Shown: in pieces, positions 1 to 43,814 of the stretch | How the letters are laid out: each line of letters starts with the position of its first letter | Numbering within the stretch: the first letter of the stretch is position 1 | Assembly: GCA_017615615.1 (NCBI GenBank) | Contig: JAFZZW010000084.1 | Coordinates: 1-43,814 of the forward strand | Length of the DNA: 43,814 nt | From: Bacteroidales bacterium | GTDB taxonomy: Bacteria; Bacteroidota; Bacteroidia; Bacteroidales; UBA932 | Direction: 5' to 3' | Position numbers and translations under genes: made by a program | The notes under the pieces: generated by a model | Seen by the model: the letters and a program-made list of their open reading frames with translations, nothing else | Database searches by the model: none | Told to the model about the DNA's origin: nothing

Positions 1-250
1 CGAGGACGACGTGGGAGGCGCTACGTTGTCTTCGCGGGCAGGAAACGGGTGAAATGGCGGCAAAAACGTTCGCGAGGACGACGTGGGAGGCTCCACGTTG
101 TCTTCGCAGGCAGGAAACGGGGGAATGGCGGCAAAATCGTTCGCGAGGACGACGTGGGAGGCGCTACGTTGTCTTCGCGGGCAGGAAACGGGTGAAATGG
201 CGGCAAAAACGTTCGCGAGGACGACGTGGGAGGGCTCACGTTGTCTTCGC
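1..250. repeat. 72-bp tandem repeat array (about 3.5 units, cut by window edge)
   Basis: Units begin CGAGGACGACGTGGGAG at 1, 73, 144 and 216 (periods 72, 71, 72); the last is truncated near 250. Units differ at only a few positions. Each can fold: the arm beginning CGCGAGGACGACGT pairs with ACGTTGTCTTCGCG across a ~10-nt loop, giving a 14-bp stem with two G-U type positions. The array lies just beyond the rnr stop codon, and no gene is supported in 1-272. The open frames that cross it follow the repeat period and do not look like a protein. It may continue left of the window. Confidence 0.93.
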
Positions 251-272
251 GAATGGGATGAGTTCTTAGAAG

Positions 273-2561
273 CTATTTTTTGCGACCGCTGCGCTTGTGG
301 CCGGACTTGCTGTCATGCCCAGAGTTGCCACCACGAACGGACTTGCCGCCGAACCCGGATTTGCCGCCGAGCTTCTTGTGACCGCGGGGCAGTGGGGAGC
401 GGTAGGGCTCCTGGGTGGCGTCCTCCAGGGCGCGCTGGTCGGCGGAGAGGGAGTCGTAGGAGGAGATTTCTCCACTTCGCTTCGCTCCGGTCGAAATGAC
501 AGAGGAAGCACCGCGACCGGCATGGGCATAACGTCCCTCGTCATTGACGCCAAGTCCGGCGATCTCCGGCTCGATGAGCTCGAAGTCGAGCAGGCGCTGC
601 TCGAGGTTGGCGGCGGCGACGCGGATGCGGACGCGGTCGCCCAGGCGGTACTCGCGCCGAGTGCGGCGGCCGACGAGCCGGTAGCGCTTCTCGTCGAACT
701 CGAAGAAGTCGGAGCGCATCTCCCGCAGGGAGACCATGCCCTCGATGTGGGTTTCGTCCAGCTCGACGTACATCCCCCACTCCGTGACGCCGGAAACCGC
801 GCCGTCGAACTCCATTCCCACCTTGTCCTGCATGAACTCCACCAGCTTGTATTTTACGCTGGTGCGCTCTGCGTCCGCAGCCACCTGCTCGCGCATTGAC
901 GCGTACTGGCATTCAGCCTCGAAGCGGCCCTTGTCTACGGAATCCCCTCCCACGAGATACCGGGTAAGCAGCCTGTGAACCATAAGGTCGGGATAACGCC
1001 GGATAGGAGAGGTGAAATGTGTATAGAAACGGAATGCCAGGCCGTAATGGCCGATGTTCTCTGTGCTGTAAACCGCCTTGGCCATGGAGCGCAGGGCGAT
1101 GTTCTCGAACGCGCCGTGCTCCGGCTTGCCGACGGAAGAGCTCAGCAGTTCCCGCAGTGAGGCTGCCGCTCCGGCGCCGCTGGTGGCCTCTTTCATCTTG
1201 TACCCGAATCCCGCCGCGAATCCGCGAAGGCCTTCCAGTTTCTCGTAGTTGGGCTCGTCGTGGATACGATACACGAAGGTCTTGGCGTTTTTCATCTCCA
1301 CGCCGTTGAGCCTGCCGCCTGTAGCCACATACTCAGCCACAGTGCGGTTGGCCAGCAGCATGAACTCCTCTATGAGGTTGTTGGACTCCTTTGCAATCTT
1401 CTGATATACACGGACTGGCTTGCCGGCATCGTCCACCTCGACCTTCATCTCCGGACGGTCGAAGTTGATGGCTCCCGCCTTGAATCGCGCCTGCCGGAAA
1501 ATGCGCGCCAGCTTGTCCAGCGTAAGGATTGCTTCTTCCAGTTCCGACGGCGCAGTGGGAGGATTGTCGATGATGGCCTGCGCCTGCTCGTAATCCATCC
1601 TGCTGTTGGAGCGTATGACGGTACGCCCTATCCAGCGGGATTTGACCGAACCCTTGGGGCCGATTTCGAATACGGCGGCGAAGGTGAGCTTGTCCTCATC
1701 CTGCCTCAGGGAGCAAAGCTTGTTGCAAAGCTTCTCCGGAAGCATGGGGACGGTGCGGTCCACAAGATAGACTGACGTGCCTCTCTCGCGGGCCTCGGCA
1801 TCCACCGCGGTGCCCGGCTTGACGTAATAGGACACGTCGGCGATATGGACGCCAACCTCGTAGTTGCCGTTCTGCAACTTCTTGAAGGAGAGGGCGTCGT
1901 CGAAGTCCTTGGCATCGGAAGGGTCAATGGTGAAGGTAAGGGTGTCGCGGAAGTCCTTGCGTCCCTTGAGGTCGGCGGGGGTGATTTCCTCGGAAATCTT
2001 GTCCGCCGCCTTCTCCACCTCGTTGCTGAAGCGGTACGGCAGGTTGAATTCGGCCAGAATGGCGTGCATCTCGGTCTCATTCTCCCCGGGCAAGCCGAGG
2101 ACGTCGACAACGTGGCCGTGAGGACCGAGGTCGCGGCGCTCCCAGCGGTCAACGACGGCTGCCACCTTCATGCCGGCCTCGGCGCCCATGGAACGGGCCT
2201 CTTCGGCATCGACCTCAATGTCGTACGGCATGGATTTGCTCTGCATGAGCACCCATCCCTGGGCGCCCACGAAATGCATATATCCGACGAAAGGAGCCTT
2301 GTTGCGTTCCAATATCTCCACCACCTCGCCCTCGCGGCGCCTGCCGGACGCCTGCTTGGATACCGATACACGGACGATATCGCCGTTGAGCGCGTGACGC
2401 GTCTTGGCGGCCTTGACGAAAATGTCGTCCTCCTGCCCCTCGACCGTAACGAAGATGAACCCCTCGCGGGTCATCTGTACCTTGCCGACAAACTGCGGCG
2501 CCGGCTTGCGGGAACTCTGGCGTTCCTTGGGATTCCGGCGCGATCCGCTTCTTTTTTTCAT
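273..2561 (-). CDS. rnr: Ribonuclease R (RNB-family 3'-5' exoribonuclease)
   Basis: Processive 3'-5' exoribonuclease that degrades structured RNA in the cytoplasm. The 762-residue product has an N-terminal basic stretch, cold-shock-type OB domains (about residues 25-150), the RNB catalytic domain with the acidic cluster DPSDAKDFDDA at 213-223, a C-terminal S1 domain (about 590-675) and a basic Gly/Lys/Ser-rich tail, as is usual for RNase R. The ATG at 2561 overlaps the manA stop by 4 nt (ATGA), so translation is probably coupled. It is the last gene of a nine-gene minus-strand unit. Oddity: residues about 686-703 are encoded by a dispersed palindromic repeat (463-504) that has kept the frame. 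Confidence 0.96.
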   Translation of the reverse strand: MKKRSGSRRNPKERQSSRKPAPQFVGKVQMTREGFIFVTVEGQEDDIFVKAAKTRHALNGDIVRVSVSKQASGRRREGEVVEILERNKAPFVGYMHFVGAQGWVLMQSKSMPYDIEVDAEEARSMGAEAGMKVAAVVDRWERRDLGPHGHVVDVLGLPGENETEMHAILAEFNLPYRFSNEVEKAADKISEEITPADLKGRKDFRDTLTFTIDPSDAKDFDDALSFKKLQNGNYEVGVHIADVSYYVKPGTAVDAEARERGTSVYLVDRTVPMLPEKLCNKLCSLRQDEDKLTFAAVFEIGPKGSVKSRWIGRTVIRSNSRMDYEQAQAIIDNPPTAPSELEEAILTLDKLARIFRQARFKAGAINFDRPEMKVEVDDAGKPVRVYQKIAKESNNLIEEFMLLANRTVAEYVATGGRLNGVEMKNAKTFVYRIHDEPNYEKLEGLRGFAAGFGYKMKEATSGAGAAASLRELLSSSVGKPEHGAFENIALRSMAKAVYSTENIGHYGLAFRFYTHFTSPIRRYPDLMVHRLLTRYLVGGDSVDKGRFEAECQYASMREQVAADAERTSVKYKLVEFMQDKVGMEFDGAVSGVTEWGMYVELDETHIEGMVSLREMRSDFFEFDEKRYRLVGRRTRREYRLGDRVRIRVAAANLEQRLLDFELIEPEIAGLGVNDEGRYAHAGRGASSVISTGAKRSGEISSYDSLSADQRALEDATQEPYRSPLPRGHKKLGGKSGFGGKSVRGGNSGHDSKSGHKRSGRKK
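463..504. repeat. REP-like palindromic element inserted in frame in rnr
   Basis: The segment runs from GAGATTTCTCCACTTCGC to GGTCGAAATGACAGA. The outer arms ATTTC and GAAAT are complementary, and the middle is the repetitive TTCGCTTCGCTCC. From memory this is a very common dispersed element in Bacteroidota genomes, usually intergenic. On the minus strand it is read as part of rnr and gives the peptide STGAKRSGEIS. The hairpins at 35908, 39806 and 43500 have the same general layout (TCATT...AATCT). Confidence 0.75.
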
Positions 2562-3472
2562 AATTGTCCGATTAGCAGTTTAAGTCCTTCGGGGCCGGGG
2601 ATGAACTCCATCTCCCGGGAGCTCGCAGACACGAGCAGGCAGCCGTCGGCGCCTATCTCCGCCTCCTGGCCGTCGCTGCGGACAGTGCCGCCGCCCCCCA
2701 CGCACATAAGCATCTGGAAACTGTCTCGCCCGCTTATGTCAATCTTGAACGGACGGTCGAGGTCCAGCAGCGTGGTGGTGAAATAAGGGCAGCTGACGAG
2801 AGGGATCTCGGCGTCCTTGACATGCTCGTACCGCGTGCGGTAGTCGGGATAGACGTGATAGTCGATGGCGTCCTTGGCAAGTTCGGTATGAAGCTGCCGG
2901 GGCTTGCCGTCCAGTCCGGGGCGGTTGTAATCGTACAGACGGTATGTCATATCCGAAGTCTGCTGGATTTCAGCAATGTAGCTGCCGGGCAGAAGGGCAT
3001 GGATGCGTCCCGTAGGGATGAAAAAGACGTCGCCCTCGGCAATCTTGTGATGGGCGAGGACGTCCGTAATCGTACCGTCCTCAACCTTACGGACATAATC
3101 GTCCGGGGTGATGGACTCCGAGAGGCCCGCCATAAGCTCGGCCCCCTCTTCGGCACGGATGACGTACCACATCTCGTTCTTCCCGTGCTGTCCGTGGCGC
3201 TGCTGTGCCAATTCTTCCGACGGGTGCACCTGAATGCTGAGGGGCTCATGTACGTCGAGGAATTTGACCAGCAGGGGGAATTCGTCGCCGTAGGTCCCAT
3301 AGGTCTTCTGCCCGACGAGGGCCCCTTTGTATTTGGCAACCAGTTCGTTGATTGTAAGTCCCTTGTCGGGCCCGTCGGCCACGATGGAAATGCGCTCCGG
3401 ATACCCCGATAGCACCCATAGCTCCGAGCCCCATACCATGAGGCGCAGGATTGGATTGAGGCGGAAAATCAT
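2558..3472 (-). CDS. manA: Mannose-6-phosphate isomerase, class I type
   Basis: Interconverts mannose-6-phosphate and fructose-6-phosphate; Zn-dependent, cytoplasmic. The 304-residue cupin protein carries the expected metal ligands: Gln81 and His83 in the QVHPSE motif, Glu100 in KNEMWYV, and His158 in PTGRIHAL. The length fits short bacterial type I enzymes. The ATG at 3472 overlaps the gpmI stop (ATGA), and its own stop overlaps the rnr start in the same way, so gpmI-manA-rnr are probably translated as a coupled block. The frame stays open upstream of 3472, but that part is only a shadow of gpmI. Confidence 0.93.
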
Positions 3473-4986
3473 ATCAGCGGTTCGGCGGTCATCGCTGCCG
3501 GCTGGGGGATGCCCATAAGCTTGAGGATGGTGGGGGCCACGTTGCAGAGGGCTCCGTCCTTGACTGTCTTGACCTCGGGACTGGCGCCTATGACGATGAA
3601 CTGCACCAGGTTGAGCGAATGGGCGGTGTTGGGGCTGCCGTCCTCGTTGACCGCATAGTCGGCGTTGCCGTGGTCGGCGGTAAGGAGCACAGTGTATCCG
3701 TGGTTGAGGGCACAGGTGACGGTGGTCTCCACGCAGCCGTCGATGCATCCTACGGCATTGCAGATAGCCTTGTAAACGCCGGTATGTCCCACCATGTCGC
3801 CGTTGGCGAAGTTGAGGATAATCAGGTCGTTGCGCTCGCTGCGGATGGCCTCGCACAGGCGGTCTGTCACTTCAACGGCACTCATCTCCGGCTGAAGGTC
3901 GTAGGTGGCCACCTTGGGTGAGTTGACCAGGATGCGGTCTTCGCCCTCGAACGGGGCCTCGCGTCCGCCGTTGAAGAAGAAGGTCACGTGGGCGTATTTC
4001 TCGGTCTCGGCGATGCGCAGTTGCTTGAGGCCGGCACGGGAGATGGTCTCGCCCAAAGTGTCGGTGACTTCTTCCTTGGGGAAGAGGATATGGAGTCCCT
4101 GGAAAGAGGCGTCGTAAGGAGTGAGGGTGCAGTAATACAGGGGGATGGTGTGCATGCCTTCCTCTGGCATGTCGTTCTGGGTGAGCACGCTCGTGAGCTC
4201 GCGGGCGCGGTCGTTGCGGAAGTTGTAGAAAATGACGCAGTCGCCATCCTCTACCGTAGCGAGGGGCTTGCCGTCCTTTTCTATGACGATGGGCTTGATG
4301 AATTCGTCGGTAACTTCCGCATCGTAGGACGCCTGGATGCCCTCCAGTGCGCTTGCAAACCTGGCGCCCTTGCCCTCGACAAGCATGTCGTAGGCTTCCT
4401 TGACGCGGGCCCAGCGCTTGTCGCGGTCCATGGCGTAAAAGCGTCCGCAGACGGTGGCGATCTTGCCGGTGGTGGCGGCCATCTTCTCTTCAAGCTCCTT
4501 TACGAAGCCGTAGCCGCTGCGGGGGTCGGTGTCGCGGCCGTCCATGAAACAGTGGACATAGACGTCGCTAATGCCCTCGTTCTTAGCCTCGGCGAGGAAC
4601 TCGTAGAGGTGCTCCAGGGATGAATGTACGCCACCGTGCGAGCAGAGGCCGAAGAAATGGAGTTTCCTGCCCGATTGCTTTACGTAATCGTATGCGGCAC
4701 GGATTTCCTTGTTCTGCAGGAGCTTGTGCTCGCGGCAGGCCATGTTGACCTTGACGAGGTCCTGATAGACGACGCGGCCGGCGCCGAGGTTCATGTGTCC
4801 TACCTCGGAGTTGCCCATCTGGCCGTCGGGAAGGCCGACGTACTCGCCGCACGCGTGAAGATGGGCCATGGGATATTTGGCACGCAGGCTGTCGATGAAC
4901 GGCGCACCCTGCGTATAAATGGCATTGCTGCGGTCGTGGCGTCCCTCGCCCCAACCGTCCAGAATCATCAGAAGAACTTTATTCAT
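3469..4986 (-). CDS. gpmI: Phosphoglycerate mutase, 2,3-bisphosphoglycerate-independent
   Basis: Interconverts 3- and 2-phosphoglycerate in glycolysis, Mn-dependent. The 505-residue product begins [15 protein letters not shown] (metal-binding DGWG), has the nucleophile Ser60 in [10 protein letters not shown] and a late TADHGNAD metal site, all typical of the alkaline-phosphatase-superfamily enzyme. A TTG at 4995 is in frame, but the ATG at 4986 fits the family start. It lies 15 bp after the M3 peptidase gene and overlaps manA by 4 nt. A central glycolytic gene at the end of a surface-protein operon is an odd combination; an internal promoter is possible, though none is obvious. Confidence 0.96.
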
Positions 4987-5001
4987 AGTGTCCAATATTA
5001 T

Positions 5002-6969
5002 TTACAGGCCGCGGGCACGCAGGAGTGCACCAGGGTCGGGGTCGGCGCCGCGCCAGGAGCGGAAGAGCGTCATAGGCTCTTCGCTGCCGCCCTTTTCAAG
5101 GAAGGTGCGGCGGAAGCTGTCGGCTGTCTCTTTGTTATAGACGCCGTCGGCCTTGAACTTCTCCCATGCATCCACGGCAAGCACCTCGCTCCACAGGTAG
5201 CTGTAGTAGCCGGCGCTGTAGCCGCTGTTGAAGATATGGTTGAAGTAGGATGTGCGGTAACGGGGGATGATTTCGTCAATCAGGCCCATTTCCCTGCAGA
5301 CCTTGTCCTCGAAGGCGCGGATGTCGTCGGGGCCGTTGAAGGCGGCAAGTTCAGCGGAGGAAAGCTCATGCCACTTCATGTCGAGGATGCTGGCGGCGCA
5401 GGTCTCCCCTGCCTGGAAACACTGGTTGAACACGGTGGCGGCGTTTATCCTGGCCACAAGTTCCGCAGGTATTGTCTCGCCGGTCTGGTAATTATGGGCG
5501 TAAACTGCAAGCATTTCCGGCTCGAGGGCGAAGTTCTCGTTGAACTGGGAGAACATCTCCACGAAGTCACGGGCCACGTTGGTACCGCTTACGGTCTCGT
5601 AGTTGCACTGGGTAAGGAATCCGTGAAGGGCATGTCCGAACTCGTGGAATGCGGTCTGGACATTGTCTATCGTAAGGAGTGAAGGTCCGTTCGCGGGATC
5701 GGGGAAATTGCAAACGTTTACGATGATCGGACGCACGCCGGCGCGCTCCTCGCGGAAATTGTTCATCCATGCGCCGCCCCTCTTGGTAGGACGCACGAAG
5801 TAATCGCGGTAGAAGATGCCGATAAGCGTTCCGTCGGCGTCGGTGAGCTTGTAGGCACTGGCGGCCGGGTTGTAAACCTCCACCTCGGGAGCCGGCTCGA
5901 TCTTGATGCCGTAAACCTTTTCCGCTGCGGCGAATACGCCGTTGAGGACGCTGTCGGCCTGGAAGTAAGGCTTGGTCTGGTTCTCGTCCAGGGCGTACTT
6001 GAGTTCGCGAAGCTTGGCGGCATAGTAGCCCCAGTCCCAGGCCTCGATCTTATGGCCCGCGATATCGGCCATTTCCTTCATCTGCACCCTGGCGCTGCGC
6101 ATGCAGGCGTCCATGATGGGCTGGAGGAAGTTGTCCACGGTGGCGGGGTCGCCGGCCATCTTGTCCGACAGCTGGAAGGCCGCGAAATTGGGATATCCGA
6201 GGAGCTCGGACATCTCTGCACGGAGTTTGAGGATCTCCAGCACTATGCCGTTGTTGTCATGCTCTCCCCCGTTGCCGCGGGAAGAATAGGCCTTGAAGAC
6301 CTGCTCGCGCTTGCTGCGGTCGGGGCAGGTGGACATGAAGTCGTAATACTCGCTGACGGTGATTCCGGTGGCTTCCTTGAAAGCGTTGTTCTCTGCAAGG
6401 AGGTTCTGGCCGAATTTCTGGCTCAGGGTGCTCAGGCGGGTGCTGATTTCCGCAAAACGGGCCCTGGAGGCGCCCTGGAGGCCCACGCCGTTGCGCTCGA
6501 AGGCCTGGTAAATCTTCTTCACGACCATCTGCTGCTCGCGGGTAAGGCTCCCTGAATCCTCATACACGGCCTTGACGCGGGCGAAGAGGTCTTCGTTCAT
6601 GAGGATCTCGTTTGACGCGTCTGCGAGCATGGGGGTAACCTCCTCCTCGATCTTCTGCATCTCGGGGGTGGAATCGCTTTCCGCAAGGTTGAAGAATACG
6701 CCGACGACGCGGTCAAGTATGGGGCTGGCTTCCTCGTAGGCAAGGATGGTGTTGTCGAAGGTGGGAGCCTCCGGGTTGTCGATGATGGCCTGAACTGCGG
6801 CCTTCTGTTCCGCTATGCCGGCCTTGAATGCAGGCATGTAGTCGGATGTCTTTATCTGGGAAAACGGAGCGTTTCCGTACGGGGTATCCCATTCCTGGAA
6901 GAAGGGATTCCTGTCGCCACAAGCTGTCATAACGATTGCGGTTGCAATAAGTAGCAGTGTTTTTTTCAT
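5002..6969 (-). CDS. M3-family metallopeptidase lipoprotein (Dcp/oligopeptidase-A type)
   Basis: Zinc oligopeptidase of the thimet oligopeptidase/peptidyl-dipeptidase family. The zinc motif HEFGH lies at residues 442-446. The 655-residue length is close to the usual ~680. An N-terminal hydrophobic segment ends in TAC (Cys17), so the protein is probably lipid-anchored in the periplasm or at the outer membrane, as in other Bacteroidales Dcp proteins. The ATG overlaps the stop of the DUF5689 gene by 4 nt. Its likely job is to trim short peptides; a direct link to the neighbouring nucleases is not evident. Confidence 0.92.
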   Translation of the reverse strand: MKKTLLLIATAIVMTACGDRNPFFQEWDTPYGNAPFSQIKTSDYMPAFKAGIAEQKAAVQAIIDNPEAPTFDNTILAYEEASPILDRVVGVFFNLAESDSTPEMQKIEEEVTPMLADASNEILMNEDLFARVKAVYEDSGSLTREQQMVVKKIYQAFERNGVGLQGASRARFAEISTRLSTLSQKFGQNLLAENNAFKEATGITVSEYYDFMSTCPDRSKREQVFKAYSSRGNGGEHDNNGIVLEILKLRAEMSELLGYPNFAAFQLSDKMAGDPATVDNFLQPIMDACMRSARVQMKEMADIAGHKIEAWDWGYYAAKLRELKYALDENQTKPYFQADSVLNGVFAAAEKVYGIKIEPAPEVEVYNPAASAYKLTDADGTLIGIFYRDYFVRPTKRGGAWMNNFREERAGVRPIIVNVCNFPDPANGPSLLTIDNVQTAFHEFGHALHGFLTQCNYETVSGTNVARDFVEMFSQFNENFALEPEMLAVYAHNYQTGETIPAELVARINAATVFNQCFQAGETCAASILDMKWHELSSAELAAFNGPDDIRAFEDKVCREMGLIDEIIPRYRTSYFNHIFNSGYSAGYYSYLWSEVLAVDAWEKFKADGVYNKETADSFRRTFLEKGGSEEPMTLFRSWRGADPDPGALLRARGL

Positions 6970-8204
6970 TCTTCGCCTATCACTAAAATATTCTTGGTAT
7001 CTCCGCTGTAAGAGGCGCTCAGAAGAGTGAACTGGGCGCTGCCCTGGTAGCGGGAAAGGATGCCTGTCATGTCAAGGGACTTTGAGCCGTCGCGGATGTC
7101 GGCGGGGATTTCGAAGTCCGCAAAACGGGCGTAACCGCTGGTGCGGACCTGGACCTCCACTCCGTCGTACATGAAATACTGGCTGACGCTCTGGGCGCCC
7201 GCGAATTCCATGATAACCTCCTTGTAAGGGCGCTTGTAGCCGAAATAAGTGGAATCGGTCTTGGACTCTCCGACAGTGCCGTAATGGGAGGAACCGCTGC
7301 CGATTTCCAGTTCGTCCCAGTCACCGGCCTGCATGTGCGCCAGGAAACGGTGCTTGGTGAGGGCCCAGGTATTGACGCCGTAGGTATAATCGTTCTTGGT
7401 AGTATTGTTCAGAGGAGAAGAGATGAAAACGCGGTTCCAGGGCTCATCGGAGGTATGGTTCTGGTTGGGGTCGGGGTAGAAGAGGCAGAATACCTCCTTG
7501 CCACCGTACTGATTGCCGTATTTGACATTCTTCAGCGAAACAAGCTGGCCGACGTACTTGTTCTGGAGATCGTTGCGAATGGCGGCGATCTGAGCTCCGG
7601 TGAGGTTGTCCAGCGCCTTGATGCGCTTGTCCTTCGGAAGGATTTCTCCCTTGATCACGTGAGCGTCGATAGTGGGCTGGAAATCCAGATAAGAAACCTC
7701 GTAATCGTCGGCATTGACGAGCACGCCTTTGTCGTTGAGCTTCTTGCCGCGCTCCAGGCCAAGCTGGATGAGGCCGGCGCCGCCATAATTGCCGCTCTTG
7801 TTGCCATACTCCCCGAGAGTCAGGCCGTTGCAATTGACATAGAGGATCTGGCCCAGCTTGTAATCGTCGTAAGAGCTGGAGCGGCCGATCTTGAAGTCGA
7901 TTGCTCCGGTCCCGTCCTGCAGATAAATCTCGCGGTAAACGTTTCCGCTTTCGTCAGAGGTGGTGATTTCTCCGCGGATAACGAGCGGCTGCTCTATCTT
8001 GACGGGATTGCCATGGGTCTTGTACAAGGCCTTGAGGTCCTTGATGCTGGTGAATTCCGCCACTCCGAACTTGGCGCGGGCCTCGGCGTCGGTGGCGCCC
8101 ACGAAGGCTGCGGGCTCACTGTACTTGAACGTGAACACAGGTTCGAACTCCTCGCAGGATACTGCAAGGGCCAATGCGAAAAGGGAAAACAATATCTTTT
8201 TCAT
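6966..8204 (-). CDS. DUF5689-family lipoprotein
   Basis: 412 residues with a lipoprotein signal (cysteine 17, in AVSCEE; acidic +2/+3 residues often mark surface export in Bacteroidota). Residues about 60-240 look like DUF5689: an OB-like fold with phrases such as VIRGEITTSDESGNVYREIY and LQDGTGAIDFKI. The remainder is a beta-rich C-terminal domain. The biochemical function is unknown. It follows the TonB-dependent receptor by 3 bp, the position usually taken by the surface partner of a receptor. Similar OB-like modules recur in the lipoproteins at 13371 and 16771. Confidence 0.85.
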   Translation of the reverse strand: MKKILFSLFALALAVSCEEFEPVFTFKYSEPAAFVGATDAEARAKFGVAEFTSIKDLKALYKTHGNPVKIEQPLVIRGEITTSDESGNVYREIYLQDGTGAIDFKIGRSSSYDDYKLGQILYVNCNGLTLGEYGNKSGNYGGAGLIQLGLERGKKLNDKGVLVNADDYEVSYLDFQPTIDAHVIKGEILPKDKRIKALDNLTGAQIAAIRNDLQNKYVGQLVSLKNVKYGNQYGGKEVFCLFYPDPNQNHTSDEPWNRVFISSPLNNTTKNDYTYGVNTWALTKHRFLAHMQAGDWDELEIGSGSSHYGTVGESKTDSTYFGYKRPYKEVIMEFAGAQSVSQYFMYDGVEVQVRTSGYARFADFEIPADIRDGSKSLDMTGILSRYQGSAQFTLLSASYSGDTKNILVIGEE

Positions 8205-8207
8205 GGC

Positions 8208-11120
8208 TTAGAATCTGAAATAAATGTTCAACATGTAGTTGATACCGGACATGTAGAAGTACTTGGGGTCGAAGCGATAGTAGCGGGTCTTGCCCTCGGT
8301 GTTGTCGACTATGCGGGTCTGCTCGTAACCGCCGGTCTTGACGTTCGTGTTGTTGAGCAGGTTCTTGGCATTGAGGGAGAATCCGAGCTGATACTTGCGC
8401 TGTATATACCATGACTTGCCTACGGACAGATTGACAAGCCAGGCGGCGTCGAACTTCTCCTGGGTAGTCATGTACTCTATTTCCGAGGGAGTCTCCTTGT
8501 GGTCGGGACCCTGGACGGCATAATCGGTACGGTATAGGGGGTTCATGTCGAGGTAGGCCTGGTCGAAGTATTCCACGTCGGCGTCGATGAACCAGTAGTT
8601 GTAGTTGTATGCAAGACCGAGGCTCGCGGCAAGCTGGGGCGTTGAAGGCACGAAGTGCTGCTGCATCCTCTTGACTTGACCGGAGATATTGCCATCGGCG
8701 TCCCTGACATATACCGGAGTCTCTTTCCAGTAAGTGACGTTGACCGTCTGGGATCCGTTGTAGGATACGGGCTCGGCGCTGTTGTCGAGGGTCTGCACCA
8801 TCGTGGGAGTGGATGTGTAGACATAACGTCCCCACGCGAAGACGCCCTGCAGGGAGAGGTTCTCCACAAGGTAGGTGGGCATCTTGAATCCGAGTTCCAC
8901 GCCGGCGTGCATCTCGTCGATGCCGCTCAGGGCGAAGTTGGAGAACGCGTTCTGGATGTCGTCGTAGGCGCTCATGACCTTGGACTGGTCCTTGATGGTG
9001 GTGTAGTACCCGGTAGCGCGGATATTGATGCCGTTGCCGCTGTATTGCCAGTTGATATCCGAGGCGAAGGTCTTGACGGTGGTCAGATTCTCCACCATGG
9101 AGTTGCGGGTTCTGGGGGAAAGGAACACCTGGTTGAATTTGGGCGCGTCGTTGAAATAGCCCACGTTGGCGTAAACCCTCTGGTTGCCGGTGATGACATA
9201 ATTGAGGCCGAGCTTGGCGCCGTATGTGAAGAACTGCGCCGGTTTGGACACCCAGGATGAGGATTCCGCGGTAGGCTCGATGCCTGCGGCCTCCCAGGCT
9301 GCGACTTCATCGGCCTTGGGATAACCGGGGAAGAGGCCCTTCTTCATGAGACCGTGGCGCCAGAACACTTCGTATCCGGCCTTGAGGCCTACATTGGCGC
9401 TGAAGTTGTCGATGACGAACTGGCCGTTGGCCCATCCGCCTATGTTACGCAGCTGGGCAAGGTAATCATAGCCGTACTTGTCGCCGACGTACAGCTTGCG
9501 CGCCTCTCCGTTGGCCAGGTAGTATTTGAGGTCGTTCTGGCTCTTCCAGGGCTGTGCGGCATAATCGCGGTCGGCGAAATTGTCGACGTCCAGGTAATAC
9601 CGGCCGCCCAGGAGGTCGGCGATGATCTTGTAATACTCGGTGCGGTTGATGCGCCCGTTGATACCGCCGGTGACGGTTATCCAGTTAAGGGGACGATACT
9701 TGAAGGATGCGGCCAGGTTGAAGTCGAGCTGGTCCGTGTGGCGCTCCTCCTGGACATACTTGGAACGGCCGTTCTCGCTCTGCTGGTTCACGCGGTAGAG
9801 GCGGTCCCAGTTGATGTGGACGGTGTTGGGGTCTTCATTGTACCATCTGAGGTAGGACTCGACGGCCTTGGCCTGGTTGTGGCGGTTCCAGTCGGGGTCG
9901 GCGTTATAATAATAACTGGGGAGATTGCGGTAATAATCAGGCTTGGGGTCCTGGGCGTTGTACCAGTCGAGCGCGGTGTAGCCGTTGGTTCCGAAGCGGA
10001 AGAGAGCGGTTGCGCTGGCGGAGAACTTGTCGCCGGGATTGTAGTCGTACTTGACCAGGGCGACGGGCTCATGAGTCTTGCGTACGCGGGCGTTGCGGAC
10101 CTTGCCGTCCTGGTAGCCCCAGTTGGCGTTGTACATGTTGTCGTACATCAGGTCATAGACCTCCTGGGTGGATGCCATCTGGGCGCCGCGCTCTCCGGGG
10201 GTGCCGAAGAAGACGAAGCCGATCTGGTGGTCGTCGCCTATCTTCTTGTCGGCGGCGAGATAGTATGCGAAAGAACGGTAATAGACGCCCTTGATCCAGT
10301 CGTTGCCGCCCAGGCGGGCGCTCACGTTGGCGGCGAAGGCCCAGCCGTTGTCCAGCCATCCGGTAGCGTACGAGCCCATCACGCGGAGGCGGTAGAGGAC
10401 GCTGTTGGTGAGGACGCTTCCGCGGAGGCCCTTGCGGACGCTGGCGGCGTTGCCGAAGATGTTGGTAAGGCCGTTATACCCGCCGAAGCCGTAGTCGGAG
10501 ACCTCCACGCCGTTGACGGTTTCCTTGGAACGCATGGCCTCGTTAAGGCCGCTCCAGAGGGAATACGGGCTGTATCCGGTGATGGCGTCGTTCATCTTCA
10601 CGCCGGCCAGATAGACATCCTGGCTCTCGGATGTGTAGCCGCGGGCACGGTAGCGGATGGCGGAGAAATTGAATCCGGCGATGTTGTTGAAGATGTCGTT
10701 GGACCCGAAGAGGATGGTGGGATTGTCGTTGTAGCCGGAATCGTCGAGGTCGAATGCGGCGAAGGAGTCGTCATCCACGTCCGTAAGCTGCTGGAGGGCC
10801 GTCAGGGACAGGTTGAACATGTTCTTGACGTAGCCGTCGTTGACGGTAACCTGAACCTGGTTCTCAAGGAAATCGGGAGCGTCGATGACAAGGGTGTACA
10901 TGCCGTCGCCGAGGTTGGGTATCATGAAGGTTCCGTCCTCGGCGGACTCCACGACGGCGATCTGGTTGGCCCCCTGCATGAGGGTGAGCTTCGCTTTCTC
11001 TATGGGCTCTTTGCCGTTGCGGTTGATGACCGTTCCCTTGACGCCGCCGGTATAATCCTGGGCGGAGAGGGTGACGGCTGCAAGCAGCGCGGCGAGAGCG
11101 ATTGAATATCGTTTTGACAT
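8208..11120 (-). CDS. TonB-dependent outer-membrane receptor with CarboxypepD_reg-like N-terminus
   Basis: 970-residue outer-membrane protein. It has a signal peptide ending LSAQ (about residue 20), a carboxypeptidase-regulatory-like beta domain (about 25-105), a plug-like region (about 130-240), then a long barrel rich in alternating aromatic residues ending in NIYFRF, the usual terminal phenylalanine signature. Start chosen at ATG 11120: an upstream ATG at 11144 would run into the preceding gene, whereas 11120 leaves 13 bp and opens directly on the signal peptide. It lies between the phosphoesterase and DUF5689 genes, so it is probably the import channel of this locus. The substrate is not readable from sequence. 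Confidence 0.92.
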   Translation of the reverse strand: MSKRYSIALAALLAAVTLSAQDYTGGVKGTVINRNGKEPIEKAKLTLMQGANQIAVVESAEDGTFMIPNLGDGMYTLVIDAPDFLENQVQVTVNDGYVKNMFNLSLTALQQLTDVDDDSFAAFDLDDSGYNDNPTILFGSNDIFNNIAGFNFSAIRYRARGYTSESQDVYLAGVKMNDAITGYSPYSLWSGLNEAMRSKETVNGVEVSDYGFGGYNGLTNIFGNAASVRKGLRGSVLTNSVLYRLRVMGSYATGWLDNGWAFAANVSARLGGNDWIKGVYYRSFAYYLAADKKIGDDHQIGFVFFGTPGERGAQMASTQEVYDLMYDNMYNANWGYQDGKVRNARVRKTHEPVALVKYDYNPGDKFSASATALFRFGTNGYTALDWYNAQDPKPDYYRNLPSYYYNADPDWNRHNQAKAVESYLRWYNEDPNTVHINWDRLYRVNQQSENGRSKYVQEERHTDQLDFNLAASFKYRPLNWITVTGGINGRINRTEYYKIIADLLGGRYYLDVDNFADRDYAAQPWKSQNDLKYYLANGEARKLYVGDKYGYDYLAQLRNIGGWANGQFVIDNFSANVGLKAGYEVFWRHGLMKKGLFPGYPKADEVAAWEAAGIEPTAESSSWVSKPAQFFTYGAKLGLNYVITGNQRVYANVGYFNDAPKFNQVFLSPRTRNSMVENLTTVKTFASDINWQYSGNGINIRATGYYTTIKDQSKVMSAYDDIQNAFSNFALSGIDEMHAGVELGFKMPTYLVENLSLQGVFAWGRYVYTSTPTMVQTLDNSAEPVSYNGSQTVNVTYWKETPVYVRDADGNISGQVKRMQQHFVPSTPQLAASLGLAYNYNYWFIDADVEYFDQAYLDMNPLYRTDYAVQGPDHKETPSEIEYMTTQEKFDAAWLVNLSVGKSWYIQRKYQLGFSLNAKNLLNNTNVKTGGYEQTRIVDNTEGKTRYYRFDPKYFYMSGINYMLNIYFRF

Positions 11121-11133
11121 AGGCCGTTTAATG

Positions 11134-12231
11134 TTATCTCGCAATTACGATGTAGGTGGGATAATGGTCTGAGTAGCCTCCCACGAAGGCGCCGCCCGAG
11201 AAGGTGCGGAACGGAGTGCCCTTGTAAGGGCCGCTCTGGTTGGTCATGAAGGGCTTGTTGAAGATGCGTCCATAGTACTTGCCCTTGATGATGGGCTGGA
11301 TCTGCCAGGTGCCGGCCGGTGCCTTGGCGAGGCTGGAACTGACGAGGATGCAGTCGTAGATATTGCTCTCGCCGCGGTAATACAGGGAACTGTAGCCGGC
11401 CTTGAGCATGCTGAGGAACGGGGAGAAGAAGTCTTCCGGCTGAACCTCGTCGAGGGTCTCCCGGCCGTGCATGTACACCGCCATGGAAGGGTCCGTAGGG
11501 TTGTCGTTCATGTCGCCCATGATGACGCACTTGATGCCGGGATACTTCTCCATGAGGCCGCGGGCGTGGTTGTAGGCAATCTCGCCGCCCCTCGAACGGG
11601 TATCCACTCCCTTGCCGCCCAGACGGGAAGGAAGGTGGCATACATAGATGGCGAACATCTCGCCGCCAATGAGGCCGCGGCACATAAGGATGTCGCGGGT
11701 GCGGAAATTGGCCTGCTCCTCGGGGGTCAGGTCGAATTTGACCTCGCTGGGAGCGAAGGTGAACGGGATGGACTCGCTCTCGAGAAGGGTGAACTTGGTG
11801 GGGTCGTAGAGCATCCCCACATCGACGCCGCGGCGGTCGGGACCGTCATAGTGGACGATCTGGTAGTTGGCGGCGGCTATCTGCTCGTCGGCCACGAGAT
11901 CTTCCAGTACGTGGCGGTTTTCCACCTCGGAGACTCCGAGCACGGTGTGCCACACGCCGTTGTCTTCCTTCATGGCGGCTATTACGCGGGCCATGTTGTG
12001 GAGTTTCTTCTGGTATTTGGCCTCGGTCCACTGGTTGCCGCCGTCGGGCAGGTATTCGTAGTCGTTCTTGCCTTCGTCGTGGAAGGTGTCGAACAGGTTC
12101 TCCAGGTTGTAGAAGCCGATGATGTGGGAACGCCCCGGAGTGGCGCTGCCGGCCGAAGACACTTTTGCTGCCGAACTGCACCCGCAGACGAGCGCGAGCG
12201 CGGCGAATAGGGCAAATGCGCGGATTCTCAT
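11134..12231 (-). CDS. Endonuclease/exonuclease/phosphatase-family lipoprotein
   Basis: 365-residue member of the EEP superfamily (DNase I/exonuclease III fold). Visible motifs are GFYNLENLFDT near the N-terminus, a catalytic glutamate in SEVENRHV, GDMNDNP in the middle and a terminal SDHYP histidine motif. The start MRIRAFALFAALALVCGC is a lipoprotein signal, so the enzyme should act outside the cytoplasm. It sits 15 bp after the non-specific endonuclease gene and just ahead of the TonB-dependent receptor. Together these suggest extracellular hydrolysis of nucleic acid or a phosphodiester. Which bond it cuts cannot be said. Confidence 0.9.
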   Translation of the reverse strand: MRIRAFALFAALALVCGCSSAAKVSSAGSATPGRSHIIGFYNLENLFDTFHDEGKNDYEYLPDGGNQWTEAKYQKKLHNMARVIAAMKEDNGVWHTVLGVSEVENRHVLEDLVADEQIAAANYQIVHYDGPDRRGVDVGMLYDPTKFTLLESESIPFTFAPSEVKFDLTPEEQANFRTRDILMCRGLIGGEMFAIYVCHLPSRLGGKGVDTRSRGGEIAYNHARGLMEKYPGIKCVIMGDMNDNPTDPSMAVYMHGRETLDEVQPEDFFSPFLSMLKAGYSSLYYRGESNIYDCILVSSSLAKAPAGTWQIQPIIKGKYYGRIFNKPFMTNQSGPYKGTPFRTFSGGAFVGGYSDHYPTYIVIAR

Positions 12232-12246
12232 ACGATCAGTTATTAG

Positions 12247-13365
12247 TTACCATTTCTTTACAGTTTCAAGGGGCGCGGCGGATTCGATGGCGTCGGCCTT
12301 CGATGCTCCGAGCAGGACGGACAGGGCGGGGAAAAAGTCTTCCCCGGTCTTCTCCTCCAGTTCGTCTATGGACATTATGTAGTCCATGTAATTGCCGTGC
12401 TCGGGGTCGGGCAGGAAGTGCGGGAGGTAGAAGCCGACTGCCGAATACTCGTTGTTCTTCCTTCTAAGGAGGGCCTTGTAATAGGCTACGGGGATGGGGA
12501 CGTAGAAGCCCGTGTTGCCGCCGGAGGTGCTCGTGGAGCCGTTGATGTCGCAGCCGGTCACGACGTACAGGGTATCGCAGGTCATCGCATAGTCACGCAC
12601 CTTCTGTTCCAGATTGGCCCAGATGTAGGTGTTGAAATCGTAATCCTGCGGCGTCATGTTGGTTCCGTAGAATGTGGATACGTTTGCGGCGTAATTCAAC
12701 CTGTCCGCGGAAGGGATCTGGTGGCCGCGGGTCCAGCCGCCGCCGTAGGTGAAGGTGACGTTGGGCTGGATGTCATACGGAAGGAGAGGGTCGAAGCCCC
12801 ACTGGTCCGACCGGAACCCGGAGCCCCGCAGGCCTTTGTTCAGAGGATATGCCACCCAGTGGGAAAGATGGTTCTCGTAGTCCCAGAGGAAGGACCAGTT
12901 GCGGACGCCGCTCTTTGCTTCGCCAAGGTACAATCCCCCATCCATGGCATGGGTGAAGAAGCCCTTGTCCTGCGGATCGACGGCGGGTATCTCGAGCCAC
13001 ATCGTAGCAGCTCCGCCGGACTGACTGATGGAGGCGCTGGCATAGTAATGCGGCGAACGGAGATACACTTCCGCCTGCCGGGCAGAGCCGTCGCCGTTGG
13101 GGTCGACCGTCATGACGGACGACGCAAACCCGGAGCCTGAGGACGGCGAGAAGTGTATCCACCCGGTCGACTGGCCGGAGGCATACTGCACGTCGATCGT
13201 CCAGGTGCTGGTGGCGGAAATCTTGACCGTCTGCGTGCCGCCGTCCGCCGTCCAGATGGCACGGCTGACGGTCAGCACGGGAATGGTCTCGTCGTCCTCC
13301 TCGCAGGACAGGAGGAGCGTTCCCAGAGCAAGGAGGGAGCCCAGTATTGCAAGGCGTCTTGACAT
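12247..13365 (-). CDS. BACON-domain DNA/RNA non-specific endonuclease lipoprotein
   Basis: 372 residues: lipoprotein signal (Cys21 in LLLSCEEDDE), a BACON-type beta domain (about 30-120), then a His-Me finger nuclease of the NucA/Serratia type. The catalytic motif is TRGHQIPSADR with His215 (most relatives have DRGH; the first position is Thr here), followed by the Asn/Gln/Asn-rich metal site around GTNMTPQDYDFN (235-245) and a downstream glutamate in NLEQKV. It should cut DNA or RNA at the cell surface. It is tightly spaced between the large OB-fold lipoprotein (5 bp) and the EEP gene (15 bp). Confidence 0.92.
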   Translation of the reverse strand: MSRRLAILGSLLALGTLLLSCEEDDETIPVLTVSRAIWTADGGTQTVKISATSTWTIDVQYASGQSTGWIHFSPSSGSGFASSVMTVDPNGDGSARQAEVYLRSPHYYASASISQSGGAATMWLEIPAVDPQDKGFFTHAMDGGLYLGEAKSGVRNWSFLWDYENHLSHWVAYPLNKGLRGSGFRSDQWGFDPLLPYDIQPNVTFTYGGGWTRGHQIPSADRLNYAANVSTFYGTNMTPQDYDFNTYIWANLEQKVRDYAMTCDTLYVVTGCDINGSTSTSGGNTGFYVPIPVAYYKALLRRKNNEYSAVGFYLPHFLPDPEHGNYMDYIMSIDELEEKTGEDFFPALSVLLGASKADAIESAAPLETVKKW

Positions 13366-13370
13366 GTAGA

Positions 13371-16300
13371 TTATTCGAAAAATACTGTGATGCTGGTGAT
13401 ATAGACAGCGCCGCCATCCTTTTCGTCACAGATAATCCTCACCTGGGTATTGCCGGCAGGAACTTCAAGGCCGTCGGCAAGCGACTGGCCAGTGACATTA
13501 TCCAGCAATGTAGTTGTGCCATCTGCACTCAGAATATCCATGGGACGGTCTCCCATTTCTCCGGTACCGTCATTCTTTTTGTTGAGTACAACTGCTATTT
13601 GCTTTATCGACTTGCCGGAAGGAAGCTCGGGAGTAAGAACATAAGCACTCTTGCCCTTGTTCATCTGCACAGTTACCTGTGAAGTATTTGCATAAGTATT
13701 GAAAAGGGTCCATACGCTTCCATCTGTGGCCGTTACGTTCTTGGTGCCACTATCGTATCCCCATTTTCCGGAATGTGCTGCTTTGATAGCATCTCCATCC
13801 AACACGAAGGAAGAAGCCTCGCCGTTGGACGGCTTGGCCTGAGTGATTGTCACCACTTCATTCACACCGGCTTCCGCGCAAACCACATTGATATGGGCGA
13901 CCTTGGCGGCATCGCCTTCATTGGCGGGGAAAGTAATGGTAACGGTAGCGTCGGCACTTCCGGACGAAGGAGTAAGAACGAAGTCCGCATTATCGGAAGC
14001 GACCTCCCATGCCGCATTTGCCTTAATATCGAAGCTTGCGCTGGTTACATCAGCCTTTACCTTGATGGTGGTAGGATTGACAGTACAGTATTTGGCGTTC
14101 TCGTCACCGGGGAGGAATTCGGTAGCGATGACCTGAACGTAATTGTTCTTGGAATTAATGGTGTTGAAATAACCGTAGAATCTCACAACCTGGTTTTCGA
14201 GGGCGGAGGGATTGATGTCGGCAATCATGTAATAGGGAGAGGCATAGCGGGTGGCTCCCTCTGGAGTTACGTTCCAGTAGCTGCCGTTCTTGGTGAGCTT
14301 GCCGGTGACGAGGATGTAGTCGGCGCTGCCGGAGGAATAACTGTCGATATTGGCAGTGATGTCGACCACGGGAGTGCGGAGCACTTCATTGCCGGAAGAG
14401 ACGACTTTGATATTCTTGGCGTCCTTGTACTCAGGGAGGCCGTAATAGTCGGCAACGAAGGTGGCGGAGAAGTCGACCTTGTCGCCGATCTTTACGGTGG
14501 GAGCGGCGTTGAGGTATACATAGATGTTGCTGGTGCCGTCGGAGACTACAAAGCCTTTCGTGCAGAGGGCGACGACAGTTGCTTCGTAGAACTCGAAGGC
14601 GGCGCCGTCGGCAACCTTTAGGGATGCGGTGACGCTGTGGGCGGCGGAATCTGCAAGGCCTTCCTGGCGGATGATTACGTTCTCTTCATATCCGGCCTGC
14701 TCGCTGAACAGGTGGAAACAGAATTCGCGGGCTTCCTGGCCGGTATTTTCGGTAAGGGCAATCTTGATGGTGGCGTCGCCGGTGCCTTCGTTGGGGCTTA
14801 CCGTAATGCCGTCCTGAATGTTGTTGATGACCCAGGCGGTATTGGAGGTAATGGCGACGGTGGCTTCAGTGGCAGAGGCCTTGACCGTCTGCTCCTTGGG
14901 AGCCACGGTGCAGTATTTCTCGTCTGCAGAAACTTCTGCAACTTCCGTAACGACGAGCTGGAGGAGATTCTTCTTTTCGAAAATGGTATTGAAGTAACCT
15001 GTCATCTTGACACGCTTGCCAACCAGGCCGTCGAGCTTGATTGAGCTGTGCGGATTGGCAGCCTGGGCCTTCCGCGAGGCGCCTGCTACTTCAACGTTGA
15101 AGTAATCGCCGTCCTTGACCAGGTTGCCGGCCACGATGAGGTAATCGGTATCGGCCGAATTGTAGGAGTCGATTTCAGCGGTAACGTCCTTGAGCTCGGT
15201 ACGCGGGACGTCGTTGTTGGAAGAGGAAACCTGGGTGTCCGTTACTTCCTTGAACTCGGGGAGACCATAGTAGGTAGTCTTGGTGGCCTTTACGGTCACT
15301 TTGTCGCCGATCTTCACCGAAGGCTCCTTGTCGAGGAACACATAGCAGTTGCTCTTGCCGTCGGTGATGATGAAGCCCTTGGCGCTGAGGGCGGCCACGA
15401 TGGCGTCCTTGACCTCAACGATATTCTTATCGTCGGTGACTACGCAGTCGGATACGCTGCCGGAAACGAACTCGGGTTCCTTGGGTTTCTGGCCGTTGAG
15501 TTCAACCAGATAGTTGCCCAGCGTGAACTGGGGCGTGGTGCCGAACATCTTGCAGATGGAGCCGGTAACGACAACCTTGTCGCCGACCTTGATCTGGTCG
15601 TTGGCAGTGAATTTGTCTCCGCCCAGGAAGTAGCCGCGGTAAACGCCAAACACTGCGGTATACCCCTCGTCAACTATGGAGTATTCGGCATTTCCGAACT
15701 GATCGGTGGTATCCACGCTCTTGATTGCGGAAATGACGCCACGGACGTAAACGTTGTTTATCTTGTCGTAGGTGGAGGTGTTGGTATAGCCGAGATTGGC
15801 GACGGCATTGATGGCGGCTGCCACGTTGTACGGGTCTTCCGCCGTGCCGGAGCCGCTGGGCTCGGCCTTGGTGACGATGACGGGCTCGACAACGGCATCA
15901 TTCAGTTGCACCAGGCACGCGTCGCCCTTGCCGGTGGTTTCCGCGGTGTTGCCTTTGAAGTTGGTGACATAGCCGTAAACGACTACGTTGTCGCCGACCT
16001 TGACGTCGGTATCACCCGCCTTCCAGGCCCTGCCGCCCAGGTAGTTGACCTGGAAGCACTCGAAGTCGAGGTCGGAAGGCTGGCCGTCGTCGGAGATATA
16101 GAAAGATGCGTTGCCGTAATCATTGGAAGCGAAGTACTGCTCCACGCCGCCCGACGAGACCATCTTGTGGATTATTCCCTTGATGAAGAACTTATCGGAA
16201 GATATCTGGCCGTCGGACAGGTTGCTCATGACCCAGTCATGGGCCTCGCTGGCAGAGAATGCGGTTGCGAGGGTTTTGCCGTCGCCTGCTTTCTGCGACC

Positions 16301-16637
16301 CTTCCTGGGCGATGGTGAGGGAAGCGTTGACTATGCCGCTGTTGAAGCTGATGGCGACGCTGCGGGGCTTGCCGGGATTGGCGGAGGCGGTGACCACTAC
16401 GTCATTCTCCCCGCTGCCCTGGGCAGGATTGACCTGAAGCCAGTCTTTCGCCGACTCGGGTACTGATACTTTCCAGGCATCGGAAGACTTTACCTTGACG
16501 GTCTGGGAGCCGCCGTCGGCAGTGAAAGTGATGGCATCAGGCTCGACCGCAATACCGATGACGGGCTTATCGGGCTTACAGGAGACCGCTATGGAAATCA
16601 TCGCCACAGCTGCCAGGATAAATGATTTGATTCTCAT
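13371..16637 (-). CDS. Large BACON/OB-fold repeat lipoprotein
   Basis: 1088 residues, first gene of the nine-gene unit. A lipoprotein signal (Cys20 in IAVSCKPDK) is followed by a BACON domain (about 27-115), several OB-like modules of the DUF5689/DUF6359 type (about 120-600, with phrases such as VKIGDKVTVKATKTTYYGLPE), a further BACON-like segment, a second near copy of the OB-like block (about 680-860), another BACON segment and a C-terminal jelly-roll-like region. The internal repetition is clear: the LPE(F/Y)K stretch and the YFNTI stretch each occur twice. No catalytic motif is seen. A binding role at the cell surface is likely, and OB folds often bind nucleic acid or sugar. Confidence 0.82.
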   Translation of the reverse strand: MRIKSFILAAVAMISIAVSCKPDKPVIGIAVEPDAITFTADGGSQTVKVKSSDAWKVSVPESAKDWLQVNPAQGSGENDVVVTASANPGKPRSVAISFNSGIVNASLTIAQEGSQKAGDGKTLATAFSASEAHDWVMSNLSDGQISSDKFFIKGIIHKMVSSGGVEQYFASNDYGNASFYISDDGQPSDLDFECFQVNYLGGRAWKAGDTDVKVGDNVVVYGYVTNFKGNTAETTGKGDACLVQLNDAVVEPVIVTKAEPSGSGTAEDPYNVAAAINAVANLGYTNTSTYDKINNVYVRGVISAIKSVDTTDQFGNAEYSIVDEGYTAVFGVYRGYFLGGDKFTANDQIKVGDKVVVTGSICKMFGTTPQFTLGNYLVELNGQKPKEPEFVSGSVSDCVVTDDKNIVEVKDAIVAALSAKGFIITDGKSNCYVFLDKEPSVKIGDKVTVKATKTTYYGLPEFKEVTDTQVSSSNNDVPRTELKDVTAEIDSYNSADTDYLIVAGNLVKDGDYFNVEVAGASRKAQAANPHSSIKLDGLVGKRVKMTGYFNTIFEKKNLLQLVVTEVAEVSADEKYCTVAPKEQTVKASATEATVAITSNTAWVINNIQDGITVSPNEGTGDATIKIALTENTGQEAREFCFHLFSEQAGYEENVIIRQEGLADSAAHSVTASLKVADGAAFEFYEATVVALCTKGFVVSDGTSNIYVYLNAAPTVKIGDKVDFSATFVADYYGLPEYKDAKNIKVVSSGNEVLRTPVVDITANIDSYSSGSADYILVTGKLTKNGSYWNVTPEGATRYASPYYMIADINPSALENQVVRFYGYFNTINSKNNYVQVIATEFLPGDENAKYCTVNPTTIKVKADVTSASFDIKANAAWEVASDNADFVLTPSSGSADATVTITFPANEGDAAKVAHINVVCAEAGVNEVVTITQAKPSNGEASSFVLDGDAIKAAHSGKWGYDSGTKNVTATDGSVWTLFNTYANTSQVTVQMNKGKSAYVLTPELPSGKSIKQIAVVLNKKNDGTGEMGDRPMDILSADGTTTLLDNVTGQSLADGLEVPAGNTQVRIICDEKDGGAVYITSITVFFE

Positions 16638-16675
16638 ACGATATGCTATTGATTAGTTATTTGCCTTGTAACCTT

Positions 16676-16706
16676 CAAATATATGAAATTTTCGCTCAAA
16701 GTCCAA
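16676..16706 (-). promoter_or_regulatory. Bacteroidota-type promoter for the nine-gene unit
   Basis: On the minus strand TTG (16704-16706), a 20-bp spacer, then TATATTTG (16676-16683), matching the -33/-7 form TTG...TAnnTTTG. The start codon at 16637 is about 39 bp downstream. It lies directly after the terminator of the preceding gene. Confidence 0.75.
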
Positions 16707-16717
16707 CCCCGCGGCGC

Positions 16718-16751
16718 AAAAAAAGACCGGCCCCTGAAAGGGACCGGCCTT
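16718..16751 (-). terminator. Rho-independent terminator of the lamin-tail lipoprotein gene
   Basis: On the minus strand an 11-bp stem (arm GGCCGGTCCCT with arm AGGGGCCGGTC, two G-U pairs) encloses a 3-nt loop and is followed by seven T. It lies 20 bp beyond the stop at 16771 and separates the two lipoprotein/receptor units. Confidence 0.92.
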
Positions 16752-16770
16752 GAAATCGGTCAGTATGATT

Positions 16771-19284
16771 CTACTGCCTCTCGAAGAGCCAGGGATAAAC
16801 TCCATCCGAAGGGACTTCGGTAGCCAGGCTGAAGTTGGTGTAAATAGTGCTGCCGTTACTGCCGCCGTGATAGAAAGTGCGTCCCTGCGAAGGATAGGCG
16901 ATGGTAACTGTGCCGTCCTCACGTGGAGTAACCGTAAACAGGTGGTCATAGTCGTCACCGATCTGGAAGGTGCCGTTGTGAGTGGCATCTCCGCCAAGGA
17001 GGCGGCCGTCGCTCATTGCGATGTTGTAACCTCCCTCGACAGCGGTGAAGGTGAACTCGAGGCTCTCATCGGCTCCGGAGATGGTATCGTCGGAGACAGT
17101 GACCTCGGTGCCGTTCAGACGGCCGTAGGTCTTGTCTGCGGGGATAGGGGTGGCGGCAAGCATCTTACCGTTGACATTCTTGGCCACGATGAGGTACTTC
17201 TTACCGCTGGTGACATTAGCAACCTTTTTGTAGGAGGCCTGTTCAGGAGCGACTACGCCGTTGGCCGAACCAATGGTAGGAGTGTCGAAGATCACGAAGG
17301 TAGCAGCGCCGTCGGTCTCGCGTCCCCAGGACTTGCCGTCGGGAATCACGGTTATCGACGTAAGGTTGTCGACCATGTCAACTACGGTATCGCCCTTCTT
17401 GAGTTCGATCTTGAAGCCCTTGTTGCCGCTGAGACCGAAGAGAGGGCCCTTTGTGACATCGCCCGTTTTGCAGGTGAACACAGCATAGCCCTTGGCAGGA
17501 ACCTTGGAGGCGGCAAGTGAAGAGGGAATCTCATATATATCCTTGTCTTCCTTTCCGTCATCCTTGACGAACTTCCATCCTGCGATATCGACTTCCTTGT
17601 CGGATGCGTTGTAAATCTCCATAAACTTGTTAAGGGTGTCGAACTCGTTGAGGAAGAGGGCCGGAGTCTCCTCGGGTGCGGGAGGAAGGGGCTCGCCTTC
17701 AACCAGTTCGGTAAAGACGATGTTGAGATGCTTGCCACCGGAGATGGACTGGGTATAGCCGCGGATGGTGACATTCTTGTCGAGCATGGAGGCAAGGTCG
17801 AAGCTTGCGGGAAGCTGGTAGGCGGAGATGTCGGCGTCGGCGTAGTTATCGATATAGATGTTGGTGTAGTTGCCGTTCTTCTTGGGAACGCCGGAAATCT
17901 GGACATACTCCACGGGGATGCAGTTCTCGACGCTGGAAGTTTTTCCCTTGATGGATTCTACATATGCGATCAGAGCATCCTTGTCGAGGTTCTTGGGAGT
18001 GGGATAAGTCACCGTGCCGTTGCCTGCGGAGACCTTCTCTTCAAGAGCGAATCCCTCAGGCTTGCCGTCGCAGCTCATCTGCAGGCCGAAGTTGTAATGG
18101 GTGAACTGGTCGACCAGCTCGATCTCGTCGCCGATGGCGTAATTATCGGCCTTGAACGCGCTGCCATAGTATGCCAGGAAGGCTCCGGTTTCGTCGGCAA
18201 GGATGTAGCCGCGGTTGCAGATTGCCATGACACGTCCTTTGACATGGGCGTAGCCGGCCTTGACGCCGTCGGCGATGCTGGACAGGTCGGGAGCGTTGGC
18301 ACCCTGCTTGACGGTCACGTCCATGGTGGTGGAGATGACCTTGCCGTTGCTGTCGGTTGCGGAAGAATTGACGCTGAAGCTGCCGGTACGGGGCTTGACG
18401 TCGGTATTGGGAGCGACAAGGAACTTGACGACGGCGGTGTCGGCAGGATTGGGCTCAAGTTTGGAAGGGGTGCCTTCCACATAGTCCATGGACTCGAGTG
18501 AAATCCATTCCGACTGAGGGGTCACGAAGACTCCGTTGCCCTTGTAAGCGGCCTTGACGGTAATCTCGCCGCCTTCCTTGGGAAGATCGAAGGCGTTTTT
18601 ATCGAGCTTGAGGAGGGACTTGACGACCTTGACTACGGTGACGTCGACAAGTTCGATGGTAGTTCCGTAGGTGGATTTGGGTCCGTCGACGGTGATGATG
18701 TCACCGATGTCGAGGCCCCAGGATGCGATGGGATAATTCTGGAGCTTGCCGTCCTTGTCGGCCATGCCGTATATCTGGATCTCACCGGTGCCGTCGTTGA
18801 TCCACATGTTGCCATACTTCTCGGCATTGGATGCCCAGCTGACGATGGTCGCCGTGACGCGGAAACTCTTGCCGTCAGGCGCCTGCATGACCTCGGCGCA
18901 GGTGGCCTCGGTGGGAGTGAGGACGCCCTGGCGGACGATGAAGTACTGTATTTCCTTGCCGCATTCGATGTGGAACTCCTGCTCACGGCCGCCGTCGATG
19001 GCTTCCGCGGTGAAGGTGATGGTCGTCTCGCCTGCCTCGCCGGAAACCGGGGATGCAGTGAGCCATGCGGGCGTGTATTCTTTGTTGTCGCCGACCTTGA
19101 TATCTTTCGAGAGCGTCCAGGGCTCGGTGGCCGTAACCTTAAGGCTGGCGGAACCACCGGCGGCAGGGATAGAAAGGTATGTCTTGTCGAGCTGGATGTT
19201 GGCAAGAGAAGAAGGATACTCCTTTTCACATGCTGCAAAAAGGATAACGGAAGCGATGGCGATGAATAAAAATCTGAGTTTCAT
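16771..19284 (-). CDS. BACON/OB-fold/lamin-tail domain lipoprotein
   Basis: 837 residues. Lipoprotein signal (Cys19, followed by EKEYPS), BACON domain (about 28-120), an OB-like domain (about 125-215, with WINDGTGEIQIYG), a second BACON-like segment (about 220-330), a second OB-like region (about 340-530), a lamin-tail domain (about 545-685, opening ALFLNEFDTLNKFMEIYNAS, the usual start of LTD) and a C-terminal domain of ~150 residues containing KKYLIVAKNVNGK. LTDs in bacterial exported proteins are often found beside or fused to nucleases. It follows the Oar-like receptor by 18 bp, so it is probably the receptor's surface partner. No catalytic residues recognised. Confidence 0.85.
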   Translation of the reverse strand: MKLRFLFIAIASVILFAACEKEYPSSLANIQLDKTYLSIPAAGGSASLKVTATEPWTLSKDIKVGDNKEYTPAWLTASPVSGEAGETTITFTAEAIDGGREQEFHIECGKEIQYFIVRQGVLTPTEATCAEVMQAPDGKSFRVTATIVSWASNAEKYGNMWINDGTGEIQIYGMADKDGKLQNYPIASWGLDIGDIITVDGPKSTYGTTIELVDVTVVKVVKSLLKLDKNAFDLPKEGGEITVKAAYKGNGVFVTPQSEWISLESMDYVEGTPSKLEPNPADTAVVKFLVAPNTDVKPRTGSFSVNSSATDSNGKVISTTMDVTVKQGANAPDLSSIADGVKAGYAHVKGRVMAICNRGYILADETGAFLAYYGSAFKADNYAIGDEIELVDQFTHYNFGLQMSCDGKPEGFALEEKVSAGNGTVTYPTPKNLDKDALIAYVESIKGKTSSVENCIPVEYVQISGVPKKNGNYTNIYIDNYADADISAYQLPASFDLASMLDKNVTIRGYTQSISGGKHLNIVFTELVEGEPLPPAPEETPALFLNEFDTLNKFMEIYNASDKEVDIAGWKFVKDDGKEDKDIYEIPSSLAASKVPAKGYAVFTCKTGDVTKGPLFGLSGNKGFKIELKKGDTVVDMVDNLTSITVIPDGKSWGRETDGAATFVIFDTPTIGSANGVVAPEQASYKKVANVTSGKKYLIVAKNVNGKMLAATPIPADKTYGRLNGTEVTVSDDTISGADESLEFTFTAVEGGYNIAMSDGRLLGGDATHNGTFQIGDDYDHLFTVTPREDGTVTIAYPSQGRTFYHGGSNGSTIYTNFSLATEVPSDGVYPWLFERQ

Positions 19285-19302
19285 ATTGCCTTACTTCTTA
19301 AA

Positions 19303-22300
19303 TTAGTTGAACATGTATTTGATGCCGACGGAAGCGTACCAGCACTGGCCGATTGAATAGACCGGAGTCCAGGTGGCGGTGTTTCCGCTGACGGCGGAAG
19401 GAGTGGAGAAGGTGGCATAGCCCTCGGCGTCTGCACCTTCGTACTTGAGGATACGGCCGGAATTCAGCTTGGAATTCATGGTCTGGGATACACCCCAGCT
19501 GCTGTTGAAGAGGTTGGCGATGTTCTTGAGGTCGCAACTGAGCTGCAGGATGTTGACGGTCTTGCCGATGTTGACCTTGAAATCATGCTTGTAGGCGAAG
19601 TCGAAGCGGTGTACCCAGGGTGAATAGACTGCGTAAGGCTCTGCGTATTCGCCCTGATGCTTGCTCAGGTAAGGATCGTTGTGGACGAACTCCATGAAAC
19701 GCTTCTGGGAGTCGGCGGCGGTGATTATCTTGTCGCCTTCGGTGGTGTCCACGAAACGGAACTCGTTGTCGGCAATCTGCTTGTCAGTAGGGATGTAGAG
19801 GGCGTCGTACTGATAGCCGTCGCCGTTCATGTCGTTGCTGACCATGTAGGAGTAGTTGTATCCGCCCCTCCAGCTCTCATATATGAGGCTGAAGTGATTG
19901 CCGCTGTGGTCGTTGTGGGTGAGGGATGCGATCACACGGTCGGGGGTGACATACTGGGAGCTGTGAAGCCTGATGTAGTTGGGACCGTGGGATGTGGGCA
20001 CGTAGGTGAATGCCGACTCGGCGTCGGAGCCGGGAAGGCCGGTGACCTCATAGCGGGCCACGTGGGTGTAGGCGGCATAGATGTCGAGTTCGGGGATGGG
20101 CTGCATCTTGAGGGAGACGTTGCCGGACCAGCCGTAACCCAGATTGGTATTGCCGAGGACGAATGCCTTGGTGGTGCTCCTGAAGTTGGAAGGATAGATC
20201 GGGCGGTTGTCGGCACCGTTGAAGGTGGCGAAACTCTCGACGGGCTTCATGCTCCAGTCGGTAATGGTGACGTCGTTGACGGTCTTGTTGAACATTCCCT
20301 CAACAGATACGCTGAAGGGGAACGAAGTGGGGAAGCTGTAGTCGACGGCGAGGGAAGTCTTCCATTCCTGAGGCATCTTGAAGTTGGGATCGACTGCGGA
20401 AATGGAGGAAGGAACGGTTCCGGACTCGGGTGTGGCCGTTGCAGGGAAGCCCATGCCGATGAGTTTGTTGTACAGTTCCGTGCGGGTAAGGACATTGCCG
20501 GCGAACTGGCTCATGTCGACGTAGCGGTTGCCCTTGCTGTCTTCGGTGTATTTTCCGGTGTAGTTCTCATAGCCGGCCTTGGGCTTGTTCTTGGAACCGT
20601 CCCAGACCTGGGTCTTGCCGCTGATGGCAGCCTTGTACTGGACCAGACCGCCGTTGGTAGGCATGTTGGTGAAGAACACCAGGGGGATACGGCCGGAGAA
20701 CAGACCGGTGCCGCCGCGGATCTTCAGCCTCTTGTTGCCGAGGACATCCCAGGTGAATCCGATGCGGGGAGATATCGTGAAGTTGGCCGTGGGCCACACG
20801 CCGGTGTCGATGTGCTTCTCCTCATAACCGTAAACCTCAGGATAATAGGTAAGATCCTGGATGGCCTTGTTGGTCATAAGGTCCTGATTGTCGAAGAAGA
20901 GACCGTCCACGCGGACGCCTGCGGTAAGCTTGAAGCGCTCGCCGGGGGCCCATTCGTCCTGCAGATAAACGCCGGGTTTGTGGAACTGGACGCGGGCGGC
21001 GGGAGCGAATTCAGGCTCGGTCGTGCCGTCCTTTACATAACCGTAGGTAAGGGCTACGATCTCGGGGGTCCTGCCCTTGATGAAATCGTCGACGCTGCCG
21101 TAGCGGTAGTAACCGGTACCGTTGCGCATGTACTGGTTGTCGGCCATCTGGTACTCGTAGCTTACGCCAGCGGTGATCTTGTGGTTGCCGGCGTAGTAGG
21201 TGATGTCGTCCTTGACGTTGGCCACGGTGTTGTGGACGGCGTTGTTCCAGGTGAAGAGCTCATAGCCGAGAGACATGTACTGGACGTTGTTGCCCGTGCC
21301 GTCCTGGATGTCGATGAACGGGAAATCTGCGGAGTTGGAGCCGCGGACGTCGTCAAGCTTGGAGAACGTTGCGAGGAACTGGTTGCTCAGGTTGTCGCTC
21401 AGGCGGCTGTTGAGGTCGATGGATCCGGTATGGACGGTGTTGTTCATCGAATACATCGAATTGGCGAAGGACATCGAGTACAGGGATGTACGGGAATAAG
21501 GGGAACGGGTGCCGCCGTCCATCGAGGAGGCGTTGGGGCCGTTCCATACCAGGTTGTTGGTATAATTGTAACGCAGGGCAAGATGGTGCTTGTCGCTGAT
21601 GTTCCAGTCGATGCGGGCCAGGGCCTTCATGTTGTTCTGGTCTGCGGGGAAATCGGTATAGGAGCCGGTATCGTACTTGTAAGTATCCCACATATGCTGT
21701 TTTACGGCCTCAAGGTCGTCGAGCGTACAGTAGGAGATGCTCTTGGCCTCGTTGCCCTTGCCGTCTGCGGAGCCTCTCCAGCGGACTGCGACGGAGGGAG
21801 TCTTGGAATACTCGAAGTTTACGAAGAAGAACAGCTTGTTCTTGATGATGGGGCCGCCGAGGGTCATGCCGTAAGTCGTGTTGCGGTCGGTTTCACGGGC
21901 GCCGGACTGCTCGATGCCGTTGACGGTGTTGCCGCGCATGTTCTCGTTGCGGTGATAGACGTAAGCAGTTCCCTTGAGGGTGTTGGTACCGGACTTGGTG
22001 ATGGCGTTGACACCGCCGCCCTTGAAGTTGGCCTGGCGCACGTCGTAGGGACTGATGACTACCTGGAGTTCCTCGAGGGCGTCGATGGAAATCGGGTTGC
22101 CGCCGCCGGGGAGGTTGGAGGAAAGGCCGAAGTTGTTGTTGAAGTTGGCACCGTCGACGGTGAAGTTGGCGGTACGGCCGTCAGTGCCGGCGAAGCTCAT
22201 TCCGTTGCCGCCGTAAGGGGAAAGGCGGGTGACGTCGGTGATGCTGCGGCTGATGGTGGGGATGCTGATGATCTCCTTGTTGCTGATGTTCATCGCGGCG

Positions 22301-22710
22301 CCTGTCTTGTCGGCGGCGAACTTGGAGCTTGCCTCGGAGATGACCACCGCCTCGGAGAGGAGGAGTTTGTCATCGTCCAGACGGGCGTCGAGGGAATAGA
22401 CCTCGGCGAGAAGGAGCGTCACATCGGTGTAGTTGACCTTGCGGTAACCCATGCAGGAAATCTCTACGGTGTAGGGACCGCCCGAACGCATACCGTTGAT
22501 ACTGTAACGGCCTTCAGCATTGGTAAGACCATAGTACTGGGAGCCGGAAGGCTGGTGCACGGCGATGACCGCAGCACCGGGGACGGACTCGCCGGAAGCG
22601 TCGGTGACGCGACCGCCGAGAGCAGCTGTCGTAACCTGCGCGAAGGCGGAAACGGCAAAAGCCATTGCCGTCAGGGACAGCAACAGCGAAACGAATAATT
22701 TTTTCCTCAT
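19303..22710 (-). CDS. Oar-like TonB-dependent receptor
   Basis: 1135 residues with a signal peptide ending AFAQ (about 25), a CarboxypepD_reg-like domain (about 30-115, GGRVTDASGESVPGA then GRYSINGM), a TonB plug (about 130-240 with TVDGANFNNNFG and VNAITKSGTN), and a large barrel ending VGIKYMFN. The size and plug phrasing match the Oar-like class, which typically imports large or processed polymers. It is the first gene of a two-gene unit with the LTD lipoprotein and is divergent from metK. Substrate unknown. Confidence 0.92.
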   Translation of the reverse strand: MRKKLFVSLLLSLTAMAFAVSAFAQVTTAALGGRVTDASGESVPGAAVIAVHQPSGSQYYGLTNAEGRYSINGMRSGGPYTVEISCMGYRKVNYTDVTLLLAEVYSLDARLDDDKLLLSEAVVISEASSKFAADKTGAAMNISNKEIISIPTISRSITDVTRLSPYGGNGMSFAGTDGRTANFTVDGANFNNNFGLSSNLPGGGNPISIDALEELQVVISPYDVRQANFKGGGVNAITKSGTNTLKGTAYVYHRNENMRGNTVNGIEQSGARETDRNTTYGMTLGGPIIKNKLFFFVNFEYSKTPSVAVRWRGSADGKGNEAKSISYCTLDDLEAVKQHMWDTYKYDTGSYTDFPADQNNMKALARIDWNISDKHHLALRYNYTNNLVWNGPNASSMDGGTRSPYSRTSLYSMSFANSMYSMNNTVHTGSIDLNSRLSDNLSNQFLATFSKLDDVRGSNSADFPFIDIQDGTGNNVQYMSLGYELFTWNNAVHNTVANVKDDITYYAGNHKITAGVSYEYQMADNQYMRNGTGYYRYGSVDDFIKGRTPEIVALTYGYVKDGTTEPEFAPAARVQFHKPGVYLQDEWAPGERFKLTAGVRVDGLFFDNQDLMTNKAIQDLTYYPEVYGYEEKHIDTGVWPTANFTISPRIGFTWDVLGNKRLKIRGGTGLFSGRIPLVFFTNMPTNGGLVQYKAAISGKTQVWDGSKNKPKAGYENYTGKYTEDSKGNRYVDMSQFAGNVLTRTELYNKLIGMGFPATATPESGTVPSSISAVDPNFKMPQEWKTSLAVDYSFPTSFPFSVSVEGMFNKTVNDVTITDWSMKPVESFATFNGADNRPIYPSNFRSTTKAFVLGNTNLGYGWSGNVSLKMQPIPELDIYAAYTHVARYEVTGLPGSDAESAFTYVPTSHGPNYIRLHSSQYVTPDRVIASLTHNDHSGNHFSLIYESWRGGYNYSYMVSNDMNGDGYQYDALYIPTDKQIADNEFRFVDTTEGDKIITAADSQKRFMEFVHNDPYLSKHQGEYAEPYAVYSPWVHRFDFAYKHDFKVNIGKTVNILQLSCDLKNIANLFNSSWGVSQTMNSKLNSGRILKYEGADAEGYATFSTPSAVSGNTATWTPVYSIGQCWYASVGIKYMFN

Positions 22711-22740
22711 ATTTGTAGAAAAGGTGTAAAAATTCTGTCA

Positions 22741-22771
22741 CAAAGTTATGGCAAGATTTCATACCCTACAA
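22741..22771 (-). promoter_or_regulatory. Promoter of the Oar-like receptor unit
   Basis: Minus strand: TTG (22769-22771), a 20-bp spacer, TAACTTTG (22741-22748). The start codon at 22710 is 30 bp downstream. The metK promoter diverges from 22806, so the two share a ~65-bp AT-rich region. Confidence 0.8.
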
Positions 22772-22805
22772 CCGATTTTCATTTTATTTATCAACATTTT
22801 TTTAG

Positions 22806-22813
22806 TAACTTTG
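22806..22813 (+). promoter_or_regulatory. metK promoter -7 box
   Basis: TAACTTTG, a full match to TAnnTTTG, in an AT-rich region. It stands 15 bp before the riboswitch stem. No good -33 TTG is visible. Confidence 0.75.
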
Positions 22814-22827
22814 CAAACTTTTAACCC

Positions 22828-22875
22828 GCGAGGAAAGATTTGCCTGCTTGCAACCTCGCCTTAAAAAATGCTAAA
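22828..22875 (+). promoter_or_regulatory. SAM-II riboswitch upstream of metK
   Basis: Stem P1 is GCGAGG (22828-22833) with CCTCGC (22854-22859). The 20-nt loop between them contains GATTTG and GCTTGCAA. The 3' tail reads TTAAAAAATGCTAAA and runs directly into the ATG. These blocks in this order match the SAM-II (SAM-alpha) class as recalled from alphaproteobacterial metA and Sargasso Sea metX leaders. The tail, which would form the pseudoknot when SAM is bound, touches the start codon, so SAM should block translation of the SAM synthetase gene. Covariance scoring was not possible here. Confidence 0.82.
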
Positions 22876-24153
22876 ATGAATTATCTGTTTTCTTCGGAGT
22901 CCGTCTCCGAGGGCCATCCCGACAAGGTGGCCGACCAAATCTCCGACGCCATCCTCGACGAATTCCTCCGTCAGGACCCGGAATCCAAAGTCGCATGCGA
23001 GACATTCTGCACCGCCGGCCTCGTGGTCGTGGGCGGCGAGGTCCGTTCGGACAACGCCTATGTCGACATTCATGCAGTAGTGCGCAACGTCATCGCCCGC
23101 ATCGGTTACACCAAGGCCGAATACGGCTTCGACGCCTCCTCATGCGGCATCATCAGCACCATTCACGAGCAGAGCGCGGACATCAACCGCGGCGTGGTCC
23201 GCGCGAGCGAGGACGAGCAGGGCGCCGGCGACCAGGGCATGATGTTCGGCTACGCCTGCAGGGATACCGAGGAGTATATGCCACTGGCCCTGTCGCTGTC
23301 GCACAGGCTTCTGCAGATTCTTGCGGCCATCCGCAGGGCGGAGCCGTCGGAAATGCCTTATCTGCGTCCCGACGCCAAGGCCCAGTTCACCGTGGAGTTC
23401 TCCGGCCATCACCGTCCGGTCCGCGTCCACACCATAGTCCTGAGCACCCAGCACGACGAATTCTACGCCCCCGAGTGGCTTGACGCCGCCGGCGGCGACC
23501 GCGACGAGGCCATGCGCCTCCGCATCGAGAATGACGTCCGCACAATCGTCCTCCCCCGCCTCATCGCATCGCTGCCGGAGCGCACCGCGTCTTTGTTCAA
23601 GGGCGACTGGAAGCTTCTGGTCAACCCCACCGGCAAGTTCGTCATCGGCGGGCCCGCGGGCGACACCGGGCTCACCGGCCGCAAGATAATCGTAGATACT
23701 TACGGCGGCCGCGGCGCGCACGGCGGCGGCGCATTCTCCGGCAAGGATTCATCAAAAGTGGACCGCAGCGCCGCCTATGCCGCCAGGCATATCGCCAAGA
23801 ACCTCGTAGCCGCCGGCGTATGCGACGAGTGCCTCGTGCAGCTCGCCTACGCCATAGGCGTGGCGGAGCCCGTGAGCGTATTCGTAGAGACTTACGGCAG
23901 CGCGCATGTGGATATGGGCGACGGCGACATCGCCGCCCGCGTGGCAGGTCTGTTCGACCTGCGTCCCGCGGCGATAGTACGCAGGTTCGGATTGAAAAAT
24001 CCAATTTTCGGGCCCACCGCAGCATACGGTCACGTGGGCCGCAAGCCCTACAAGGCCGTGGTGAAGGTCTGCGGAGAGCCCCGCGAGGTGCAGTTCTTCG
24101 GATGGGAACTGCTTGATATGGTAGATCAGGTAAAGCAAGCCTTCGGCCTATGA
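22876..24153 (+). CDS. metK: S-adenosylmethionine synthetase
   Basis: Makes SAM from methionine and ATP in the cytoplasm. The 425-residue product starts [18 protein letters not shown] (family-typical), has the ATP-binding GAGDQG motif (about residues 120-125) and the P-loop-like GGGAFSGKD (about 285-293). Start chosen at 22876 because it fits the family and immediately follows the riboswitch; the open frame extending to 22840 would read through the riboswitch stem. Its last 4 nt overlap the smpB start. Likely repressed by SAM through the leader. Confidence 0.97.
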
Positions 24154-24611
24154 GTTCCCGCCGCGACAAGCCCCACCGCATCCAGATCAGCAACAAGCGG
24201 GCGTCGTTCGACTACGAGTTCATCGAGCAGTACGACGCCGGCATCGTCCTCGTGGGCACCGAGATCAAGTCTCTTAGGGCCGGCAAAGCCTCGCTGCAGG
24301 ACGCCTGGTGCTATTTTTCGGGCGGTGAGCTGTATGTCCGCGGGATGAACATCTCAACCTACTTCTGGGCCTCCAAATGGGGCAGCCACGAGCCCGCGCG
24401 CGACCGCAAGCTCCTGCTCACAAGGCGCGAGCTGCGGCATCTCGCCCAGGCCGTAAAGAACAAGGGGCTCACCATAGTCGCCGTCCGGGCCTTCATCTCC
24501 GAGAACGGCTACGCCAAGCTCCACATCGCCCTGGCCCGCGGCAAAAAAGAATACGACAAGCGCGCCACCATCCGCGAAAAAGACATCCGCCGCGAAATGG
24601 AGCGGGGGTAG
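24150..24611 (+). CDS. smpB: SsrA-binding protein SmpB
   Basis: Binds tmRNA and delivers it to stalled ribosomes in trans-translation. The 153-residue product has the hallmark stretches [38 protein letters not shown] and the basic C-terminal tail ([14 protein letters not shown]), with normal length. The ATG lies in the overlap ATGA with the metK stop, so it should be translated by coupling and may share SAM control, an unusual pairing. The tmRNA gene is not in the window. Confidence 0.96.
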
Positions 24612-24720
24612 TCAGTTTGTTTTTTTCAATCGTTCACTGGAAAGACCTCATCCGGGACAACGGCATGACCGAGACCCGGTACAGCAGCGTCTACGCCCCC
24701 TACCTACGCCCCCTGCCGGC

Positions 24721-25146
24721 GTCGGCTGACGCCCTAATGGCTTCGGGGTCTCTAAAGCAGGGGGTACCGTCGGCTCCCTGGTATTCCAGCCCCCCGTCGG
24801 CTGACGCCTACATGGCTTCGGGGCCTCTAAAGCGGGGGTTACCGTCGGCTCCCTGGTTCTCCAGCCCCCCGTCGGCTGACGCCTACATGGCTTCGGGGCC
24901 TCCAAAGCGAGGGTTACCGTCGGCTCCCTGGTTCTACAGCCCCCGTCGGCTGACGCCCTAATGGCTTCGGGGCCTCCAAAGCGTGAGTTACCGTCGGCTC
25001 CCTGGTTCTACAGCCCCCCGTCGGCTGACGCCCTGATGGCTTCGGGGCCTCCAAAGCAGGGGTTACCGTCGGCTCCCTGGTCTTCCAGCCCCCCGTCGGC
25101 TGACGCCCTAATGGCTTCGGGGCCTCTATAGCGGTGGTTACCGTCG
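24721..25146. repeat. 75-bp tandem repeat array, six units
   Basis: Units start with GTCGGCTGACGCC at 24721, 24796, 24871, 24945, 25020 and 25095 (periods 75, 75, 74, 75, 75). Every unit has a second CCGTCGGCT and a short CTGG-TTCT-CCAG hairpin. The units are about 90% alike by eye, with changes at a few fixed positions. They are contiguous, with no unique spacers. The same unit, reversed, occurs at 27798-27960. The 626-bp gap between smpB and the C69 peptidase (24612-25237) holds this array and no supported gene. Confidence 0.95.
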
Positions 25147-25237
25147 CCCCCCACTCTGCAGGTCCTTCCGTGGCAAGGCGGCGTCAGGAGACAACTGGAG
25201 TCTTCCAGACAGATTGGCAATTCCGAAAGCAGCTATT

Positions 25238-26776
25238 TTAGAATCCCATTCCGAACTGAAGCCAGAGCTTTTGCTCCAGGTCGGACCAGGTGCTGACGGA
25301 TTCGTTGTAGATGTATTCCGTATATGCGTTCAGGATGGCCTCCGAGGCCTCTTTGCCAGGTAGCCCGTTGATTGCCATTTCTTCCAGGCGGAGGATTTCT
25401 TCGCTGAACTTCTGCTTGGTGCTTTGCCAGGCAACGGTGGCAAGTTTGTTGGCCCGGCGGAATAGCCAAAGGGCGCAATCGGGCTTGTATGCCTTCTGGC
25501 CGCATGCCCAGTAGGCTTTTGGCACAACTGTGGTGCCGCTGAATACGGGGACGCGAGGGCTTTGGCCGGGATTGTCAAGGGACAGCCAGCAGACTCCTCC
25601 TACGGAATCCGGCAGCCAGTTGCGGAGCTGGGTTACGTGGGAATAAGCGCACCATGCGACGGCGATTGTCCGGCGGAATTCGACCGTGCCGGGAACCAGG
25701 GTGTTCAGGGTATTCCTCATCGTCGTGGTAAGCCAGGGATTGGCGACAGGGCTGACGACGGTATCGGCAGGATGGGTTTTAGTTGCAGGACGGCTCATGA
25801 GGACATTCCTGGTCATGTCGTAAGAGGTGCCCTCATAGGTTTCCCGGTAAAGCGCCATGACGTCGCGCAGGCTGACTTTATTGTCCGGCTTGACGGAAAA
25901 CGGAAGCTCCGGCATATCGTCCGACAGTCCGAGCGACGGAGCCAGGTGATTGAAAATGAAGAACTCCCTGTCGTTGTAGTTCTTCCCATTAGCATAGTCC
26001 GTATTGTAGCACTTCCAGTATATGAACTCGCCCTGGCCGTCCCAAAGACCGTTGTCCAGTGCAACCTGCTCAAGGTTTGATGAGGCAATGATGCTTTTGT
26101 CTTTCCTGTCGACCCTGCCGATGCGTGGAATGTTTGCCGACACCGCCACATGGTCGTCCGGGACACGCCGTGCCACCCATGCCGCGCCGATTCTGTCTTT
26201 GCCGACCCCGGTGATTTCGAATTGCCAGACCTCGTTCTTGTCGGCAACGGTCAGGCATTCTCCGGAGTCGCCATAACCGTATTGTTCGGCAAGGCGGCCC
26301 ATCAGGAAAATGGCCTCCCGGGCACGGTCGCAACGCTGGAGGGCCACTCTCTCGAGCTCTTCGATGGTAAACCATCCGGCGCTGTTGATCAATGTATCGG
26401 GGCCGACGAAAGTGGTCTCCCCGATTGCGAGCTGCTTCTCGTTGAGGCAGGGGTAAGCAGTGTTGAGGTATGCGTAAGTGTGTGACGCTTCGGGGATTGT
26501 GCCCATCAGCCTAACCCCGGTGGTATCGCCCCTGAATGCTGTTTGCATGGTTCCGCGAAGGACTTTGTGCCGGGCTCCGGGACCATGATCGGCGGCCGGT
26601 TCAACGAAAGACCATGTGCGGTAACGGCCGTCGCATGTATGGGAAGTTATGACCGAGCCGTCTGCGGAGGCGAGGCGCCCAACCATGATGCTTGTGCAGC
26701 TCTGTCCGACATACTCCTGGGCTGAAAGCGGCAGGAACGACATGATGAAAGCTGTCGCGATGATGATTCTTTTCAT
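25238..26776 (-). CDS. C69-family dipeptidase (exported)
   Basis: 512 residues with a signal peptide (about 1-20, ending LSAQ). The Ntn-hydrolase nucleophile is Cys27 in GQSCTSIMVGRLASADGSV, the usual C69 start after prepeptide cleavage. Further family features include the GDSGE and SANIPRIG regions and a length near 500. It should cleave dipeptides in the periplasm or outside the cell. It stands alone between the 75-bp array and the divergent HUH-transposase-like gene. Upstream the minus strand has TATCTTGC (26799-26806), only a weak match to a -7 box. Confidence 0.92.
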   Translation of the reverse strand: MKRIIIATAFIMSFLPLSAQEYVGQSCTSIMVGRLASADGSVITSHTCDGRYRTWSFVEPAADHGPGARHKVLRGTMQTAFRGDTTGVRLMGTIPEASHTYAYLNTAYPCLNEKQLAIGETTFVGPDTLINSAGWFTIEELERVALQRCDRAREAIFLMGRLAEQYGYGDSGECLTVADKNEVWQFEITGVGKDRIGAAWVARRVPDDHVAVSANIPRIGRVDRKDKSIIASSNLEQVALDNGLWDGQGEFIYWKCYNTDYANGKNYNDREFFIFNHLAPSLGLSDDMPELPFSVKPDNKVSLRDVMALYRETYEGTSYDMTRNVLMSRPATKTHPADTVVSPVANPWLTTTMRNTLNTLVPGTVEFRRTIAVAWCAYSHVTQLRNWLPDSVGGVCWLSLDNPGQSPRVPVFSGTTVVPKAYWACGQKAYKPDCALWLFRRANKLATVAWQSTKQKFSEEILRLEEMAINGLPGKEASEAILNAYTEYIYNESVSTWSDLEQKLWLQFGMGF

Positions 26777-26852
26777 TCCGTGTTGGATTATTTGGCATGC
26801 AAGATAGTTTATTTCGAAAAAGAATCCTATATTGCGGAAAAATAAAACTATT

Positions 26853-27725
26853 ATGAATGACTTCGATAAATTGTGTTTCCACGTCTATTCAGACGGCAAG
26901 CGGGCCGACATTCCTTTCGGCACTGACGTTTTAAAAATCTACGCAATGAACTCCATAGCTATTGTGGCCTGTATCGCCGGAGTCAGAGTTCTGTGCCTGA
27001 TAGTCGGCGACACCCATTTGCATGTGGTGATTTATGGAACACGAAAGTCTGCAGAGGTCTTTCGCGTCCTACTGAAATCCAGAATCGCAAGGCATTACAC
27101 GATTAACGGAATGTCGGATCTCCTTGGCGATGGCTTTTTTCTCGTTTGCGATCCTATTCAAAACAGGGAAGAGACAATGGCGAAAATCATCTACACTCTA
27201 CGCAATTCCCTTGATTTTTCACGGCAGATGCCTTGGGAATACAGATGGGGAGTTGGGAATCTTTATTTCACTCAGCATTTGAATGTGTACGGGAACAGAA
27301 TTGGTGACTTGTCCTATCGTAAACTTTGCAGACTGTTCCACACAGAAGTTAAGATTCCGAAGGAATGGCTATATGATGACAGCGGGATGATTATGCCTGC
27401 CAGTTATGTTGATTATGAATTCGTTGAGCGGTTGTTTGGCAGTCCGAGGGCGTTTATTGCATTTCTGTACGTAAGGAAGGAGGATGAGCAGAAAATGAAG
27501 GAGCAACTGAATGCAAGGTATTTGGAGGAAAGAAGTATCGAAGATTTGCGCAAGATTGCTAATAAATTATGTATCAGCACGTTTGGACGGGTGTTAAGAA
27601 ATACGACGATAAAGAATCGCATAAAAGTAGCTGCAGCAATGCTGAATAACCATACAGCGACAAAGTCCGAAAGCCTGGCTAAAGCAGTATTTTTAAATAT
27701 GGAGGATTTGACTCGCCTCCTTTAA
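26853..27725 (+). CDS. HUH (Y1) transposase-like protein, RAYT-like
   Basis: 290 residues. An HUH motif, HLH at 55-57 in GDTHLHVVIYG, stands where Y1 transposases have NHxH. A tyrosine at 114 in KIIYTLRNSLDF, followed by MPWEYRWG, matches the catalytic-Tyr region of REP-associated tyrosine transposases (Y...NPV...P..Y.WS). A basic helical C-terminal part (about 230-290) may bind DNA. Start at ATG 26853 preferred over a TTG at 26832. The gene is clearly more AT-rich than its neighbours and lies between inverted 75-bp arrays, suggesting acquisition and a link to the repeats. An alternative reading is a domesticated single-strand DNA-binding HUH protein. Confidence 0.62.
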   Translation: MNDFDKLCFHVYSDGKRADIPFGTDVLKIYAMNSIAIVACIAGVRVLCLIVGDTHLHVVIYGTRKSAEVFRVLLKSRIARHYTINGMSDLLGDGFFLVCDPIQNREETMAKIIYTLRNSLDFSRQMPWEYRWGVGNLYFTQHLNVYGNRIGDLSYRKLCRLFHTEVKIPKEWLYDDSGMIMPASYVDYEFVERLFGSPRAFIAFLYVRKEDEQKMKEQLNARYLEERSIEDLRKIANKLCISTFGRVLRNTTIKNRIKVAAAMLNNHTATKSESLAKAVFLNMEDLTRLL

Positions 27726-27797
27726 CGGATTAATAACATTCTTATTGAAGATGCCACCCGACGGTAGCGTCTGTTTTGGTGTGTCTATAGCCAATAG

Positions 27798-27960
27798 GGC
27801 GTCAGCCGACGGGGGGCTGGAGAACCAGGGAGCCGACGGTAACCCACGATGGAGTGGCCTCAAAGCCGTGGAGGCGTCAGCCGACGGGGGGCTGGAGAAC
27901 CAGGGAGCCGACGGTAACCCACGATGGAGTGGCCTCAAAGCCATCAGGGCGTCAGCCGAC
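27798..27960. repeat. 75-bp repeat array, inverted copy (two full units plus a partial third)
   Basis: GGCGTCAGCCGAC, the reverse complement of the unit start at 24721, occurs at 27798, 27873 and 27948 (period 75). The two full units are almost identical to each other. The array fills most of the 287-bp gap between the HUH gene and radA. No gene is supported in it. Confidence 0.94.
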
Positions 27961-28012
27961 GCGCAGAGATAAAGCAACGCCCCACGCCTTCGAAAGACCG
28001 GGGCGGCAACAG

Positions 28013-29530
28013 TCACCCCTGGAACAGCGCCTTGACCAGTTCCGGGACGTCGGCGACCTTGACGACTTTGATTTTGCCGGCGGAGGATCCGGCAAAGGAA
28101 GAGGCGGAGGATCCGGCGGAGGAACCGGCGGAGGATCCGGCAAAAGATCTGGCGGAGGAACCGGCCGGGGAGCCGGCGGAGGAGCCGGCAAAGAATCCGG
28201 CGGATGAACCAGCGGAGCCGCCGCCATGGGCGCCGCCGAGGGAGCTGTAGGAGCTGACGAAGATTTTCTTGAAGCCAAGGCGGGCGGCCTCGCCGATGCG
28301 GCGGTCGATCTGGCCGACGGGGCGGATCTCGCCGCTGAGGCCAACCTCTGCGGCGAAGCAGACATCCGGTGGAATGGGATAATCGAAGTTGGAGGACAGC
28401 ACCGCGCAGATGACGGCCAGATCGACCGCCGGGTCGCTGACGCGGAGGCCGCCGGCCATGTTGAGGAACACGTCCTTGGCGCTCAGGCGGAAGCCGGCAC
28501 GCTTCTCCAGAACGGCAAGAAGCATGTTGAGGCGGCGGGTGTCGAATCCCGTGGCCGAACGCTGCGCCGTGCCGTAGGCGGCGGAAGACACCAGGGCCTG
28601 CACTTCGAACAGAAGTGGTCTGGTGCCGTCGAGCATGGCGGCGATGGCTGTGCCGCTCAGGCCCTCCTCATGCATGGGGATAAGCATTTCCGACGGATTC
28701 TCCACCTCGCGGAGACCGCTGCCGGTCATCTCGAAGACCGCCAGTTCCGCTGTGCTGCCGAAGCGGTTCTTGATGCTGCGTAGGATGCGGTATGAGCCGC
28801 GGTTCTCCCCCTCGAACTGAAGTACGGCGTCCACAATATGCTCAAGTATCTTGGGACCGGCGATGTAGCCGTCCTTGGTGATATGCCCGATGAGGATAAC
28901 CGGTATGCCGCTTTCCTTTGCAAAACGCAGCAGCCTGGCTGCCACTTCCTTGATCTGGCTGACCGAACCCGGAGTGGACTCCACGGCATCCGTGTACATG
29001 GTCTGGACGGAATCGACAATCATCAGGTCCGGGGCCACCAAACCAGCCTGCTCGATGATATCTTCGATGCGGGTTTCGCAGAATATGAGACAGCCGTCGC
29101 CGATGCCGTCCGGAGAAAGGCGCGCGGCACGCATTCCCACCTGCTTCTCGCTCTCCTCTCCAGTAACGTACAGGGTTTTCAAAGAGGGGCATCCCAAAGG
29201 TATCTGCAGGCTGAGCGTCGATTTGCCTATGCCGGGCTCGCCGCCGATGAGGATCAGCGATCCGGGCACTATTCCTCCGCCGAGCAGGCGGTCCAGTTCG
29301 CCGATGCCCAGTCTGATACGGGCCTCCGACGAACGGTCGATGTCCTTGAGCCTGCGGGGCACGCGTCCGCTCTTTTCCTTCCTGGACGCACTGCCGCCGG
29401 AGCGTGCGGGCTCTGCGGGAGCCTCCACAAAGGTGTTCCACTCGCCGCACGCCGGGCAACGGCCGAGCCACTTGGGACTTTCGTTGCCGCAGCTGGAGCA
29501 GAACCAGACTGTCTTATTCTTGCTTGCCAT
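28013..29530 (-). CDS. radA: DNA repair protein RadA (Sms), with internal repeat insertion
   Basis: RecA-like ATPase/branch-migration helicase acting in recombination. Domains: four-cysteine zinc finger (CSSCG at 11-15, CPACG at 25-29), RecA-type ATPase with Walker A GGEPGIGKST (96-105), the RadA-specific KNRFG motif (about 255) and a C-terminal Lon-like domain. The product is 505 residues against the usual ~455. The excess is residues 436-485, a Gly/Ser/Ala repeat set between FVSSYS and the final KIKVVKVADVPEL. The start overlaps the end of the NlpC/P60 gene by 17 bp, so the two are probably co-transcribed. Confidence 0.95.
   Translation of the reverse strand: MASKNKTVWFCSSCGNESPKWLGRCPACGEWNTFVEAPAEPARSGGSASRKEKSGRVPRRLKDIDRSSEARIRLGIGELDRLLGGGIVPGSLILIGGEPGIGKSTLSLQIPLGCPSLKTLYVTGEESEKQVGMRAARLSPDGIGDGCLIFCETRIEDIIEQAGLVAPDLMIVDSVQTMYTDAVESTPGSVSQIKEVAARLLRFAKESGIPVILIGHITKDGYIAGPKILEHIVDAVLQFEGENRGSYRILRSIKNRFGSTAELAVFEMTGSGLREVENPSEMLIPMHEEGLSGTAIAAMLDGTRPLLFEVQALVSSAAYGTAQRSATGFDTRRLNMLLAVLEKRAGFRLSAKDVFLNMAGGLRVSDPAVDLAVICAVLSSNFDYPIPPDVCFAAEVGLSGEIRPVGQIDRRIGEAARLGFKKIFVSSYSSLGGAHGGGSAGSSAGFFAGSSAGSPAGSSARSFAGSSAGSSAGSSASSFAGSSAGKIKVVKVADVPELVKALFQG
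28076..28225. repeat. 12-bp minisatellite inside radA
   Basis: About 150 bp of near-perfect 12-bp units (plus-strand form GGAGGATCCGGC and variants) encode a run of AGSS-type tetrapeptides (AGSS, AGFF, AGSP, ARSF, ASSF). The frame is maintained. It lies near the C-terminus of RadA and is absent from ordinary RadA proteins as I know the family. Confidence 0.9.
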
Positions 29531-30398
29531 CTTTCTTGAAATAATATGGGTCGTCCCTGAGGAACTTGACGCCGTTGCTCTCGTAACCCAGAATCCTCAC
29601 GGCACCTATGGGCTCACGCCCGTAAACCTCGAGCGTTTCTATCTTGACCTTCTTGGAAGAATGGACTATGACGCCGTCCCCGGCGTACAGGGCCACATGC
29701 GTAACTTTGAGCGGCTCTTTCTTTCCGAAGAACAGCAGGTCCCCCGGTTCCCACTCGCCGGGTGCTACAGGTTTGCCGCAATATATCTGCTGACGGGCGT
29801 TGCGCGGCAGGACGAGGCCGTTCATATAGTAGCAGAACTTCACGAGGCCGCTGCAGTCGAAATGCTTTATGGAATTGCCTCCCCACATGTAGGGGGTTCC
29901 TGCGAAACTGCGGGCCAGCCTGATGATGTCGGCGGCGTTGGGCCGGAGGGCCTCGGTGCGTTTGCCGAAATCGCTGACGTCGGACGAAGGGACCCAGCCG
30001 GTACGGCCGTCAGGCAGCTGAACCTCTGTCCAGCAGCCGCAGGTGCAGGTTTTGCCTGTCTGGCGTACCAGGTCTCCCATAGTGAAGTCGCAGATGGGGT
30101 CATGATTCCTGCCGGGGCCGGTGCGGACGCGGGAGTACTCCGCCGTGCATATCCATTTGGGCGCGGCGAGCCAGGCGTCCTTCTCTTCGTCCGTAAGGGC
30201 GTGCAGGCTAAGGTCCGTCACCCACCCGGTATAATCCTCGGCGCGTACCTTGACCCAGTAGCCGCTGGTGTCCAGCGTCTCCACCAGGGCGCCCATAAGC
30301 ATCTGGTTCTCCAGGGGCGCCTCATAATCGGGGCTTTGCCTCATAAAAGCGGACGAAAGCGTGACCACCGCCCAGCTCAAAACTGATAGAATTGTCAT
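29514..30398 (-). CDS. NlpC/P60 cell-wall hydrolase with SH3b domains
   Basis: 294 residues. An N-terminal hydrophobic segment (about 1-18) suggests export. Two SH3b-type domains follow (about 25-65 and 80-142; YTGWV and RTGWVPSS mark their ends). The NlpC/P60 domain (about 150-260) has the catalytic Cys182 in HFDCSGLV, His234 in THVALYAG and a third residue, His246, in VIVHSS. It probably cleaves gamma-D-Glu/diamino-acid bonds in peptidoglycan peptides. The ATG is only ~7 bp past the -7 box, so the message may be nearly leaderless; otherwise the next Met, residue 19, is the start and the signal is lost. Confidence 0.9.
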   Translation of the reverse strand: MTILSVLSWAVVTLSSAFMRQSPDYEAPLENQMLMGALVETLDTSGYWVKVRAEDYTGWVTDLSLHALTDEEKDAWLAAPKWICTAEYSRVRTGPGRNHDPICDFTMGDLVRQTGKTCTCGCWTEVQLPDGRTGWVPSSDVSDFGKRTEALRPNAADIIRLARSFAGTPYMWGGNSIKHFDCSGLVKFCYYMNGLVLPRNARQQIYCGKPVAPGEWEPGDLLFFGKKEPLKVTHVALYAGDGVIVHSSKKVKIETLEVYGREPIGAVRILGYESNGVKFLRDDPYYFKKDGKQE

Positions 30399-30405
30399 AC
30401 TACGG

Positions 30406-30436
30406 CAAATGTAACAAAAGTCCTGCGTTTTGTCAA
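30406..30436 (-). promoter_or_regulatory. Promoter of the NlpC/P60-radA unit
   Basis: Minus strand: TTG (30434-30436, inside the stop region of the upstream gene), a 20-bp spacer, TACATTTG (30406-30413). It matches the Bacteroidota consensus in both boxes and spacing. Confidence 0.78.
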
Positions 30437-31725
30437 CCCGGGAATGCGATGGCCAGCCCCGCGGTTACATTGGTCATACGGCGGGAGAAGTTCAGGGAGT
30501 CCGTGGCAAGGTAGAGACTGAGCCCGGGCAGACGCACGTTGAGGGCAGTACCGACGTTGATGCCGAAGTTGTTGAATGCCGTGCTGAGCGCCAGGCTGAT
30601 ATACTTGACGGGAGTGACCGCAGTACCCAGGCGCACCTCCCTGAAGTAAGGCTGATACGTTCCCAGCATGCCGACGCTCCAGCCGTCGTAGAACGGCATA
30701 CGGTACTGCGCCGACAGATGGATATCGTAATTGAGCATTTTGAACCGGGAACCGCGGCCGCCGGGCTCGAGGGCGAATATCTCGTTCTTTGATTCCACCG
30801 CCCGCCCGGAATAGTCGAGCCGCGCATCGAATCCTCCGCCCCAATACATTAAACCGAAGTCCAGGACCGACAGCCCGAGGGTGAGTCCGCTCGCAGGCTG
30901 GACGTTCAGGCCGAAATCAACTGCGGTTCCTATACCGGAGAAGCCGAGTCCGCCCAGTCTGGCGGATGAGAAATCGTACACCTCGCGCCCGTCCTTCCAG
31001 GTGGAAGGGACCGTCAGGACGGACGAGGAGAAGAACATGCCGGCATTGAGGTCTGCGCCGAATCCCCCGTCCGGGAACACTCCGACACGCATGGTATTGA
31101 TGTCCAGCCCCATGCCGAAATAGCCCAGGAGCAGCTTTACGTTGCCGCCGACAGAGGCGATGTCGCCGAGGTTCCTGGTGTAGCTGCCACAGAGTTCAAG
31201 GTAATGGACGGAGCGGAAGCCGACGTTGTCTACGCCTATCGTGCCGGAGAGATTGGAAAGGTCGCCATTGAGGTCAAGTACGAAGTCGCGTATGAAGTTG
31301 AAGGATGCGTTCAGGCGGGTGTCGGACCGGGAGTTGAGGGAAACGCTGTAGCGGCTGTCTTCCCACTGCCGGCCGAAGGAAAAGATCTGGGCTGAGGTAC
31401 CGGCCAGGAACCTGTTGTCGATCCCGAAGTTGACCAGGTCCCCGAGCTGCGCAAGTCCGAGGTTGAAAGCGGACCAGCTCGAAAACATTGACGGGACGGC
31501 GCCCAGATTGATCGTGGGCGCATAGAAACTTGCCAGGAGCGAGGCAGACCCGTTCCCGAGCCCGATGGAGAAGAACCTGTACGGCTCCCCCTCCACGCGC
31601 GTACCGGGATTGACATTCCAGGCATAGAGGCAGTTGTCCAGGAAAAACGCGGTCTTGGATTCCTGGGCGTTAGCGCTCACCGCAAGCAAAACAGCGGCGG
31701 CGATTGTCGGCATCAAACGTCTCAT
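30433..31725 (-). CDS. DUF5723-like outer-membrane protein
   Basis: 430 residues with a signal peptide (SANAQ, about 21). The rest is beta-rich with many Gly/aromatic alternations, and phrases such as NPGTRVEG, INLGAV and SGRAVESKNEI suit the DUF5723 family of predicted outer-membrane barrels in Bacteroidota. The function of that family is unknown. It is divergent from the barrel protein at 31808 and lies just upstream of the NlpC/P60 gene, whose promoter overlaps its stop codon. No clear -7 box precedes it (TACTTTCG on the minus strand is only partial). Confidence 0.75.
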   Translation of the reverse strand: MRRLMPTIAAAVLLAVSANAQESKTAFFLDNCLYAWNVNPGTRVEGEPYRFFSIGLGNGSASLLASFYAPTINLGAVPSMFSSWSAFNLGLAQLGDLVNFGIDNRFLAGTSAQIFSFGRQWEDSRYSVSLNSRSDTRLNASFNFIRDFVLDLNGDLSNLSGTIGVDNVGFRSVHYLELCGSYTRNLGDIASVGGNVKLLLGYFGMGLDINTMRVGVFPDGGFGADLNAGMFFSSSVLTVPSTWKDGREVYDFSSARLGGLGFSGIGTAVDFGLNVQPASGLTLGLSVLDFGLMYWGGGFDARLDYSGRAVESKNEIFALEPGGRGSRFKMLNYDIHLSAQYRMPFYDGWSVGMLGTYQPYFREVRLGTAVTPVKYISLALSTAFNNFGINVGTALNVRLPGLSLYLATDSLNFSRRMTNVTAGLAIAFPG

Positions 31726-31779
31726 CAGATGCGAAAGTAGTGAATAACTGCCAGAAACACAAGTTCCGCGAAAAAAATG

Positions 31780-31787
31780 TACCTTTG
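31780..31787 (+). promoter_or_regulatory. Promoter -7 box of the barrel protein/S41 pair
   Basis: TACCTTTG, a full TAnnTTTG match preceded by an A-rich run, 20 bp before the ATG at 31808. No convincing TTG at -33. Confidence 0.7.
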
Positions 31788-31807
31788 CCTGTCACGAGAG
31801 TGTTTTT

Positions 31808-32476
31808 ATGAAAATGAAGAACCGAGCCCTTTTGCTCTTCCTGGCCCTGCTGATGCCTTTTGCCGCACATGCTCAATGGAGAGTCGGCGTTACGGGAGGA
31901 GCCGATTACAATCTTTACTCGATGGACAAGCAGTACATGACCGACTTCCGGATTGACGGTATGTGGGGTGCCACGGCCGGTATTTCCGGACAGTACGACA
32001 TTGCTGACTGGCTGGCAGTGCGGGCCGACTTGAACTGGACGCAGAAGAATTACCGGAAGCACCGCGTCGTGTTGAGCCAGATTGATTACCGGTACAGGAA
32101 CGACTACCTGCAGCTGCCGGTCATGGCTTCATTCAGCGCCGGCGGGACGAGGCTCCGCGGATTCTGCAACCTTGGCGTATATGCCGGCTACTGGCTCGCC
32201 GGCCGTCTGGGAGGAAGCGATTTCAACAACTTCGGCGACTATGTGATGGACATCAACGAGAGCATTGTATTCAACCCCGAGTCCGACCAGCGGCTCGACT
32301 TCGGTCCGGTGGGCGGATTGGGACTGGAATACCGCCTGGGCCCCCATTGGGCCGCCCAGGCCGAACTGCGCTGCTATTACAGCACCGTGAGCACCTCCAG
32401 GCAGTACATGAGGGTAAGGGATTATCGTTACAACACCACCATGGCCGCCCAGCTGGGCGTTTTTTACATTTTCTAA
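31808..32476 (+). CDS. Outer-membrane beta-barrel protein (PorT-like)
   Basis: 222 residues with a signal peptide ending AHAQ (about 23). The rest is an eight-to-ten-strand barrel pattern with alternating hydrophobic residues, opening WRVGVTGGADYNLYS and ending LGVFYIF, a terminal-Phe signature. It resembles the outer_membrane_beta-barrel/PorT class. A second ATG at 31814 gives almost the same protein. The S41 peptidase gene follows after 12 bp, so they are likely an operon. Function unknown. Confidence 0.8.
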   Translation: MKMKNRALLLFLALLMPFAAHAQWRVGVTGGADYNLYSMDKQYMTDFRIDGMWGATAGISGQYDIADWLAVRADLNWTQKNYRKHRVVLSQIDYRYRNDYLQLPVMASFSAGGTRLRGFCNLGVYAGYWLAGRLGGSDFNNFGDYVMDINESIVFNPESDQRLDFGPVGGLGLEYRLGPHWAAQAELRCYYSTVSTSRQYMRVRDYRYNTTMAAQLGVFYIF

Positions 32477-32488
32477 AAAGGGACGTTC

Positions 32489-34078
32489 ATGAAACACGCT
32501 ATATTTTGTGTTATGGGAGCGGCGCTCCTGCTGACAGCGGCCTGGGGGTGCCGTAAGGAAAGCGATGCGCTCACGGCTTACGATTATGACGAAAGCCTGG
32601 TGTTCGAAGCGGCAAAAACATCCTTTGCCGCCAAGTTCGACATCATCTGGAACGGCATGAACCAATACTATGCCCTATGGGACTATGAGGCGGAACAAGG
32701 CCTCGACTGGGACGCCGTATATGATACCTATTACCCCAAGTTCCAGGCCCTGGACCAGCGTGGCGAGGACCAGACCGTGACCGACGAGGAGCTGTCGGCC
32801 CTGCTGGAAGAAGTCCTCGGATCATTCCACGACGGTCATTTCAACATAGACGTCCTGAACCACAAAACCGGTACGACGGTCAATTGCCACCCGTCCCTTA
32901 AATCATTCAACTCGCGAGATGACTGGAAGGCGGCGGTTTCCACCCCGCTTAATCTGGGTTATTACGCGAATCCGGCCAATGGTGAGGTTGAAACAGATGC
33001 CGACGGCAACCCCATTGCAGAAGTTTGCAAAACCAGTGTCTCTTTTTTACTCTCCCGCAATTTGCAGACTCCGGGAATGGGCGGCTATTGGATGATGGCC
33101 AGAATCGAGGAATTGGAAGCGCTCCCGTCGCTCTCCGATTATGAAGCTTTCGAGCTGCAGAATTTGAATGACCTGAAACTTGAACTTCGGACCCTCAACG
33201 GCAAATCGGATAAACAAGCGCTTGCAATATACAACCAATTACAGGCCAAATACAGTTTCCTGGGCATTCCAGGCTTCGATTATATCGACCCCGCTTTTGC
33301 CAAGAACGGCCTGGAGATCAAGTATGCCCTGCTGAAAGGCAACATCGCCTATCTTGGTTTCAACCATTTCAACCTTGGAGCATATCTGGATGATAACGAA
33401 TCCGAGGAAGAGTTTGACATGAGCAACCCCCTCACCAGGCAGCTTGTAGTGGGGGCAAGGGCTATCTGGCAAGGGTGGTTCGACGGCATCCAGACACTGC
33501 ACAAGGCCGGTAAGCTGGGAGGCGTAATAATAGACGTGCGCGGCAATACGGGCGGTTCGGTGACTGACTCCCGGTTCGTGGCGGGAGCACTTGCCCCCGG
33601 CAGATACATCCACTTCGGCTACCAGCGCTTCAAACGGGGCACCGGACGCTACGAGTATTCGCCGTTGATGGAGGCGCGCCTGGGCAACATGTCCCAGCCG
33701 CACGAAGATGTTACGGATGTGCCGATCGCAGTTCTGACCAACTGTGCATCCGTCAGCATGGCCGAATCCACAGCACTGAGCGTAAAGACACTGCCCAAAG
33801 GCAAAGTCATCGGCAAGCGCAGCTTCGGCGCCATCTGCGCACTGTGCACCAACGACTTAAGCTCCTATAACTATTCCGGTTATATCGGAGTGGAAGGGGT
33901 CACGCCGGTTTTCGGCTGCGTTCCTGCAATGGCGTCGTTCACTTTGGACAAACGCATTATCGAGAGCGAGGGCGTCACCCCGGACATCGAAGTGGACTTG
34001 GACGTCGCACAATTCCAGGCCACCGGCCGCGACACCCAGCTCGACCGCGCCCTGCAGTATATCCGCGACGGGCAATAG
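32489..34078 (+). CDS. S41-family peptidase lipoprotein
   Basis: 529 residues. Lipoprotein signal (cysteine in TAAWGCRKES, about 21). An N-terminal helical domain has FHDGHFNI (the usual D-x-H-T-like S41 element). The C-terminal tail-specific-protease core includes GGVIIDVRGNTGGSV, the serine region TNCASVSMAEST (Ser421/Ser423) and a candidate general-base lysine in KGKVIGKRSFG. It probably cleaves C-terminal tails of envelope proteins. A canonical PDZ domain is not obvious. Its stop is 4 bp from the stop of the convergent Big_2 gene. Confidence 0.88.
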   Translation: MKHAIFCVMGAALLLTAAWGCRKESDALTAYDYDESLVFEAAKTSFAAKFDIIWNGMNQYYALWDYEAEQGLDWDAVYDTYYPKFQALDQRGEDQTVTDEELSALLEEVLGSFHDGHFNIDVLNHKTGTTVNCHPSLKSFNSRDDWKAAVSTPLNLGYYANPANGEVETDADGNPIAEVCKTSVSFLLSRNLQTPGMGGYWMMARIEELEALPSLSDYEAFELQNLNDLKLELRTLNGKSDKQALAIYNQLQAKYSFLGIPGFDYIDPAFAKNGLEIKYALLKGNIAYLGFNHFNLGAYLDDNESEEEFDMSNPLTRQLVVGARAIWQGWFDGIQTLHKAGKLGGVIIDVRGNTGGSVTDSRFVAGALAPGRYIHFGYQRFKRGTGRYEYSPLMEARLGNMSQPHEDVTDVPIAVLTNCASVSMAESTALSVKTLPKGKVIGKRSFGAICALCTNDLSSYNYSGYIGVEGVTPVFGCVPAMASFTLDKRIIESEGVTPDIEVDLDVAQFQATGRDTQLDRALQYIRDGQ

Positions 34079-34082
34079 CGGT

Positions 34083-35600
34083 CTACTCAACTATGCAGAA
34101 ACCCTCAAACCAGTTGGGGTTGGAGATGGTATAGAGGAGTTCGCCGTTCTTGAAGATATGGTTGGATGTCGCGATGTAGCTGTCGCCCGACGACGTTACC
34201 CTGATACTGCTTTCGGAGCTACTCAAAAACTGCTGATCAACTTCAGTTTCTATCGTCCGGACAGCATTTCCGTCACATAGTTCGGTAATCACAGCCTTCT
34301 CGCCCCATTTCAGGAATGCCGTATGAAGATGACTGCCGGCCAGACTTAACGCATATTGGAAATAATCCGGGGAGTGGTAAATGGCTGAACAATCAGTTAC
34401 GTTTTTATACAGCATCGCATCATAACCGCCTTTCTGTTTGAGTGTCAGGACATATACGTCTCCGCTTTCGGAAATATCAACGAGACCATCATAAGAGTAA
34501 TCCTGCAGTATGGAAAAAGTCCACTCGCCGGACGATGAGTATTTATACAAACCGAGGTGATACCCGTTGGACGGGTCTCGATACGAGGCCGCAATATACA
34601 GGTCGCCGGACGGAGAAAGGGCGCAGTTAATACTGTACATATTATGATAATCGCCGGGAATGACGTCGCTCATGACCGTCCCGTCCGGATTGACGACCAC
34701 GACATAATTATACTCCCTGTCGTTCCTTTGATACACTATTGCGACTCTTCCGTTTCGTGCAGCCATATCCATGGTCGGATCGTCCCAGCTCGTCTTGTTG
34801 ATTGTATAAACGGGTTTACGGTCTTTGCACACATAGAATATGTATTCGTGGTTCCAGGAATCATAATACGCCTCGTGAGAGTAAAGTGACTGGCCATCGG
34901 CACATATTGCCATTATGTAATACAATTTGATTTTGTCTTCGTCGAAAGCACCGTTCAACGGGTCCGGTTCTCCGTCGAGATACAGCAGTTCGCCCTTGCA
35001 GAAATAATAGACCTTGTCCTGGGAAGCCCTGATTACCGTAACCGCGCAGCTCGCTGTGTAGTCGCCCTCATCGGTCTTGACCGTTATGACGGCGCTGCCG
35101 GGCTTGAGGGCCTTGACGCATCCGGAAGCGTCAACGCCGGCGACCTCGGGGTCGCTGCTGGAGAATGAAACGGACGGGTTGGTGGCGCCCGCCGGTTCAA
35201 CGGTGGCAGTGAGCGAATACTCTTCGCCTTTGATGAGTTCCAGCTCCGTCTTGTCGAGCTTGACTCCGGTCACCGGGACAAAAGGCTTGCAGACAGAGAC
35301 GACGCAGGCGTCGGTCTTGCCGCCGGCAAGGGTTGCGACCGTCACTATGGCCTGGCCCTCGCCCACTGCGGTGACGGTACCTTCCTGGTCAACGGTGGCG
35401 ACGGCGGGCGCGGTGCTGCTCCAGCTGAGGGCTGTGTTGGTGGCGCCCGCCGGTTCTATGGTGGCAGCCAGCACTGTGGTCTCACCGATGGTGAGCGAAA
35501 GGTCGTGCTTGCTGAGGGTGACGGACGACGGGTCGATTTCCTGGGTGCATCCGGCGGCAAGGGCAAGAAGCGCCGCGAGCAGGGCGATGTATTTTCTCAT
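34083..35600 (-). CDS. Big_2-domain lipoprotein, paralogue 1 (two Ig-like domains)
   Basis: 505 residues: lipoprotein signal (Cys18 in LAAGCTQEID), two Big_2 (bacterial Ig-like) domains (about 24-105 and 110-190), then a ~310-residue C-terminal region shared with the other two paralogues. That region opens with LYLDGEPDPLNGAFD, contains VCKDRKPVY, and has repeated blade-like motifs (SPSGDLYIA, SESGDVYVL, SSGDSYIAT), suggesting a beta-propeller; it ends GFCIVE. A surface adhesin or sensor is likely. It is the shortest of the three and lacks the conserved palindromic terminator found after the other two, since the S41 gene converges directly on it. Confidence 0.85.
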   Translation of the reverse strand: MRKYIALLAALLALAAGCTQEIDPSSVTLSKHDLSLTIGETTVLAATIEPAGATNTALSWSSTAPAVATVDQEGTVTAVGEGQAIVTVATLAGGKTDACVVSVCKPFVPVTGVKLDKTELELIKGEEYSLTATVEPAGATNPSVSFSSSDPEVAGVDASGCVKALKPGSAVITVKTDEGDYTASCAVTVIRASQDKVYYFCKGELLYLDGEPDPLNGAFDEDKIKLYYIMAICADGQSLYSHEAYYDSWNHEYIFYVCKDRKPVYTINKTSWDDPTMDMAARNGRVAIVYQRNDREYNYVVVVNPDGTVMSDVIPGDYHNMYSINCALSPSGDLYIAASYRDPSNGYHLGLYKYSSSGEWTFSILQDYSYDGLVDISESGDVYVLTLKQKGGYDAMLYKNVTDCSAIYHSPDYFQYALSLAGSHLHTAFLKWGEKAVITELCDGNAVRTIETEVDQQFLSSSESSIRVTSSGDSYIATSNHIFKNGELLYTISNPNWFEGFCIVE

Positions 35601-35783
35601 TCTATGATACGGTTTTGCCGCACAAACCGGGCAGCTTGCGCGTTGTTGTTATTTATGTTGCTGATTACTAATGCGTTAATGCCCCCCCTGTAGAGGGGCC
35701 ACAGACAAGGCTTGTATGATGTGCCAAAGCCATTCTAATTTCGCAGACTTCCAAAAATACGAATAATCCGGGATAATTGGAAC
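35601..35783 (-). promoter_or_regulatory. Promoter and structured 5' leader of Big_2 paralogue 1
   Basis: Reading on the minus strand: GTTCC at the -33 position, TATTTTTG (35752-35759), a C7 tract on the plus strand (35682-35688, G7 in the transcript) in a CCCCT/AGGGG hairpin, then a hairpin at 35620-35640 just before the ATG. The same order occurs before both other paralogues. No gene lies in 35601-35940. Confidence 0.7.
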
Positions 35784-35855
35784 GCCAGAGGCTGTTTTTG
35801 TTCCATTTCACCTTAAATCAGTGCTGTTTGGAACAAAACCAAGTCATATCGTTCC
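35779..35855. repeat. Twin GGAAC/GTTCC inverted repeats, copy 1
   Basis: GGAAC at 35779 and 35830, GTTCC at 35800 and 35851: two hairpins or operator-like dyads in tandem, directly upstream of the Big_2 promoter. Conserved in all three modules. Confidence 0.7.
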
Positions 35856-35907
35856 AAAGCAACGCCGGTGCACCCTCCCTGTCATTCTGAGTCGCCTCCT
35901 CCCTGTC

Positions 35908-35934
35908 ATTCTGAGTCGCACAGCGACGAAGAAT
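35908..35934. repeat. Palindromic REP-like element, copy 1
   Basis: Arms ATTC..GTCGC and GCGAC..GAAT around ACA. A partial duplicate of the left arm (GTCATTCTGAGTCGC) stands just before it at 35881-35895, showing tandem growth of the element. Confidence 0.85.
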
Positions 35935-35947
35935 CTAAAAAAAGTGT

Positions 35948-35955
35948 TATCTTTG
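35948..35955 (+). promoter_or_regulatory. Promoter box of mini-gene, copy 1
   Basis: TATCTTTG, a full TAnnTTTG match, 22 bp before the mini-gene ATG. No clear -33 TTG. Confidence 0.65.
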
Positions 35956-35977
35956 TCCTGATATAACAAAGACAGAT

Positions 35978-36019
35978 ATGAATCTCAGAGACATCAAGAA
36001 AGGTCATAAAGAATTGTAA
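35978..36019 (+). CDS. 13-residue mini-ORF, copy 1
   Basis: Encodes MNLRDIKKGHKEL and stops with TAA. Promoter, ORF and a downstream hairpin make a ~110-nt unit found three times in the window. It could be a small peptide gene, a small RNA, or the decayed start of a longer gene: from memory, a small Bacteroidales protein family begins in a very similar way, so a truncated relic is a serious alternative. Confidence 0.45.
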   Translation: MNLRDIKKGHKEL

Positions 36020-36043
36020 TCTTTCGAGTTTCTCAAGTATAGG

Positions 36044-36069
36044 AAAAGGCCGCAGCGATGCGACCTTTT
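36044..36069. terminator. Bidirectional terminator hairpin, copy 1
   Basis: Stem AAAAGGCCGCA with TGCGACCTTTT, loop GCGA. T-rich on the plus side for the mini-gene, and A-rich on the other, so it can also serve the RhuM-like gene that ends at 36099. One C-A position on the plus strand becomes a G-U pair on the minus strand. Confidence 0.75.
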
Positions 36070-36098
36070 GGTTTAATTCCATCGAATTCGACAGAATA

Positions 36099-37118
36099 CT
36101 ATTTTGAATCATTGTTATCTCCCAATAGTAGGCTCACCTCTTTATCAAAGTCGGAGACTATTCTTTGCGTTTTATTGAAAGCTTCATATTCCTCTTCGGC
36201 TTTGCGCTGGGCATCTTCATGGGAGATTTGTCCTTTGCTACGGTCAGGCAGAATTTGAAAACGCCTGAAAGCCAGAAACTCATTTACACTGGCCGCAAAT
36301 TGCTCCATGGTAAAGGTGTTCTCGTTCTCAATGAGGTCTTCGATGTAGTCGAAGTATCCGGTAACGGCTCTTTCCAACCGCTTGATTTCTTTCTCTTGCA
36401 GATAGTTCTTTGCCACGGAAACATCTGATTTGAGTATGCGTCCGTCCGGGGAATTCTTCCAGGTTGTCAGCCCCATGTGCTCTTTGCTTCTGTCTGCGCT
36501 TTCATATACGATTTCAGCCGCAGTCTTTCCAGTAATTGCATAATGGAACTTGTTCTGAATCATAGCATAGAAATCCTTTGTAGTAGGGGCCGCACGGTCA
36601 TAGTCGATGCTGCATTCCGCATAGATATCTGTGATTTGCTGCCAGATTCTACGCTCGCTGGCCCGAATGGAACGGACGCGTTCCAGGAGTTCCCGGAAAT
36701 AGTCCTTGCCGAACAAGGCTCCGCTATCTTTCATCCGACGGTCGTCCAGCACGAATCCCTTCTTTATATACTCTTTTAAGATCCCCGTTGCCCAGATGCG
36801 GAATGCGGTGGCTCTAGCCGAAGAAACGCGATATCCGACAGCAATGATGGCATCAAGGTTATAATACATGATTTTTTCATCAGATATGCCTCTGGCACCA
36901 CTCTGTGCGGTATTCAAAAATTCTTTGATTACCGCGGAGCGCTCTAATTCCCCCGTCTCAAACACCTTCCCCAGATGGTAGGAAATGTTTTGAACTGTAC
37001 AGTCAAACAAAGAGGACATAGCCTTCTGGGTGGCCCATATGGTTTCATCCCGTAAGACCACATCCACCTTCATATCCTCTGTTGGTGTATTATAAATCAG
37101 CAACTGAAAATCTTTCAT
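36099..37118 (-). CDS. RhuM-family protein
   Basis: 339 residues. It begins MKDFQLLIYNTPTEDMKVDV and has the family phrases TIWATQKAMSSLFDC, YYNLDAIIAVGYRVSS, FRIWATGILKEYIKKGFVLDD and ERRIWQQITDIYAECSIDYD. RhuM proteins (Virulence_RhuM) occur in pathogenicity islands and defence or prophage regions; the molecular function is not settled. Start chosen at ATG 37118: the frame extends to 37166, but the promoter box (37136-37143) lies inside that extension. The gene is more AT-rich than the surrounding core. It sits alone between two Big_2 modules. Confidence 0.9.
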   Translation of the reverse strand: MKDFQLLIYNTPTEDMKVDVVLRDETIWATQKAMSSLFDCTVQNISYHLGKVFETGELERSAVIKEFLNTAQSGARGISDEKIMYYNLDAIIAVGYRVSSARATAFRIWATGILKEYIKKGFVLDDRRMKDSGALFGKDYFRELLERVRSIRASERRIWQQITDIYAECSIDYDRAAPTTKDFYAMIQNKFHYAITGKTAAEIVYESADRSKEHMGLTTWKNSPDGRILKSDVSVAKNYLQEKEIKRLERAVTGYFDYIEDLIENENTFTMEQFAASVNEFLAFRRFQILPDRSKGQISHEDAQRKAEEEYEAFNKTQRIVSDFDKEVSLLLGDNNDSK

Positions 37119-37135
37119 GGCATCATCATTTTCCA

Positions 37136-37166
37136 CAAAGTTAAAACAAACAAAAGCCAAAACCAA
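37136..37166 (-). promoter_or_regulatory. Promoter of the RhuM-like gene
   Basis: Minus strand: TTG (37164-37166), a 20-bp spacer, TAACTTTG (37136-37143). The -33 box lies inside the 3' arm of the terminator hairpin of the upstream Big_2 gene. An almost identical promoter precedes the KilA-N gene at 40816. Confidence 0.8.
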
Positions 37167-37196
37167 GAGACTACAAGCTTGTAATCCCTTGGTTTT
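37159..37196 (-). terminator. 38-bp palindrome/terminator after Big_2 paralogue 2
   Basis: A near-perfect palindrome centred on AAGCTT, with arms beginning AAAACCAAG and ending CTTGGTTTT. Two positions are mismatched on the plus strand but pair as G-U on the minus strand, which argues that the minus transcript is the functional one. It is followed by a T-rich run. The same 38 bp recurs at 40839. Confidence 0.8.
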
Positions 37197-37229
37197 GTTG
37201 ATAGTTTTGCTATGTCGGAGGTGCTTGGG

Positions 37230-39521
37230 CTATTCCACTACGGCAAAGCCGGTGAGCCAGGTGTCAGTTATCGTGAAGAGAGTTTTTTCGTTCTTGTAAA
37301 TATGATTCTCGGTGGCAACGTACATGTCGCCGGAAGACGAGACAATCAGTGGATTCTTGATACAGATATCGTTCAGATTCAATGTCCTTACCGGTTTGCC
37401 GTCGCAGGCTTCTTCCATTGTTAAACGACCGCCGGTTTCGCATTGAACCGCCGTATAAACATGACCGCCTGTCGCGTGCAACCCATATCTCTCGTTTCCA
37501 TTCACAGTGGTATTATAAACGACTTCTTCATTTTTCAGGAGTTCGACGTCCGTGCCGTTGCCAGACAGAATGTATCTGTCGCCTTCGTCAGAAATGCCAA
37601 TAGCCGAGAAACCATTAAAATCGGGCTTTATCAAGGTCTCAGTCAGGGTGCCGTCGTTAGCATACTCATATATTGCCATATAGCGACTGCCGAAGGAATC
37701 CCAAATTACGTCAACGATATCGAACGTTCCGTCAGGTGCCATAGCGCAGAACATCTTCGTCCAAGAAAACGACACAGCTCTTCCTGTAATGTATTTTCTT
37801 GAACTCGTTCCATCGTGATTTATCCTGACTATATAAAATGAATCCTCGCCCTCCCAAAGAACAATTCCTACATATCCATTGCAGCTGGACATACCTATTA
37901 AATCGTATGCAGAATGTGCATCGACTTTGCAAACAGGCTTGCGGTTTTTGCACAGGTATAAAACATCGCCGCCAGATACATAACTGCCTTCATTCAACAC
38001 TATGTCGGAATAACGTTCCAGGCTATATAAATCAGAGCCATCCGAACATATGCCTTTCACATAATTAAAACTGGAAATAAAGGAATCGGTTTCCCGGTCA
38101 AAAGCCCCACTAAGGGGATCCGGCACTCCATTGACGTACAAATCAGTTGTGCTGTCCACAGTATAATACACCCTCGCGCCCGCTTCCTTGCTCACCGTCA
38201 CGGCGCAGCTTGCGGTGAATCCGCCTTCCTCTGAGGTGGCCGTGATAGTGGCAGTGCCCTCAGCGAGCGCCACCACCTTGCCTTCTGAAGTCACAGTGGC
38301 AACATCGCCGTTGCTGGAGGTCCAGCCCACTTTTTTGTTGACAGCGTGGTCCGGGGTGTAGAGGACGGTGAGCGTGTATGCCTCTCCGACCTTGAGCGTG
38401 AGTTCGGTGGGATTGAGGCTGATGCCCTTGAGGGTGTTGTCCTGGGTGACGGTGACCTCGCAGAAGCCCTGCTTGTCGGGGTATTCCTTGGAACGGGCGG
38501 AGATCCTGGTGGTGCCAGCGGCAACGGCGGTCACAAGGCCGCTGGCATCGACTTTGGCGATGTTGTTGTCGAAAGACGCCCATTCAACCTCCTGGCTGGC
38601 GCCGGCAGGGGAGACGGAGGCGCTGAGCTGTGCCGTCTTGCCTTCGGCGATCTCGACGCTTGCGGGAGTGATGGTAACTCCTTCAACCACTGCCGCTACC
38701 GTTACCTTGCACTCGTCCGTGAAGCCACCATCGACAGTAGAGATGGTGACGGTAGCCTCGCCGTAATCGACGGCGGTGACTACGCCCTCGTCGGAGACAG
38801 TGGCGACTTTGGTGTCGCTGGAGGCGAATTTGACGGAACGGTCGGTGGCGGATTCGGGATCGACGTACCACTGGAGGGTGGCGGTTTCCCCCTTCTGTAG
38901 GGTCAACTCGTTGGGCTGCACCCACACACCGACTACGGGAATGGTGTATTTGAGAACCGTCACTTCGCACTTTGCGGTGAACCCGCCGTCTTCCGTTTTG
39001 ACGGTGATGGTGGCGGTGCCTTCGCTGTGGGCGCGGACGTAGCCGAGGTTGTCGACGCTTGCTACCTCGTCGTTGCTGCTGGTGAAGGTAACGCTTTGAT
39101 TGCTGGCGTTCGCGGGCTCCACGGTGGCGGTGAGCTGGTAGGTGTCGCCCTCCGTCATCTCATAGCTGGTCCTGTCCAGTTTAACGCCCGTTACCGGTAC
39201 TGGCTTCTTGGTCACCGTGACGATACATGCGTCCGTGAGACCGCCGGCGAGGGTGGATACGGAGATGCTGGCCTGGCCTTCGGTCAGTGCAGTCACCTTG
39301 CCGTTCTTGTCTACATCGGCTACACTGGGCTTGGAGCTGCTCCAATTGACGGCGGTGTTGGTGGCGTTGGAGGGGGCGATGGTTGCCGTCAGCGAGGCGG
39401 TCTCACCTTCGGCGAGCGTGAGCTCGTGCTGGTCCAGCCGGACGGAGGTGGGGTCAACTTCCTGGGTGCAGCTGGAAGCAAGGGTGAGGAGCGCTGCGAT
39501 TGCGAAAAGGATTCGTTTCAT
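37230..39521 (-). CDS. Big_2-domain lipoprotein, paralogue 2 (five Ig-like domains)
   Basis: 763 residues: lipoprotein signal (Cys18 in LASSCTQEVD), five Big_2 domains of 80-85 residues (about 22-105, 108-192, 194-278, 280-362, 364-448), then the shared C-terminal propeller-like region (opens LYVNGVPDPLSGAFD, contains LCKNRKPVC, ends GFAVVE). Compared with paralogue 1 there are three extra Ig-like domains. The C-terminal regions are clearly related but diverged, so the duplication is not recent. Likely surface-exposed binding protein; ligand unknown. Confidence 0.88.
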   Translation of the reverse strand: MKRILFAIAALLTLASSCTQEVDPTSVRLDQHELTLAEGETASLTATIAPSNATNTAVNWSSSKPSVADVDKNGKVTALTEGQASISVSTLAGGLTDACIVTVTKKPVPVTGVKLDRTSYEMTEGDTYQLTATVEPANASNQSVTFTSSNDEVASVDNLGYVRAHSEGTATITVKTEDGGFTAKCEVTVLKYTIPVVGVWVQPNELTLQKGETATLQWYVDPESATDRSVKFASSDTKVATVSDEGVVTAVDYGEATVTISTVDGGFTDECKVTVAAVVEGVTITPASVEIAEGKTAQLSASVSPAGASQEVEWASFDNNIAKVDASGLVTAVAAGTTRISARSKEYPDKQGFCEVTVTQDNTLKGISLNPTELTLKVGEAYTLTVLYTPDHAVNKKVGWTSSNGDVATVTSEGKVVALAEGTATITATSEEGGFTASCAVTVSKEAGARVYYTVDSTTDLYVNGVPDPLSGAFDRETDSFISSFNYVKGICSDGSDLYSLERYSDIVLNEGSYVSGGDVLYLCKNRKPVCKVDAHSAYDLIGMSSCNGYVGIVLWEGEDSFYIVRINHDGTSSRKYITGRAVSFSWTKMFCAMAPDGTFDIVDVIWDSFGSRYMAIYEYANDGTLTETLIKPDFNGFSAIGISDEGDRYILSGNGTDVELLKNEEVVYNTTVNGNERYGLHATGGHVYTAVQCETGGRLTMEEACDGKPVRTLNLNDICIKNPLIVSSSGDMYVATENHIYKNEKTLFTITDTWLTGFAVVE

Positions 39522-39704
39522 AGCGGGATACGGTTATGGTGCACAAACCGGGCGGTTTGCGCGAGGATGGTGTTTATATTATTGATTATTAGCGATTTAC
39601 CCCCCCCTATGGAGGAGCTGCAGATAAGGCTGATATGACGGGATAGAGCCACTGATTCCATCGTAACCGTTCAAATATACGTATTATTTGCAAGAATTTG
39701 GAAC
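39522..39704 (-). promoter_or_regulatory. Promoter and structured 5' leader of Big_2 paralogue 2
   Basis: Minus strand: TATATTTG (39672-39679), a plus-strand C8 tract (39600-39607), and a hairpin of GCAAACC with GGTTTGTGC around GCCC (39541-39560), 20 bp before the ATG. Same order as in copies 1 and 3. No gene is seen in 39522-39845. Confidence 0.7.
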
Positions 39705-39776
39705 GCCAAAAGCTGTTTTTGTTCCATTTCACCCTAAATCAGTGCTGTTTGGAACAAAACCATGGCATATCGTTCC
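39700..39776. repeat. Twin GGAAC/GTTCC inverted repeats, copy 2
   Basis: GGAAC at 39700 and 39751, GTTCC at 39721 and 39772; same spacing as copy 1. Confidence 0.7.
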
Positions 39777-39805
39777 AAAACAACGCCGGTGCACCCTTTC
39801 CTGTC

Positions 39806-39832
39806 ATTCTGAGTCGCATAGCGACGAAGAAT
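39806..39832. repeat. Palindromic REP-like element, copy 2
   Basis: Arms ATTC..GTCGC and GCGAC..GAAT around ATA, followed by an A-run and the mini-gene promoter. Confidence 0.85.
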
Positions 39833-39845
39833 CTAAAAAAAGTGT

Positions 39846-39853
39846 TATCTTTG
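39846..39853 (+). promoter_or_regulatory. Promoter box of mini-gene, copy 2
   Basis: TATCTTTG, 22 bp before the ATG, as in the other copies. Confidence 0.65.
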
Positions 39854-39875
39854 CCCCGATTTAACAAAGACAGAC

Positions 39876-39917
39876 ATGAACCTCAGAGACATCAAGAAAG
39901 GTCTTAAAGAATTGTAA
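39876..39917 (+). CDS. 13-residue mini-ORF, copy 2
   Basis: Encodes MNLRDIKKGLKEL, one residue different from copy 1. Differences from copy 1 within the ORF are one silent change (AAT to AAC) and one His-to-Leu change. Confidence 0.45.
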   Translation: MNLRDIKKGLKEL

Positions 39918-39941
39918 TCTTTCAAGTCTCTCAAGCATAGG

Positions 39942-39967
39942 AAAAGGCCACAGCGATGTGACCTTTT
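39942..39967. terminator. Bidirectional terminator hairpin, copy 2
   Basis: AAAAGGCCACA with TGTGACCTTTT, loop GCGA. A C-G pair of copy 1 is replaced here by an A-T pair on both arms, a compensatory change that supports the stem. It also serves the KilA-N gene ending at 39976. Confidence 0.78.
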
Positions 39968-39975
39968 CTTCGTTA

Positions 39976-40797
39976 TTATTTCAATAGTTTCCTTGATGCG
40001 GCTCCATTCTCGAGAGCTGTCATTTGCTGAATGGCAATAGCATTGAGTCTGCGGAGCCGTTCTGCCTGCGAAAGTCCATCATTGATAAACACGGCGTTCA
40101 GGTTCTCCATGTTGGACAGGCAAATGAGCTGATTAATCGTGGCATAATCACGAATATCCCCTTCGAGTTCCGGATTGAACTCCCGCCACTCCTTAGCTGT
40201 CATACCAAACAAAGCAACATTCAGAACGTCAGCTTCATTTGCGTAGATTAATGAAACCTGCACCTCTGACAGTTCTTCCGGAATAAGATTCTGCTTAATG
40301 GCATCCGTATGAATACGATAGTTAATCTTAGAGAGCTCTCGTTTTGCGGTCCACCCAAGCAATTGCTGCTCAGCACTTTTCAACCGCTGGAACTCTTTAA
40401 CCAGATACAGCCGGAATTCAACTGAAATCCATGAGGCAAACTCGAATGCGATATCGGTTTGTGCGTAGGTTCCCCCATATCTGCCTGATTGAGATACTAT
40501 GCCTATAGCATTTGTTGCGTCAAACCAACGGGAAGGAGACATGGTAAAATCGTTCAGCCCAGCTTGCTGTCTAAACCCCTCGAATTCGAGGGGGTTAAAA
40601 GCCGGATTTTAGAGAGTTTCCCATATTCCAAGGAATTCTATGGTGTTGCGGTTACGCATCCAGTTAGCTATCACTCCGTTTGGATCCATCCAATTCTTCT
40701 GGCGGGCTATGTCAGTGATGCATATATAATCAACACCATCCTTAGACATGGTCCTAACCACTACATCTTTTACAACTAACTCGTTCTTCTTTTCCAT
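39976..40797 (-). pseudogene. KilA-N domain protein interrupted by one in-frame stop
   Basis: Read from ATG 40797, 62 codons (MEKKNELVVKDVVVRTMSK..., then ITDIARQKN and GVIANWMRN) run to a TAA at 40609-40611, and the same frame continues with NPAFNPLEFEGFRQQAGLND, MSPSRWFDATNAIGI and SGRYGGTYAQTDIAFEFASW to 39976. Relatives read ETL(H/Y)NP at this point, so a single base change of a Tyr codon would create the stop. The 273-codon length is normal for KilA-N proteins of phage and mobile elements. An internal ATG at 40542 could yield a C-terminal fragment. The promoter is intact. Confidence 0.85.
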
Positions 40798-40815
40798 AAC
40801 CTCAAACGTTTTCCA

Positions 40816-40846
40816 CAAAGTTAAAACAAAGAAAGGCCAAAACCAA
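40816..40846 (-). promoter_or_regulatory. Promoter of the KilA-N gene
   Basis: Minus strand: TTG (40844-40846), a 20-bp spacer, TAACTTTG (40816-40823). Nearly the same sequence as the RhuM promoter at 37136, again overlapping the palindromic terminator. Confidence 0.8.
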
Positions 40847-40876
40847 GAGACTACAAGCTTGTAATCCCTTGGTTTT
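40839..40876 (-). terminator. 38-bp palindrome/terminator after Big_2 paralogue 3
   Basis: Identical in sequence to the palindrome at 37159-37196. It lies 34 bp beyond the stop of the Big_2 gene. Confidence 0.8.
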
Positions 40877-40910
40877 GTGGATAGATTTGCTATGTGCGAT
40901 GCGCCTGGGG

Positions 40911-43214
40911 CTATTCCACTACGCAGAAGTAGCTGATATAGTGGATTTCGCCGGGAACTGTGAACAGGACAGCGTCGTTCTTGTAGATCCGTTTGCCGGT
41001 TGCAAGGTAGACGTCTCCGGAGGTGGTGGCATGCATGCTGTGCAGGCCGCTGTCGATGTTGACGGTGCGGAGCAGGTTGCCGTCGCAACGTTCTGTGGCT
41101 TTTTTCTCATCTTCGTCCAAGGCGACAGTGTAAATATGCCCCCCGGCAATGCTCAGGTCGATATTTACGTATTTATTGTACTGGTCTGTCACGGAATACT
41201 CCTCTCCGTTTTTGTACAGTACGGCATAGTAGTCGTCATCCTGATATAATGTAAAGACATATACGTCCCCTTCGTCCGATATGTCGATTTGGCCGGGATA
41301 CTCGTGCTTTGGCAAGTCGTAATAAGACCACTCTTTGTCTGTGCCGTATTTGTAAACGCCAAGATGGCGGTCCCCAAATGGATCTTTAAAGTCAGGAGCA
41401 ATATATAAATCTCCGGAAGGCGAGAAGGCGCAGGGCATATCATACATATTCTTATAGTCTCCCGGTATATCACTCTTTGTGACCGTTCCGTCGGGATCGA
41501 CGATAATCAAATAGTTGTTTTCACCGCTGGTGGAATAATAGGTAAATGCGACTTTGCCGTCACGGGCTGCCATTCCATGCACGTTATCGGGATCTTTAAA
41601 GTACTCATCCAAACGGTAAAGAGGCTTTCGGTTTTTACACAGGAATAATGGATTCCCGCTGCTGATGGAGCTTTGATACCATTCCAAAGTATATAGGTCA
41701 TGGCCGTCGGCGCGCATCCCAATTAAATAAGCGAACGAGTAGCTGGCATCATTGATGATTACTTCAAAAGCCCCGGAAAGCGGATCCGGAGTCCCGTTCA
41801 GGTAGAGTATTTTTTTCGAGGTCAGATAATTATTGATGTAACAGTAAACCCTTGTCCCCGTAGTTTTGCCGACCATCACTTTGCAGCTTGCTGTTAAGCC
41901 GCCCTCATCAGAGGTTGCCGTAACGATGGCTACGCCTTCCTCCTTGGCCGTCACTTCGCCCTCGGCGGATACCGAAGCCACGTCGGCGTTGTCCGTCGAC
42001 CAGCTGACTTTCTTGTTGGTGGCGTACTCGGGAGTGTACACAACTTGCAGCGTCTGTGCCTGGCCTACGGTCAGCGTGAGCTCAGACGGATTGATACTGA
42101 TTCCCCTCAATGTGGGATCCTTGATGACCGTGATCTCGCACGATGCGCTTACGTCCGTAAAAGCCTGGGAGCGTGCGAAGATTTTTGTCGTGCCCTCTTT
42201 TACGGCAGTGACGAGGCCGTTGGCGTCAACTTTTGCCACATTGGTGTCATAAGAGACCCATTCCACCGTCTGGTCGGCATTGGCCGGACTTACAGTTGCG
42301 CTCAACTGGAACGTCTTCCCTTCGGCAAGCGTTACCGACGCAGGCTCGATGGTGAGGCCGGTCACTTCAACTTTCTTGACCGTCACCTCGCAGGCGGCTT
42401 CGATGCCTCCGCAGCTGGCAACTATCAAGGTCTTTCCGGCGCCCACTGCCGTTACCTTGCCTTCCTGGTCAACCATTGCGACAGCTTCGTCGATGGTCCG
42501 CCACTGGACGGTCTTGTCGGTGGTATTCTCCGGGAGCACGGTAGCCGTGAGCACCGCCGTTTCGCCTTCGGTCAGCTCCAGCGTCTCCCTGTCCAGCGTG
42601 ACGCTCTCTGCGTTGACGGTGACGGCGTTGACGATAATGTGGCAGGTTGCGGTGAATCCGCCGTCCTCGGTGGTGGCGGTAACGTCACCCTCTCCGGGGA
42701 TAAGTCCGGTTACCTTGCCGATATTGTCAACGCTGATCACGTTCTCCGGGCTGGCGCTCCATATGACGTTCTTGTTTGTGGCGTTGGTGGGGAGCACCGT
42801 GGCGGAAAGATAAACGCCGCTGCCTTCCTCGATGCCTATCTTGTCGTAGTTGAGGGAGATCGACTCGACCGGGATGACTCTCATCTTCACGATTACGGCG
42901 CAGTCGGCCCGGAAGCCGCCGTCCACCGTCGTTACGGTGATGGTGGAAGCGCCCATGGCCATAGCGATGACGGTGCCGTCGTCGCTCACCGTGGCCACGT
43001 TTGGTACGGCTGACGTCCAGGTGACGCCTTTGTTGGTGGCGTCCTCCGGCAGCACGGTGGCTGTGAGATTGTGGGTTTGGCCCTCGAGCAGTTCGATCTC
43101 TGTGTCTGAGAGCCTGACGCCGGTTACGGCCACCTCGGCGGGAGTCTCCACGCAGGAAGCGAGAAATGCGGTGGCAAGCACAGATGAAGTCAGGAAAGCA
43201 AGGATTCGTTTCAT
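40911..43214 (-). CDS. Big_2-domain lipoprotein, paralogue 3 (five Ig-like domains)
   Basis: 767 residues: lipoprotein signal (Cys21 in FLASCVETPA), five Big_2 domains (about 28-113, 114-199, 200-282, 283-367, 368-453), and the shared C-terminal region (LYLNGTPDPLSGAFE, LCKNRKPLY, SPSGDLYIA, SGDVYLATG; ends YFCVVE). Domains 4 and 5 are closest to domains 4 and 5 of paralogue 2, whereas domains 1-3 differ more, which suggests shuffling or separate expansion of the N-terminal part. Confidence 0.88.
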   Translation of the reverse strand: MKRILAFLTSSVLATAFLASCVETPAEVAVTGVRLSDTEIELLEGQTHNLTATVLPEDATNKGVTWTSAVPNVATVSDDGTVIAMAMGASTITVTTVDGGFRADCAVIVKMRVIPVESISLNYDKIGIEEGSGVYLSATVLPTNATNKNVIWSASPENVISVDNIGKVTGLIPGEGDVTATTEDGGFTATCHIIVNAVTVNAESVTLDRETLELTEGETAVLTATVLPENTTDKTVQWRTIDEAVAMVDQEGKVTAVGAGKTLIVASCGGIEAACEVTVKKVEVTGLTIEPASVTLAEGKTFQLSATVSPANADQTVEWVSYDTNVAKVDANGLVTAVKEGTTKIFARSQAFTDVSASCEITVIKDPTLRGISINPSELTLTVGQAQTLQVVYTPEYATNKKVSWSTDNADVASVSAEGEVTAKEEGVAIVTATSDEGGLTASCKVMVGKTTGTRVYCYINNYLTSKKILYLNGTPDPLSGAFEVIINDASYSFAYLIGMRADGHDLYTLEWYQSSISSGNPLFLCKNRKPLYRLDEYFKDPDNVHGMAARDGKVAFTYYSTSGENNYLIIVDPDGTVTKSDIPGDYKNMYDMPCAFSPSGDLYIAPDFKDPFGDRHLGVYKYGTDKEWSYYDLPKHEYPGQIDISDEGDVYVFTLYQDDDYYAVLYKNGEEYSVTDQYNKYVNIDLSIAGGHIYTVALDEDEKKATERCDGNLLRTVNIDSGLHSMHATTSGDVYLATGKRIYKNDAVLFTVPGEIHYISYFCVVE

Positions 43215-43399
43215 AACGGGATACGGTTATGCCGCACAAACCGGGCGGTTTGCGCGTTGTGGTTATTTAAATTGCTGATTACTAATGCGTTAATACCCCC
43301 CCCCTGTAGAGGGGCCACAGACAAGGCTTGTATGATGTGCCAAAGCCATTTTAATTTCGCAGACTTCCAAAAATACGAATAATCCGGGATAATTGGAAC
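43215..43399 (-). promoter_or_regulatory. Promoter and structured 5' leader of Big_2 paralogue 3
   Basis: Minus strand: TATTTTTG (43368-43375), a plus-strand C9 tract (43296-43304), and a hairpin at 43234-43253 before the ATG. Nearly identical to copy 1 over most of its length. No gene lies in 43215-43540. Confidence 0.7.
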
Positions 43400-43471
43400 G
43401 CCAAATGCTGTTTTTGTTCCATTTCACCTTAAATCAGTGCTGTTTGGAACAAAACCATGGCATATCGTTCC
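43395..43471. repeat. Twin GGAAC/GTTCC inverted repeats, copy 3
   Basis: GGAAC at 43395 and 43446, GTTCC at 43416 and 43467; spacing as in the other copies. Confidence 0.7.
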
Positions 43472-43499
43472 AAAACAACGCCGGTGCACCCTTTCCTGT

Positions 43500-43527
43500 C
43501 TTTCTGAGTCGCATAGCGACGAAGAAT
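43500..43527. repeat. Palindromic REP-like element, copy 3
   Basis: Same as copy 2 except for one base near the left end (CTTTCTGAG instead of CATTCTGAG). Confidence 0.82.
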
Positions 43528-43540
43528 CTAAAAAAAGTGT

Positions 43541-43548
43541 TATCTTTG
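43541..43548 (+). promoter_or_regulatory. Promoter box of mini-gene, copy 3
   Basis: TATCTTTG, 22 bp before the ATG, as in the other copies. Confidence 0.65.
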
Positions 43549-43570
43549 CCCCGATATAACAAAGACGGAT

Positions 43571-43612
43571 ATGAATCTCAGAGACATCAAGAAAGATCAT
43601 CAAGAATTGTAA
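43571..43612 (+). CDS. 13-residue mini-ORF, copy 3
   Basis: Encodes MNLRDIKKDHQEL. The first eight residues are unchanged in all three copies; the end varies. Confidence 0.45.
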   Translation: MNLRDIKKDHQEL

Positions 43613-43637
43613 TCTTTCGAGTCATACAAGGATAAGA

Positions 43638-43659
43638 ACAGGCCACAGATGTGGTCTGT
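43638..43659 (+). terminator. Terminator hairpin of mini-gene, copy 3
   Basis: ACAGGCCACA with TGTGGTCTGT, loop GA, followed by a T-rich run. The sequence differs from copies 1 and 2 at paired positions on both arms, while pairing is kept. Confidence 0.8.
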
Positions 43660-43660
43660 T

Positions 43661-43690
43661 TTGTTTTTTATGTCAAAAGCGGTATATTTG
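43661..43690 (+). promoter_or_regulatory. Promoter of the nucleotidyltransferase gene
   Basis: TTG (43661-43663), a 19-bp spacer, TATATTTG (43683-43690). The -33 box lies in the T-run of the mini-gene terminator. Confidence 0.78.
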
Positions 43691-43696
43691 CATTGT

Positions 43697-43814
43697 ATGA
43701 GGCTAATTAAACGAAATATGGCTCAAATAGTTGCTTTGTGTGAGAAGCACAAAGTAATGCAGATATATGTGTTTGGGTCTATACTTACCGGGAAGTTCAA
43801 CAAGAAAAGCGACA
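43697..43814 (+). CDS. MNT-type nucleotidyltransferase domain protein, 5' part only
   Basis: 39 codons before the window ends. The stretch YVFGSILTGKFNKKSD is the start of the minimal nucleotidyltransferase motif (GS followed by the D-x-D of the active site, of which only the first Asp is visible). Proteins of this type are often antitoxins of HEPN/MNT pairs or part of larger defence genes. The ATG at 43697 is only 6 bp past the promoter box; the in-frame ATG at 43718 is an equally good start. AT-rich like the other cargo genes. Confidence 0.72.
   Translation, partial: MRLIKRNMAQIVALCEKHKVMQIYVFGSILTGKFNKKSD

Follow-up and report, generated by a model that had tools for sequence, protein, structure and literature searches.

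The window, i.e., the whole stretch of 43,814 nucleotides of Bacteroidales DNA that was analysed, carries in its right-hand part three Big_2 lipoprotein genes alternating with cargo genes. The following features, labelled according to the reading developed below, were located.

34083..35600, − strand: Big_2 lipoprotein 1, left-most module (PF02368, 1.9e-27)
35606..35977: shared upstream block and right-end promoter (TATCTTTG), of the kind preceding the anchor gene
35978..36002, + strand: scar 1, anchor start codon and first 8 codons, with the crossover AAGAAAG at its end
36003..39900: cassette 1, in the order left end, RhuM, palindrome/promoter, Big_2 lipoprotein 2, block, right end
36003..36078, + strand: cassette 1 left end, with motif GTCATAAAGAATTGTAATCTTT, stop codon and hairpin (terminator by eye)
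36099..37166, − strand: RhuM-family cargo gene (PF13310, 5.9e-102; PADLOC candidate defence family PDC-S05, 8e-149)
37129..37229, − strand: terminator-like palindrome and TTG-20-TAACTTTG promoter for RhuM
37230..39521, − strand: Big_2 lipoprotein 2
39876..39900, + strand: scar 2
39901..43595: cassette 2, in the order left end/hairpin, KilA-N, palindrome/promoter, Big_2 lipoprotein 3, block, right end
39901-39976: cassette 2 left end with hairpin
39976..40796, − strand: KilA-N cargo gene (PF04383; PADLOC PDC-S22)
40809-40909: cassette 2 palindrome/promoter
40911..43214, − strand: Big_2 lipoprotein 3
43571..43595, + strand: scar 3
43596..43814, + strand: start of cassette 3, with left end, hairpin and the first 39 codons of a nucleotidyltransferase gene
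43635-43662: terminator hairpin of the cassette 3 left end

The cargo identities proposed in the preliminary description were borne out by the profile matches to RhuM, KilA-N and the nucleotidyltransferase start at the window's right edge (PF01909, 3.5e-5), as was the AT-richness of RhuM and KilA-N (GC 0.453 and 0.449 vs 0.54-0.57); the KilA-N frame contains one in-frame stop (40609-40611). The three Big_2 modules are present in the window as described, but the genome holds a fourth (PF02368, 2.1e-26), located on contig C74 downstream of a fourth copy of the upstream block (C74:1441-1796, 78-95% identical). No ccr-type serine recombinase lies inside the two complete cassettes of the window. 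At the Rfam gathering threshold, only a SAM-II riboswitch was found, elsewhere in the window.

Repeats and junctions

The repeated upstream block of ~450 bp, already recognised in the preliminary description, is real and occurs three times in the window (35606-36078, 39507-39976 and 43200-43671), with pairwise identities of 88% over 452 bp (copies 1 and 3), 83% over 487 bp (2 and 3) and 79% over 449 bp (1 and 2). The block upstream of Big_2 lipoprotein 1 is 89% identical to the one of cassette 2; on the left side of this gene (34083..35600) no scar was found, and it is either the native upstream neighbour of the anchor or the remnant of an older cassette. Regarding the palindrome shared by modules 2 and 3, its existence was likewise verified, the longest identical run being of 43 bp (37156-37198) within a 101-bp repeat (37129-37229 and 40809-40909, 91% identical), and the TTG-20 promoter is present at both palindromes on the − strand, directed into RhuM and KilA-N. 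Both palindromes and the hairpin following mini-gene 3 were listed by a terminator scan, from which the hairpins after mini-genes 1 and 2, visible by eye, were absent; its total of 9 terminators is not above the 10.4 obtained in shuffled sequences.

Homology between the modules breaks off sharply: cassette ends of modules 1 and 2 agree at 91% over 67 bp from the crossover (up to 36069 and 39967), beyond which there is no significant match until about 37129 and 40809, and the gradual fading that would have spoken against exchangeable cargo is not seen. In related genomes, the full block was found only in the source genome and G176, while in 60 other genomes of the block search matches are confined to its repeat and scar part. 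With an 81-bp query, the palindrome/promoter was recovered in 7 of 200 genomes from the genus, the source genome being one of them, and with the 101-bp palindrome in 3 of 61 genomes. In G134, RhuM and the palindrome/promoter (~85% identical) stand directly before the anchor without any Big_2 gene. The repeated unit is hence not the Big_2 "chassis" that had been proposed but the cassette bounded by scars.

Truncated starts of a conserved anchor gene

The 13-codon mini-genes starting at 35978, 39876 and 43571 had been described as part of the repeated block; they are present in all three copies but, from comparison with relatives, are the truncated start of another gene. They have in common with this anchor gene the type of promoter and the first 8 codons, after which the sequences diverge, the mini-gene being cut at AAGAAAG and joined to the left end of a cassette. 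The anchor protein starts with MNLRDIKKDI(D/E)Y... and was matched in 114 of 120 genomes, five of which gave two matches. In G149 both are full genes, in G221 they are pieces of a single gene, and in G104, G121 and G132 the second is a fragment. The anchor matched neither an NCBIfam family nor, above cut-off, a Pfam family, and its PDB matches (18 sequences, up to E 1) were discounted, most being stretches of 18-26 residues to repeat proteins, together with two longer but weak ones (E 0.33 and 0.59). The other neighbour of the anchor is a D-Ala-D-Ala carboxypeptidase gene in the source genome, a semialdehyde dehydrogenase gene in G016 and MutL in G149.

With a cut-off of at least 33.8 bits and a match reaching model position 48, 28 of the 316 genomes of the genus, with the source genome among them, were found to hold a total of 41 scars; the 20 scars used to build the model match by construction. 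Whenever a scar and the anchor share a contig (24 of 24 cases, i.e., 23 scars above cut-off and a weaker one in G255), the scar lies upstream on the same strand, at a distance of 831-12150 bp. The TAnnTTTG box precedes 48 of the 58 listed start sites, for a shuffling expectation of 1.4, and is missing at the other 10. The comparison places the insertion point at about codons 6-8 of the anchor, with the core AT(C/T)AA, usually AT(C/T)AAGAAAG. Outside the genus, only the window's own genome matched among 294 genomes sampled from the order. One member of the genus comes from the rumen of a water buffalo.

In the source genome, the anchor gene is on contig C74, which we read as the probable continuation of the array, C53 and C74 being separate contigs. 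C74 begins with the end of a HepT-like gene (C74:2-160; PF01934, 7.1e-10), followed in our reading by Big_2 lipoprotein 4, the block, the right end of a serine-recombinase element and the anchor. The nucleotidyltransferase start of the window and this HepT-like end are the expected halves of one cassette, which supports the continuation. Moreover, the anchor start in the source genome (MSGYHSLRGIKK) contains an inverted partner of the left end of the G319 element (16 of 18 bases) and adjoins a homologue of a gene from the G095 element. Of such an element, only the right end was seen in the source genome, where it gives the anchor a substitute start.

Cassette exchange, integration and rival readings

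Comparison with related genomes strongly supports the earlier suggestion of a recombination hotspot with exchangeable cargo. Gene order is not conserved in relatives, and near-identical cassettes are found beside different neighbours in different genomes. The units measure 0.8-9.7 kb, often contain one to three genes and occur in arrays with at most four intervals, as in G339, which has four scars besides the anchor. At their left ends, just past the crossover, cassettes with different cargo have in common the motif AAAGAATTGTAATC or its GGTTACC form. Five genomes display the same left end right after AAGAAAG with four different left flanks, G149 and G097 having theirs in common. Excluding gap columns, three cassette pairs have identities of 99.4, 99.6 and 97.7%, as compared with 72.6, 77.7 and 80.4% for the bodies of the anchors, a contrast which argues for probable transfer between genomes; it is reduced or lacking in two further pairs, G095/G434 (98.4 vs 89.3%) and G022/G070 (94.1 vs 92.3%). 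Candidate phage-defence matches were obtained with PADLOC for RhuM, KilA-N, Bro-N and the nucleotidyltransferase, one gene of each being tested. Among 40 cargo proteins searched, there was no recombinase and no excision, replication or packaging gene.

In three of the 316 genomes (G408, G319 and G095), the scar adjoins an element whose large serine recombinase has both a Resolvase and a Recombinase domain (PF00239, 1e-20, and PF07508, 1.5e-6, in G408), its gene lying next to one att site; three further matches, more distant, were found at E <= 1e-30. G095 and G434 have the left cassette in common and provide a filled and an empty site, G095 carrying a 9.7-kb serine-recombinase insert with a crossover within the common core ATTAAG; insertion of such an element at the same anchor codons is thereby shown in a relative. 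The recombinases of G408 and G319 are 93.6% identical and their left ends match, while the one of G095 is 50-52% identical to them and its left end differs. The left-end sequence thus appears to go with the serine recombinase. A 198-aa tyrosine recombinase is also present in these three elements and is disfavoured as the integrase, since it stays 95-97% identical across elements with unlike left ends, and it is the serine recombinase that varies with these ends. Host XerC/XerD were considered as the mover as well, only two tyrosine recombinases each being listed in G171 and G019 (as also in G000); the cassette site does not appear to resemble dif.

Taken together, we give a probability of about three in four to this region being a tandem gene-cassette array that grew by site-specific integration at the 5' end of the anchor gene. 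The comparison shows that a cassette inserts within the first codons of the anchor and that the displaced promoter and start persist as a mini-gene ending in a stop codon, usually followed by a terminator-like hairpin; stop and hairpin may insulate the cargo, one or a few genes per cassette, from the displaced promoter. As the right end of the incoming cassette supplies promoter, ATG and first codons in frame, the anchor stays readable and the target is rebuilt for the next insertion. Serine recombinases of helper elements that come and go would act in trans to integrate the recombinase-less cassettes. Candidate defence and toxin-antitoxin genes could stabilise the array or offset its cost, a part that toxin-antitoxin cassettes play in integrons.

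Several observations bear on the recombinase step. The presence of the serine recombinase in 3 of 316 genomes, vs scars in 28, counts against the integration reading, and no close serine recombinase was found in the source genome (assembly 72% complete). The half-sites of the G000 right end and the G319 left end form inverted arms (16 of 18) around 14 bp, in a composite of two genomes, and an intact single attP was not seen. In their wild-type form, large serine recombinases generally require attP x attB. Cassette right ends are closer to the native target half than to the element's own right end, and a cassette circle would therefore present a mixed site instead of a canonical attP.

An unlikely yet live rival is that the serine recombinase founded some insertions and that cassettes later spread mainly by homologous recombination through their end repeats, by natural transformation or recA crossovers, the promoter-plus-start repeats being of ~40-85 bp by eye. 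The promoter and the 25-bp start are indeed repeated at cassette junctions, the source genome contains the longer repeats of ~450 bp, the recombinase is rare, and the 25-bp start varies among copies of one cassette. However, the left-end motif lies beyond the homologous start, where homology-based exchange does not need it, and the crossover region coincides with that of the serine-recombinase element itself. For these last two reasons, the suggestion that the hotspot works through homologous modules does not appear as the best reading.

A role for the mini-gene as a functional leader peptide or small RNA controlling the Big_2 genes is very improbable. All three copies keep an intact promoter box and short ORF, but the mini-gene is directed away from the Big_2 genes, and in relatives it is also found next to other genes; it shares its first 8 codons with the anchor and has no conserved structure. 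A true integron, with a tyrosine integrase IntI and folded attC sites, has an even slimmer chance despite the small tandem cassettes, the toxin-antitoxin cargo and the short sites in common. Not a single consensus pair was predicted over 20 scars, cassettes have their own promoters, and a locally built tyrosine-recombinase profile run on the array-locus ORFs retrieved only the 198-aa helper gene (three loci) and one match at E 0.5. No integrase common to the arrays was found, and no IntI was seen next to them in these incomplete assemblies; the integron reading was rejected on account of the missing scar fold and IntI. Ordinary local duplication of the lipoprotein gene, with unrelated genes inserted by chance, may account for the repeated part of the paralogous Big_2 modules but is refuted as a full account, since 28 of 316 genomes show these scars in this orientation and at this anchor together with other cargo.

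Compared with these rivals, site-specific integration is preferred. Its broader form, for which we would wager slightly less than even odds, is a genus-specific, non-integron platform in which serine recombinases of transient helper elements would capture recombinase-less cassettes serially at the initial codons of a single conserved gene; with each cassette's promoter and start keeping the gene alive and rebuilding the target, the array could grow and shuffle surface-protein and candidate phage-defence genes between species. If true, this uncultured Bacteroidales group has its own cassette-capture site, and insertion into the 5' end of a gene would be made harmless, even repeatable, by inserts that bring a promoter and a start codon. 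The scar sequence makes such arrays findable in any assembly and hence offers a route to listing the cargo of small mobile cassettes. Among the top-ranked literature matches on gene cassettes in Bacteroidales, Cryptobacteroides and SCC or serine recombinases, no such array was found in titles or the beginnings of abstracts.

Comparison with known mobile systems

ICEs, CIMEs and phage satellites accrete in tandem at one att site, where non-autonomous elements accumulate by using the site of their helper, much as proposed for the array; the array differs in the lack of excision, replication or packaging genes among the cargo proteins searched. In Acinetobacter, pdif modules carry single genes or toxin-antitoxin pairs and are mobilised by XerC/XerD in trans; the array resembles them in its small modules and is unlike them in its chromosomal anchoring within a coding gene. 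Integrons are tandem series of small exchangeable cassettes with toxin-antitoxin cargo at one anchor point, features which the array shares, whereas neither attC-like fold nor IntI was seen in the arrays and their cassettes bring promoters and rebuild the target gene.

We read the array as SCC-like in its logic, though at the 5' end of a gene. Like SCC and ECC, it would combine large serine recombinases, one fixed chromosomal target gene, variable cargo and remnants at the site. SCC elements without ccr exist; in SCC and ECC, ccr otherwise lies within the element, whereas the serine recombinase is found here only in helper elements of other genomes. ECC elements use serine recombinases and ~50-bp att sites with imperfect inverted repeats, and target a site downstream of rlmH (PMC6222049). 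The array instead occupies the 5' end of the MNLRDIKK gene, neither in nor next to rlmH. It further departs from SCC and ECC in its small units, often of one to three genes and in up to four intervals, and in that each insertion swaps the promoter and the start codon of its target.

Mini-genes as displaced starts of an anchor gene

The repeated block of about 450 bp upstream of each Big_2 lipoprotein gene, the mini-genes, and the palindrome with its promoter were all found where the preliminary description had placed them on contig C53, which is the entire window and comes from a 72%-complete assembly with 92 contigs and 1.93 Mb in total. The mini-gene is a frame of 13 codons opening with MNLRDIKK, and relatives searched with it yielded genes starting with MNLRDIKKDI(D/E)Y, mostly of 90-95 codons and with the same TATCTTTG promoter type. 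This conserved gene, hereafter the anchor, is present in 114 of 120 genomes (at least 85% complete, plus the window's own at 72%), with two matches in five genomes and two full genes in G149 alone; its protein has no family in Pfam or NCBIfam. By its sequence, the mini-gene can be recognized as a scar of the anchor gene, i.e., its displaced promoter and first eight codons, cut at AAGAAAG.

Window 35978, 39876 and 43571: the three mini-genes
C74 (another contig of the same genome) 2987-3271: the anchor, with a different start (MSGYHSLRGIKKDIDY), adjoining a D-Ala-D-Ala carboxypeptidase gene
C74, in order: end of a HepT-like gene (PF01934, 7.1e-10), palindrome, fourth Big_2 lipoprotein (PF02368, 2.1e-26), the same block

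As its N-terminus is replaced in the window's genome (MSGYHSLRGIKK in place of MNLRDIKK; C74, locus L070, 2987-3271) and likewise in G095 (MGVHSLRHIKK), the anchor protein seems to tolerate an altered start.

A scar model using sequence only, built from 20 scars that match by construction, was run on 316 genomes, at least 80% complete apart from the window's own. With a cut of at least 33.8 bits and reaching model position 48, weaker rows and the anchor itself being excluded, 41 scars were found across 28 of the 316 genomes. Wherever scar and anchor lay on one contig, the scar preceded the anchor in the same orientation at a distance of 831-12150 bp (24 of 24, namely 23 of the 41 and one weaker, in G255); for the remaining 18 strong scars, including the three of the window, no anchor was seen on the contig, and they fall outside this orientation count. 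An order-wide sample of 294 genomes gave no scar match except in the window's own genome. The 32 intervals listed between consecutive sites, some flanked by weak sites beyond the 41 and some repeating one cassette across genomes, span 831-9737 bp at a GC content of 0.40-0.60, and TAnnTTTG occurs at 48 of 58 listed sites (1.4 expected). Compared with one another, these sites show repeated insertion within approximately codons 6-8 of the anchor, the displaced start being terminated by a stop and the right end of the cassette carrying a promoter box and a start. One interval, L072 8852-16421, is multi-gene and includes genes for a TetR-type regulator, an outer membrane efflux protein and an ABC-2 transporter.

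Cassette ends and exchange among genomes

Sharp junctions had been named as a check on exchangeable cargo, and comparison of modules 1 and 2 shows them, with 91% identity over the cassette's first 67 bp and the next significant match only at TTTTCCACAAAG, just ahead of the likely RhuM and KilA-N start codons. Matching resumes across palindrome and promoter, is mostly weak inside the Big_2 genes (66-68% in the two longest stretches) and is strong again in the upstream block. The two palindrome copies are identical over 43 bp at the longest run; RhuM and KilA-N are AT-rich (GC 0.45 versus 0.54-0.57 in the Big_2 genes and left flank). The KilA-N gene has a single in-frame stop (40609-40611) with a family match on either side. 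A terminator scan of the window picked up both palindromes and the hairpin 3' of mini-gene 3, the hairpins 3' of mini-genes 1 and 2 being absent from its listing, and its total of 9 is no excess over shuffles (10.4). REP-like TGTCATTCTGAG...CGACGAAGAATCT repeats adjoin scars (window 39802-39834) and occur in several genomes of the genus (L013, L020, L024, L025). Palindrome/promoter units related to 37129-37229 precede a Bro-N gene in L210 (about 803-899; PF02498, 2.9e-6) and, by eye, a Bro-N-like gene in L211 (about 1950-2023), two loci of other genomes with no anchor on them.

In line with exchangeable cargo, related genomes carry the same cassettes with differing neighbours and other cargo between scars. 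One cassette, common to five genomes, starts directly after AAGAAAG and has four different left flanks, the flank common to G149 and G097 being another cassette's end; what comes next after the BACON cassette is a further cassette in G339 and the anchor in G300. Judged from identities computed without gap columns, whole cassettes are evidently shared among genomes: 99.4% versus 72.6% in the anchor body for G339/G300, 99.6% versus 77.7% for G339/G149, and 97.7% versus 80.4% for G000 (the window's genome)/G176, with 73.4% in the neighbouring gene region. The contrast is smaller for G095/G434 (98.4% versus 89.3%), and little or none for G022/G070 (94.1% versus 92.3%). At the G134 locus, the anchor is directly preceded by a RhuM gene (split over two frames, about 85% identical) with its palindrome and promoter; neither a Big_2 gene nor a recognizable left-hand scar is present there, which makes the Big_2 module separable from the cargo module. 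In the window's genome, every cassette has a Big_2 lipoprotein and the same 450-bp block.

Since C53 breaks inside the nucleotidyltransferase gene (PF01909, 3.5e-5), C74 opens with a HepT-like end, and the C74 stretch shared at 97.7% has more of the HepT-like gene ahead in G176 (JAFZVQ010000085, Bacteroidales bacterium RGIG8139, water-buffalo rumen; the record contains the compared stretch), C74 probably continues C53.

Elsewhere in the window, a SAM-II riboswitch (22824-22884, 54.3 bits) was the sole Rfam match at gathering threshold, and a repeat at 24720-25152 and 27789-27961 is in tandem with a 75-bp shift, its inverted copy lying about 2.8 kb away. Homologues of window 24.6 kb and 28.2 kb flank the anchor in G183, unlike G022, whose flank order is that of the window (L119, L071; window 23502-28863); the difference reads as a local rearrangement.

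A serine-recombinase element at the same codons

A home-made tyrosine-recombinase profile, searched in the array loci, matched a 198-aa gene at three of them. It adjoins a large serine recombinase of 502-503 aa (PHROG: integrase; PF00239 and PF07508 in the G408 copy) and a 179-aa protein gene, with, in two of the three loci, a protein of about 997 aa nearby whose helicase match is below cut-off. The serine recombinase gene lies less than 100 bp from a scar in all three, the G095 scar being weak. G095 and G434, with their left-hand cassette in common, represent a filled and an empty site: a 9.7-kb element sits between ATGAATCTTCGTGACATTAAG and ATATTAAGAAAGACATTGAG in G095, and its right end likewise supplies a new start in frame together with a TATCTTTG box. 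The comparison shows the element inserted at the same anchor codons as the cassettes. G408 and G319 have serine recombinases 93.6% identical to each other and agree in their left ends, whereas the G095 enzyme shares 50-52% identity with these two and its element has a different left end; among the tyrosine recombinases of all three, identity is 95-97%. Because left ends vary with the serine and not the tyrosine recombinase, the former is most likely the integrase. On C74, 16 of 18 bases at the anchor start match the G319 left end in inverted orientation, and a neighbouring 116-aa gene has a homologue in the G095 element; the anchor of the window's genome is thus now preceded by an element's right end of this kind.

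Serine recombinases of this family would insert the recombinase-less small cassettes in trans, which is favoured by the similarity of cassette left ends, just past the crossover, to TCATAAAGAATNGT of the G319/G408 element, and disfavoured by two facts: a close recombinase occurs in only 3 of 316 genomes, and cassette right ends are closer to the native target half than to the element's own right end. The main rival, that cassettes move by homologous recombination via their repeated ends, we consider rather improbable; insertion in trans is the reading that we infer.

Cargo and known systems

Of the 88 ORFs listed, the proteins of 40 were searched as cargo against Pfam at E 0.001, and 9 of these matched no family. 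Lipoproteins carry Big_2, BACON, LRR or peptidase M64 domains; other cargo includes a thioredoxin-fold protein, Bro-N, RhuM, HepT/nucleotidyltransferase, YoeB, a STAS-like/ATPase pair and regulators. PADLOC assigned RhuM to PDC-S05 (8e-149), KilA-N to PDC-S22 (8e-93), one nucleotidyltransferase to PDC-S09 (4.8e-28), Bro-N to PDC-S13 (9.5e-115) and one HTH protein to PDC-M64C (6e-14), with no match for 5 of the 10 proteins submitted. A terminator-plus-promoter cap, such as the palindrome/promoter units of L210 and L211, may be a general property of such single-gene cargo.

Among the literature matches listed, titles and abstract openings held no description of such an array. Integrons are similar in cassette size and arrays, but neither an attC-type fold in the 20 scars nor an IntI-like integrase at the arrays was detected here. 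SCC elements have a large serine recombinase and a single target gene, and they show variable cargo and remnants. PMC6222049 describes ECC in the same terms. These four features recur in the array system, whereas its target gene is not theirs and the two complete cassettes of the window have no recombinase inside; among known systems, SCC and ECC are the nearest in logic.
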